Source of the DNA: Vicia villosa
Taxonomy: Eukaryota > Streptophyta > Magnoliopsida > Fabales > Fabaceae
Assembly: GCF_029867415.1 (NCBI RefSeq)
Contig: NC_081183.1
Location: forward strand, 113,249,061 to 113,313,060
Length of the DNA stretch: 64,000 nt
Reading direction: 5' to 3'
A model generated the notes under the pieces. The model saw only the letters and a list, made by a program, of their open reading frames with translations, had not been told where the DNA came from and did not search any database. Positions 1 through 64,000 of the stretch are shown here, one piece after another. The position numbers were made by a program, and so were the translations under genes. The first letter of the stretch is position 1; each line of letters begins with the position of its first letter.

Positions 1-540
1 TAATATATCAAGAGTTAAGTCGACACCTTTGACGGTTCCTTAACGACACACTTCAGATATAAGTCGACACCTTTGACGGTTCCTTATACAATCTATCTGC
101 ATATCTGAGTCGATACCTTTGACGGTGCCTCAATGATATGCTTCAAAGTTAAGTCGATACCTTTGACGGTTCCTTAACAACCCACATCAAGAGTTAAGTC
201 GACACCTTTGACGGTTCCTTAACGACACCCTCCAGATATAAGTCGACACCTTTGACGGTTCCTTATATAAACTATCCGCATATCTGAGTCGATACGTTTG
301 ACGGTGCCTCAACAATATGCTTCAAATTTAAGTCGATACCTTTGACGGTTCCTTAAATAACCCAACACAGACCTGAGTCGACACCTTTGACGGTTCCTTA
401 TACAATCTATCCGCATATCTGAGTCGATACCTTTGACGGTGCCTCAACAATATGCTTCGAATTTAAGTCGATACCTTTGACGGTTCCTTAAATAACCCAA
501 CACAGATTTGAGTCGATACCTTTGACGGTTCCTCAACATT
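1..540 (+). repeat. Tandem array of 12 ~45-bp hairpin units in an Ogre-like 3' UTR
   Basis: Twelve units share a core reading GTCGAyACCTTTGACGGT, with gtcga at about 19, 63, 109, 153, 198, 242, 288, 333, 377, 423, 467 and 512. Each core is flanked by short arms that pair: GTTAAG/CTTAAC (14-19 with 39-44), TATAAG/CTTATA (58-63 with 83-88), TGAG/CTCA (106-109 with 129-132), TTTAAG/CTTAAA and TTGAG/CTCAA. Units follow an A-B-C-D order that repeats about every 180 bp, so there is a higher-order period. The array lies just before a polypurine tract and 3' LTR, so it belongs to the 3' untranslated part of the element. It has no coding potential. Confidence 0.9.
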
Positions 541-757
541 CAAAAGAGGGAAGACAGCAAAAGCAGAAATTGCGTAACAATCTATACTCCAACAGCTATC
601 AGATGGCATCTACAAGCCCATCTCCGACAAAAGTCCCTACTTCAAATAGGGCAAATTTCTTGGTATTCTAGTGTTCAATCACCTTCTACCTTCAGATACC
701 GACTGGCATACTAACCAGTCTACATCTTCAGGTTTAAGATAATTGAACAGGGGTAGC
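1..757 (+). mobile_element. 3' internal end of a plus-strand Ogre-like Ty3-gypsy retrotransposon
   Basis: This is the visible tail of an element whose coding part lies off the left edge. It consists of the hairpin array, about 200 bp of unique sequence, and a polypurine tract (AGGGGTAGC, ending at 757) directly before an LTR beginning TGTCATACCCC. The same tract-to-LTR arrangement (GGGGCAGC then TGTTGTACCCC) is seen for the minus-strand element at 8490, which supports the assignment. Confidence 0.8.
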
Positions 758-1927
758 TGTCATACCCCAAAATTTGCCCATGTTATTTTCCACACATAAA
801 ATCAAAACAAAAGACAAAGCTCCAAAACACACTCTCCTATACAAAAGCTCTGAACTAGGGTTTGATTAATTTAATGGAAAATCATTGAATCAATGACTCA
901 AGATGGTTCCATAGGGTCACCAACATCCCAAAGAATCTCCATGTAAAGTTTCAAGTCAAACAGAGCAAATTGAGCCCCTCAAATCCTGATTAGGTCAACA
1001 ATCGACTCTCAAGGGCAAAACAGTCATTTCAAGTCAATATACAATCAAAGTTCAAGGTATTTGGTCAACAACATCCTCATAACCCTAAAATCATCATTTG
1101 ATCAAGGGTTGATCATGATGATGCAAGGAAAGATCAGAAAAGTCAGAAGTCAAAAGTTACTATTTCGGGCATGAACTGAAAAAGTCAACCAAACTTTGGA
1201 AATTCACCAAATATTCATACTTCATCAGAAAAATTCCCATAAAAGCTCATTTTGAAGGGAATTCATTCCTCTATCCAATGGTTCAAGAATCAGAGCTCAT
1301 AGGCCAATGGTTTAAGAGATATGGCTTCATACATTATAGGTCCTTTTCAAAAGTCAACAAAAAGACATGTTTTTCAAAAGGTCATAAAATAAGAATGGAA
1401 AATGATTTTGATATGAGACCAAAGACACTGGTTATAGGACTCCCTAAGGTTTCCAAAAAGTTCACAATCTTGAAAAAATATGGAGATATGAAGAAATGGC
1501 AAGGTGTACAAGTTCACTTAAATTCAAGGGCATGTATGGAGAGAAAAGGCTCAAAACCACAAATATTTCCAAATGGGCCTATGATCTTTCCATCTAATCT
1601 CTATCATGAGACCATCCACGATCCAAAACAAGAGTCATGTTATTTTTGCTATTTTTATTAATTATTTTATGGTTTATATCACCTTAAATCATGGAAAAAT
1701 TATATAAAATAGTGAAATAATTATGAAATATTATTTGCTTTGATTTTAAAACAAGGAATCAATCAAATATATCTCTCTTAATTGATCAAACAATAATTGA
1801 AGCAAATTGAATCAAATATTGGGCAAAAATAGAAAGATTGAATATAATTTTTCAATCAAATTTCTCAAAGATTCAAGTGCATGATTTAGAAGATATTGGG
1901 TTCAAATTTTGACCTAGAATGGATCTC

Positions 1928-1936
1928 TTATATATA
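1928..1936 (+). promoter_or_regulatory. Probable TATA box of the Ogre-like LTR
   Basis: TTATATATA lies about 1.17 kb into the LTR, followed within 40 bp by a C/A-rich stretch ending in gaagaggggacgag, a plausible start-site region. This divides the LTR into a U3 of about 1.2 kb and an R/U5 of about 2.7 kb. It is a motif call only. Confidence 0.5.
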
Positions 1937-2629
1937 CTGCACAAACCCTGATGAAGAGGGGACGAGATTCTGCAGCCAAGAACCACCTTCACGCTCTCAA
2001 AAAGTTCAAGAAAATTTCAAATCGTTTTTGGAGTTAGAGATCGACTCCTAGAGTTTTGAAGGTATAGACACGTCCCTGGAGTATCACTGATCGTTTTCCC
2101 ATCCTCCCCAAGTCGTTACGCATCAAGAACACTCACCTATTCCTCACGGTTTGTCCAAAATTTTTGAGCATCGATTGCATCCTTTTACACATTATACATG
2201 AATTTTGATTGCATAATCGTGCTTGTCATAATTCCATATGTGTTTCTGCAAGTTTAATTGTGTTTATATGATTGGATGAATCTGCCACCATTGTTAGGGT
2301 TTTGAGTTTTAAGTTAGGGCTTTATGCTTTAGGATGAATTAGTCGTAATTTCACGTGCTATCAAATTCCTGGGATCTGGACGATCGTAAATATGTGGTCG
2401 CGACAAGTTTTCGTTTCGTTCTGCTTGTTCTTTGATTTTTGCAGGTATGATAGACATGGCTTTTTATAGCTAACATAAAAAAGGCGGTGTAAAAGATCTG
2501 TTACAGGTTTTATTTGGGGAAGACGACGAGGTGTCGTCACTTGATTGGCCAGTTTGAAATTCTGGCGAGCGGGACCCTTTGCATATTTCTTACAAAATAT
2601 ATTCTGTTGTTGTACATGTGGTATACAAC

Positions 2630-2705
2630 ATGGATTGCGTGGAAGAGTGGGAGGCGTGCATTTGTACGATCGAAGGGTCCAGGGTTCGATCCCTGGCCCT
2701 TGCAA
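2630..2705 (+). other. tRNA-like block (B-box T-arm) inside the LTR
   Basis: The segment CCAGGGTTCGATCCCTGG at 2679-2696 forms a perfect T-arm-like stem-loop and contains the RNA polymerase III B-box consensus GGTTCGAnnCC. A weaker A-box-like stretch (gcgtggaagagtggga) lies about 40 bp upstream. No full cloverleaf with a paired acceptor stem is evident, so this is a tRNA-derived or tRNA-mimicking sequence rather than a tRNA gene. Confidence 0.4.
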
Positions 2706-2927
2706 AGTTTTTTCACTTGTTTCTCTTGCAGATCCTATATGCACTCACAGCGAAGGATTAGCATACATCCTCACGCGATCACCATCAGATCCAGCATCCA
2801 GTAAATCCAACGCATTAGGATTAAGGAACCACCATGCACCCTCAGAACTCAGCAACACAGGATCAAGACAGCTAAGTTTTTTCTTTTATTTTTTTTATTT
2901 ATTATTATATAAACTTGTTTTTTTATT

Positions 2928-2937
<10 letters not shown>

Positions 2938-2984
<47 letters not shown>
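2938..2984. repeat. (AT)n microsatellite
   Basis: An uninterrupted AT dinucleotide run inside the plus-strand LTR, followed by about 250 bp of very AT-rich sequence. Confidence 0.95.
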
Positions 2985-2988
<4 letters not shown>

Positions 2989-4501
2989 TTTACTAATATA
3001 TATTAGTTTTCCAAAAAACCTTTTATTTCATAATAGTACTACTATTTTAATTTATGCAATTTAATTCTTTTAATATATTTATTTTATTTTTAATAATTAA
3101 TATATTTATTATTTATCTATTTTCTTTTATTTATTTATATTATTCATTTAATTAGATAATTTATTTAAATTCTCAATAATTCATAAAAATCATAAAAATG
3201 CTTTTTCCGATTATTTATTTTTCTTCCCTCGATTTAATTAATTAGGTCACGAGACCAATAATTAATTAAATCGTTTATATTTTCTTATTTAATTTGTACC
3301 CTAATTAGGGTTTACGATGAACATTCCAATACACTGAATATTGTCTTTTGTGCCTTGCCTTTTCAGGGTTATCAACAGGGTTTCTTCCGACAACACGCCC
3401 GATCAAAACTCAAAGCAAAGTGTCTTATTTATTCTTTTTTTAAAGTCTATTTGGTTCCCTTTAAATTTAAGGTTTGCCTTGCCTTCATTCTTCTGCTTTG
3501 CCTTTTTCAGGGTTAACCCCGAGGCTTGCTGCCAACCCTATCAGATCAAAACAAGCTAAGTATCTTTGTCTATTTTTATTATTTTAAAATCTATTTATTC
3601 TTTACTTTAGGGTTAATTTCGTTCGCCTTCGAACTAGCCATACACTCACCCCATTTTTTGTTTGCTTGCATTTTCAGGGTTTGTTGATCGCCAAACATAC
3701 GAATTTGGTAACCCTAAAACTTTACCCTTTATTTTTCTGTTTTATTATTACTTATGTCAAACCCTACTAAGGGATCCGCTGGTTTCATTGTCCCCTCCCC
3801 CATATTGTTGTTGTTCTTGCCTTATATTATCTGCGTGGTTAGTAAAATAGGGAGTGACAACCATTAAATTGAATTAGCCTCACTAATTTACAAGATAATA
3901 TAATTGAATATAATCACGTGATTGGTGCACACACGCACGCTTTTGGGTAACCCTCTCTGTTGCCTTGTTGCCTGTTGCCTGTTGCCTTGTTGCCTTGTGT
4001 TTTTGCAGAATAGCCAGTCTCTCGAATATGAGGATACCTCAGCCATGTTGCCTCGATAAAAGGTCATGAGACCCTAGATGATGCTGCCTTCGATACACAA
4101 ATGACCTTGACCCTCGGAAGTTGCCTACGGAAAAAGGCTGAGGTATCTTCTGGTTGCCTAATGAAAAATGGCTTATTCTGATCCTTGCCTTAGATTACCT
4201 GCCCTTCTATTGCATGGGACAGTCTTATGGCAAAGGATGCTTCGATGACCCTTCAACCTCCAAGCGAAAGGCTTCCTGCCCTCTTATGGCAAGGATAGAC
4301 CCTTTCATTCTGAAAGGCTAAAAAGAGACCTATCATCTGAGTTTAAGGTAATTGCCCCTAATTGCCTTGCAATGCTCAAACTTTCATTATATTCTTTCTC
4401 ATAATTTTTCAAAAGGGCTACGCTCATTTACGAGCTAAAGTCCCTATCTCTTTCATCTACTTCTTCTAAAAAACAAACGAGCAAGCAAAGCAATTAAGAG
4501 C

Positions 4502-4550
4502 CCATGGAAAACCATGGATGCAAAGGGTGCCTTACACCTTCCCTTTGCAT
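4502..4550 (+). other. Two-hairpin RNA module near the LTR 3' end
   Basis: CCATGG (4502-4507) pairs with CCATGG (4512-4517) around a 4-nt loop. Directly abutting, ATGCAAAGGG (4518-4527) pairs with CCCTTTGCAT (4541-4550) around a 13-nt loop (tgccttacacctt). A module with identical geometry but different stem bases is in the other plus-strand LTR at 21539-21586. It lies 150 nt before the LTR end, so it would be in R/U5 of the transcript. Confidence 0.75.
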
Positions 4551-5708
4551 AAATTACCCCCCGAACTCAGATTTTCTTTAAAAGGTTTTTTTCTGTTTCT
4601 TTTTGCCTTTCCGAATTTGTTTGGATAAAATAAAAGTCGGTGGCGACTCATGCTTAACCGCGACATTCCGATTAATAAAAAGTCAGTTCACCGTATTACA
4701 CCTAGCTTTAACAATACAAAGGTCAATGGACTAAGCATAGTTTCACCGGGAATAATTCTATTCTTTAGTACCAAGGTTTAAAAAACAAAAGAGTTTGGTT
4801 AAGCTTTAACAATACTAAACCATTTTAAAAGACAAGGTAAAAGCTTTAACAATGCTTTTAAACACAAGATAAAAGAGATTGTAAAGGGAGTTTGAGTACC
4901 TTGACAATTTTAGTCAATGTCATTCCCATCCTTTTGGACAAAAACAACAAACTTAAGCAATCAACAATGGACACCTCAAGTGTGTGTGTGGGATATCATG
5001 TGACACGAGAAAAAACAAGTGAGTATGATAATCAATAAATAAGAGAGATGGATGTATCTAAACCCTTGGAATCAAATTCATGTATGAATGATGAATGATT
5101 GATATGAAGAATAAACATAATGTTAGATAAACAACACATACGAGAAATTAACAAGATAATGGTTAAAATAACAATTAAGTACTAAACAAGGATTAAATCG
5201 ACAAGTATGTACAAGATAAAAAAACTTAATTAATCATGGATAAACAAAGATCAACATGTTTCTTTTTCTTTTTGGGTTAGGGTTTTAAACCTAGGGTTTT
5301 TGAATTACGGTTTCAAATTAGGGTTTAATCATAAACACCTAAAACTAATTGATTTTAATTGTTAAATACCTATTTCTTTAAGAGAAATGGTCTAAGGGTA
5401 CATAAAGAAGTCAAAGACATCCTATTCTAACCCTAAACACAAATTTACAAAACATTCACAAAGTTCTATAAAAGAAATAATCAAAACAAAAGATTTTTAG
5501 CTGATTTTTTCAATATGAAATACATGTTTTTGAGTTAATTTTTAAATAAAGAAAAATTAAATATTTTTGGGAATTTAAAAATTGTATGAAAATACACAAA
5601 ATAATTAAATCACACAAAAAATAAGGAGTGAAAAAGATTAAATTTCCTATTTTTCATGATTTTTCAAAGTTGTGAAGGAAATTAAATAAACAACTGATAA
5701 AAAGGTTG

Positions 5709-5796
5709 GAAATGTGGAGACTAAGGCTTGAACCCACACACCCTTGGTCATTACACAAAACATACACCACTGAGCCAACTCGCGTGTAGTGATAAT
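5709..5796 (-). other. tRNA-like block with A and B boxes in the LTR
   Basis: On the minus strand an A-box-like motif TTGGCTCAGTGGTG is followed about 40 nt later by the B-box-like motif GGGTTCAAGCC. Spacing and order match a polymerase III type 2 internal promoter. It is the second of two such blocks about 65 bp apart. Confidence 0.5.
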
Positions 5797-5857
5797 AGGC
5801 CCATCTCATTTCAATACCTATTAAAACAAGTTGAAAATGTTAAAAATAAAAAAGGAA

Positions 5858-5945
5858 CAAAAGGTCTGGGGCGATGGGGATTCGAACCTCAGACCTAAGG
5901 GTCACACTTCACACACAAACATAAGTTACCAACTGAGCCAGAACG
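5858..5945 (-). other. tRNA-like block with A and B boxes in the LTR
   Basis: On the minus strand TGGCTCAGTTGGTAA (an almost perfect A box) is followed about 40 nt later by GGTTCGAATCC (a perfect B box) and a partly paired T-arm. No convincing acceptor stem or anticodon arm is seen, so it is called tRNA-like, not a tRNA gene. Confidence 0.55.
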
Positions 5946-7055
5946 ATTAGTCGTTCATATAATGCGCTCCATTCAAAATAAAATAAACAAAGTTTCAGAA
6001 ATTCAAATTTCCCTCCACCAACTTCATCTTCTTCGTGAAGAAGAACAACAACAACATCAATGGTGGATTTTCCAACTTGGTCAAATCTCAATCAATTTTA
6101 AAAAAGTAAAACACTAACTTGATCAGAATTTTATCACGAATTCAACCATGTAATTAACTCATACTAATTCAACTTAAAACTCATGAATTTCTAGATTTCA
6201 CTCAAGAACCCTAAAATACAAAATTAAAATTAAATGCTCAAATCAAACAATTAAGCCCCAAGAGTTTAGGCTACTATTCCCTACAAGTTTCTGAACAAAA
6301 TGGTATCAGGAATTGCAAGGAACAATGCTTAAACAAGTATGCTCGATTTCAAGAAAAATACCTATGAAAATGGAATTTTGATCCTATGTTAGAGGTGTTG
6401 CAGGGATTGCTTTAAGGATCTGGAAAGCTTCAGGGACCTTCAAGGAAGCTTTTGGAATGCTCAGCAAGCTTTGATCACCAATCCTTCTTCAAACTCGATA
6501 CCACCTACAAACACAAAAAGTTGTGCCTAGAACTTAATGTTCTAGGTGTTACATATTTGAAATAGGTGTTTGGGTAGCTTATATATGTGATATAGAAGGT
6601 ATCTAACACAAAAAATTCAAGAACGCACGAGCCAATTTCAAAATCCAAACTTTGGTTCAAAGTAACACTTTAATGGAATTTTGAATGGTGATTTCTGGTT
6701 CAAGGATTTTGGTAAGTGTTTAGAGGTTATGGATAGTTTCTATATGTGATATAGAAGCTATTTGGAAGGTTAATTTGGTTGGTAAGTGTTTGGTTTGGAT
6801 TTTGGTAAGTTATGAGCTTGAAAGAAGCTTTAATGGAGGTAAAAATGTGATTTTTGGTTAGGGGGCCTTTGAGAGGTTAAGGAAGGTATGGACAGCTTCT
6901 AAATGATGTTTAGAAATTGTCTAAACCATTGGTTGATACCCAGAATTGCTTGAACTCAAAATGGCCTATAAAATGCAAAGATAGGAAAATGAGAATTTCA
7001 AGTGAGGTATTGACTTGGAGAATTCTAGTGTATTTGATCAAGGGAGTGATACTCT

Positions 7056-7065
7056 CTATTTATAG
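7056..7065 (-). promoter_or_regulatory. Probable TATA box of the minus-strand LTR
   Basis: On the minus strand the sequence reads CCTATAAATAGAGAG, a good plant TATA box, about 1.43 kb into the LTR. The corresponding distance in the LTR starting at 758 is about 1.2 kb. Confidence 0.55.
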
Positions 7066-8846
7066 GCAAGGATTAGGGTTTGTGGAGGGAAAAACTTCAG
7101 AGTTTTAAGCTCACATGTGATCTTTGTACCTCTTTGCTTGTTTCTGAAAAAATGAGAAAGTTATGGTTTCAATGGAAGGTTCAAACTTTAAGCATGCTTG
7201 CAAGGACATTGATATGATCTTAGAGAGCTTGCTTGTTGGATTTTTGTTGCTTTTGCTGCAGAGGAGACATGGGGGAGGCTCAAGGAGAGTGGACTTTGCA
7301 AAGAAATGCTTTTCTAGAATGGAAGTGTAACCTTTATGCCATTAATGGAATGATCACTTGGATAATGTCTTAAACACTTGGATTATAGCTCAAAAGCAAG
7401 TGTAATCTTCTGACTACTTGGAACAAGTTATATGGTCTGCAAGAAAGGAATATTTGCATTTGAAATGGTTTTGGTTCATAACTTCTTCATCTTCATTCTT
7501 GAATTCAAGTGTTCATGGTGCCTTCTTCACAAAATCATATCTCATTGATCAAGCCATGGATTTTCATGCTATTGGTCTCTTTGTAAATCCCTTTCTACAT
7601 ACTTCAATTCACTAGTTAAAAGTTTCCTCAAACTCTTTTTGGATCATGGAGAAAAAAGGGCTTAAAGTTAAGAAAAAACTAGGTGAAAACACTTAGAATT
7701 TTTCCAAGTTTTTTAGACATAAACCTTCTTAATCCAAAATCTCTCAAAATAATCACTTTTAGCCAAAAGTTGCATTGTGCTAATTTGTTTGTTTTGTCAA
7801 GATCTACAACTTCCATGTTTGGAGATTTTTGAGTTTGTAGGCAAAATTTGAAGTTCCCAAAATTAGGTCAAAATTCACTTAAAACCCTAGTTTCGAGTTT
7901 TGTTGACTTTTTGATTCTTGATGAATTATTTGAATTTTCTTTGATCAAATGTCTTAAATATCCATATGATGATTATTTGGATCCTTAAAAGTCCGTAGTT
8001 GACCATTTTTCTCAAAAGTCAAAGGTTGACTTGCACAGTTGACTTTTTCCAAATGAACTGTATTTTTGTAATTTTCATATGAATCAAGATCTCCTCTTCA
8101 AATGAATGATGTGAATGGACTATAATGTTTATTTGGTTTCCCTTGAATCATAGTTTGGGTCTTGGAGCCATGTCCTGATTAAAAGTCAACACTCTAGTGT
8201 AATTAGGTCAAAAACCCTAATTGGAGCCTCTAGTGAATTTGAAGTTGATTGGTCTTGCATTGAACTATCCTTGGAATTTGATATTGGTTAGAGGATCCTT
8301 GTGGGCCTTAAAACCCTAATTTGCCCAGCCTTCTCTTGATCAGTCTCATATCTTGAGGTACAAGCAACAAACAACAATTTTTTGTATTTTTGTTAACAAA
8401 TGATAAATGCATGATGATTATGATGATAATGATGATCCTAATATTTAAAATATGGTGGGATATCAGTGGTAAAAAATTGGGGTACAACAGCTGCCCCTAT
8501 TTAAGTTCCTGATACCTGATGAGGGGAAGATGGAATCTTCGTCTCAACACAGTAGGAGGGACTTAAATACAAAAGATAGCACAATTTTGGACCTTGAGAG
8601 CCCACATGCATGATATGAAAACAACATATTTTTTGATTTTTATATGGAACAAACAAACAACATCCTTCCTTTAAATTGGGAGAATGGAACAGATCTACTA
8701 GGGATATGTAATGAACATTCCATGACTATTAGAGAGAAGAACAATGTAACAGAATTTGGTAAACTCTGGATTTTACAAGACAAGGTTTAATCTTCTCCAT
8801 TGGCTGCATTCTCACGCCGGAGAAGGAGATCAATAGGCTTCCTCAA

Positions 8847-8990
8847 TGAATTGTCTCATACGTTGGGGAGACTCACCATTCACAAAGGAAAGAACCAACT
8901 TTAACATGAATTGTCTCGACGCTGGAGAGACTGACCATTCATAATAACTTCAACATGAACTGTCTCGACGCTGGAGAGACCAATCATTCA
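8847..8990 (-). repeat. Three tandem nested-stem hairpin units in the 3' UTR
   Basis: In each unit an outer arm TGAAT pairs with ATTCA and an inner arm GTCTC with GAGAC. Unit 1: 8847-8851/8878-8882 and 8853-8857/8868-8872. Unit 2: 8907-8911/8937-8941 and 8913-8917/8927-8931. Unit 3: 8956-8959/8987-8990 and 8962-8966/8976-8980. Weaker related units continue to about 9260. Confidence 0.65.
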
Positions 8991-10541
8991 TAACATTTAG
9001 GTTCTTCAACAGACTATCTTCATCGTCTATTGTGAATCTTCTATAGTGAATTGTCTTCTTACACTGATACTAATCACTTGCAAAATTAGGTTCTTCAACA
9101 GACTGTCTTCATTATCTTGAGAAGGCTAACCATCTATTGTGAAACTTATATAGTGAACTGTCTTCTTACACCAAGAGACTAATCAATTGCAAAATTAGTT
9201 TCTTCAACAAACTGTCTCATCATCTTGAGAAGGCCAACCATCTATCGTGAAACTTTTATCATTCCCAAACTTCTCTACTGGAAACATTTTTCTTGCTCCG
9301 TAGAGACGGTCATCTTCTTTCAAGAAGGAAATTAGGGACACACAAGCTGCTCAAATAAAGAGACCATTACTTGTTGTCGGGTAATAAATGCAATAACAGT
9401 TGTGGGGAATATAAATCCAACTTTCTGGAGAACCAAAAACATGTTCATGTTTGAAAATATCAGGTCTTCAATCATGCACAATAAATGCACTCTGAGAATC
9501 CAGGATTCGCTGATCCAAATAATCATATCTGCTGGAGACAACGTTCAAACCAAGACAGAGTTACAATGAAACACCAAACAAGACATTTCCCATTGAGGAA
9601 CAATCTCAAAATGGGGGTTCATCCTATCTATATATAGGTGCATAAGCTAAAACAAGATCTTCCAATGAGGAACAATCGTATCGGGGAAACACAAGGATAT
9701 GGGTCTTTCTTCCTAAAGTTGACGCTTAAGTGGAAAGAGTAAAGACATTGCTTAGGGAATAATAAGCTTATCATATCATTAAGATGCAAATGATGCCCAT
9801 GAATATATGATGCATGAATGCATGAGTGCATAAGTGAGTGTTATGTGCATACTGAAAAAACTAACATATAATAAGATGACCACACTGGGAAATGACAACA
9901 CCAAGGTATATACTCGCCCGATCGTCAACAACATCTTATGTCAGGGATGCAGATCCTGCAGGGGAAGAGAATACTCTTCAAATCAATCTTCTTTGTTCAT
10001 TTTGAGAAGAAAACCCATTCTTGGGAAGCATATTTCGAGAAGAAAACCCATCTTTGGCTGGAGACAACTTGTGTCAAGACCTAGATGTTTTGTGGGGATA
10101 AAATCTGTTGGTGTTTTCGTTTCTTTCCTTGAGAACCAACTCTTCTAGGGACTCTGGGTCAACCTTCTGTATTCAATAGTTTTAAGAAAACGTTCTATCT
10201 TTTCATTTATTTTGAAAAACAATTTTGACTTTGTTTCAAATCTCTTAATTTTAAAAACAATATTTGCAAGATAGGATAAAATAAGAATTCCAAGAAATGA
10301 GATAAGGCTCGAATTTTCATTAATGGAATGGTAGTCTGCGAACGGCAAGACCCCATAGATTATAAATTTTGAAAAGGGTAACTTTTACAGGAAATGGTAC
10401 ACTAAAAGACAATGATCACTAGTCTCCCTATCAACTTTGAATATCAAGCGTACGTTGACGTCGGTTGAGAGTCTTCATAAAATCTCTAGGATTGTTAGGT
10501 GATACCGGATGTGGTTACTTGCCATATTCCCTAATTTTTGC

Positions 10542-10685
10542 ATGAATTGCCTTTGCAGGTTTTCAATTCATCGGGATGATTATCTCTTTTTATTGTCTCT
10601 AATTTTGCCTGGACCGCCTTTTCAGGTTTTTAGTCCACCGAGACGCTCATTTTTGCCTAAGTCACCCTTTCAGGTTTTCAACTTA
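10542..10685 (-). repeat. Three hairpins with conserved loop and varying stems
   Basis: Stems, plus coordinates: ATGAATTG/CAATTCAT (10542-10549 with 10564-10571), TGGAC/GTCCA (10610-10614 with 10633-10637), TAAGT/ACTTA (10658-10662 with 10681-10685). Loops share a cc-tttt-cagg-tttt core, and each unit follows a ttttgc motif. In minus-strand (transcript) sense the second and third stems extend by U-G pairs. They sit directly after the integrase stop. Confidence 0.75.
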
Positions 10686-10708
10686 GCGAGCTATTCTTTT
10701 TTCCTTTT

Positions 10709-12076
10709 TTAGGCGAAGTATTTCTTGACCATATCGGTATTCACGGGACATGGGAATTCTTCACCATCCATAGTCGTAAGAGTCAAAGCACCACCTGAGA
10801 AGGCCTTCTTGACAATGCATGGGCTTTCATAATTGGGAGTCCATTTGCCCCTGGGATCTAATTGAAAAGGCAATATCTTCTTGAGCACGAGATCTCCTTC
10901 CTTTAATCTCCGAGGTCTGACTTTCTTGTCAAAGGCTCTCTTCATTCTTTCTTGGTAAAGCTGACTGTGGCATAATGCGGTCATTCTTTTTTATTCAATA
11001 AGATTCAACTGATCATATCTAGCTTGACACCATTCAGCTTCTGATAACTAGGCTTCCATCAAGATCCTTAATGAGGGAATCTCAACCTCTATCGAGGGTA
11101 CGGCTTCCATGCCATATACAAAGGAGAAAGGTGTTGCTCTTGTTGAAGTGCGAACTGTAGTACGGTACCCATGCAGAGCAAGAGGGAGCATTTCATGCCA
11201 GTCTTTGTAAGTCACAACCATCTTATGGACAATCTTCTTAATATTCTTGTTAGCTGCTTCTACCGCCCCATTCATCTTTGGAAGGTAGGGAGAGGAATTG
11301 TGATTCTCAATCTTGAACTTACCATATAACTCTTTCATCATCTTGTTGTTCAGATTGGAACCATTATCAGTAATGATTCTGTTGGGTATGTCGTAGCGAC
11401 AAATGAGATTGTTCTTGATAAATCTTACTACCACTTGTCGAGTAACGTTTGCGTAAGAGGCGGCTTCGACCCATTTGGTGAAGTAATCAATGGTGACCAA
11501 GATGAAACGGTGTCCATTTGAAGCCTTTGGTTCAATCATTCCAATCATATCAATTCCCCACATAGAGAAAGGACATGGAGAAGAAATAACGTTGAGAAGC
11601 GTTGGAGGCACATGGATCTTATCAGCATAGATCTAGAATTTGTGGCACTTCTTCATATATCTGTAGCTGTCAGATTCCATTATCATCCAGTAGTAGCCTG
11701 CTCTCAGTATCTTTCTTGTCATTGCATGTCTATTGGCATGAGTTCCGAAAGATCCTTCATGAATTTCTTGCATTAATTGGTTTGCTTCGTGTCTATCCAC
11801 GCATCTGAGCAATACCATGTCAAAATTCCTCTTGTAGAGCACATCCCCAGTCAGGAAGAAATTACCAGACAATCTTCTCAAAGTTCTTCTGTCTTTTCTA
11901 GATGCCCCAGGTGGGTACTCTTGTTTTTGTAAGAAGACTTTAATGTCATAAAACCATGGCTTGTCATCTGTGAATACATGAGCCAGCCTATCCAGGCGCA
12001 TGATTTTAATTTGAGGAGTTTCATTTGCAAACTTCACTTGATACATGGAAGCTAGAGTGGCCAATGCATTTGCCAT
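10709..12076 (-). pseudogene. Integrase region of the minus-strand Ogre/Tat element
   Basis: The reading frames at 12076-11633, 11611-11048 and 10984-10709 together make one integrase. The first part holds the H-H-C-C zinc-binding segment (HEGSFGTHANRHAMTRKI, then ending KKCHKF). The second is the rve catalytic core (WGIDMIGMIEP, ITDNGSN, PKMNGAVEAANK: the D-D-E residues are recognisable). The third is the C-terminal region with the motif GDLVLKKI. In-frame stops separate the parts: a TAG after KCHKF and further stops near 11047 and 10985. The enzyme would insert the cDNA into the host genome, but this copy cannot make it intact. The family is clear; inactivity is inferred from the stops. Confidence 0.85.
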
Positions 12077-12084
12077 TCGATTTT

Positions 12085-12516
12085 CCTCACGAGGTATGTG
12101 ATGGAACTCAACTTTGTTGAAGAAGGTCAGTAGTCTTCAGGCATAATCTCTGTAAGGAATTAAACCAAGATGACGGGTTTCCCATTCTCCTTTGATTTGA
12201 TTAATAACTAGAGCAGAATCTCCATACACATCAGAATCTTGATTCTAAGATCAATGGCTTCATATAATCCCATGACACAAGCTTCGTATTCTGCCATATT
12301 ATTGGTGCAATCAAACATTAGTCTTGCAGTAAATGATACGTGAGAACCTTGTGGCATAAAAATGATTGCCCCAATTCCTCTACCATAAGTACTAACAGCC
12401 CCATCAAATATCAAACCCCATCGGGATTCAGGATCAGGTCCTTCTCCATGTAAAGGTTCTTCATAATATTTTGATTTGAAATACATGATCTCTTCATCTG
12501 GGAATTCGTCTTGCAA
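12085..12516 (-). pseudogene. Second (archaeal-type) RNase H of the Ogre/Tat element
   Basis: The frame 12516-12208 contains FDGAVSTYGRGIGAI and TNNMAEYEACVMGLYEA, the two N-terminal active-site motifs of the additional RNase H carried by Tat-group elements, lying between the RT-linked RNase H and the integrase. Similarity continues in other frames to about 12085 (a GEWETRHL-like stretch and FFNKVEFHHIPREENRMANALA) with a stop (RDYA*) and a frame change. It would degrade RNA in RNA-DNA hybrids. Degraded and non-functional in this copy. Confidence 0.75.
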
Positions 12517-12624
12517 GGATTGATCATCATCAATAGGTTGAGAGGTTAAATGATCGGCTTAAACACTTCCTTTTATGGCTTTTTGGGCACGATATTGGAT
12601 TTCGTACTCTGATAATAACATCTT

Positions 12625-14165
12625 CTAGCAGGCAATTCTTCCAGTCAAAGCAGGTTTCTCAAATAAGTATTTGATTGGATCCATTTTGGATATGAGATAT
12701 GTCGTATGAGTCAACATGTACTGCCTTAGCCGGCGAGCAGCCCATACAAGAGTGCAGCAAGTTTTCTCGAGCAGTGAATAGCTTATTTCACAGTCGGTAT
12801 ACTTTTTGCTCAAGTAATAAATGGCATACTCTTTTCGACCAGACTCGTCTTGCTGACCTAGGACACATCCCATAGAATCTTCGAGTATGGTCAAATACAT
12901 GATCAAAGCTCTTCCTTCCATCGGAGGGCTCAAAATTGGAGGTTCCAACAGGTATTCTTTGATATCATCAAAAGCTTTCTGGCATTCTTCTGTCCATTTA
13001 CACTTTTGATCCTTGCGGAGAAGCTTGAAGGTTGGTCCACAAGTTGCAGTCATGTGAGAGAAAAATCTGGAGATGTAATTCAATCGTCCAAGAAATCCTC
13101 TAACATGCTTTTCTGTTTTTGGAGGAGGCATTTCTTGAATGTCCTTGACTTTATCGAGATCGACTTCAATACCTCTTTGGTTGATGATGAAATCTAGTAG
13201 TTTTCTAGAGCGGGCACCAAATGTGCACTTACTTGGATTCAGACGCAGCTTGTATTTTCTCAAACGCTGGAATAAATTTAAATGGTGCCCCATATGTTCT
13301 TCTTCTGATGCAGACTTGGCAATCATGTCATCCACATAAACTTCAATTTCTTTGTGAATCATATCATGGAAGAGAGTCGTCATGGCTCTTTGATAAGTTG
13401 CTCCAGCATTCTTCAGACCAAACGGCATTACACGGTAACAAAACATGCCCCAGGGTGTGATAAAAGCTGTTTTTCTATATCTTCAGGTGCCATCATGATT
13501 TGATTGTAACTTGAGAATCCATCCATAAATGAGAAGACTTTAAACTTAGCAGTGTTATCCACCAGCATATCAATGTGGGGTAGCAGGAAATCATCTTTTG
13601 GACCTGCTCTATTTAAATCCCTGTAATCAACACACATTCTGATTTTTCCATCCTTTTTGGGAACGAGCACTATGTTGGCCAACCATTGAGGATATTCTGA
13701 TGTGACGAGGAAAGCGGCATTGATTTGCTTATGTACCTCTTCTTTGATCTTGTCTGCGATATCTGGATGAGTTCTTCTTAATTTTTGCTTGACATGCGGA
13801 CATTCTGGCTTTAATGGTAATATGTGCTTTACAATAGTGGTATCCAACCCAGGCATATCTTGATAGCTCCAAGCAAAGACATCCATATATTATTTCAACA
13901 AATCAACCATTCTCCTTTTGACGGTTGCTTCTAACAATGCCCCAATTCGCACTTCTCTTTTCTCTTCTTCAGTACCCAAATTGATTACTTCCAAAGGCTC
14001 TTTGTGCGGCTCAATGATCTTTTTCTCGTGCTCAAGTAGACGGGAGATCTCTTCTGGGATTTCTTCGCTACTTCCTTCCCCAGCTTCGTACACAGGGTAT
14101 TCAAAATTGGGAGGGGGCCTAGGATCATTGTTTTCAGCGGGTTTATCAAGAGATAATATGTACAT
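12625..14165 (-). pseudogene. Reverse transcriptase and first RNase H of the Ogre/Tat element
   Basis: Minus-strand frames 14165-13890 (linker), 13886-13428 (RT fingers: CVDYRDLNRAGPKDDFLLPHID and SFMDGFSSYNQI) and 13446-12625 (MPFGLKNAGATYQRAM, then the catalytic box YVDD, then the RT-linked RNase H to KMDPIKYLFEKPALTGRI) form one RT. The frames are broken by a stop before 13886 and a frame change near 13440. The first Asp motif reads SFMDGFSSY, where related elements have SFMDGYSGY. The YVDD box is intact. The break pattern points to old point mutations rather than programmed shifts. Confidence 0.85.
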
Positions 14166-14464
14166 GATTTATGTTTTACTTTTTAGGAACAAAGAAAAAG
14201 GTGTATGTGCAAAATTGAAAAACAAATTTTAATTGATTTTATGGGTTTTTTAGATGTTACGATTTTCAAAAAAAGATAAACGATAAATTAAAAGGGAAGC
14301 AAAAATTGCTTTTTTATTAATAATTTGAACCAAAGCCCTACATAAGCTCACTTTTGTCTTGGGCAGAACAAAAGGAATTATTTTAAACAGCACGACACAT
14401 TACTCTTTCACCTTGGGCAGAGCAAAAGGTTTTTTTTAAGGACAGAAAATTACTTAGACTCATG
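14166..14464 (-). other. Noncoding gap in the PRO-RT linker, possible Ogre-type intron
   Basis: An AT-rich stretch without coding similarity separates the protease-side coding sequence (to about 14465) from the RT-side frame that starts near 14165. Ogre elements are known to carry an intron between PRO and RT. A donor-like AAG/TAAT and a pyrimidine-rich acceptor region exist, but I cannot fix the splice sites. Confidence 0.3.
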
Positions 14465-15325
14465 AACAACAGCAGAGATGCTGGCGAAAGTCCAGTTGGA
14501 GTTGTCCTCTCTACGCGTCACGAAGCTTGAACACTCTGGAACATCTTCAATGATAGCAGCTATGTCTTGTTTATCTGGGTTGATGTAGCCAGCACTTTGA
14601 AAGGTCTCATGCAGAGTCTTGCTGCGGCTTCCATACTCAGGTTCTTTTCCTTTTGACTTTTGGGATGTGAATCCTAGACCACTTTTGTTCTTGTTGGTGG
14701 GAAGCTCAATGACTTGCTCCCATCCTTCATATGACCCTTAGGAAAATACTTGTTGGGCATCTTTCCAGGATGAAATAGACGCACTAACTTTCTTTCCGTA
14801 TTCAGGATTAACAACTCCCAAAGTTTGGAACTGAGCTGTAATTTCTTCAATGTTAGGAACAGAGGATAGTTGACAATCAAACATAGTCTTCTCTTCATAA
14901 ACAGTTATTAATTTGTCCTTCAGAGGGTATTTCAACATCTGGTGAAGAGTGGAAGGGACAACTCTAGCACTGTGAATCCAAGGTCTTCCCAATAAACAGT
15001 TGTAAGCAGGATAAATTTCCATCACTTGAAAGGTGATGTCAAAGTCATGAGGTCCAATGCGGATTGGTAGATCAATTTCTCCAATCAAAGTGCGCGGGAA
15101 CCCCTCAAAAGCCAGTACGCTAACTCCATTTATTTTAAAAGGTGCCCCTTGATAGGATAATCTTTCCAAGGTGCATGGCATAATGTTCAGAGATGAACCA
15201 GCGTCTACCAATACATCTGTTAAAATGTTATCTTCATACTTTGTTGATATGTATAGGTCACAATTGTGCTTCAGAATCCTTTGAGGAACTTCTCGCATCA
15301 TACTGTCAAGTGGACCATATGTCAT
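14465..15325 (-). pseudogene. Aspartic protease region of the Ogre/Tat element
   Basis: The frame 15325-14738 contains VLVDAGSSLNIMP, the active-site Asp of a retropepsin-like protease (D-A-G-S), followed by GLLGRPWIH-like CLLGRPWIHSARVVPSTLHQ, a strongly conserved Ogre protease block. Coding similarity continues in a neighbouring frame to about 14465 (SAGYINPDKQDIAAI), so there is a frame break near 14740-14700. The protease would release mature gag and pol proteins. It overlaps no other gene and lies between the gag-side linker and the possible intron. Confidence 0.8.
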
Positions 15326-15331
15326 CTTTTC

Positions 15332-16179
15332 TTAAATGTAATTATGTCCTTTTCTTCCTTTGATTTCTTCATCTAGCAAACCCAAACCTATCAGAGTCAG
15401 AATGTCTTCTTGTAGATTAGCACAACCTCGCGTGCCTCCTTCACAAGCGGGACAACTATCATGGCTAAAGTCAATCAATCCGTTTTGGACCCATACTTCG
15501 TGTATCATTCGTAAGGATCCGCGTACAGTGCGAACATCGGGCACATACTTCACTATAGAACATTCCCCAATCATGTTGACATTTTCTCATCCCTATCTCA
15601 GAGAATCTGGATCAGTCCTTAATCCATGAGACTTTGAATTCCTGCTTTTACTAGTGCACATCCTCAGAGATTTCTGAAGCAGATTCGACAAGAGCCATAA
15701 TTGTGTCGAGTTAAACCTCCCATCACCCACAAGGTGGCGTGCATTTGTATTATGTCACATCTTAACAGGGGTACATCATAAACTTGGTATTGGCTAGGAC
15801 AGCCATGTACCATGTTAACAGAGTGGACTTCTTCATCCCTTTTCTTTCTTGATATGTTGATAATTCCTCGGTCTAGTAATTTCTGAAGGTCTTCAACTAC
15901 GAGAGTTCATCCACGAATTATGTTGGAACATATTGGACAAGCATTATAGTCATGCAGAGGAAAGTAGTCAAGTTCACACAAGACAGCGTGCATATTCACC
16001 AAGGATTGAGTTGACTCACAAACATCATGTATGTATTCATAACCGGATTGAGTCTAGATTGCATTGACAGTCTCATGGTTGGGAAGTGGATTAACTTGAA
16101 CATTAGGATTGACATCCTTGAAGGTGAGCATGTTGCTTCGGACCAGTTTTTGCACTTCACTCATGAGAGGGTAACAATT
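15332..16179 (-). pseudogene. Degraded gag C-terminus and gag-PRO linker
   Basis: Between the gag frame and the protease are only fragments: a 15574-15332 frame (cysteine-containing FSHDSCPACEGG) and stretches in other frames with stops, such as NHETVNAI*TQSGYEYIHDV. The order and content fit the linker between gag and protease in Ogre-like elements. I see no independent gene. Confidence 0.6.
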
Positions 16180-17262
16180 TTACACAGTATGACCAGGAGC
16201 ATTCTTGTGGAAAGCACAGTGAGAATCTGCCTTGTACCAAAATAATGGATTAGCAGGAGGAGAAGGAGGATCCCTCAGTTTAACTAGATTTTTCTGAAGT
16301 AGCTTAGGAAGCAATTCCGTATAAGTCATCGGAATAGGACCAAAAGATGGATATTTCCGTTGTTGATTTTGTTGAGGAGCCTGTTGTCGAGGTTGTTGAG
16401 GCTGAGGTTTCTGCACATTTTGTGGCGGAGCTTGGCTAACAATTGGAGTCACAGCAACAATCTGTTGTGGTTGGTACCGTCTTTTCCTTCCTCTTGAGAT
16501 GTCACTCATAGTTTCTTCCTTTTTCTTGGCAAAGTTACTAACTAATCTTTTGACGCCACCACTAGATAGTGATGAACTGGCTTCTTTGATCAGGCGACCT
16601 TCTCGGATACCTTCTTTAAGTCGCATCCCCGTGTTTATCATTTCAGTAAAGTCATTGGGAGCGCTTCCTACCATCTTCTCGTAATAAAATGTGCTTAGTG
16701 TCTTAAGGAACACTTTGGTCATTTCTTTTTCTTTCATTGGAGGAATAATTTGAGCAGCTAGTTCACACCATCTTTGCGCGTACCCTTTGAAAGACTCTTT
16801 TTCTCTTTGGGACATAGCACAAAGTTGATCTCTGTCCGGTGCCATATCAATGTTGTATTTGTACTTTCTGATGAAAGCTTCCCATAGGTCATGGAAAGTA
16901 CGGATGTGAGTACTATCCAAACCCATGTACCACTTCAAAGCAGCTCCAGATAAGCTATCTTGAAAGTAGTGAATTAACAAGCGTTGATCTTCCGTGTGCA
17001 TGGACATTTTCCTTACATACATGATCAGATGACTATGAGGACAGGAATTCCCTTTGTACTTCTCAAATTCTGGGAGTCTGAACTTGATCGGAACTCTGAC
17101 ATTCGAAACCAAGCATAAGTCATTTACTTCTTTTTCAAATAGATCTTTTCCCCTAAGGGCCTTGATCTCTTTTGGCATTTCGAGAAATTGGACTTCAAAT
17201 TCTTCCAATCTTCCCATGCCTTCAGAAGTAACACCATGGAAAATTTGTTCCTTTTGGACAGG
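16180..17262 (-). pseudogene. gag of the minus-strand Ogre/Tat element, N-terminus cut off
   Basis: The frame 17217-16180 is a Ty3-type gag: a retrotransposon gag domain (KYKGNSCPHSHLIMYVRKM, FQDSLSGAALKWYMGL, HDLWEAFIRKYKYNIDMAPDR, FKGYAQRWCELAAQI), a Pro/Gln-rich linker (QKPQPQQPRQQAPQQ), and a CAFHKNAPGHT zinc-knuckle-like motif at the end. Coding sequence continues upstream to 17262, where it is cut by the LTR beginning at 17263. That cut is the insertion point of the plus-strand element; the five bases before it are ACAGG. The protein forms the particle that packages the RNA. Confidence 0.85.
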
Positions 17263-20200
17263 TGTTGCATCCCAAAATTTGCCCTCCTAATTTTAATGCT
17301 AATTGGCTTAAGCATCGCATTCAGCTTCATACCTTCATTAGGTCACTTAACATATCACGCATTCATCCAACAATAAAGCTTGGCATTGGATCATTGGTCA
17401 TGGAAATTAGGGTTTTTATCCCTTATGCTTGAGATTAACACGTTGTTTTGGCTAAGGATCAAGAATTAGGGTTTATTTCCCTATGATTGAGTTCATCAAG
17501 GTTTTTCAACTGAGGTCAACTGAATTGGGGTTTGCTCTTGGAGTTTAAAAATGGTAATGCTACTTCAATTATGATTGGCGCATAATTATTGGTATGGTAA
17601 GTCATTGGCATTGGGTTTCATGCAAGAATTTGAGGCGAAGATAATGTGTAATGGATTATTATTAAAGTTAAGGTGCTTTGGCAAGAGCTTTGACTTTTGG
17701 TGACTTTTTGATCGAAATCATCTTTAGACTACTTTGGGGTTTTCATCTTAATTTTAATATCATCTGATTCAAGAGTGCAAAGATTGGAGAATTGGAAAAT
17801 TTGAATCAAATGTGAAATGGAAAGGCAAAATACAATTACTTGGATTACAAGTTTCATTTTGGTTCATAGTCCTACAAAGTTTACACAAAGAAAGAAAGGG
17901 GACTACAGTAAATTACAAGTTATACATTTTTACAATGGTTGACTTTTTGGTCAACAGTTGACTTTTGGTCAACTGTTGACCACTGACTCTGTTGACCAGA
18001 CCATGACCAAGTGACCTCTTGACTTTCATGTCACCTATCACTAAACTATTATTCCTAAGCTTCAAGCTTCATTATCTTCCAATTTTTAACCCATCTTCCT
18101 TTTTCTCCAATTCTTCTAGTCAATCACCACTTTCCATTCATAAACACTTCAAGATGAGTCAATCATGCCCTGCATTAATAAGACCAGCCAGTGTATTCAC
18201 TTCAGACTGAAACCAAAAAAAAAAAAAAAAAACAATACATACATCATTTAAATTCAGTTCAAATGATGCAGCAAACCATCAAATAACTACAAAAAACTTA
18301 TAAGAGAGAAACGCTCTAACTCCTAGCTGCAGCCCCATGTACATCATTGACCAACCCAATTCTAAACCATCCTCATGACAACCCTGCATTTATCATCAAA
18401 TATACATTAGTTCATTACATGCTAAACACCTCTACCAAGTCAAACTTTCTGTCTAATTTAATTGTATACCACCTACAGGTCGGTTTCAGTCCTTACCGGT
18501 TAACAATAACATTTCACCAGTAACCTAGCTGCTCCATCAGTGTGCTAACAGCCTTTTGCATACCAACCCATCCGTGCACAATTCCTCAATAGCCCAATAC
18601 ATTCAAAACCAATTATACCTTCATTCAATTCACAATCCAAAGCTGACACCACATTTAATTATTTTTGCAAATTCAGTCAACAACAAAAAGCGTTCAATAC
18701 CAACACCAAAAGTCGCATCAGTACTGCAAAAACCAAGCAGTTCAGAATTCATAACATAGAAGCAGGCATACATTATGAGGAGATCAAAAAGAAAAGTGAA
18801 TAAAACAGACCCCTGGTTCACAATATAACCAAGCCGCACGCGTCGAACCGAACCAAAAGCTCCCTGCAAAACAAGCTTTCATTCAAATACTAACAGAAGA
18901 AACCACACACATTCAAAATTAGTACATAACTAGGATAGCCCTGCATAAATAAATAAACCGGTCCAGCAATTTCCAGCTCTGCGCCATAAGAAAACCGAAC
19001 CTTCAACTGAAACAGAAAATAAACCTCCTATCTACTAATTCTTAATTGTCAAAAACCACTTGTAGCTAACCTAACTGTTTCTTAACCAACTAATTTCTAC
19101 TAACTAGATAAGATTTTTAACAGGTCATTAACTAGGAGTTAACACAATCATAACAGCTTAACAGATTTAGTTACCTAACTATAACTAACATAACAGATTT
19201 CTAACCTCCAAAAATATCAGCAACTAACAAATAACTAATTCTCAAACATGTAACAAACTCTTATAACCACCATAACCAATTCTTAACAGATTTCTAACCG
19301 AATCTGCCAACTCATTCACTCACATAACTAACCAGTTCTTAACAGCTCAATCCTCACCCTTCAATTCATAACAGTTCAGATTTTCTCACCATCTTCAACC
19401 AACCCTCTGTATAATCAAACTTCCCTCCAATTCAGAAGTCTCTACGCACCATTCATCTTCAATCACTCTCAGTTCCATTCCCTACATTCAAAGCTTCTTC
19501 ATTAACCTCTTCAGAGCATTGATCAAGCTCTGAAAGAGGTGAAGCATAGCCTCGCGCACTCTCTCTGAGTCCCCATCATCCCCCAATTCAACCTCAATCT
19601 CTCTACTCTATCAGCCTCACACTCTAATCTCACGCAACCTAATAACAATAACAACTCAAGAATTTCAGAAATCCAACGCACAAAGAAGAAGAAGGAAAAA
19701 TGATAAACATGAGCTAACAAGTAATCGAGACGTACCTGAAGAAATTCTCCGCTTGATGCGTTTATTTCGCACAAGTTTGCTTCGGTTCCTCCTCTCTGGT
19801 CTTCTGTTCCATCGTCCTCGATCGTCATCCCAGGTAAGCTCACATATCATTCATTCCTCATCTTTATGTATCGTTGTCATTTCTCCAATCGTCTCCCAAT
19901 TTGAGCGAAGCTGAGGCAGAGAGAATAGAGAAATTGAAGACGAGAGTGGACAAGGTGCGACGAGTTCATGGTGGTGTTAGGAATCTCCGATCGGAGATGG
20001 AGAGGACGCCGCCGCGAGATTCTTGAGAGAAGGGATTGGGATCGTCGTTTTTGATTAACCCTAGCCCTTTTTTTGGTTCATTTCAATTTCTTCTTTTTTA
20101 TTATTTATTAATTAACAAATGAATTAATTAAGTTAATGGAAAATGTTGATAGGAATTAAGTCTCTGATTAATTGTCATTAATTGCTGATTAACATTAATT

Positions 20201-21719
20201 CTGAAAATCTATGGATCAAACACAATACACATGGGCCGGATCGCTAGTGCACCCTCCTTATGGCCCATCGCCCGTTTTGGCATAAGAGAATCTAAACAAA
20301 CAAAAAAATCAATTAGGCCACATGAAATGACTACTACACCCTCCCTAAGCCCATGCCATCGTTTTTGGCAAACAAAATCTGTAACAAAAACTCTCTGCGG
20401 GGCCACCAATACCCTTGGGCCCAGCGCCTTCACTATTGATACACTGTAATTTCAGTATACACCCCCTGTACCACTTTATTTTCCTACTTAAATTTAGATT
20501 TCCTTTAATATTTTTAATAATAAAAAACACAATAAAAAATACTAATTTTCTCTTATTAGATTTTAGACTTTAGTACAATTTTTGATATATAAAATACTAG
20601 TCATTAGGCTCATCAATTTAGATTTTCTCTTGAATTAGAATTCATTTTTGACATAAAAAATCTCATAAAAATAATAGTCTTTTTAATCAATTTTTGTACT
20701 ATATTTCGACATTTTATTTTATGCTTTTGTACTAATTTTGTATCATTGTATTACTTGATTGTTTGCTCATGATTGTGATCTTCCAATTTGCATGTTCCCT
20801 TAGATTTTAGGACTTGTAGACATTAACATAACATTAGATCTAGTTCTTTCCCTTGAAATACTATAACTTTAGGTAGAATCGTTATCATGACAATTTAGGA
20901 CTTAGACACTTCTCTTAGTTCATTTTAGACTAGTTTCTCATTCTTTTCCTTTTCAACATTAAAACATCTAACTAATATTTGAATTTAATTCCTTTAAAAA
21001 ATACAAAGAAAACACCTTATTAAAACATCTAATAAAGGTCAGAACAATAAAAAAGGGAATGGAAGCTTTTGTCTCCCTTGCTTAAGGGAATCACTTGAAG
21101 TGGAAATTCTCAATCATAAAAAAAACGCCAACCAAAGAGTAACTGAGTCTCCCTTGCTTAAGGGTGCCACTTGAAACACTCAAAATCTCTCTTTTCTCTC
21201 TAGCCTTCAGGGCATTCTTTCTCTTAATTGGACATGTTGTTTCCTTTTGATCGCAGACAGGTAACGCGTAAGACTCCACTCAACGAGCTGCTATTCTAAT
21301 GCTAGATTGCGAACGTAACTTCATCCACTACAAAACACAAAAGCATGTGAGCCGAACTGCGGCGCTCTGATTCCTGAAGAGGATACGTAGGCATTAGGTT
21401 GCGGGGCCTAAGCGAGCACAACTATTTATAAACCTTATTTTCACCATATTTCCTTTTCTTTCTTTTGCATGCATTACCTTAGCATTAAGCTTTAGACATA
21501 ATACACAACCTTTAGATAACAACAAACATAGGTGGATACCATCGAGTACGATGGACGCGAGGGGTGCTAATACCTTCCCCTCGCGTAACCGACTTTCGTA
21601 CCCTACCTTTGGTCGTAAGACCTTGTTCTTATTCATTTTAGGTTTGCTAGCGTTCCTTTCCTTTTAGGATAGATATGTTAGTGGCGACTCAGCTGGTCAT
21701 TTTTCGCGAGCGTGCGACA
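17263..21719 (+). mobile_element. 5' LTR of the plus-strand Ogre-like element (4457 bp)
   Basis: Starts TGTTGCATCCCAAAATTTGC, resembling the starts of the other two long LTRs, and ends GCGTGCGACA, two bases before a canonical PBS. Contents: a region around 17940-18015 repeating gttgac/ggtcaac, an A18 run near 18220, long AT-rich noncoding sequence, and a two-hairpin module at 21539-21586. No host gene is recognisable; the reading frames near 19523-19850 and 20209-20530 have no family resemblance. Confidence 0.8.
21539..21586 (+). other. Two-hairpin RNA module near the LTR 3' end
   Basis: CCATCG (21539-21544) pairs with CGATGG (21549-21554) around a 4-nt loop. Directly abutting, ACGCGAGGGG (21555-21564) pairs with CCCCTCGCGT (21577-21586) around a 12-nt loop (tgctaatacctt). 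It has the same geometry as the module at 4502-4550 with compensated stem changes, and lies 133 nt before the LTR end. Confidence 0.75.
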
Positions 21720-21721
21720 GC

Positions 21722-21739
21722 TGGCGACTCTGCTGGGGA
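21722..21739 (+). other. Primer binding site (tRNA-Arg type)
   Basis: TGGCGACTCTGCTGGGGA follows the LTR end after two bases and matches the tRNA-Arg-complementary PBS known from Ogre elements. A related sequence, GTGGCGACTCAGCTGG, occurs about 40 bp upstream inside the LTR, as a second PBS-like copy. Confidence 0.8.
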
Positions 21740-22724
21740 TCCTAAGCAAGTCGATCCTAGCCTTTGTTTGTTGTTTGTTTATTGGGTGTGCTTATATATT
21801 GCTTATGTGCTGCATAATTTGTTTTATGCTTGCATATCATGTCTATTTTCTGCTTGCATATCATGTTTATTTTCTCGTATTCTGGACTATACTACTGGGC
21901 CCCAGTGGGGGCCACATATTTTTTGTTTGTCTTTGCAGGTGGGGGTTTTGTGAGGTAAAAGGCCCACTACCTAGGCCAGTGACACATAGGATTAGCGTGG
22001 ATGCTCATGTTGACTCCCGTAGTGCTTGCTATGATCGAGCTTGACATGGGGTACCACAACTGGGCGAGGTTCTTTCATGGAACACTGTGTCTAGAACGCT
22101 TGTTACCTCAAACACTTTGTACCCCATGGGAACTGTAGACCCTGGTAACCATTAGGGACCACTTGTCCGTGTCTAGACTACATACTCGTGAGATTGGGAT
22201 GGGACAGGAAACTTGACCTTCATCATACCCGGATTTCTGCTATTCAATAAAAGGCGTCGAACCTTTGATCCTGGGACGTTTGACTTATACAGAAGCTCTA
22301 CATCAGTTATCCATATCCAGAATCAACGTCGAACCTCTGAATCGGGAGGATTCGACCTTATTTGACTTATGCACAAATTATTTACCAGAATCAACGTCGA
22401 ACCTCTGAATCTGGAGGATTCGACCTTATTTGACTTATGCACAGATTATTTACCAGAAACAACGTCGAACCTCTGAATCTGGAGGATTCGACCTTATTTG
22501 ACTTATGCACAAATTATCTATCAGAATCAACGTCGAACATCTGAATCTGGAGGATTTGACTTCATTTGACATATGCACCGCCTATTTATCAAGAAAGCAA
22601 CGTCGATCCTCTGAATTTGTAGGATTCAACCATAGTTTATGACCATGAGAACTGTTATCCAAGAGGCGTTGATCCTTGATCCTGATTTCTGCTGCATTTG
22701 CATCATCATTAACATTTTGCATTC
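21740..22724 (+). other. Untranslated leader of the plus-strand Ogre-like element
   Basis: About 1 kb between PBS and gag. It contains an open frame from 21675 that resembles no known protein and runs across the LTR end, so I treat it as chance. The 3' half is the tandem hairpin array 22255-22632. Confidence 0.65.
22255..22632 (+). repeat. Six hairpin units of ~68 bp in the gag leader
   Basis: Units start at about 22256, 22328, 22396, 22463, 22531 and 22601. The typical unit has GTCGAA pairing with TTCGAC and an inner CCTC pairing with GAGG around an 8-nt loop, with one bulged A. Unit 1 has GTCGAAC/GTTTGAC and unit 5 GTCGAA/TTTGAC, where the change is a G-U pair. Spacers (cttatttgacttatgcacaaatt) are also conserved among the middle units. 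Confidence 0.8.
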
Positions 22725-24160
22725 ATGCATATGCATCCATGGTTACCAAGACTCTTACATTCTTCCTCTCCATCAGACGAGACGATTCCTCGATGCCAAT
22801 ATCTGACAAGAGCTCACAAACGAAGAATCATGGAGAACTACGAACAAGATCAAGCTGCTATTAGAGAAGAGATGGACCAAATGAAGGGTAAGGTTGATGC
22901 AATCTTGGAAGCCCTCCAAGCCTTAAGAAATGAAAGGGTTCCTGTTGCGCAAGAGATTCATGTTGTTGCCAATCAAGCTGCTTCTAGTCAACCTACTGTG
23001 ATTCAACCTGTTGTCATTCTACCTTCTGCTAATCCTCTTGAGTTCCAACCAAGGATCAATGCTCCCTTTGGAATGCCATTTAGCTTCATGACTGCTGATA
23101 TTCCTATAACCTCAAACCAAGGAGGACCTATGCCCATAACTTCTGGAGTGCCGACAATGACAGGGCCTGTTTTCCCATTTCCTACTCCACCTCCTTTTTC
23201 AGAGATTCCTTATCCTGCTTTATGTGGTCTTTAGTCCGCCAATCCATAAATGCATCCAATACCAACTGTTGAAAGAGCTCAACCTGTTGAGAGATCTGTT
23301 GAGAAGTATGAAATTCTTGAGGAAAGAATTCGAGCTATTGAAGGTTTTAGTGCCTATGGAATGGATGTCGAAGAGATGTGCTTAGTGCCTAATTTGGTTA
23401 TCCCACCCAAATTCAAAACTCCCGACTTTCAGAAGTACAAGGGGTTGAGTTGTCCAAAGAGCCATATCATCATGTATTGTCGTAAGATGGCTTCTCACAT
23501 TCACAATGACCCATTTCTTATCCATTGCTTTCAGGATAGCTTGTCTGTGGCATCTTTGAGTTGGTATAAGAATTTGGAGCGTAGTAAGATCAGATCTTGG
23601 AAGGACTTGTCAGATGCCTTTCTCAAGCAATACCAATACAACATTGACATGGCACCGACTAGGTTGCAATTACAAAATCAGATCCAGAAGACTGATGAAA
23701 CGTTCAAAGAATATGCCCAAAGGTGGAGGGAAATGGATGCTCAAGTTCATCCACCACTTTCTGAGTCTGAGTTGGTTGACATGTTCATGAATACCCTACA
23801 GGGGAAGTATTATGAGCGAATGGTGGGTAGTGTTTCTCCTGGCTTCTTAGATATAGTCAAGATTGGTGAAAGGATTGAGAACGGTTTGAAAATTGGTAAG
23901 ATAGAGAATCCTACTACCGCTGCTGCTACTAATCATTCTGGCTACTAGAAACCTCAGGGTTAATTCTTTAAGAAGAAAGAAGGCGAGACTAGTGTTGTTT
24001 CTGCTCAGGATCAAACTCTTTATTATCAAGTGGCAGCCACTGCTCCTAATGGTTATGCTCCTCAAGCTTATGTGGCAGCAGTTGGACAACACCCTTGGGT
24101 CCCTTATCAGCAGTATGTCCAACAACAACAACAACAACAACAGCAGTTTGTTCGCCAATG
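22725..24160 (+). pseudogene. gag of the plus-strand Ogre-like element, with stops
   Basis: One frame runs through the whole segment: an N-terminal coiled-coil-like part (EEMDQMKGKVDAILEALQAL), a Pro-rich linker, and the gag domain from about 23330 (YKGLSCPKSHIIMYCRKM, FQDSLSVASLSWYKNL, SDAFLKQYQYNIDMAP, FKEYAQRWREMDAQV), ending in a poly-Gln tract coded by (CAA)n at 24118-24143. It is interrupted by TAG at 23233, TAA near 23248, TAG near 23947 and TAA near 23962. Other Ogre gags appear to have Gln at these places. It is about 45% similar by eye to the minus-strand gag and is cut by copia sequence at its C-terminus. Confidence 0.85.
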
Positions 24161-25530
24161 ACAAGAAGCTATAAACGATGAGATAGAATCTCTAGAATCT
24201 AAGAAGACCTTGCACTTAGTAGACTTGCCTCTAAGTTGTGAACCAATTGGTTGTAAATGAGTTTTGAAAAGGAAACTAAAACTGATGGAACTATTGATAA
24301 ATACCAGGCTCACCTTGTAGCCAAGGGTTTAGACAAAGAGAAAATATAGATTTCTTTGACACCTTCTCTCCAATCACCAGGATTACATCCATTAGGGTAC
24401 TTATTACAATAGTTTCTATTTATAACTTAATAGTACACAAAATGGATGTTAAAACAGCTTTTTTAAATGGTGACTTAGAAGAAGAAATTTATATGGAACA
24501 ACCAGAAGAGTTTGTGATACATGGACAAGAAAACAAGGTCTGTAAGTTAGACAAGTCTATGTTTGAATTAAAACAAGCTCCTAAACAATGGCATAAAAAG
24601 TTTGATAACTTAATGATATCTAATGGGTATAAATTGAATGAAAGTGACAAATGTGTTTATTATAAATTCGAGAATTGCATATGCACTATCATATGTCTCT
24701 ATGTAGAATATTTACTCATATTTGGATCAAACATTCAAACCATTAATGATGTGAAATCATTGTTGTGCAACGACTTTGATATGAAAGATCTCGGAGAAGC
24801 ATGCATGATTCTTGGTATCAAGATCATGAGATCCGAGCAAGGAATTTTTTTGGATCAATCACACTATGTGTAGAAGATCTTAAAGAAATATAAATACTTT
24901 GATTGTAAATATGCATGCACACCTTATGATCCAAGTGTGAAACTGTTCAAGAACACTGGTGAAAGTGTGAGACACACTAAATATGCGAGCATCATTGACA
25001 TCTTTAGGTATGCCACTGATTGTACTAGACCCGACATTGCATATGTCGTAGGATTGTTACGCAGATTTACGAGTAGACCGAGTAACAAGAACTGGAAAGC
25101 TATTGAGCAAGTCATGAGGTACCTTAAAAGTACCATAGATAAGGGCCTACATTATCAGAAATTTCTTGTTGTGCTAGAAGGGTACATTGATGCATATTAG
25201 AACACCTTATCGGATGATTCTAAAGCCACTAGTGGCTATATATTTAGTATAGCTGGAGGAGTTATATGTTGGAAATCAAAAAAACAGACTAGCATGGCTC
25301 AGTCTACAATGGAGCCTGAGATGACAACATTAGCCACGACTAGTGAAGAAGCAAGCTGGTTAAGATGCTTGCTAGCTGCTATTCCTTTATGGGAAAAACC
25401 TATGCCAACTGTGTTGATCCACTGTGATAGTACCGCAACTATTGCAAAAATTGAGAATTGTTCTTATAATGGTAAAAGACGTCAAATAAGAAGAAAGCAC
25501 AACACTGTCAGAGATTGTATCTCTAAATGA
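24161..25530 (+). pseudogene. RT-RNase H of a dead Ty1-copia element
   Basis: Copia RT landmarks occur in order: GTIDKYQARLVAKGL, MDVKTAFLNGDLEEEIYMEQP, LKQAPKQWHKKFDNL, then the catalytic box reads YVEY where active enzymes have YVDD. The RNase H part follows (DSKATSGYIFSIAGGVICWKSKKQ, STMEPEMTTLATTSEEASWLR, HCDSTATIAKIEN). Stops interrupt the frame near 24257, 24340, 24871 and 25198, and there is a frame change near 24340. Both breaks and the lost catalytic Asp show it is inactive. The product would have copied element RNA to DNA. Confidence 0.85.
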
Positions 25531-25959
25531 GATGATCATGCAAGTGAAGCATTAATCCTGAAGTAATAAGAGGATGAGATAATAGAAACTCTTAATGATA
25601 TCTATACTCTGTATGAGGGAGTACCTGTGCTATAAGAGTACTCTTGATAGACTCACATATGTGATTGTAGAACTTAGGTCGGTTCTTATAGAATTTCGAG
25701 GTAGAATTCCTAGAGCCTTCACTAAACTGGGATACACGTGCATGACCATTAAAGCACGAGCTATTAGAATACACCTTAATAAAAGGTTGTGTGTGAGTTT
25801 GATGTTTGAGATAGAGGTCAAGACATTTGTGTCACTCTTGTTGAATCGGAGTCCTACTTGCTACGCAAAGGTTCAAGTCGTAGACACCTCTACTTATGCA
25901 CAACCTTAGAAACGTCTGACGTTATTTCTGAAACAGTTTTTTAAATTCAAGTGGGAGAT
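25531..25959 (+). other. 3' untranslated part and polypurine tract of the copia fragment
   Basis: About 430 bp without a conserved frame, ending in AAGTGGGAGA (25949-25958) directly before the LTR start TGTTGG. AAGTGGGAGATTGTTGG is a typical copia PPT-LTR junction. Confidence 0.7.
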
Positions 25960-26530
25960 TGTTGGAATATTATGTATATATTCCAATATAGGGAGATGAT
26001 ATGAAAGAGCTCATTAAGTCAACTCTCATATTATATGTTACTTGCAAAAACTCCTTAGTCCCACATTGCTTATATTAGAAATCTTGACTATTTTACTTCA
26101 TTATATAAGGAAGTCACTTGTTTCATTCCAAAATATACCAAAAAATTATTGAGTTTTTCCTTCCTCACTCTCATAACTCTGCGTCTTTCGAATTATCGAA
26201 GCGCCAACTTCTCCCCCATTCTTTCTACTCGTTGAATTTTCTGAATACTTTCTTGAATTCTCCTTAGAGAATAATGTCAATTTCTCCTCGTTTGAGTTGA
26301 GAAATTATCAAGTATAATTTTTCTTGGATTCTTTTTAGAGAATTATTGATATTTCTTTTGGTTTGAGAAATTATTATGACTGGTCGTTATACCAGATACT
26401 AAGGTGGTAGTTATACCATATTTGAATGGTCGTAGTACTATCTGAGGGTGTATTTCTATACCGATTATCTGTCGGGCAAGTAGTAATCGTACCGTATAAA
26501 AATGAGTTGTTTTATCTTGGAGGCGTCATG
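25960..26530 (+). mobile_element. 3' LTR of the copia fragment (right end uncertain)
   Basis: Starts TGTTGGAATATTATG with an inverted GGAATAT...ATATTCC at its first 25 bp. A TATA-like element (attatataagg) lies near 26100, followed by a pyrimidine-rich start-site region. I cannot identify a convincing CA end; sequence up to about 26530 has the same style. Confidence 0.6.
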
Positions 26531-26719
26531 GTTATTAAGAGCTGCTTTGCATAATTTTGGAAGTACCGCGAAATATTTTCAAGAAAGCATACTGTTCTGC
26601 GACTCGACCCCGTAATTTCTTCGTGGCAAACTTGTTAAAACCTTGATCCAACAATTTATGTAGTGGTGTACCAGGTTTTTCTAAAAACACCATTTCCAAT
26701 CTAATATCCCTTTTCAAGT

Positions 26720-26995
26720 GTTTTGTGTATTAGTGCAATCAAAAAATAGATGTTCTATTATTTTTGCTTGATTGCATAAGCAACATTTTGCATCGGTTTA
26801 AATTCTCATTCTCATCAATCTATCTTTGGTTAGAAATCTATCCAATAAAGTCATCCACAATATGAATAAACATCTTGATCTAACATAATTGATATACATC
26901 ATTTTCTTCCATCCAACATTCTCTTTTATCTCCTGGAAACTCTTTATACATGACTGAAGTGCTATATGTATCTTTTTGTATTTTTTCACTCCCGG
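26720..26995 (-). pseudogene. LINE fragment (zinc-binding domain after the RT)
   Basis: On the minus strand WKKMMYINYVRSRCLFILW is followed by LLDRFLTKDRLMRMRI and, in another frame, a cysteine-histidine motif CCLCNQAKIIEHLFFDC. This is the zf-RVT region found C-terminal to RT in plant LINEs (usual pattern W..L..RL.TKDRL....I..D..C.LC....E...HLFF.C). Only this short piece with frame changes is left; no RT domain or poly(A) tail is visible. Confidence 0.65.
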
Positions 26996-27393
26996 GGACG
27001 GAGCTACTCATTGAATCATGTAGGCCTATGCCCCCACTAATCTCCCACACATGCAGTAGTACTACTAATACATGTAATGTTACTTCTAACATTGAGATAT
27101 AAATTATCATTACACTTATAAAATACTATAATTAATTCAATTTTTAAACATGTAACTCAACATTGAAGTACGTGCTAATTAGAATTAAAATCAATGATAA
27201 CATACTAGGATTAGGATTGGGTGTCGTGAAATTGATATCAACTTTTGTATTAAACTCATTAGATATTAATTAAGTACTCTTAAATCGAATTTGAACTTTA
27301 GATATAATTTTTTTTGTCAAGAGAACTTTAGATCTTTTACTTATGTATCTTTTATAATTATTGTCATCACAATTAGATTCTAAAATACTACTA
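26996..27393. other. AT-rich intergenic sequence
   Basis: I see no gene, known repeat or strong motif here. The short minus-strand reading frames have no recognisable similarity. Confidence 0.6.
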
Positions 27394-27675
27394 CTCCCTC
27401 CGTTTTTTAATATAAGTCGTTTTGGAAAAAAAATTATATTTAAATATAAGTCACTATACAATTCCAATGAATGATTAATGCTATTTTTCCTATTATATCC
27501 TTAAATATTTATTATTCTCTCTCATTTCAATTATATAAATTTATCTTCCACATGTCATTAATGAAGAATAATTTTGTAAAAACCTTCATAATTTCTCATT
27601 TTCACACAAAAATTATTATTTTTCTTAAACTGTGTGAAAAGTCTAAAACGACTTATAATAAAAAAATGGAGGGAG
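27394..27675. mobile_element. Stowaway-like MITE (282 bp)
   Basis: Terminal inverted repeats begin CTCCCTCCGTTTTTTAATAT and end in the complementary ATGGAGGGAG. Internal arms ATAAGTCGTTTTGG and CTAAAACGACTTAT also pair. The element is flanked by TA on both sides (27392-27393, 27676-27677), the target duplication of Tc1/mariner-type elements. It is noncoding and would depend on a transposase from elsewhere. Confidence 0.9.
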
Positions 27676-28866
27676 TATTATACTAATAATGATGTTTAAT
27701 TTTAAAAATAATACATACTTTACATTTAAAACTTATATATTTTATTTTAAATTTAATTTAATTAGTATGTATATTATTAAATAATATTAAAAAATTATGC
27801 ATTATATTCAATTATGTCTCACAAATATAAATATTATGCAAATATTTTATAAGTATTATTTTAAATTAACATAATAAAATATATAATTTTTCCGCCCCAT
27901 ATTCTTATTTTCCTGGCTTCGTCCCTGTTCACTCCAATATAATATATGCTCTACATATTCTCTACACTTAAGATTTTTAGTTATAACTAACGAATTTTTC
28001 GTCATTTAATTTTTTAAGAGAAATTTTAAAAAAAAATCATAAATTTTGAAAGAGAGAAAATGAGATATATTTTTATTATCATCAAAATAAGTAGAGTGTC
28101 AAGAGCAAAAGTCGGGTGCCATGAAATTCTAGATTGTTCAAAGATTAGAGTAGACACATTAGGTTTGGAAAAAAATTCAAATCCAGCCCATAAAAAATGA
28201 GAACCAATTAAAGGTGGGTAAGAAATTCCAGTTTTCTTCACAGTTAATTAATATCCTAGTTAATAAAATTTTCCAAATTCACCTCCTAAAATAAAACACA
28301 CGAGTTTTTAAATACTTCAAATACACTTCTTAAATTTTTCAATATTCAATAAAATATATTTTTTAATTGAAAAACTACCCTAATTAAGATCAAAGTTGTC
28401 ATTAGTTAGTTTGATCAAGACCAAAGTTGTAATTTTAAAGTTATTATTTATTTTTAAATTATTTTAATGAAAAAAGAAAGACTGCTTTTTTATTTAAATT
28501 AATAGTCTGACACGCATTTAAAATTTTTGTTTGTAATTTTGTTACTTTATTGTAGTCTTTATGCAAAGATGTTTTCTTTCTTAATTTGTTGGGGTATTCA
28601 TTTGGTTTACAGTCGCATATAATCTTCAATCTAAATTCAATTCATATTCAATAACTTTGACCTCTTCAACATTGTATATCCGGATGTATTGATAGTTCAT
28701 CTTAATTTTACTTAATTTTATCATATTTGTAAGTAAAGTTATAATTGTATGTAATTTATATTTGTGCTATTAACGTATTCTTTTTTATTTTTAGTCAAAT
28801 TTATATTATTTTTTAGCACATGTGCTCTATTAATTTGAATAAATAAATATTGTTATAAATAGATAT
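27676..28866. other. AT-rich intergenic sequence
   Basis: No gene is recognisable. The minus-strand frame at 28241-28026 resembles no protein I know. Confidence 0.6.
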
Positions 28867-29079
28867 TGTTATGGATGTTCATATATATTCTTATCTTTCA
28901 TCTTCATATTTCTTATTAAGTGGTATAGTAAGGTTATGATTTTTCACCTTCCTAATGTCCTATAAATAGAGACCACTTTGCAATGTAAATACATCTACTT
29001 GAAAGATGATAATACAATATTATTTTTCTCTTCTCTTTCTCTCATCCATCTCTATATTGTTTTGGTTAATTTCATAACA
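28867..29079 (+). mobile_element. Short LTR of a Ty1-copia-type element (213 bp)
   Basis: Starts TGTTATGGATG and ends TTTCATAACA, followed at once by a PBS-like sequence CGTTATCAGCACGAAGCTC. It contains a TATA-like CCTATAAATAGAG near 28960-28972. The ...AACACGTTATCAGCACGA junction is a familiar copia LTR-PBS boundary in plants. No matching second LTR was found in the window. Confidence 0.7.
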
Positions 29080-30820
29080 CGTTATCAGCACGAAGCTCTA
29101 CCAAACTTGGAAAAAAAAATTTTGAAGCCCTAACTATTAGAGGTAATATTAGTTTATTATTTTATTATTTTTCTTTCTTATTATCCGTGTTGAATTTTGA
29201 TATTATATCTTATTAGATTGTCAATAATCTCTAAAAGATTACAAAACAACGTGTTTGTGATATAGTTCCTGAATAACTTAACAAATATTCATTAAAGATA
29301 GTATTAAGTTTGTTATATAGTTCTTGAAGAACATATCAAATATCCTAGAAGGATAATATTGAGTTTGATATATAATTTCTAAAAAACTACAAAATGTGAT
29401 TGAGTTCCTGAAGAACTATAAAAAAAATGGTGATTGTGATTGAGTTCCTGAAGAACTACGCAAAAAAAAAAAAACTTTTTATCACTACGAAGATCATTTG
29501 TGATATATAATTCCTGAAGAGTTAAAGTTTTTAAATAAGGATTTCTCACACCTTAAAATATTGTATCTATAATATTAGAAGAATTTCATCATGATATTAA
29601 TGAATCCCAGAAGGATTGCATCTATACTAATAACATATCCATGAAGGATTGCACAAAGAATAATTTTTCTAGACCATTGTTTATGGAAATAGTTTGTGAT
29701 GTGATATTTGTAGAACTAAAGATTAATATTAATCGATTATTGTGTTTATAATAATTGATGACTTCTAGAAGAATTCAACGTTCAATCACCTTTAAAAGGC
29801 CGCATCTATAATATTATTGAATCCTAGAAGGATTGTATCAATAATGTTAAAAATTAACAAAATGATTGCTTCAATAATATTATCGAGTTCTAAAATGATT
29901 GAATCAATAATAATGAAGTATCCCAGAAGGATTTCACAAAGAAATTTGATTTTTCTTTTATTGATGATGTAAAGATTTATAACCTACATTTTTGAGAAAT
30001 AAAATTTCATAAAAATGATCCAACTTTCTTTCATAATTTAATGGTATGCATCTACGAAGGATTGCAAATATTGTAATTTTCTAAGTAAAACGAAGCTCTC
30101 GGGATAATATCAATTGTGATCTTCATGCATCCCAAAAATATTGCAAGAGTAATATTAAAATATCCCTGAAGGATTTCATAAATTTTTGTTGTTATATCGA
30201 TCTAAAAATTTATAATTTGTAATATGCTCATATAAAGATTGTCATTCCAGAAGAATAACACAAATAATTTTAACATATCCCAATATGATGGTTATATGTT
30301 TTCGATCATTATTTATAACAAATTATTTATATAGTTACTGAAGACCTTATCAAACATCCCTGAAGGATAGTAAAACAACATACTTATATGATGATATAAT
30401 TTTGATGATATGATTTTGTATAATTTTGATAATTATATGATAATATGTTCATATGCGTGTGTATGATTAAAATTATTAATTATGGGATATATTATCATAT
30501 TGGTTTTGAATATATTGCCAATCATTACACAAATTAGATATAGTTCTTAATGCTCCAAAATCAAAACTAGGATGATTAGTGTTTAATTTATGTACTCAAT
30601 TGTAATACCTCATATTAAACAAAGTCTTGCCGATACAATTTCTTTATTCATATTATTTCTAAATATTGGTATTTTAACAAGAGAATTGAGACATTGCAAT
30701 CTATTAAAGAATATATCAATAGTCTAAAGTTGTTACATATTTTAAAGTTGTTATAATAGTGCTTAGATTTCTCATATAAATATTAATTATACTATTATTT
30801 TCTTTTTACAAGTATAGTGT
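29080..30820 (+). other. Repetitive noncoding leader after the copia LTR
   Basis: After the PBS comes about 1.3 kb (to about 30380) of degenerate repeats of a short motif around cc(t/c)(a/g)GAAG(a/g)A(t/c)TgcA, seen as cctgaagaacta, cccagaaggattgca, catgaaggattgca and others, about every 40-70 bp. There is no gag or pol frame. It may be the leader of a non-autonomous copia relative whose remainder is lost. Confidence 0.5.
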
Positions 30821-30880
30821 ATGGATGACATTTGTTAGTCCATCTTAAAGGCACACGAAAGTAATCTCATATTTTGATAG

Positions 30881-30972
<92 letters not shown>

Positions 30973-31051
30973 ATGACATTTGTTAGTCCATCTTAAAGGC
31001 ACACGAAAGTAATCTCATATTTTGATAGAAATATATATATATATATATATA
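30821..31051. repeat. 148-bp tandem duplication containing an (AT)n tract
   Basis: A block of about 62 bp (atggatgacatttgttagtc ... attttgatagaa) at 30821-30881 is repeated exactly at 30969-31030, each copy followed by an AT run (30882-30970 and 31031-31051). It looks like one duplication of block plus microsatellite, with the first AT run later expanded. Confidence 0.9.
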
Positions 31052-31456
31052 AGCGGGTGTGATTTTGGGTTTCGGGTGCGAGTTTCACGTTACCCAAATC
31101 TGCACTCGAAATATCGGGTGGCACCCGAATCCGATCTCAAACCCAGTCAACCTGAGTTTTTATCCGTTGATTAGGGTTCGGATGCGGGTGGATCCCGCGG
31201 GCTTGGGTCTGCGTGCCATCCCTATTTCTACTTCTTCAAATATTTTCCTAGCCACTATATTCAAAATTTTCCTTTGATTTTTTCTTTCTCTACTCTTATT
31301 CACAAACATCTCCTTCAAATATTTCTTATTATGTTTTACTTGTTATACCACCTATATTCTATTTTGCTAGTTATACTTATAAAACAATACTTGTTTTTTA
31401 AATGTTTTATTTTAATGTTTCTTCTTTAGTATTTGATTTCTTATAATTATTAATTA

Positions 31457-31510
<54 letters not shown>

Positions 31511-31590
31511 CTCATATAATTATACTGCTATCCGCTATCCTGTTATATCGGTTTTGGGTCGGCCGCTCTACTCCACTATTCAGGATTACT
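31052..31590. other. Intergenic stretch with cgggt-rich motif and AT run
   Basis: 31052-31220 is rich in cgggtgc/gggttcggg words of the kind seen in nonautonomous plant transposons. An (AT)n run lies at 31460-31506. No gene is supported. Confidence 0.5.
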
Positions 31591-31990
31591 AACACTTGTA
31601 TCCACACAAAAATTTCGGTAATACAATAAAGAAATTCGGTATGCAGTTTTATTGGTTTTTTCAAAAACCTAGCTCGTGTCAAAAGTTGTCGGTTTTTTTC
31701 AAAAGAACTAGAGATTACTGGATTTTTTCCTTAACCCTAAAAAAACCCGATAGTGTTAATTTATCGATTTTCCAAAAAAAATCTTTTGAGACTATCGGTT
31801 TTTTAAAATCCTCCAGTGATTACTAGATTTTTCCCATAACGCGGAAAAATTATGGTAGTGTTAATTTTCAACGGTTGAGATTTTGCCGATATTTATGTGG
31901 GGTTTTGATTGCACCGACAATTTTGTGTGATCCATAATGATTTCAAACATGCATAAATATCCATGATATGTTATTAAAAAACATCTCAAA

Positions 31991-32350
31991 ATGACTCAAT
32001 ATTGGTATCCCGTGTTTGTGTTCTTCAACGGCGTGAAACCTCTAGTTGATTTTAGGCTCACAAAGGAAACCCATCTCGCAGTTCTGAAATTCATATTGGT
32101 TAATCTTGTTCTCCATACCGATAACAGAAAGGTGGTTAAGATCGAGTATTGTTCACCGTCAGCTGATAATGAAGGGAAGATTATGTTCAATAAGTTTAAG
32201 CAAAAGACAAATGAAGATTTAAAAGTCATGTTGAGCACATATCACTGATACGAAATAAAGAGTCCAATCGAGGTGGATACAAAAATTTATAGATCTATCG
32301 ACGATATTATTAAGATGTTGAAACGTCTGAATCATCTAGTATTGTTTAAG
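31991..32350 (+). pseudogene. Transposon-related protein fragment (MULE-associated type)
   Basis: The frame 31991-32248 (MTQYWYPVFVFFNGVKPLVD, then FILVNLVLHTDNRKVVKIEY) stops at TGA after LSTYH, but similarity-looking sequence continues in frame (YEIKSPIEVD, YRSIDDIIKMLKRL) to about 32350. I recognise this type as a short N-terminal domain found near Mutator-like transposase or plant-mobile-domain genes in legumes, from memory and not checked. It faces away from the decayed gene at 32500-33861, tail to tail. No transposase catalytic domain follows. Confidence 0.4.
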
Positions 32351-32499
32351 TTTTATCCACATTATTTTCTTGTTAAGTCATGTTATGCAATGTTCGTGTT
32401 GAGTAATGTAATTCTAATTTTCTTCTAATGAAATGTTTAGACAAGATACGGTAAGATGTCAATAATATACAAATAATGTAAGAAACATCAAAAAATAAA

Positions 32500-33861
32500 C
32501 AAACAATAAACCACTAGTAATGTGTACTATTTGTGGTGCCAAAGCATACATCTCACCATCTGGGTTTGCCAAATCCACGAGGTTATCTGAAATTAGTGTT
32601 ATCATCTACAATCATTGTTGGTCATTCATACAATGGGGAAGTATCATCAAAGTCCTGATTCACTATATGCTATACGTAGGGTGTTTGTATGACATTATCT
32701 ATGATCAGTGAATCGATCATCTGTATGTGCTATTGTAGACCTCCTAGATGTGAATGTCTGACCCTCCATTTGGTGGGCCGCAGAGAGACAATGATAGGAA
32801 AACAAACACGCATGTCACAAACGTACGATAAATGCTCATATATCCAACACCGCACAAGAAGAAGAAATTACATATACAAAATATATTTGATAAATAAAAA
32901 CTAAATAAGTAAAACATAATAAATATTCATACTTGAAATATACTCATATAACATGAAATTTTCCATGACCATGGCCTTAGAAACCCCCAAGTACTACTCA
33001 AGAATAATACATGCAAGCTCCTGGTTAATAAGAATAGTGGTGACAAATTCATCTGCAAGGGGGAAATGGAAGAGGCGAGAGACATCATCTAGGATAATCA
33101 TCATCTCTACAAATGGAAGATGAATGGAAGATGTCTCCTTATACCATTACTCAACAAATGCAGACATTAGTAGAGCATCAAGCATGATCAATGAACAGTC
33201 CACAAACAGAAGCATACTGAGATCAACAACAATCTATTGGGCTCATCAAGCATCTGGACATCTGAAAATTGTCATCAACTCCGCCCAATAAGTGAGCACC
33301 TTCGTCGACAGACGGTACTATAATAATTAAAGTATAAACCATCAACTATTTTCATTTAATCAGTAATAAATAAAAAAAACTTAAAATAAAATGTTTATAC
33401 TTCTCCCTACCATACTCCGACTCAGTATTAGTCTGATTTGTCACCTCTGTGTCAATCGGAGCCTCCACCTCCTCGTCAGCCTGAGTAGTCACCTCAATGT
33501 CAGCCTAATTTCCACCTTAGTGTTAAACCCCTCCACATCTATATCATTATGAGCTTCCTCCTCAGTGTTAACATATGAGCCTCAGTTTGAGTTTCTATAT
33601 CCTCTTGAGCATCCAACTCTGCATTAAGATCTATGTTTGTCCTGCTTTACCTCCTCTAGGCTGGAGAGTTTAGGGTGCGCGTGACTGCATGACCATCCTC
33701 CTTTTGTGAGAATCGATGAGGACTACTCTACCCACTTGAATATGTGAATCCTCCCCATCATCTATCTCAGCACGAGAGCACTCCGCAGCTGCTCCCTCAA
33801 CTTTATTTGTCTTCCTATAAGCAATCATGTTGTCTCGACCTTTGGTTCTTACTACATACAA
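32500..33861 (-). pseudogene. Decayed plant mobile domain (MAIN-like) gene
   Basis: On the minus strand an N-terminal piece (33861-33670: TKGRDNMIAYRKTNKVEGAA) is followed by a Glu/Val-rich low-complexity part, then by AHLLGGVDDNFQMSRCLMS and DVS-LFHFPL-ADEFVTT-like and INQELACIILE-YLGVSKAM segments (about 33320-32980) spread over several frames with stops. A further part (about 32800-32500) reads DNVIQTPYVQHI. This order is that of plant mobile domain proteins, often annotated 'serine/threonine phosphatase 7 long form homolog', a family present both as host genes and inside transposons. Frame changes and many stops show it is dead. Confidence 0.55.
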
Positions 33862-35025
33862 AAATGACTACTGGATTTTTTAAAATTCGGAAAAAAGCAA
33901 GGGTTTGCTAGAGTTTTCAAAAAATTCGGCTTCCAATAACCTATTTACCTGAATTCTTGTAAAAGACGGTATGCATGCATGAAATTTTATCAAATATTTA
34001 AAAAATATCGTTAAAAATACATTTTGATTTATGAGATTTTTCAAAAACTTCAATATTTATTCATGTAATTTATGGGATTCACCAAACATTTTAAAAATGT
34101 TGGTAAAAATGTATTGTTTTCCTAAATATGCGGTATGAACGTGAAAATGCCAGTAAAATTGCAAAGTTCTAATGAAGAGATTTGACTTGTAAAAATTCGA
34201 TAAAAATTAAAAAAATGTAGTAAATAGTACAGATTTTGTGAAATATCCGAAAATGACTAATGGTATATAATTTTCACTTTTGTAGGACCAAAATATTATA
34301 GTCAAAAAATAATTTTAAGAAGTGCCAGATTTAATTAAAAGGGCACAAAGACAAAATGTCTTCTCTGTTCCTTCTTCAACTAGCCCACAGACAAAAGCAT
34401 GATCAGTCCATTAATTAAGCCCACTCTAGATGATTAATAATTAAATATTTAGGACCCGTTTTTATAGATTAAAAAATGGATTTCTTAATCTCTTTATAAA
34501 AAAAAAAGTGAATTTTAATTAAATAGTTGAAATTATTTAAAATTAATTTTATAAATTAAAAGAATAATTTTGACATTTAATAATTTAAATATTCATTATT
34601 AAAAATTTTAACATAATAAAAATCACATCATTTTTTAAAAAGATATATTTTAAATTAAATTTTATTAAAAAATTATTCGAAATCATTTCAAATATTATTT
34701 AATTTTGAATTTGTGATATTAATACCAATGTAAAAACATAAAAAATACTTGAAATTAATTTTTTATGAGAAATTATTTGAACCAATTTTTAAAAAAAAAT
34801 TATTTTATATTTTTCTAAACAAAATTTATAACACATTAATTTTTTTTAACAAGCTAACCCTTAATTACAATAGTTTTATCCGATCAATACTTACTCAAAT
34901 AGCCCTATGCATCAGCTATCTATCCAAAAAAAGAGAGTTGCCTATCAAACTACATATATTGGCAATTTTTGAGGAATATATTCACATGCCAGCCCATATT
35001 GGTAATTATGAATTGTTTTCCTAGT
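33862..35025. other. AT-rich intergenic sequence
   Basis: I see no gene. The first 400 bp repeat words such as attcggaaaa and ttttcaaaaa that also occur at 31600-31850, suggesting the two stretches belong to one old transposon surrounding 31.6-34.2 kb. Confidence 0.45.
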
Positions 35026-35189
35026 AATACTCTATTTTCAACACACTCTCCGACACTCACTTTTTTATTGGTTGAAATATGTGTGAGTCTCTCACTTTGG
35101 AAATGGATCCCACATAAAGTAGTAGAACTCACACATGTTTCAACCAATAAGAAAGTGAGTGTTGGAGAGAGTATTGAAAAAAGAGTGTT
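35026..35189. mobile_element. Small foldback MITE (~164 bp)
   Basis: The two halves are imperfect inverted repeats over about 60 bp each: the left arm reads aatactctattttcaacaca...cactcac-ttttttattggttgaaa, and the right arm is its complement (tttcaaccaataagaaagtg...gagagagtattg...agagtgtt). Near-identical chance frames on opposite strands result from this. No coding capacity; the target duplication is not clear. Confidence 0.75.
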
Positions 35190-37500
35190 GATAGCATTTC
35201 TCGTTTTTATAAATATCACACATCCTATAGAAATTTGTGTTGGATGTGAACGACTCCCAGATCGATTTTGATATCAAAACAAAAAAATTGACTTCTATTT
35301 GCATCACTTATTTAAGTGGAGGGTGTCAATTTAAAGTTAAGACAGATAAAGAAAAAATAAGGATTCAAAAGAGATAAAAGAGGTGAGAAATTCATTCCTG
35401 TTTTTCTGCACCAATTCCACTAAATTGAAGGTCCCCAATTCGTTCACCGTCGGATCGAGCTAAAATTTTATGGGCATGTTTGAAACTCATGTATCTAACT
35501 TTTGATCGTTCAAAATATGAAAACAAGGTCTGACATGAGAGATATGTGTCTCGCATTGGAGCTGCAGATTTGGGTTAATTTTCAGCTTTTTGATTCTTGT
35601 TTGTAAGTTAGTTTTGCTTTGTGATTTGTGGTTGTTAGCACTTGTTTGTGAATCACTTTGGGACTCTCTTGTATCCTCAATTGATTATATTGGGGCTATT
35701 TCTTTGGTTTGTATTGAGGGGTTTTCCATATTAAAAATATTGGTGTTCTTTTTTGTACATTTATTTTGACGTCTAATATTTGTTGTTGATCCTCAAATAT
35801 CCGTTGTGTATTGTTCATTTGTTTTGTTATTTTGTCTTAATTTCTCATTAGACTAACATCAGAGCTCTTGGTTAAGGACTATTTTACTTGTTTAAATGAT
35901 AAAGTCAAATAGTACATAATTAAAGATGATATTATTGAATGGTTTTATTATCATTTATGAAATGATAAGATATTTATGAAAGGATAAGATGGAAGACTTA
36001 GAGTTAGAAAAAAGCATCACATTCCATCACATGTTGATAATTATGAATTATTTCACTTTCATGTTAATATGATTTTTTTTTTTTGGCAAATCTACTCTGC
36101 TGATTTGCAATAGAAGCTACAGATTAAATGCTTAGAAAGGCATTATTGTAAATTACTTAATTCAAGAATTTAAAAATTAGTATATTAAATATTTAACAAA
36201 TTCAAGTACTCTGTCATAAAAATAATTTAGCTTAGGAATCTAATTAAAATTTTTGAAATATTCCTTTAACCATTCTATGAGATTCTATGAAGTTAGGGTA
36301 AACAAATTAAAAACTCAAATTTAATTTTTTATATTTCAAAAATGCATCTTCAGACGTACATAACATTTCTAAATTATATTATATAATTTCTAAATTTATT
36401 ATATAATTTATAATTTATGTGCATGCGAAAATACACTTTCATAAATTTTTATGACTTTTCAGTGTGCTGAATTAGCACTATTAATAATAAAAGAAGTAAT
36501 ATACACAAATTTGCCCATACTATAAAATATTGGCAGCCTAAGTCTGTAAGTGATCTACTTTCCATTCTTACATTCATATTCCCACCTCCTCGTGCATTCT
36601 ATTTTTTAAAAGAATTGAATTCGGATCAAGTACTTTTTATTAAACTAAAAGAAATTTTTACCATCTTATTCAAATGTTCTTCCGTTTCCTCCATTTTAAA
36701 TGATTAAAAAAGTATCAAAATTTTAAAAATTAAATTCGCTGAATTTTCAAGAAAATGAGTTTAACTCTGAAAATTATTCAAATTTTCCTAAAATATAATA
36801 TTCCAAGTATTTTCAAAATTAAACTGATGGAAAAAATTCAAATTTAAAAAAAACAACATTAGAATTTCCGGAAGAAATAAAATATTTTGGATTTTTTGCA
36901 CTCCTGAAAAAAAAAATTTGAAAAAAAAAATTACTTAATACATTTTAACATTTTTTTTTACAAATTTTGATAGATGGAAGGTACACACCATAGGGATGAA
37001 AGTTAAATTATTTCTTTTTCTGATTTTCTTTTTGTATCGGGTTAGACCTGACTTAAGTTCTATAATTAAACAGTTATCCGTAATTTAATAAAATGAATAT
37101 TTGAGGATATTTGGGTATGACAAAAACGAAGAACTTTTATATGTTGAATATAGTTATTGTATCCCATGCCTAACCTTGGACAATTCCATTTGACTTGTTT
37201 CTTGATGAACTCAATAAGAGAGTTTGTTGATAATAAAGAAAATAAATGCATATGTTCTACAATTATGGTGCTCAAATAAGAAACATCATCATAATTAAAA
37301 CAGTTGAAGGGTCCACAACTTGCTTAAAGTCCATCTCAAAGTTAATATTATCAAATTGAGGGCCACAAATGAGTAACAATAGTAACACTAACTCACACAT
37401 TTTGTGTGTCCAAATCTCAAATTTTTATGATTCTGTCTATGGTGGGCTTAATATTCATTACAAAAAGCCCTTAAATACATGAAACAATATTTAGCACAAT
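35190..37500. other. AT-rich intergenic sequence downstream of the beta-galactosidase gene
   Basis: No gene or repeat family recognised. Contains homopolymer-rich stretches (36070-36085, 36905-36960). Confidence 0.6.
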
Positions 37501-37938
37501 AGTTTGCCTATGTACAGTATACACTATACATTCTCTTTGCATCAAATTTCTGTTGTTTGTATATATATATAAATCAATATTTTATTTTTGGCCAGGCTGT
37601 TGATTATTAGGCCTTGAAATATGGAGCATCAATGTTGAACTTGAAATACTTTATATACTGAATCTGATAAGAACTGAATCACATTTATTTGGTACTTTGC
37701 TGCATCAGAGGGATCATAGTTGCATAGGGACTAATCATCTGAGAGGTCCTTTGGGTTTCCTAGACATGAGTCACTAGACAACTATTGCTTGCAAATGCAG
37801 TTCTGCAAAATAGACCAAAACAATAATAAGCAGCAGAAAAAAACATCGATTTCATGGTCATAATCGCGGACGTTGACCGTTTTATAACCACGGTTGCAAC
37901 TTGCAATACCTTTTCAAAAATAATCTAATGAGCACACT
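37501..37938 (-). other. Probable 3' flank/UTR of the beta-galactosidase gene
   Basis: Directly downstream of the stop codon on the minus strand. It contains AATAAA-like signals on the minus strand (near 37685 and 37582) and no other feature. The UTR end cannot be fixed without transcript data. Confidence 0.4.
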
Positions 37939-40900
37939 TTATGTTCTTTTCACCAAAGAAATTCCTGTAGGGTCACCACCCATTTCTTCCAACACAACCA
38001 AGAAGTTCCCGCCTGAGTTCAGCCACGAGCGAGGAATATGATACCTGACGAAATACAAAAATAGGATGTTATGATCTTGAAATACTAACATTGTTGTAGT
38101 AAAGTAAATTGAATGGATTCTTACCATTTTTGGGTTGGTTGTCCACAATTTGTTCGGCATTTTTTATCGGTAAATGTTCCGGCATAACTACAACCGCCAC
38201 AATTACCACGTGCTATGTATCCCGGCCAATGGCGACCAATGCTCTTACCGTTTACCCATATTTCACCCTTTCCCATGCTACTCATATCTAGAGCCAATGG
38301 ATCGTTTCCAGCAGGCGCGCTGAAAGTTGTCTGGCAGCATTGAAGCATAAAATGAATCAGAATTCATGAAGATACAGATAAAAACTTGAACTACACTAAC
38401 AAAATTGCGACATTTGTAGAGAACTCATTCTTACCTTGTACCATGTGAGAGGTTGCTTCTTAGACAAAAAGGATCCTTGTGTCCATTTAACTGAGGAACT
38501 TCCAGTTGTGGTATGAAGGTTCAAGGATTCACCTTTCAGTCCAGTCTGTTCAATATCAAAAAATGTTCTCATTTTTCAGTCATGATCTCCGTAGAAAAAA
38601 GTTTCTAGAATGCAATGAATATATAAGATAACAAACCTTGTAAGACCATTTTTGTTTAGACAAGTCTCTTGTCCCCTCATTTAGACCCTTCAATGTTACC
38701 GGGCCTAAGACTCCGACGTTCCATGTTTCGTAATGCAAGCCAACATTCTGGTATTAATTTGAATAAAAAAATGGGTTCAAACATATTTTTATCAGCAAAT
38801 CGAAAATGTCACATATAACATAGACATAAGACAATAGACAACTAACCGAGAGACCGACTGCAACACTGAGTAGAGAAATCTTGTTATTGCCAGCCCATAG
38901 CTTCACACTACTACTTAATGTTAATTTAGGATTATCAATTCCTCCATACGCAGTTCCTACATTGATGCAAGAGATGAATATGTAAAGAGAGTTTCTATTT
39001 AGTATGGTAACTATTTCATCGAAACACGCAAATACTGACGTGATGCATTTTAAAACGTATTATCTCGGTATTTTACAGAACATAGGAGGAACGCTCACCT
39101 GAAAGTTGACCGTTAACAAAAACATGCAGAACATGGCCGGCCGACATTGCAGTAAGAACAGGATATTGGCCATTCTTTAAGAAAGCTTCATTAGGACTAA
39201 TGTTGACACTAAACAAGAACAAAAAATTGAAGTATCCGTAAATATTTAAGAGATTTAACATTCGAATTACTTATAATCTTTAAGAAAGTTTGAGAAATTG
39301 AAAGATTCTTACTCTGTCATGTACCACAAATAATCTGACGAGTCACGAGTCACTTTGACCTGCTCCAAAAGTGCATTTATTGTGATTGAACTTTCTCCAC
39401 CGGTGGCGGCAGGTTGTTCATTGTATGACTGCCAATTAAACCCGCTGTTTACAGGAGTCATCTTTCTATGGAACCTCGGAGCATTAACCTGAACAAAATT
39501 GATAAATATTTGTAAATGTTCACACTTCGAAAAGCCTTGACATAGTAAATCCAAAACTTATGTAACATATTCAGCAATCTTATGCTACCTTTGCAGTGTT
39601 GAAAACCTCAGTTTTACAGTCAGGAAGGATACTGATAGACCACGGTGGTAAGTCGTAATGGCCATTTCCGAACGGAACTTTTGCCCACGATGAGGTGTCG
39701 TAATTTGCAAGGAAGGCAGCACAGGCACCAAAGCTTGTCTTGTAAAGGTGCACCTACGATTACATTAACAAACAAAATCAAATGAATGTTCAACGCAGTA
39801 GTAATTCTGCGCATTTTATAAGAACCACCTCGGTATTGTCTTTACCTCTAGGTTTTTTCCAGGCCATGACACTGTCGGATCCACGGACACTAAAGCTGAT
39901 TCGCATTGCTTTATCGCTTTATGTAAATTTTTTAGATGCCCCCATTTTGGTTCATTTGTAAGTCCTGATATAATGGTAGAGTTGAACAAACAAACATCAA
40001 TATATTTAACTATCGCCATTCAAAGCATGTAAACGATTTAAACCTTAATACTGCATACCGTATTCATCGATAGGAGCATCGTAGTCGTAGCTTGTGGCTA
40101 TGAAAAGGCCACTAGTTGTTCTTCCAAAGTTAGTTCCTCCATGATACTAGACTCGAATATAAGACATTATTAGACTCAAATCGAAATTTCTAGAACTTGA
40201 ACTTTTAGCTAAGAAATCAAATATGCCAAGTCTGTACGAATAAAAATACCATATAGTAGTTAACATAAGATCCGCGATTCTGTACGAATCTGGCGACTGA
40301 GAATGCCAAGTCTTCTGCTGGTCGATAAGGGACAGCACTACCAAAATCAGTGTACCTAAAAAATAAGAAGCACAAAAGTAAGATAAGACCCGAAATGCAA
40401 CTTTTTTCTAACTTCAAGTGGCATTTGTATGACCGAACCCTAACATACCAGCCAGTCCAATTTTCAGTCCACATTTTGGGTTTGTAGTTCTTGTTGGGAG
40501 AGAAGTTTTCGCAGTAATATCCATTGCAGGTATCAATCTACAAAAACAAAGCCAGTAAATACAGATCAGATAGTGCTAGAACAGAAATCCTAATCCTAAA
40601 GAGTAAAGATACCAAAAAAAAACGCAAGCAATGATTGCACAATGTTTGCAAAAAGTAGCTCTATCAATAACTATATGCCATAACCAACATACAGAAAAAG
40701 ATGCAAAAGACAAAAGAATCAGCACAAGTTTCCTTTCATCAAAAGTTGAATTGAAATTCAATCTTAGCAGGTGGAAAAGAAAAACGTAGAAGATAATAGA
40801 AGTATTGAAGCAAGCCAAAAAGCATCTTCCTTCAAATAAAGGAAAAACAACAAAAGGGAAAAAAGGTGAAATGGACTTATGGAAAGAACATCATGACATA

Positions 40901-42640
40901 GTAAAAGCAATAACCTTAGTCTAAACAAAATAAGCATGAAACTGTTATAAACCCCACCAATAAACAGGTCATACAAATTTTAACGGTCAGGATAAGAATT
41001 TCGTAACAAACAAAAAAGCTTCAAAGTCACACACCACACGAATACGTTTATAAAATTCGTAAAAAGAAAAGATTGCTTACAATAGGATCTGGAGCATCTT
41101 CTTGCTTGCACATAATCCACGGTACACCCGTGTTTAGACCCACAGCCATTTGAGCTGCCCATTTCGTATAAGCTTTTCCCGGAGCACCAATCTCCCATTC
41201 CACTGGTCCATACTCATTCTCAATCTGTAACAATTCAAATTGAATTTCAATCTTCCTTTTTCTCCAAGTAGTTCGTTCACGTAGTTAAAGACAAATAGTT
41301 TAACAGAACCCGGGTTTAAATCTTACCTAAAACAATCATCGGTCAGATTTTACTTATTTATCAGTTAAACTCAGAATTACAGATTACATAAACTTTATAG
41401 TAAAAAATTTAAGAAACTCTATAGTTAAAAGAAAACGTTACTAAAAATAACACATATAAAATAACATATTAAAATACCATTTTTTCTTTATTTACCTGAG
41501 ACAAAATGATTGGACCACCTTGGCTTTGAAACAATCTTTCACCTTTCATAATACTGACAATCTTAGCAGTGAATTTTTGCATTGCAGCCTAAACATCATT
41601 ACAAAATTCGGACGGTTAATTAAAAAATTAATTAAACAAAAACTAATTAAATATCCATAATCAACCAAACAAATCATTAGAATTTAAACTAATGAAACTC
41701 CAAAATAGAAAAAGTTCCAACCTTGAACGGCTCGTTGTCTGTTCTGAAAGCAACACCTGGTACATACTTTAGCCAAACAGGAAATCCCCTGCATACAAAA
41801 ACAGAACGTTGTTACTACTTTTGAGTAATTGCTAAGAATTTACCTAAGAATTGTTCTTTTCTCACCAAAATGATTAAAATCATTACCCGAAATTCCATTC
41901 CGCGCAAACATAGGGACCGATACGCAAGTGAACATATAGTCCAGCTTGTTGTACCACTTTCACAAACTTAACCAAATCAAACCTATCTTCAAAGTAATAC
42001 TGAAAACAAAATCATCATTTAATAAAACTCGAATTATCGAAAATCTATACACAAAAGATATTGAATTGAAATTAGTTTATTACATTTCCTTGAGAAGGTT
42101 CATGCCCATTCCAAAATACATATGTTTCAATCACATCAACACCTCCATCTTTGGCCTTTTGAATTAAATCTGGCCACATCTGCATTAAGAAACACTTTCT
42201 ATGAGTCTTATAACTTTTACCAACAAACTTTTTTTTCTTTCCGAAAATATGGCAGAGACATGACACCTCAACACCAGTAATAATTTAAAAAAATAAATAA
42301 ATTAAACATAATTACATGTCTGACACAGACACACCTATTTTCAAATTAAACGTAATCACATGTCTGACACAGACATATCTATTTTCAGAAGTGTCAATGC
42401 TCCAGACTGCATAAGTCCATAGCATGAATGATGAATTGAAAAAACAAAATTTGATGCAGATAGAGTTTGTACCTGAGGAGTGCTTCTTGGATAATGAATT
42501 GAACCAGAGATCAAAATTCTTCTCTGACCATTAATTACAATAGCTTTGTGATCATAAGTCACTGAGGCTGTGACAGAACAAACGCAAAAACACAAAAACA
42601 ACAAAACCAAAACCATGTCAAACTTTCTCTCCATTGTCAT
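37939..42640 (-). CDS. Beta-galactosidase, GH35, secreted, 18 exons, 725 aa
   Basis: Hydrolyses terminal beta-galactosyl residues of cell-wall polysaccharides in the apoplast. Exons (minus strand): 42640-42473, 42179-42084, 41999-41887, 41788-41722, 41588-41496, 41224-41081, 40537-40449, 40355-40250, 40146-40059, 39964-39846, 39753-39589, 39488-39313, 39208-39099, 38956-38847, 38747-38637, 38545-38435, 38330-38125, 38044-37939. All introns are GT-AG and the sum is 2178 bp, an exact frame. Residues 1-26 form a signal peptide. The GH35 signature [13 protein letters not shown] spans exons 5-6 (likely acid/base Glu183), and WTENW in exon 7 holds the likely nucleophile Glu252. The protein ends ...SLVKRT without the C-terminal lectin domain, like the ~725-residue plant BGAL subgroup. 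An alternative ATG lies at 42634. The only intact host gene in the window. Confidence 0.95.
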
Positions 42641-42813
42641 ATGTTTCTTCACTTTTGTTCTAGTTATTGAAACACATTAAAAAGGGAATGGAAAACAAAG
42701 AGAAAAGAGCTTCTAGTTTTTATTTGAGGACAGTTAATCCAACCACTTTGTTATAGGGTGAGGTGTAATAGTTTGATGGGTGAGTTGAAGTGAATGGAAT
42801 AAAAATGCAACTG

Positions 42814-42822
42814 CTTTATATA
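42814..42822 (-). promoter_or_regulatory. TATA box of the beta-galactosidase gene
   Basis: On the minus strand TATATAAAG lies about 175 bp upstream of the first ATG (42640), a normal plant distance with a 5' UTR of about 140 nt. Confidence 0.65.
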
Positions 42823-43990
42823 GATTTTGAGAAAGATAGGAAGAGGAAGGAGTAATGTATGGGTCCCATTTCACTTTCTTTTTTTCTTTCCTTCACACGG
42901 AACTACTAAAGGAATTATTACAAACATTTTAAGTGCATGTTTCTTACATTTTTAAGAATGTCTAAGAAAAGTTTTTATTTTTTCATAAAATTGGAGATAG
43001 ATGAGGTAACCCTACATAACAAGAGTTTATCTTTAATAGAGTGGTTGCATTTTTTTTTATTATAAAAAATTTAAATATTCGGGATTCTGCGACTCACATA
43101 ATCAGTCAGAATAGACATTAAGGTCTGCGACTCACGGAGTCAGTCAGAAGATATTTTCACATCAATAACAGAAGTTAAATTCACAATTTCTCAATATCTG
43201 ACAACTATCGTCAATAAACGAATCTTTCTTGACTATAATAGAGTAGACTATAATAGAGTGGTTGTTAATAGAAGAAAAGAAAGAAAAATATTTTTATATA
43301 AATATGGTGAAAGTATTGAATAAGTGAGGTCATTTATCCCCTTTAAAATAAATTAAGAATCAAAATATTGTTCTTGCTTGGAGATAGTGCAAATTAGTAG
43401 ATATACTTATATTTCACAAGTGGCAAATGTAGGTCCATGAAAAATAATATTATATGGATAATATCTTAATAATAAGTATCTATTCATTTTTTTTCTCTTT
43501 TTGTCATAATTAAAATATAATATAATATACAGTTGTGACTTGTGAATTGGACTCTGTTATTGGGTTTGTTGAGGAGTGAATTTGATTTCCAATCATAGAA
43601 AACTAATTTAAGAATTAGGTGACAGATGGGATTTTCAAATTTGGGAAAATGATTTGGTGTGGGTAGGTACACGGTTTTGTAATGAGAAGCAGTAAATCTA
43701 TAGGCTAATAAGTATGGTGCACCATAGACTAGTATAAATGTGGTCCAGATTAGCCCTTGCCTACATGTAGCTTTCTGGTGAGAGATTAATGGTAATAAAT
43801 AATAGTCTCTTTTTTACTTGTGTAGTGAAATAAATTGTCATTTAAGAGCATAGTTTAAATGTGCTAAATTATTGTCATTATTATTGTTTGTATTTTAAGG
43901 GTGTTATTATAGTCTTTAAATGTAAATAGGTTTTTAAGTATCTCTTTTATATCTTTTTATATGCTTAATATAATAATTATATTTGAGTAT
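42823..43990. other. Upstream flank of the beta-galactosidase gene
   Basis: AT-rich with no gene. A direct repeat of about 30 bp around TCTGCGACTCAC...TCAGTCAGAA occurs at about 43086-43115 and 43123-43150. The small minus-strand frame at 43672-43484 is not recognised. Confidence 0.55.
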
Positions 43991-44470
43991 TGTCGGTCAT
44001 ATATTTTAGGATTCAGCCTTATCTTCGAAGATCCGACTATCATAAGGAAAAAACTTTTTAGATTGGTCTAATCCAAGCAAGTTTTATTTCTAGTCGGACC
44101 ACCTCCAAGCGTAACATTCCGAATCCATTTCAAGTGAACATTAAGGTTTCTCGAAACCATTGAATCTTTAGTGATCTTGAAGTAGAAGATTCATTCCCCA
44201 ACGCATTTAACGGTCATCCGCATCTCATGCCATTTAGTTAGCGAGTTAGTTATTTAACATCTCTATATATGTGGATGGCATCATTTCAGGTAATAGTTTT
44301 CGAACACAATTTAAATACTATTTGTCACTCACATTGACTTAAACGTTGAAGTGTTAACCTTGCAAGTACACTCTCCACTTCGTCTCCTCGGAAGCTCTCA
44401 ACCAACGTAGCTTCCGTGACCACATCTATTTATGTTTTCGATACAGAGCAATGACGCCATCTTTGAGAAT
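43991..44470 (+). mobile_element. Old Ty3-gypsy LTR followed by a PBS
   Basis: LTR-like sequence starts TGTCGGTCAT and ends about 44450, with a TATA box (ctatatatg) near 44262-44270. It is followed by TGACGCCATCTTTGAGAA (44452-44469), a diverged form of the TGGCGCCNTCTNTGNGAA primer site of gypsy elements. No coding sequence follows, so it is a remnant. Confidence 0.5.
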
Positions 44471-44765
44471 CGACTTCTGATTCCTGCATATTCATCAAAA
44501 GCAAACGAGTGTAAGCAGTAACTCGATGAGAACATTTGAGAAGAAGAATCCAGATCCAATATTTTACATTTCATCGCCGATCGACATCATTCGGAATTTT
44601 TAATGAATATTAATGACGATTAAATTGAAAGCATGAAAATTAAAGAGCTTTTAATAAATTTTTAATGTTATAACTATTACTTTTTAATTGATTATATGTT
44701 AAAAGACACAATCAATATTTTTTATGTATTTTTTAAAAAAATTAATAATTAAATATTATAATATC

Positions 44766-44766
<1 letters not shown>

Positions 44767-44813
<47 letters not shown>
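44767..44813. repeat. (AAT)n microsatellite
   Basis: About 15 consecutive AAT units in an otherwise anonymous AT-rich stretch (44470-45060). Confidence 0.95.
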
Positions 44814-44814
<1 letters not shown>

Positions 44815-45064
44815 TAATAAGAATTAAGTCGAAAGTGTGAAAATTGAAGGGTTATGCTACTAAATGTATTTTTTTAGTATATTAATATAATAATATATTT
44901 GTAATAGTCACTAATATTGTAAAGAGAAAAGCTCAACAATGAAAATAATATGAATTAAATATAATGTTAAATATATTAATAGACTAATAAGTTGAAAGTG
45001 AAAATTTCAAGAGTTTTTAATAAATTTTTAATGTTATAATCGTCAGTCGTCACTTCTTAATTGG

Positions 45065-45066
<2 letters not shown>

Positions 45067-45131
<65 letters not shown>
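45067..45131. repeat. (AT)n microsatellite, left half
   Basis: An AT run ending exactly at the left end of the gypsy element at 45132. Its continuation lies at 61169-61290 beyond the other end, so the element split one microsatellite. Confidence 0.9.
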
Positions 45132-45135
<4 letters not shown>

Positions 45136-45690
45136 CGTACCTGATCAGAAGAATCGTCGTAGGCTGCTCGGACTGGATCTTCTAGGAAGGAGGAGGGGGG
45201 TGTACCTGCAAGGTACTCCAATGCCAAAGTAAGTTGACGAGCAAAGGAGCGCAAGTACTAGCTAAGAGTGAGTAAGAATTGAATACCTGACCCTCTAGTT
45301 AAAGAGGGTATATATAGCCCCCAGCGCTGGGCCATGATCTCGCTATTGGGTTGGATTCCCAAGCCCAACTAGGAGACTGCCAGGTTTCCTGAGCGGAAAT
45401 ATCGGAGGTGCGTGTACGCCCTCTGTCCTGGTTAACCGCTCCGAAGTCCAAGGGAAGACGCGGTCTTTTAGGAGCCACGTGGGATCCGAGTTATTCGGAG
45501 GATTGGATATGAAGGACCCCTGCGCGGAGCAGGGTCCTCGGCAAGGATGACGCCGAGCGAGGTCGTTTGTTCCGGGTAGGGTGTTAGTGCCGAGCAAGGC
45601 GTGTCGGGAAGGCCACGAACTATTCATGGGCCTCTGAGGCTTATTGGGCCGAAAGCGGTGTTGGGCCTAGCCTTGGCCCAGTCCAGAACA
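45132..45690 (-). mobile_element. 3' LTR of the Tat-type element
   Basis: On the minus strand it begins TGTTCTGGACTGGGCC and ends GGTACGATCA. A minus-strand TATA box CTATATATACCC lies at 45308-45319, about 370 nt into the LTR. The chance minus-strand frame 45627-45343 is not a gene; an identical copy of it lies in the other LTR. Confidence 0.9.
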
Positions 45691-45703
45691 GGAGCCCCCC
45701 AAG
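45691..45703 (-). other. Polypurine tract of the Tat-type element
   Basis: On the minus strand ACTTGGGGGGCTCC directly precedes the 3' LTR. It primes plus-strand DNA synthesis during reverse transcription. Confidence 0.75.
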
Positions 45704-45938
45704 TCGGAGTTTTCTGGTTAAGAAGCTGTGACTTTGCTTCTACGCTCGGACCCCAATTCTCGTGGTTGCTCGGTGGATCGGTCCTCGTTACATGTATGCG
45801 CTCGGAGGAAAATCCAGTGGTGGGCGAAACGTCGCGCGTGGGAACCACGCGCTGACGTGGCATAGGCAATGATGGCCTAGGGTATAGGAGGCGGCGCCTG
45901 TCAGGAGAGGTGACGCTTCGCCTTCCGAGCCATTTTCC

Positions 45939-45945
45939 TATAAAA
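45939..45945 (+). promoter_or_regulatory. TATA box of the antisense gene
   Basis: TTTCCTATAAAAGGGGGCAA is a strong plant TATA context in the plus orientation, about 150 bp upstream of the ATG at 46092. It lies inside the gypsy element but points opposite to the element's own transcription. Confidence 0.65.
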
Positions 45946-46091
45946 GGGGGCAAATTCTCTCATAAGGAAGTTTTCCTTTCCCTGTTTATCTGCTCGGCTT
46001 CGATCAAGGGTTCCTCGGAGAATAATTTCCCAGCTCGTTCATCATATCAAGATCGTTGCTTAGCGAAGGATTCTCCCCGGCCATCCACATC

Positions 46092-48244
46092 ATGTCTGCA
46101 AGTAAGTTTGTTTAGCCTGTCGTCGCTTTAATATTTTGCATAGGATTTGTGTTTCGCTTTCGAGGTCTTCGCCATCATCATCCTCCCCGGGTTATCTAAG
46201 CGATGCCCGGGGGTCAGCGTGGGTTGGCGGGCCGGAGTATGTTGGCGTTAAGCTGCTTAAGATAAGCTTTCCCGTTGTCGTGTCATCTGTGAGTCCTCGG
46301 CTGACGAGTGTTGTTCCTCGATGGGGGTTTGGTCGGGGGCTCTGCTGCTCCTGCTCTACCCTTTCGCTTGCCTTGCGGTGGAAGGGTGGATTTGATAGAC
46401 TATCGAATTCACTTCTCCCTTCTGCGTGCAGGTGAATCAGATTCGAGCGCTACCTCAAGAACCGGCTCGGACACCGACTCGGCGACCAGTGATTCCGACA
46501 GCTCGACGGCAACTAGTTCCGACGTCGAAATTATTGATGAAGATGGCACTCCCTCGGCCGAAGGCGCTCACACGGGATCCCCTGGTTCGAATGCCGAGGG
46601 AGGGGTTTCCCCTATGCCGTTATTCAGTTATGAACATACCGTTGCGCCCGATTGGATAGCCGAGGAGGCTCTGTCCGTTGTTTCTCGGTACACCGCGTCT
46701 CTGGATGGGGCGTTTACAGAAATTGAGGTCCTGGGGGAAGGAGATCCGCCCAATTATCAAATAGGTTGCCCGTCTCCGGACGAACGCATATGCTCTCGGT
46801 TTGCCGGGGACGGATTTGCGATGTACGATTACGTGTTTAGGGAGCTCGGCTTCCGGTTACCTTTCTCTGATTTTCAGGTTTCAGTTATGGCGTTTCTATC
46901 TCTGGCGCCGTCCCAAATTCATCCGAATGCCTTTGCTTTTATGCGGGCATTCGAGATTGTTTGTGATTATTTGGGTATAGGTGCAACGTCTGCGTTGTTC
47001 GGAAGATGTTTTCGTGTTCAACGGCAGGCGTCAAACGGGCGGTACAGCTGGGTTTCGTTCAGGAACGCCGAGCGTAAACTCTTCGGAATGTATACTGATT
47101 CCGTGAAGGGTTTTAAGGATCGATACTTCGTTGTCCGCCCCCTAAGTCCAACGGCCTACTCTTCGGTGTCGGATATGGTGGCCGAGCGGGATGCCGAGGG
47201 GGAGATAGTGAGGGATGAACATGGGCAGGAAGTAAAGGAGTTCTGCACGACGTTTCCGTTTTTCTGGTGGAAGGGTCATTTTGCGTCTCCTCCGAAATAC
47301 TACGCTTGGGAGGACGATGATCTGGATGATCAAGACCGGGAGTCATACTCGGTCCTCTGCAAATACGTAGATAGCTTTACCCTGTCTCGTTGGGTGACGA
47401 GGAATGGAGATCCCATACTGAACGAGGACGGGGTGCCGATCACGGAGCAGCGGCCTATTAATACCAAGGCTTTGCTAGCCTGTCGGACTCCGGAGGAGAT
47501 CCGGACGTTGTTAGGTTGTGTCCATTCACCTTGCTTTGTGATCTCCGCCCGGTATTTTGCTAACTTGTTTTTCTTTTCTTTGCAGATGCTATGCCGGAGA
47601 AGGAGGATACTATCCTGAAACAGGCTTTGGATGCGAGGAAGAATCAGAAGAAGAAGAACCAGGGAACCGGAGCTGGAGAGAACTCAGGCTCGGCAGGCTC
47701 TCCTCACAAGATTCATGTCGACGAGAGGTTACCCAAGAGACCTCGTTCTTTCGAGGGGGGACGTCCAGATCAGTCGAACCTAGGTCCCGGGCGCGCCTTC
47801 GTGTTGCCTTCTTGCTACAAGGATGGAGACTATTTCGAGAAGTTCCCCTTGGCTACCTCACCGGATGAAGCTCGTCGGATCAGTGATATGGACCCCCCGT
47901 CCCTTCAGAAACAGTTGGCGTGCGACAGTGCCGCCGTGGTGAGGGTCTTGGAGATGGCCCAAGTGTTGGCCAGTGGAGGTTCGGGCTCGACCGAGGCCCT
48001 GAAGGAGGCCGAGGCGGCTAAGAAGGTGGCCGAGGACAAGGTGAAGGCCATGGAGGTCGAACGCAAGGAGTTGAGGAAGAAGGTCGACGCGGCCCTGAAG
48101 CAGAAAGACGCGGAGGTTGCGGCCGAGAAGAAGAAGCTGGCTGACCTTCGACTTAAATGGGCTCCCTCGGCCGACGAGTCGCCGGATGTGGCAGCTCTGA
48201 AGTCTAGGGCTGAGTTTGCGGAGAAGATAGAAAGCCGTTATTAG
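46092..48244 (+). CDS. Antisense three-exon gene captured in the gypsy element (583 aa)
   Basis: Exons 46092-46101, 46432-47514 and 47586-48244 join to 1752 bp, an exact frame. The introns (330 and 71 bp) are GT-AG; the second has a gctaac branch-like site and a pyrimidine-rich acceptor. Exon 1 codes only MSA plus one base. The N-terminus (residues 4-45) is Ser/Asp/Thr-rich. Residues about 125-245 (SRFAGDGFAMYDYVFRELGF ... MRAFEIVCDYLGI ... FRVQRQ) resemble the plant domain called 'putative gypsy type transposon' (Pfam PF04195 from memory). Residues about 500-556 form an Ala/Glu/Lys coiled coil. The stop overlaps that of the truncated RT frame tail to tail, so the C-terminus is probably cut. 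Function unknown. Introns survive because the element transcript reads this strand as antisense. Confidence 0.75.
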
Positions 48245-49741
48245 GGTTGGTCTGTCCGGACGATGATAGTGTGGGCGAGGAAGTAGTACCTCAGTCTTCT
48301 GGCGGCCGTTATTAGGGCCAGTGCGATTTTTTCTATCTGTTGATAGCGGACCTCGGGTCCTTGTAGGGCTTTGCTAGTGAAGTACACTGGCTTCTGCCCG
48401 TCTTCCGTTTCTCGGATCAGGGCCGCGCTGGCCGCCTCGCCAGAAACGGCCAAGTAGAGATAGAGAACCTCGTTGCTGTCTGGTCGGGATAGCACCGGGG
48501 GTTTGGAGAGCACTTGTTTGAGGTGGGATAATGCTTGTTCGCATTCCTCGGACCATTCGAAAGCTGCTTCCTTCCGAAGAAGCTTAAAGAATGGAAGTGC
48601 ATGCTGGGCGGATTTCGCGACGAAGCGGGATAATGCCGTGAGCATTCCGTTTAGTACCTGGATGGATTTTTTGTTGGTGGGAGTAGGGAGGTCTGAGAAT
48701 GCCCGGCATTTATCAGGGTTGGCTTCTATTCCTCGTTCTGTTAAGTAGAAGCCGAGGAATTTGCCAGCCCGCACTCCGAAGGTGCACTTCTCTGGATTGA
48801 AGCGCATCCTGCAGGACCTGGCCTGCTCGAAGACCCGCTCGAGATGTAGCGTGTGGTCGGAGTCTTCTCGAGATTTGACGATCATGTCGTCCATATACAC
48901 CTCGAGCGTGTCGCCGATTTCTCCTCGGAAGACCTTGTTCATCATCCGCTGGTAAGTGGCTCCGGCGTTTTTGAGTCCGAAGGGCATTACGTTGTAGTAA
49001 TAATTGCCCGATTCGGTCATGAAAGCCGTGCATTGCTTGTCGCATTTCGCCATGGGAATCTGGTTGTAACCAGAATAAGCGTCCATGAAGGACAACAGTT
49101 TATAGCCGGCCGAGTTGTCGACCAGTCTATCAATATTAGGTAAAGGGTAGGCGTCCTTTGGACATGCCCGGTTAACATCAGTATAATCAACGCACATTCT
49201 CCATTTTCCATTAGATTTTTTAACAAGTACAACATTTGAGAGCCAAGTTGAATACTTGGCCTCGGAAATAAAATTTGCCTCTAGGAGGTCTTTTACAGCT
49301 TTCTCGGCAGCCTCCGCTTTCTCGGGAGACTGCCGACGCCTACGTTGTACTACGGCCTTGGCGGTTGGATTGATGGAGAGGTGGTGACAGGCGACCTCAG
49401 GGTCGAGTCCGGGCATCTCTGCGGCGCTCCAGGCGAACAGGTCGGCATTGGCTCGAAGGCAGGCTACGAGTTGCTTCTTCGGTAGGTCAGGGATGCCTTT
49501 GCCGATCTTCACTGCTCTGTCGAGGTTGTCTCCCAGGGGGATCAGCTCGAAGTCTCCGTCGGGGACAGGCCGGACGGGATGAGGGGCCTTTGAGTGTGTC
49601 TCTTCCCCGGTCTTCAGTTCTTCCTGTGTAAACCTCGCGTCGAGGTCGACTGAGCTGACGTTGGCCGTTGGATCCTGATCTTCCCGAGGATGCTTGTCTT
49701 CGGCTCTTGGTTTTTTGTTTGAGCTGGTCGGAGGAGCGATC
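48241..49741 (-). CDS. RT and RT-linked RNase H of the Tat-type element, 3'-truncated
   Basis: Coding sequence continues in frame from the protease part beyond the copia insertion and ends at TAA 48243-48241. Motifs in order: LPKKQLVACLRANADLFAWS, CVDYTDVNRACPKDAYPLPN, LLSFMDAYSGYNQIPM, MPFGLKNAGATYQRMM, the catalytic box YMDD, FGVRAGKFLGFYLTERGIEA, LLRKEAAFEWSEECEQAL and a degenerate RNase H (LYLAVSGEAASAALIRE) to HTIIVRTDQP. Relatives continue for several hundred residues into a second RNase H and integrase; here everything after TDQP is lost and the opposite-strand gene abuts. There is no internal stop, so the RT looks intact. A GTG-coded Val at 49512 is internal, not the start. Confidence 0.9.
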
Positions 49742-51171
49742 TGTTAGACGCTGGCCTATAGATCTAGAGGGGGGGTGAATAGATCTCACTAAGTTTTTAC
49801 AGATTTTTCTACAGACTCGAGCGAAAGCGGTTCTGAATCGACTTGCGTCTATTCTGGACCGCTATTGCAAAGGTCGTATGTGTTTCAAAACCAAAACGTA
49901 AGTGGAATTTGATGGTGAAGTAATATGATAGCTAACCAATACGTTTAACAACTGAAATCCAATTAACTTCTAGATTGACAACTTTGATTTGCAATGCAGT
50001 AAGATTGGATCAAGCAAAAACACAAACACTTGGTGCTTATAACCAATTATGAACAGAAAGTAAAAGAGAAAGTAAAAGCGACAAGAACACGATATTTGTT
50101 TAGGCAGTTCGTCGATCGTCCTCGCTACGACTACGTCTGCCCCCAATTCCAAATTGAAATTGGGTAATCTTTCATTAATGTTGAAAGTAGTATATACAAA
50201 GAAGATAACAAAGCGATAAACGATAAACCAATTATGTCGATCCTTTGAATCTTCTTCCCCCTTAATCTTGAGCAAGATCAAGGTTATCCAAGAGCTTCAC
50301 TTCGATTCCCTTCTGCAGTGTCTTGATTCCTTGAACTCCCCGTTCCTCAATCGTTACACTCAGCCGAATCCTCAATGAACGCCTCTTGATAAAAACCCCC
50401 AAGAACCACCCGTCGTGGAGGACAAAACCCGCAGATTTTATTCACCAACAAACCCCACGAACCTTCACCCACTAGGAATCTTCAATTCCGTTCCATGGAC
50501 GTTATCGAACTCATCACTAACCCGCAACGCAAGAATGATTATGTGTAATTGTGTTGGAGATGATGAAGAACGAAGATGAGAAGCGTTTGTGTATCTTTCA
50601 GTCGTTGGTGTTAATTGAATAATTACCCTTGCACAATATATATGATTGCATAACAGTTAGAACCAAGAAAAACTGATTTTTGAACTTTCTTGATCAGTTA
50701 GGTCGACCACTTGTAGTGCTTAGGTCGACCTAACAGAGCTTGCAGAATTTTTCTCCCAGTTAGGTCGACCTGTTGAAGGAGTAGGTCGACCAGAATCCTT
50801 TTCTGATGCATTCTGGAGGCTTTTTCACAGATCAGGTCGACCTAGTTGCCATGTAGGTCGACCTAACAGACTGATGTGAAGATTTCTTCATTTTGAGTCG
50901 ACCTAAATGGTCTGTGAGTCGACCTAGCAGAGGTATATGGATTTTCCTTCATTTTAGGTCGACCTAGGTTGACAGTAGGTCGACCTAACTGCTGATTTTC
51001 TGCATTTTCCATGTTCAGCTTGTGTTGAGTTGACTTGTATGCATAGTAGATCATCTTGTGCTTTCATGAGTGATCAAATGCTTTACTTTTCTGATTCCTC
51101 CTTGTTGTTTGGATGCTCATTTGAGTTTGCCATAAATCAAAAACATCTTTGAGTGTAATCTTGTATTCACA
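49742..51171 (-). mobile_element. 3' LTR of the SIRE-type element
   Basis: In plus view it runs from TGTTAGACGCTGGCC to TTGTATTCACA. It contains ten AGGTCGACCT-type palindromes at 50700-50995 and a minus-strand TATA-like CATATATATTG at about 50635-50645 just downstream of them in sense. No gene; the frames at 50281-49970 and 51054-50863 are duplicated in the other LTR. Confidence 0.9.
50700..50995 (-). repeat. Ten AGGTCGACCT-type palindromes in U3 (left LTR)
   Basis: Ten copies of aGGTCGACCt (two reading gaGTCGACCTa) come in five pairs, about 20-30 bp apart within a pair and about 60 bp between pairs. They occupy U3 immediately upstream of the TATA-like box in sense orientation. Confidence 0.85.
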
Positions 51172-51185
51172 TACTCCCCCTTTTT
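51172..51185 (-). other. Polypurine tract of the SIRE-type element
   Basis: On the minus strand TCAAAAAGGGGGAGTA directly precedes the 3' LTR (boundary at 51171). Confidence 0.85.
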
Positions 51186-51681
51186 GATGATGGCAAACCA
51201 ATAGTCAAAAGCTTTGGTAGTAAGTGATGAAGACTCAACAAGGCTCCCCCGTACATCCAGCATCTATCTCTCAACCAAGAAGTCTCTTCACAAAGCTCCC
51301 CCGTACACTCAGCATCTATTGTATTTATCTCCCCCTTTGACAACATCAAAAAAAGAAACAGGAGAATAGAAGAATAACAAGAGCACCATAGATAATAATG
51401 CTAGCATGTATAGTGTAGTAGGTAAAAGGTAGTTAATGGTAGAATGAGACACATATGTGAGCAGGAGCAGTTTTTATGCATGAGGTCACTATAAGCATGT
51501 TAATTGATAGCATATTATAGTATCAATAATATTTTTGGAAGTGAACAACAATTACGTTACCGCTTTTTCAATATGACGCCTGGCTTGATGATGAACCACC
51601 TTTATGCTAAAAAGGATGTTAGCAAGACAAATAGATATATACATAAGGTAAAGAAATAATATTAAGAGAAAACAAACGTAA
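51186..51681 (-). other. 3' untranslated part of the SIRE-type element
   Basis: About 500 bp between the pol stop and the polypurine tract. SIRE elements often carry an env-like frame here; none is present. Confidence 0.7.
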
Positions 51682-54600
51682 TTAACCCAAATTAGAGATA
51701 TCGAGTATCCCTAATTCCCTACGAATGTTGAAATATTGCTCCGTTGCTAGCGGTTTGGTGAAGATGTCAGCTAGTTGCTTCTTGCTTTCTACATGTTCAA
51801 AAGTAACATCTCCTTTCTCTACATGATCTCGTAGAAAGTGATGCCTTATTTCAATGTGTTTGGTACGTGAGTGTAAGACAGGATTTTTACTCAAGTTTAT
51901 GGCGCTTGTGTTGTCGCACATGATAGGTATGTGATCAAGCTTAATACCAAAGTCAAGAAGTTGTTGCTTGAGCCATAATATTTGTGCACAGCAGCTTCCA
52001 GCAGCTACATATTCTGCCTCAGCAGTGGATAATGCAACCGATACTTGTTTCTTACTATGCCAACTTATTAATGAGTTTGAGAATAGATGACACGTTCCAC
52101 TAGTGCTTTTTCTATCGGATTTGCAGCCAGCAAAATCTGAATCGGAGAATCCTACCAAATGACACTCATTTCCTTTTGGATACCATAGGCCATATGTAGT
52201 AGTTCCACGTAAGTATCGCAGAATTCTTTTGACAGCTTTCAAGTGAGATTCTTTTGGACAAGATTGATATCTTGCACACATACACACACTAAACATGATG
52301 TCTGGTCTTGAGGCAGTAAGATACAATAGTGAACCTATCATACCTCGGTATAATTTCACGTCAACCTCTTTACCTTTCTCATCTTTGTCTAGATTTGTAT
52401 TTGTTGCCATAGGTGTGTCAATTTCCTTTGCTTCACTCATTCCAAATCTTTTGAGCAGCTCCGTACAATATTTAGTTTGATTCACAAACGTTCCATGATT
52501 GAGTTGCTTGATTTGTAGGCCAAGGAAGAAATTTAGCTCACCCATGAGACTCATCTCAAATTCACTCTGCATAAGCTTAGAAAAGTCTTTGACAAGTTTT
52601 GCATTAGTGGATCCAAATATAATATCATCTACATAAATTTGGACTAAGAGAATATCCTTATCTTTTCTTTTAATAAAGAGAGTAGTATCAACTTTACCTC
52701 TAGAGTACCCTTGACTAAGGAGAAATTTGCTCAAACGTTCGTACCAAGCCCGAGGGGCTTGTTTAAGACCGTATAGAGCACGTTTCAGCTTATAAACATG
52801 AGTCGGATACATGTAATTCTCAAAGCCGGGTGGCTGAGCAACATAGACTTCTTCATTTATATAGCCATTTAGAAAGGCACTCTTAACATCCATTTGGAAT
52901 AGTTTGAAGTCTTTAGAACAAGCATAAGCAAGTAAGAGGCGAATAGCTTCGAGACGTGCTACAGGAGCATATGTCTCTTCATAATCAATACCTTCCTCTT
53001 GATTGTAACCTTGGGCAACTAATCTAGCTTTGTTTCTAGTAATAACACCGTTTTCATCAAGTTTGTTACGAAAAACCCATCTAGTGCCTATTACTTGATG
53101 ATCTCCCGGATGAGGGACTAAGTCACAAACATCATTCCGTTTAAATTGGTTTAATTCTTCTTGCATGGCCATTAGCCAATGCTCATCAAGTAATGCATCC
53201 TTAGCGTTTTTCGGCTCAACTTGTGAAACAAAAGCAAAATGATGGCAGAAGTTACTTATCTTTGAGCGTGTTGTAACGCCCCTTGAGATGTCTCCTATTA
53301 TATTATCAATTGGATGGTCTTTCACGTTTGTCCAGGCCTTTGGAAGCTCTTCATTGTTTGAGATGCTTTCTTTTTCATTTTCATTGTGAGACTCATCTTT
53401 CTCTCTCTCAGCATCTTTCTTTACAACACTTTCATCTTCATCTTCCTTATCCTTGACAATGTCTTCAGTGGATGGACCTGCATCATTAAATGAAAGACCT
53501 TTCTCGACATATTTTGCATAAGATTCATCAAAAGAAACGTGTACTGACTCTTCTACTATAAGTAATCTCTTATTATATATTCGATATGCTTTGCTAGATT
53601 GTGAGTAACCAAGGAATATGCCCTCATCAGCCTTAGCGTCGAATTTGCCAAGATTATCCTTACCATTGTTCAAAATAAAACACTTGCAACCGAATACATG
53701 GAGATGAGATACATTTGGTTTTCTACCCTTTAGTAATTCATAGGGAGTTTTGTTCAGTATAGGACGTATTGTTATCCTATTCAAAACATAACATGCTGTA
53801 CTAATCGCGTCAGCCCAGAAATACTTTGGTAGATTACCCTCATTCAGCATTGTTCTTGCCAGCTCCTCTAGAACACGATTTTTACGTTCAACTACTCCGT
53901 TTTGTTGAGGTGTTCTAGGAGCTGAAAAGTTATGCTCAATTCCATGTTTATCACAGTATTTTTCAAAAGAAATGTTTTCAAATTCTCCACCGTGATCACT
54001 TCGAATTGCAACTATTTTGTTGTTCATTTTGTTTTGACATAATCTAGCAAATTGAGTAAAGGCTGAAAAAGTTTGATCCTTACTAGGTAAAAAGATTGTC
54101 CAACAAAATCTCGAGTAATCATCGACAATGACAAAACCATAGGTGTTTCCACCTATGCTTTTAGTCCTTGAAGGGCCAAAGAGATCCATGTGAAGTAGTT
54201 CAAGAGGGCGTGATGTTGAAACCACGTTCTTTGATTTAAAAGAGGTTTTTGTTTGCTTTCCCTTTTGACAAGCATCACATAGATGATCTTTTGAAAACTT
54301 CATTTTGGGTAAGCCGATTACTAAATCTTTTGAGACAACTTTATTTAGTAAGTCAAAATTTATGTGGGCGAGACGTCTATGCCAAAGCCATGAGTCATCG
54401 CCTAGAGCAACTAGACATTTGGTACTAGACTTAGATACCTCATCCAAGTTTAGCATGTAGATGTTGTTTACTCTTAAGCCCTTAAACATAATGTCTCTTT
54501 TCTTAGTATGTTCTATTGTGCATCCAGAATTTGTAAACATTACTTTAAAATCTTTGTCGCACAATTGACTTATACTTAAAAGATTATGTTTAAGACCTTC

Positions 54601-54840
54601 TACTAGCAGCACATCAGTTATAGTAGTGGTAGAAGGGTTACCTACACTTCCTTTACCAAGTATGGCTCCCCGATTGTTATCTCCATAGGTGACATACCCC
54701 TTTTTCTTTGCTTGAAACTCAACGAAAAGAGATAGGTCTCCAGTCATGTGTCTTGAACATCCGCTATCAAGGAACCACAACCTTTCGGCAATGTCAAGAC
54801 ACTTTTCCTGCAAGATTAATTTAAAGAGGGAGGTCCCCAA
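51682..54840 (-). CDS. pol of the SIRE-type copia element (PR-INT-RT-RNase H)
   Basis: An uninterrupted frame of about 1052 codons. Protease: [14 protein letters not shown] with the catalytic Asp at 25. Integrase: zinc-binding H154, H159, C188, C191, then D219 (LLHMDLFGP), D282 (SDHGGEF) and E318 ([10 protein letters not shown]) in the expected D-D-35-E spacing. [22 protein letters not shown] at 651-670, catalytic YVDD at 736-739. RNase [20 protein letters not shown], then FTKPLA near the end. All catalytic residues are present. It has no ATG of its own; it overlaps the gag frame by 25 bp in a different frame, so it needs a frameshift or this copy carries a 1-base indel near the GGGG at about 54836. 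Confidence 0.95.
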
Positions 54841-56555
54841 TTTTCATTGGGTCCTTGGTAGTGAGTACACAATTTGTTGCACTTAGGCAACCATTGAAAT
54901 ACTCCTTTAGGAACTAAAATTCTCCTAAATTTGCATTTTTCAATAGTATGTCCCTTTTTGCAACAATAATGACAGGTAATATGATGAGAATATGGAGTTT
55001 TGCTAGTTGATACTTTTGGTACAAAAGTGTATTTACTATATAAAGGAGTATACGATCTTTTGAACTTGTTTGGATCAACTGCAAAAGTCACTTTTGGTTG
55101 TAGAGCCTTGTCTAACTTGGCTTTTAGATCTCTCACTTCTTTTTGCCAAATGTGACATGTCTCACAACCAAACCATGATGTAGGATCTGATTCAACTTTG
55201 TCCTTTTGAATGTCTAGCATAGATTGTTTTAAAGCTTCCATATCCCTTTCGGTTTTCTCAACTTTTGATTCAAGATATGAAAATATTTTCTTATTTGAGG
55301 CCAAAAGTTTGAAAGCTTTAATTGCATCTCTATGTAATTCTTCAAAAGCAAGTTTTAGTTGAGAATGAGATACCTTATCTACGAGTTCAGGTTTAAGATG
55401 ACTTACAGCTTTCTTTTTCTTGTTTTGATGAGCCATGAAACATAGGTTTGCTGATTCTTCTTCATCGCTTGACGAGTTTTCACTAGATGAATCACTTTCC
55501 CATGCTATGTAAGCTCTTTTAGATTTGTTATGACCTTTGCTTTGGTTCTTCTCCCTTTCTTTCTTAAGGTATGGACAATCCGGTTTGTAGTGACCGGCTT
55601 TCCCACAATTGAAGCAAAGACCTTTGATCTTTCCTTTGTTGTCGTCATCTTGTTTGAACATGTTTGATTGCTTTCTATAGTTGATCAATCCTTTGTCGGA
55701 ATGTTTTGCTCCATTTTTCTTTAGATATTTGTTGTATCTTCGCACAAACAGTCCCATTTCCTCATCATCGGAGTCTTCGTCATCACTTGTGTCACTATCC
55801 TTTGGCTCTCGTTTTGAGGTCTTGGAGCTCGAAGCTTTTAGAGCTATTGACTTCTTCTCTACCTCTTTCTCCATGTTCTTTTCTTTCTTTGTCCTCTTCT
55901 CATGCATGTCAAGGCATTTAAGATGCTGTTCATGTTCCTCTAGTTTACCAAAAAGAGTGGTAATGTCTAAAGTGTTTAGATCATTTGCTTCCTTAATTGC
56001 TGTAACTTTGGGCTGCCATTCCCTGTTCAAACACCTTAAGATTTTGTTAGTAGCAACTGCATTGGAAACAGGTCTATCAAGAGAATTTAATCGATTTTTC
56101 AGGTGAACGAATCTTTTCTGCATGCTTTCGATGGTTTCACCATCTTCCATGTGGAAAAGTTCGAACTCTTGAGTTAACGTATTGATCCTAGCTAGTTTGA
56201 CATCATCCGTTCCCTCGTGGGCAACTTGCAATGTGTCCCACATAGCTTTAGCTGATCTACAATGGGAAACGCGATAGTATTCATCAACTCCTAGAGCTGA
56301 GATTAGAATGTTTCTCGCTTTCCAATCGTATGCATATTTCTTTTCATCTTCAGCATTCCAAGTATCTTCTGGTTTTGGAACAACTGCACCAGCTGCATTT
56401 GTCATAGTGATCTGAAATGGACCATTGACAATAGCTGTCCAGATGTTCCTATCAATTGCATTGATATGGACACACATACAATCCTTCCAATAGCCGTAGT
56501 TTTCTCCGTTGAAAACTGGAGCTCTATTATGAGCCCCTTTAGGTCCAGAAGCCAT
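54816..56555 (-). CDS. gag of the SIRE-type copia element, 579 aa
   Basis: I start at ATG 56555 ([20 protein letters not shown]); the frame is open further upstream to the PBS but without ATG. The N-terminal half is a copia gag domain ([66 protein letters not shown]). A Ser/Asp-rich stretch lies at about 240-265. Two CX2CX4HX4C zinc knuckles are at residues 314-327 ([14 protein letters not shown]) and 528-541 ([14 protein letters not shown]). Gag forms the cytoplasmic particle. It ends TAA at 54816, with the pol frame beginning within its last codons. Confidence 0.95.
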
Positions 56556-56589
56556 CTTTCCAATAAGTGTTTCACGTAGCACGGAATAA

Positions 56590-56610
56590 ACCAGAGCTCT
56601 TGATGCCACT
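56590..56610 (-). other. Primer binding site of the SIRE-type element
   Basis: On the minus strand AGTGGCATCAAGAGCTCTGG follows the 5' LTR immediately. It resembles the initiator-tRNA-Met primer site TGGTATCAGAGC used by copia elements, with two changes and an extra base. Confidence 0.65.
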
Positions 56611-58040
56611 TGTTAGACGCTGGCCTATAGATCTAGAGGGGGGGTGAATAGATCTCACTAAGTTTTTACAGATTTTTCTACAGACTCGAGCGAAAGCGGT
56701 TCTGAATCGACTTGCGTCTATTCTGGACCGCTATTGCAAAGGTCGTATGTGTTTCAAAACCAAAACGTAAGTGGAATTTGATGGTGAAGTAATATGATAG
56801 CTAACCAATACGTTTAACAACTGAAATCCAATTAACTTCTAGATTGACAACTTTGATTTGCAATGCAGTAAGATTGGATCAAGCAAAAACACAAACACTT
56901 GGTGCTTATAACCTATTATGAACAGAAAGTAAAAGAGAAAGTAAAAGCGACAAGAACACGATATTTGTTTAGGCAGTTCGTCGATCGTCCTCGCTACGAC
57001 TACGTCTGCCCCCAATTCCAAATTGAAATTGGGTAATCTTTCATTAATGTTGAAAGTAGTATATACAAAGAAGATAACAAAGCGATAAACGATAAACCAA
57101 TTATGTCGATCCTTTGAATCTTCTTCCCCCTTAATCTTGAGCAAGATCAAGGTTATCCAAGAGCTTCACTTCGATTCCCTTCTGCAGTGTCTTGATTCCT
57201 TGAACTCCCCGTTCCTCAATCGTTACACTCAGCCGAATCCTCAATGAACGCCTCTTGATAAAAACCCCCAAGAACCACCCGTCGTGGAGGACAAAACCCG
57301 CAGATTTTATTCACCAACAAACCCCACGAACCTTCACCCACTAGGAATCTTCAATTCCGTTCCATGGACGTTATCGAACTCATCACTAACCCGCAACGCA
57401 AGAATGATTATGTGTAATTGTGTTGGAGATGATGAAGAACGAAGATGAGAAGCGTTTGTGTATCTTTCAGTCGTTGGTGTTAATTGAATAATTACCCTTG
57501 CACAATATATATGATTGCATAACAGTTAGAACCAAGAAAAACTGATTTTTGAACTTTCTTGATCAGTTAGGTCGACCACTTGTAGTGCTTAGGTCGACCT
57601 AACAGAGCTTGCAGAATTTTTCTCCCAGTTAGGTCGACCTGTTGAAGGAGTAGGTCGACCAGAATCCTTTTCTGATGCATTCTGGAGGCTTTTTCACAGA
57701 TCAGGTCGACCTAGTTGCCATGTAGGTCGACCTAACAGACTGATGTGAAGATTTCTTCATTTTGAGTCGACCTAAATGGTCTGTGAGTCGACCTAGCAGA
57801 GGTATATGGATTTTCCTTCATTTTAGGTCGACCTAGGTTGACAGTAGGTCGACCTAACTGCTGATTTTCTGCATTTTCCATGTTCAGCTTGTGTTGAGTT
57901 GACTTGTATGCATAGTAGATCATCTTGTGCTTTCATGAGTGATCAAATGCTTTACTTTTCTGATTCCTCCTTGTTGTTTGGATGCTCATTTGAGTTTGCC
58001 ATAAATCAAAAACATCTTTGAGTGTAATCTTGTATTCACA
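56611..58040 (-). mobile_element. 5' LTR of the SIRE-type element
   Basis: Same length and, apart from one visible base (56914), same sequence as 49742-51171. It carries the same palindrome array (57569-57864) and TATA-like box (about 57504-57514), and drives transcription of gag-pol toward lower coordinates. Confidence 0.9.
57569..57864 (-). repeat. Ten AGGTCGACCT-type palindromes in U3 (right LTR)
   Basis: The second copy of the array, in the promoter-active 5' LTR. Positions equal those in the left LTR plus 6869, and all ten copies are conserved. Confidence 0.85.
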
Positions 58041-58825
58041 CGATCAGCTCTAGTCCTTTGACGGACGCATCGAAGATCCTTCTCGCAGCTTCGATGTCGG
58101 CGTTGATGGTGGCCACTTTCCCTGTCCTCGTGTAAAACTTCATCTTCAGATGGACCGTGGAGGGTACGGCGGTTAGCTCGGCCAGTGTGGGGCGCTCGAT
58201 GATGCAGTTGTACAATGTCTTGCAGTCGATTACCAAAAACCTGGTTTTGACTTGCCTGGACGCTTCCCCTTCCCCGAAGGTGACAATCAGCTCGACGTAG
58301 CCCCATGGTTTGGTGGTGGCTCCGTTAAAACCTTGGAGGTCGGAACCCACATAGGGAGTGAGGTGCGAGTCGTCCAGCTGAAGTGTTTGGAAGAGGTGGG
58401 AGTACATAATGTCGACTGAACTGCCTTCATCTACCAGGACCCGTCGCACATCGAAGTTTGCCATTCTGGCTCGGACGAGAAGGGGAATGGTGGCGTTTGG
58501 AGCTCCGCCGGGCAGTTCTTCGAGGTAGAAAGTGATTGGCTCTGACTTTCCTCGGAATTTCCGAAGAGTAGGGCCGAGATCGGCATTGGCGCTGAGTAGC
58601 TCGTCGAACTTTCTCTTGACTGAACTGACAGTGAGGGAGCCGGGGTCCCCGCCGTTGGAGATGACCATAGCGGTGGGGAAATGTTCCCAGGTGCTGAGGG
58701 CGGTCGTCACGCCGAGCGAAGGGATGAAGTCTTCCGGTCGGGTTACGGACAGTGCGACTTGAAGTGGTCTGCTGTCTGGTGAGTTCCCCTCGTCCGAGTT
58801 TCGAGGGATGCCTCTTCTGGGGGGG
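58041..58825 (-). CDS. Protease part of the Tat-type element, frame joined to RT
   Basis: The frame runs from the homopolymer at 58819-58825 through VALSVTRPEDFIPSLG, the active-site motif VLVDEGSSVDIMY (D-E-G-S in place of the usual D-S/T-G) and FLVIDCKTLYNCII (related elements have LGRP after YN.I; here ERP) to KGLELI at 58041, where the copia element interrupts it. Position 58046 continues in the correct codon phase at 49741, so the protease-RT polyprotein was open before the insertion. The enzyme cleaves the gag-pol precursor. The frame differs by one base from gag, with the change at a run of seven C (sense). Confidence 0.8.
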
Positions 58826-60535
58826 TTCTCCCTTCTTGGTGTATCTTGCCAGGTGGCCCTCTTTGATCAAGGTCTCTATGGCATCTTTGAGATTTATGCA
58901 TTCGTCAGTCATATGTCCGTGGCTTTTGTGGTACTTGCAGTACTTGGACTTTTCTGTCCCCGGTCTCGTAGGATTTGACTTTGGGGGCCTGATGTTGGAT
59001 TTCTTGAACTCGGCGTTCTGGCAGTCGGCCAGGATTTTCTCCCGGGAGGTGTTCAAAGGAGTGTAGTCGTTGAAACGCCCTGCTGGTCCTCGCCGTTCTT
59101 TGACATCTCGGGATCGGTCGTCCCTTCTTTTGTCTTGTCCTCGGCGCGACCCCGGGTCATCGAGGTTTGAGTTGCGAGAGGCACCACTGCCCCTCGGGCC
59201 TCTGATTGCGGCTGCCTCGCCTTCCTCAAAATCGATGAATACCTTTGCTTTGTTGAGGAGGTCATTCATCGAGTGCACCTTCTCAATCTTAATAGCTTTT
59301 TTGAAGTCACTGCCGGGGAGAAGTCCTCGCTCCAAGATGTACCTCTTCATGTAGTCTTCTGTCTGTACTTGGACGGCCTCCTTGTTGAATCTTTCAAGGT
59401 AATCTCGAAGAGGTTCGTTGGGTCCTTGTACTACGGCCTCGAGATTGGCTTCCGATTTCGGTTGCCGTCGGGAGGCTGTGAAGTGGCTCAAGAAGAGTTC
59501 TTTGAGCTCGGTCCAAGAATGGATGGAGTTCGAAGGGAGGTTCCTGTACCAATTCATCGCTCCCTTCCTGAGGGTGGTCGGGAAAATGCGGCACTTGATC
59601 GAGCCTCTGACGACGTGATAGTCCATGACCGCTTCGATGCTCCGGATATGGTCGTCGGGGTCAGTGGTTCCGTCGTATTGGTCCAACACTGGCGGTTTTT
59701 CCATCCCCCGAGGGAGGCGGGCTCTCCGGATACTGGCGGACAAGGGGCTGCGGAAGTCCTCCTCGTCGCTCGGTCCTGGTGAATTGTAGTGCCTGTTTCG
59801 TCGGGGATCCTCTTGGTTGTTACCCGTCGCAGCTTTGGAGGGGCCCCGACGGCCCTGTTCGGGGGAGGGGCTTCTTTGTTCAGCGGTCTCAGGTTTCTGG
59901 TTCTTCCTGTTCTTTCTGTGTGGAGAACGGGAACGAGTCCTCCGGCGGCGATGTCTTCTCGGGGGAGACCTTGAAGAGGACGGGGAACGCCGACGGTATC
60001 TTCTCGGCGGTGAGCGTGAGGAGGAATAGGAGCGTGACCTGTAGCGCCTCCGTGGAGAAGGGCGACGTCGCCGCTGTCTTTCCAGTTCGTGAATTCGGTC
60101 ATCCTGAATTCTGAGGAGGCTGTTCGTCAATTGTATTTCTTTGAGTAAGCGGACGGTGATGGGGTCAGCATCCTCGGGAATGTTGAGCGGTTCCTCTTCT
60201 TCCCCATGACGGGCTCTCCGCCTCTCGGAGGTGTGGGTGAATGAGGAAGCATGTTGCCCGTCTCGGGGGTCGGTCTCATTCACATTCTGGGCATGTTCCG
60301 GCGCGTTGGTCGTTCTGATCTGCTCGCCGTTCTGAACGTGCCCTTCTGGAGGAACATGGTCGACATTCTGGACTTGTTGTAGGACCTGCAACAGCTGGGT
60401 GTCCTGGGTTTCATGCCCGGACCTTTGTCGCCGACGATCCCCCCGACGATGATTAGCTAGCTCGCGGGAGGATTCCTCGATCAGCTCGTGGAGGAGGAAA
60501 GGGTCAGCGCTTGGGATGTTGTTGTTGTCAGCCAT
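58770..60535 (-). CDS. gag of the Tat-type element
   Basis: Starts ATG 60535 (MADNNNIPSADPFLLHELIE). An Arg/Ser-rich stretch at about residues 155-215 (SPRRRYRSRSYSSSRSPPRR) is followed by the gag domain (PPVLDQYDGTTDPDDHIRSI, GAMNWYRNLPSNSIHSW, LKELFLSHFTASRR, LRDYLERFNKEAVQV) and a C-terminal zinc-finger-like CKYHKSHGHMTDEC. The frame stays open to 58427, but below about 58815 the conserved protein is in the neighbouring protease frame, so I end the meaningful gag near 58770. The SR-like stretch is unusual and may bind RNA. Confidence 0.85.
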
Positions 60536-60592
60536 GACGATTGGAGATGATTAGCTTTGATCTTTGTTCTTTAAAGATGGGGAAGCAAGATT

Positions 60593-60609
60593 CCCACAGA
60601 CGGCGCCAC
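60593..60609 (-). other. Primer binding site of the Tat-type element
   Basis: On the minus strand TGGCGCCGTCTGTGGGAA begins one base after the LTR end ...GATCA. It is a standard plant gypsy primer site. Confidence 0.85.
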
Positions 60610-61507
<898 letters not shown>

Positions 61508-61680
61508 ATATGAGAACGTATACTATGAGAATGTTATTTGTATGTGGGAACATGAGAATGAATCTGAACTATTAGATTTTAAAATAAATGGTGAAGATTA
61601 TGTGTTATTTTTCTCTCTTCTCCATCATTTATTTTAATAATGGAGAAGAGAAAAAAAGGACACATAATGTTGGGACGAAA
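61508..61680. mobile_element. Second, related foldback unit, right side truncated
   Basis: It repeats the words of the preceding MITE (atgagaatgaatctgaa, tagattttaaaataaatggt) and contains a strong hairpin at about 61597-61668 (attatgtgt...cttctccat with atggagaag...acacataat). The right inverted end is missing. Confidence 0.65.
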
Positions 61681-62406
61681 GTAAAAAAGGTTTAACTCAA
61701 TGAGGATGAAATTATAAGAATTTGAATATTATGTGGTATTTATGAGTAGTGACTTGTATTTTATGATTAAGTAAAGTTTCTCCTGCGGCTGGATCTAGAA
61801 GAAAGAGGTGATGAATTAGGTCACAAAGAGGAAGAAGACAAGCAACCTCAGGTTACAGAAAAATTATACTCAATAATGACTTGTAAACTATTTTCACACG
61901 TGAAAAATTAGAAATTGTTCAATTATTTAAAAAAATGCCAAGTAAGCGTCCACGTAGGTTTCCGTTAAGTGTAATAGACTGCAGCGACGGAAAATATGAA
62001 CAAAAAATTTTATGAAGATCATTCTTTAAACAAAAATTTTCTAATGACTAAAACTAAATTTTGAATTATTTATAAAAACCTATAACATATTTAACTTTAC
62101 ATTTTCCAATAAATTTAAGATAATAGATATAAGAATTTTAAGAATTATATTCTAAAAAGTGGATAATTTTATAAACAGTCAATTAAATGACTATTTATGA
62201 GAAAAATTAATGGAAGAAGTTAACAAAATAATCAATAATTAAAATATATTAATGTTAAAGGAATTATTAAAATTAATTTTATAATTATATAAGAATTAAA
62301 TATTAGAAGATGAACAGTTTTATAAACAGTCGATTCAATTCAATCTATTAATTGTTACATTTATTTCTTATATATTTTTAATAATTTTTAATATAGTATC
62401 AATTTA

Positions 62407-62414
<8 letters not shown>
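61681..62414. other. AT-rich intergenic sequence
   Basis: No gene, RNA or repeat family recognised. Confidence 0.6.

Positions 62415-62487
<73 letters not shown>
62415..62487. repeat. (AT)n microsatellite
   Basis: About 35 AT units. Confidence 0.95.
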
Positions 62488-62488
<1 letters not shown>

Positions 62489-63580
62489 ACTATTGCATAA
62501 TAGATTAATAATTATATTTTTTATAAATAATATTATTTTTAATAATGGTAGCTAAATATTATATTAACTTTATTATTATTTTATTTTATTATTATTATTA
62601 GTTGACTATTATATTATTTATTAGTAGTGGTAGATGAATATTAAATTACTATTTTTATTAATTATAATTAAAATTTAGAAAAATAATTATAATTTTTATA
62701 ATAGTTGTAGTTGGATATTATATTATTATTATTTTATTTTATTATTATTAGCTAAATATTATATTTTTTATATATTATTTAAATTATTATTATAATTAAT
62801 AGTGATAGTTGAATATTATTATTATTATTATTATTATTTATTTTAATGTAGAGTTAAATTTATAAATAAAAGAATTAATTTTTTTTCAGAAAATAATTAA
62901 GATTGTCATCAAAACAACTTTGAATTTATATATTATTAAAATTGGACTTGTAAACCATACTCTGTGACCAATTCTACACCTTCCCCTCAAACAAGACACT
63001 AAGTCTAATGTTGGTCTTTAAAAGCGGCTGAGTGTCCTATTATAATGTCCTATGAGGCTATGTGTTTAATAAACGATGCTAATGCCTTAAGTTAAACCGG
63101 CTTTGAGTCTAATCATGTTATTTCATAATCTATGTATTTTTTATTTTTTTTTACTTTTTATTTTTTTTTTTGAAATCAAAAAATATATTAATGCATCAAA
63201 GAGTCGAAATTACACCCAACAAAACGAGAAAAGAAAATTACAGACGGATTGAAACCTAGCTTAAGTAAAACAATGGATTATTGCTAAACTCGAGTTATTG
63301 AAAGGTAATAAGTAAAGTGATCTAAAACAACTATTAATTATTAATTCGTTTAATGGTGATAGACACAACATTTAATAAAAGATTTACGGTTTAATTCTTT
63401 GCAATTAAGATCGAGAGAGTACTAAAAAGTCTAAATGTATAACAGTAAAATTAAACAAAATATATCACATTTTATACTTTTTGGGATATCAATTTATTTG
63501 AGTTTTAACATGTGATCTACATATTTCATTTTATCCTTTCTTTATCCTAACTAAGGAGCAACAGAAAGACAGCAATGCTA
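62488..63580. other. AT-rich intergenic sequence
   Basis: Rich in attatt runs (62560-62840), with no gene recognised. Confidence 0.6.
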
Positions 63581-63655
63581 TGTGTACACTAAAGTGTACA
63601 CCTACACCGTATTGGTGCATGTACGGACGGTACTATTCACCGTCTGTACATGAAC
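63581..63655. repeat. Two adjacent inverted repeats
   Basis: TGTACACT/AGTGTACA (63583-63590 with 63593-63600), and CATGTACGGACGGT with ACCGTCTGTACATG (63618-63631 with 63639-63652; one mismatch, G-U in RNA). Long T/A homopolymer-like sequence follows. This could be a transposon end. Confidence 0.7.
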
Positions 63656-63754
63656 AGTGCAATATTATATTAATATTTTTTTTTATGTTTTTTATTTATT
63701 TTTTAAAATATTATTTTTAAAAAAATATTTTTTTTATATTTTTTTAACAAATAT

Positions 63755-64000
63755 TTGACAATACCTGCAGATTTATTTCCGGATTTACCTGCATTTGAAA
63801 TTACCTGCGGATTTACCTAAATTTGTAGGTAAATTCGCAGGTAAATCCGCAGGTATTGTCAAATTCGTAGGTAAATCCGCAGGTATTGTCAAATCCATAG
63901 GTAAATCCGCAGGTATTATCAAATCCGTAGGTAAATCCGGAAATAAATCCGCAGGTATTATCAAGTTCGTAGGTAAATCCGAAAATAAATCCGCAGGTAT
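63755..64000. repeat. Inverted and tandem repeat cluster at the window edge
   Basis: The left arm (63755-63825: aatacctgcagatttatttc, then ggatttacc) is the complement of the units on the right. From about 63826 a unit of about 32 bp (GTAGGTAAATCCGCAGGTAT plus tgtcaaattc) is repeated at least five times and runs off the window. It looks like the complex terminal repeat of a DNA transposon. Confidence 0.75.

Follow-up and report, generated by a model that had tools for sequence, protein, structure and literature searches.

Antisense open reading frames (ORFs) of plant Ty3/gypsy retrotransposons have been described without a known function. The closest described systems are the Retand elements, which carry an antisense PF04195 (TRP28) ORF between pol and the 3′ LTR (PMC11963269; PMC6317226) and whose pol has an additional RNase H located after the first and before integrase. 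The TRP28 domain was reported in 23% of Retand elements (Neumann 2019, PMC6317226), whereas among recent Retand clusters 97% were found to have antisense TRP28 ORFs (Vicient 2025, PMC11963269); the latter work also reports a prediction that TRP28 binds DNA. Its table also contains two RH/INT-less Retand clusters, Alopecurus myosuroides 2 and 3b, of which the text counts one; these comprise 55 and 43 copies and have kept gag, RT and TRP28. Maize Grande likewise bears an antisense accessory gene, gene23, which is reported to be transcribed from its own promoter and to encode a nuclear protein (Gomez-Orte 2013, via PMC7264820). The same 2020 review describes Retand expression as weak and asks for the study of spliced antisense transcripts (PMC7264820). 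HTLV-1 HBZ (cited in PMC11963269) is similarly an antisense regulatory gene of a retroelement, a likeness of function only, for which no homology is claimed.

The window, a stretch of 64,000 nucleotides from Vicia villosa (contig NC_081183.1, positions 113,249,061 to 113,313,060), contains a gypsy element which is an ordinary deletion derivative and whose antisense gene is of this known kind. Taken together, the locus is very probably a private deletion derivative of a high-copy Retand-type family that bears a conserved spliced antisense TRP28 gene. As in Retand, the antisense PF04195 ORF lies between pol and the 3′ LTR in the window, and the same gene is present in all 39 other copies scored. 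The second RNase H that precedes integrase, a trait of the Tat group, is found in both relatives scanned and is deleted in the window, so that the assignment to the Tat group made in a preliminary description of this DNA holds. The LTR of 559 bp falls inside the range of 315-1,194 bp given for Retand, and the pol-3′LTR region of 2,550 bp (45691-48240), measured in a deletion derivative, is below the Retand range of 2,933-6,566 bp (PMC11963269). Unlike in the published Retand descriptions, two introns and a TATA box belong to the antisense gene here, and these are common to diverged families. Another Tat-group retrotransposon has an intron on the sense strand that is spliced from part of the transcripts, whereas the introns here are antisense. 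Neither PMC11963269 nor PMC7264820 uses the word “intron” in its main text, and among the paper titles listed none concerns introns in antisense TRP28 genes. Within the literature covered, the conserved, predicted spliced structure of this gene was thus not found described before.

The host element and its antisense gene

The gypsy element is delimited by a 3′ LTR at 45132-45690 and a 5′ LTR at 60610-61168 (minus strand), which in a self-comparison differ at one of 559 positions (99.8% identity). The polypurine tract ACTTGGGGGGCTCC (45691-45704, minus strand) directly adjoins the 3′ LTR, the primer binding site TGGCGCCGTCTGTGGGAA (60591-60608, minus strand) is assigned by its position beside the 5′ LTR, and the flanks, where a target-site duplication was sought, consist of (TA)n. 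On the minus strand follow the gag frame (58430-60550; PF03732, 2.2e-15) and an upstream part of pol (58042-58866), which is the protease region by position and is without a Pfam match. These two frames are offset near 58,820, close to a run of seven G; the offset (about 58,800-58,870) may be a natural frameshift site or a mutation, so that the window copy may have been defective regardless of its deletion. Gag is not adjacent to RT in this copy because a copia element (49742-58040, minus strand) has inserted between them, with LTRs at 49742-51171 and 56611-58040 that show one difference in 1,430 and with the target-site duplication CGATC on both sides. Judging from the frames on each side, pol would be continuous across this insertion. 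Both insertions are dated by LTR differences only (1/559 and 1/1,430). The copia element, nested in the gypsy pol, is very young, has long, open gag and pol frames, and contains clustered palindromic repeats of the AGGTCGACCT type in its LTRs (50762-50989 and 57631-57858).

The remaining pol part (48241-49740, minus strand) encodes RVT_1 and a truncated RNase H that matches profile positions 3-79 of 105, and it ends TDQP-stop with the stop codon at 48241-48243. As its RNase H breaks off at profile position 79 and integrase is deleted, the window copy is non-autonomous; of the 16 minus-strand open pieces, the 7 that were scanned gave no integrase match, the three weak hits all being below their cut-offs. 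Elsewhere in the window there are a tandem array at the left edge (7-538) with inner units around AGTCGACACCTTTGACGGTTCCTTA, fragments of another gypsy element (gag, RT-RNase H and integrase; 11048-17217, minus strand), a tandem repeat of 4.6 copies of a 68-bp unit (22317-22631) upstream of a gag frame at 23250-23948, and a multi-exon host gene that is beta-galactosidase-like by eye (38000-42650, minus strand).

The antisense gene is placed on the plus strand, opposite to pol, between the truncated RNase H and the polypurine tract, as the preliminary description had it. The TATA box it named at 45939 is present (TATAAAA, 45939-45945), and the first ATG downstream is at 46092. The three exons it proposed are recovered exactly: the 10-nt coding part of exon 1 (46092-46101), exon 2 (46432-47514) and exon 3 (47586-48244) join at GT-AG borders to give 583 codons and a TAG, that is, 584 codons including the stop. 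The encoded protein matches PF04195 (Transposase_28/TRP28) at amino acids 139-200 (46836-47021, within exon 2) with an E-value of 7.2e-10 and 39.4 bits, above the profile cut-off of 26.2 bits, so that the domain, earlier called PF04195-like, is also upheld. The long open runs are not due to chance, since no first-order simulation of the region, out of 2,000, attained the 437 codons of the middle exon; runs of at least 225 codons (the exon-3 frame has 226) occurred in 11 of 2,000. By a simple consensus score, donor 1 and acceptor 1 of intron 1 (46102-46431) reach 8/9 and 11/13, respectively, and in intron 2 (47515-47585), which contains a CTAAC at 47560, donor 2 is weak (4/9) and acceptor 2 is full (13/13). 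The exon-2 and exon-3 frames are both open over 47564-47615. A sequence search of the PDB returned no matches, the searches of prokaryote and viral contig collections yielded no confirmed relatives, and a single-sequence structure model of exon 2 (mean pLDDT 35.7) was set aside.

Conservation and selection within the family

The query 46000-48300 was compared with the window’s own genome (2.03 Gb, 1,888 contigs), and the best 40 of 1,818 candidates, the window itself included, were scored. All 39 scored relatives were aligned and their coding sequence compared up to position 48236. Being the best matches of a large family, the scored copies are biased towards intact ones, but the comparisons of exon with intron and of frame with frame are internal ones. 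The structure of the gene is the same in every one of the 39 copies: the ATG, both GT-AG pairs and the CTAAC are kept throughout, no coding length change occurs, intron 2 is always 71 nt, and a premature stop is found in a single relative (L030). The length of intron 1 has changed in 23 of the 39. A full TATA box is present in 22 of 24 relatives, the alignments of the remaining two starting one base later. The preliminary description had taken the retention of the introns to fit transport as antisense cargo, and with the splice sites kept in all other copies scored this view is supported; the introns, being antisense in the genomic RNA, cannot be removed there, which would account for their survival through retrotransposition.

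The total share of variable sites is similar along the gene (0.203 in intron 1, 0.171 in exon 2, 0.197 in intron 2 and 0.195 in exon 3), and the conservation signal lies in codon positions and indels rather than in total variability. For the spliced frame of the 39 relatives pN/pS is 0.203 (133 N, 197 S; bootstrap 0.156-0.254), as compared with 1.03-1.91 in shifted frames, and the variable sites fall on codon positions 1, 2 and 3 in the numbers 66, 53 and 193, respectively, of 581. The TRP28 domain has a pN/pS of 0.113 (8 N, 22 S). In an alignment of the first 24 relatives, the whole antisense gene gave 0.179 and TRP28 0.049. In the same eight copies the antisense gene gives 0.227 and RT-RNase H 0.122. 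Codon comparisons thus show purifying selection on the predicted spliced protein, somewhat weaker than that on pol. Three further copies chosen for their unusual frames (L081, L082 and L083; G000:C3:3339184, C1421:98666 and C17:2711302) have an intron 2 of 81, 81 and 72 nt, and their unspliced frame is open for 762-765 amino acids; with an intron length that is a multiple of three and an open frame, an ORF finder would report a different protein from these copies than elsewhere.

In the layout proposed for the relatives, read from pol to the antisense gene, pol encodes RT, RNase H, another RNase H and integrase and is followed by a spacer of ~690 bp and a convergent antisense gene of ~633 codons, which is divided into three exons and has a TATA box of its own. 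Transcription of this gene by RNA polymerase II from the TATA promoter is probable, and the mRNA would be spliced and translated into a TRP28-domain protein that selection maintains in the active lineage, its conservation being observed directly. Alternatively, the conserved unit could act mainly as an antisense RNA, through dsRNA or trans-silencing, with the protein being secondary. Such a role is kept open by a review (PMC7264820) and has a precedent in the antisense RNA described for Ty1 (PMC12786077); the convergence of pol and the antisense gene in the relatives and the near-invariant DNA blocks in intron 1 (see below) are also compatible with it. However, the excess of variable third codon positions together with the low pN/pS of TRP28 indicates that selection sees the protein, and a mainly RNA-based function is therefore unlikely. 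For the TRP28 protein itself, a nuclear, nucleic-acid-binding regulator of the element appears the most likely role, a suggestion that is favoured modestly and that draws on the literature and on inference.

The deletion at 48236

The preliminary description held that the antisense gene replaces integrase in the element. When other copies are compared, this does not stand as a feature of the element’s design. All 39 other copies scored with the query 46000-48300 end their match at 48236. In the seven of these that were read on the far side, homology resumes at 48245 after 2,739 bp (2,737 in one), so that the stretch absent from the window is present in every relative read. The two relatives scanned against Pfam (L009 and L010) contain RVT_1, RT_RNaseH, RVT_3, H2C2 (Integrase_H2C2) and rve in this order, the missing ~2.7 kb spanning the end of RNase H, the second RNase H and integrase. 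On the other strand, the antisense frame of all seven relatives continues for 155 nt to its own stop (52 codons in L002), and exon 3 of the window is correspondingly shortened. With a junction-centred query (48170-48304), the window alone crosses 48236 among the best 40 of 977 candidates scored. A second copy with the same junction near 48241, which had been looked for following the preliminary description, was found neither there nor among the best 40 of 1,818; the rarity of the junction is thus defined by two similarity searches with the best 40 matches each. A replacement of integrase by design is rejected, as the junction is absent from every other scored copy.

In place of the ~2,739 bp the window has an 8-nt filler, GTTATTAG (48237-48244). 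Together with the flanking GCC and GG it forms a 13-mer (48234-48246) that recurs unchanged within the RNase H region at 48305-48317, 71 bp away, and this is the sole pair of 13-mers less than 300 bp apart among 4,597 positions (45132-49741). The match likely reflects a templated filler at the deletion junction, for which 48305-48317 would be the template. The overlap of the two stop codons noted earlier is indeed present, but both the antisense TAG and the TAA of pol lie within the filler and their overlap is a by-product; as an evolved feature it is rejected.

According to the proposed course of events, the ~2,739 bp would have been lost via template switching during reverse transcription, or by end joining, with addition of the 8-nt filler. 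This would have removed the second RNase H and integrase, trimmed 52 codons from the antisense gene and created both overlapping stops, leaving the window copy as a young, non-autonomous remnant in a Retand-type Ty3/gypsy family of high copy number. Another copy would have supplied integrase if the insertion came after the deletion. As the last 52 residues are missing, the product of the window copy may not work.

A different reading is that the window copy belongs to a non-autonomous subfamily that has been amplified and is mobilised in trans, with the antisense gene standing in for integrase. The near-identical LTRs and the primer binding site and polypurine tract in place would suit such a subfamily, and RH/INT-less Retand clusters with TRP28 have been amplified in Alopecurus myosuroides (PMC11963269, table). 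Against this, no second copy of the junction was met in either search, in contrast to the copy numbers of those clusters, and the junction is of the filler type, so that an amplified subfamily is highly improbable and a deletion private to this copy is preferred. Where a single retrotransposon copy shows an apparent “replacement”, it should first be compared with other copies.

Diverged TRP28 loci in the same genome

A PF04195 search of the window’s genome, in which 150 of 2,532 candidates were scored and the best 20 fetched, reveals loci with ~32-45% identity to the window protein in the exon-2 part. In all 16 loci whose alignment reaches amino acids 358-368, counting backwards from the alignment end locates a GT at the same codon and in the same phase as donor 2; these 16 loci form five clusters at 80% DNA identity (10, 3, 1, 1 and 1 loci). 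Their unspliced frame stops after 5-28 amino acids in every case. At 13 of the 16 loci a ESMDRARHDRMLRQASK-like (ESMDR-like) exon-3 start, which resembles DAMPEKEDTILKQAL of the window, comes directly after either of the best two candidate acceptors, which lie 81-128 nt further on; the exceptions are L062, L074 (loose similarity only) and L079. Candidate introns of the diverged loci measure 70-128 nt, and the joined frame is unbroken up to the exon-3 match in three of ten testable loci and broken in seven.

These loci also bear on the possibility that a frameshift, and not an intron, connects exons 2 and 3. The weak donor 2 and the overlap of the two open frames over 47564-47615 would permit this, but the constant 71 nt of intron 2 in the 39 relatives, its 72, 81 and 81 nt in L081-L083, the candidate introns of varying length in the diverged loci, and the invariance of GT, CTAAC and AG in 39/39 speak for splicing and leave a frameshift a very slim chance. 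Less probable still is an origin of the antisense frame as a piece of a captured host gene, or as a passenger, whose splice-like sites arose by chance. Its anatomy is gene-like (TATA box, introns), but the structure is the same in 39/39 scored copies with a pN/pS of 0.20, PF04195 is typical of Retand antisense ORFs (PMC11963269), and the GT of donor 2 is retained in 16/16 diverged loci; a passenger host gene is rejected on the evidence for selection, and for the family the passenger DNA considered in the preliminary description is contradicted by the same purifying selection.

Upstream, TATAAA is located at the corresponding distance in 18 of the 20 diverged loci. The acceptor of intron 1 has its AG in 18 of 19 (AA in L067, with L061 outside the set), and in 17 of 19 an ATG is seen by eye within about 10 nt past this acceptor; intron 1 of those loci would consequently be a candidate 5′ UTR intron. 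When the diverged loci were screened automatically for an ATG and donor pair that would mark a coding exon 1, a candidate emerged in only 2 of 16, so that a coding exon 1 is proposed for the window’s family. Close to the acceptor, intron 1 contains two conserved blocks (within 46377-46413), GGTGGAAGGGTGGATTTGAT and TCGAATTCACT (46377-46396 and 46403-46413), in which all but one column are invariant between the window and six diverged loci; in L062-L080 they lie at about 1,110-1,270 in the oriented sequence, and several of the 13 other loci have single changes in them. In the six diverged loci, identity to the window is 0.68-0.76 over 46391-46431, as compared with 0.39-0.51 over the exon stretch 46432-46480. 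Possible identities of the blocks are branch-site signals, splicing signals and a cis element of the sense genomic RNA.

The families have in common where donor 2 falls, with its phase, as well as the intron-1 acceptor and a near-invariant intronic block, and their proteins are only about 35-45% identical in the TRP28 exon. The antisense TRP28 genes of Retand elements are thus probably, as a rule, accessory genes that contain introns and are driven by promoters of their own; this generalisation is tempered by the origin of all diverged loci from one genome and by two of the five clusters lacking a confirmed pol neighbour. If it is true, surveys that seek unbroken ORFs would catch mainly the middle exon of the TRP28 gene, and the element would have kept a spliceosome-dependent gene through retrotransposition by antisense placement. 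A gene model is now provided for these ORFs, and the selection on it, together with an intron common to diverged families of one genome, points to the full-length TRP28 protein, not an exon fragment, for function tests.

The neighbourhood was read over 3 kb on the exon-3 side in one locus from each of the five clusters. No pol match was found within this distance for the clusters of L072 and L074. For the three other clusters (L084-L086), a related pol with 68-81% identity to that of L009 faces the TRP28 gene from the opposite strand; L084 and L085 show the part from the second RNase H through integrase, and L086 part of integrase. An opposite-strand integrase part with 82% identity is likewise found at L079. 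Between families, the integrase part is 68-82% identical, as against ~35-45% for the antisense protein; pol is thus much better conserved than the antisense protein, which diverges faster.
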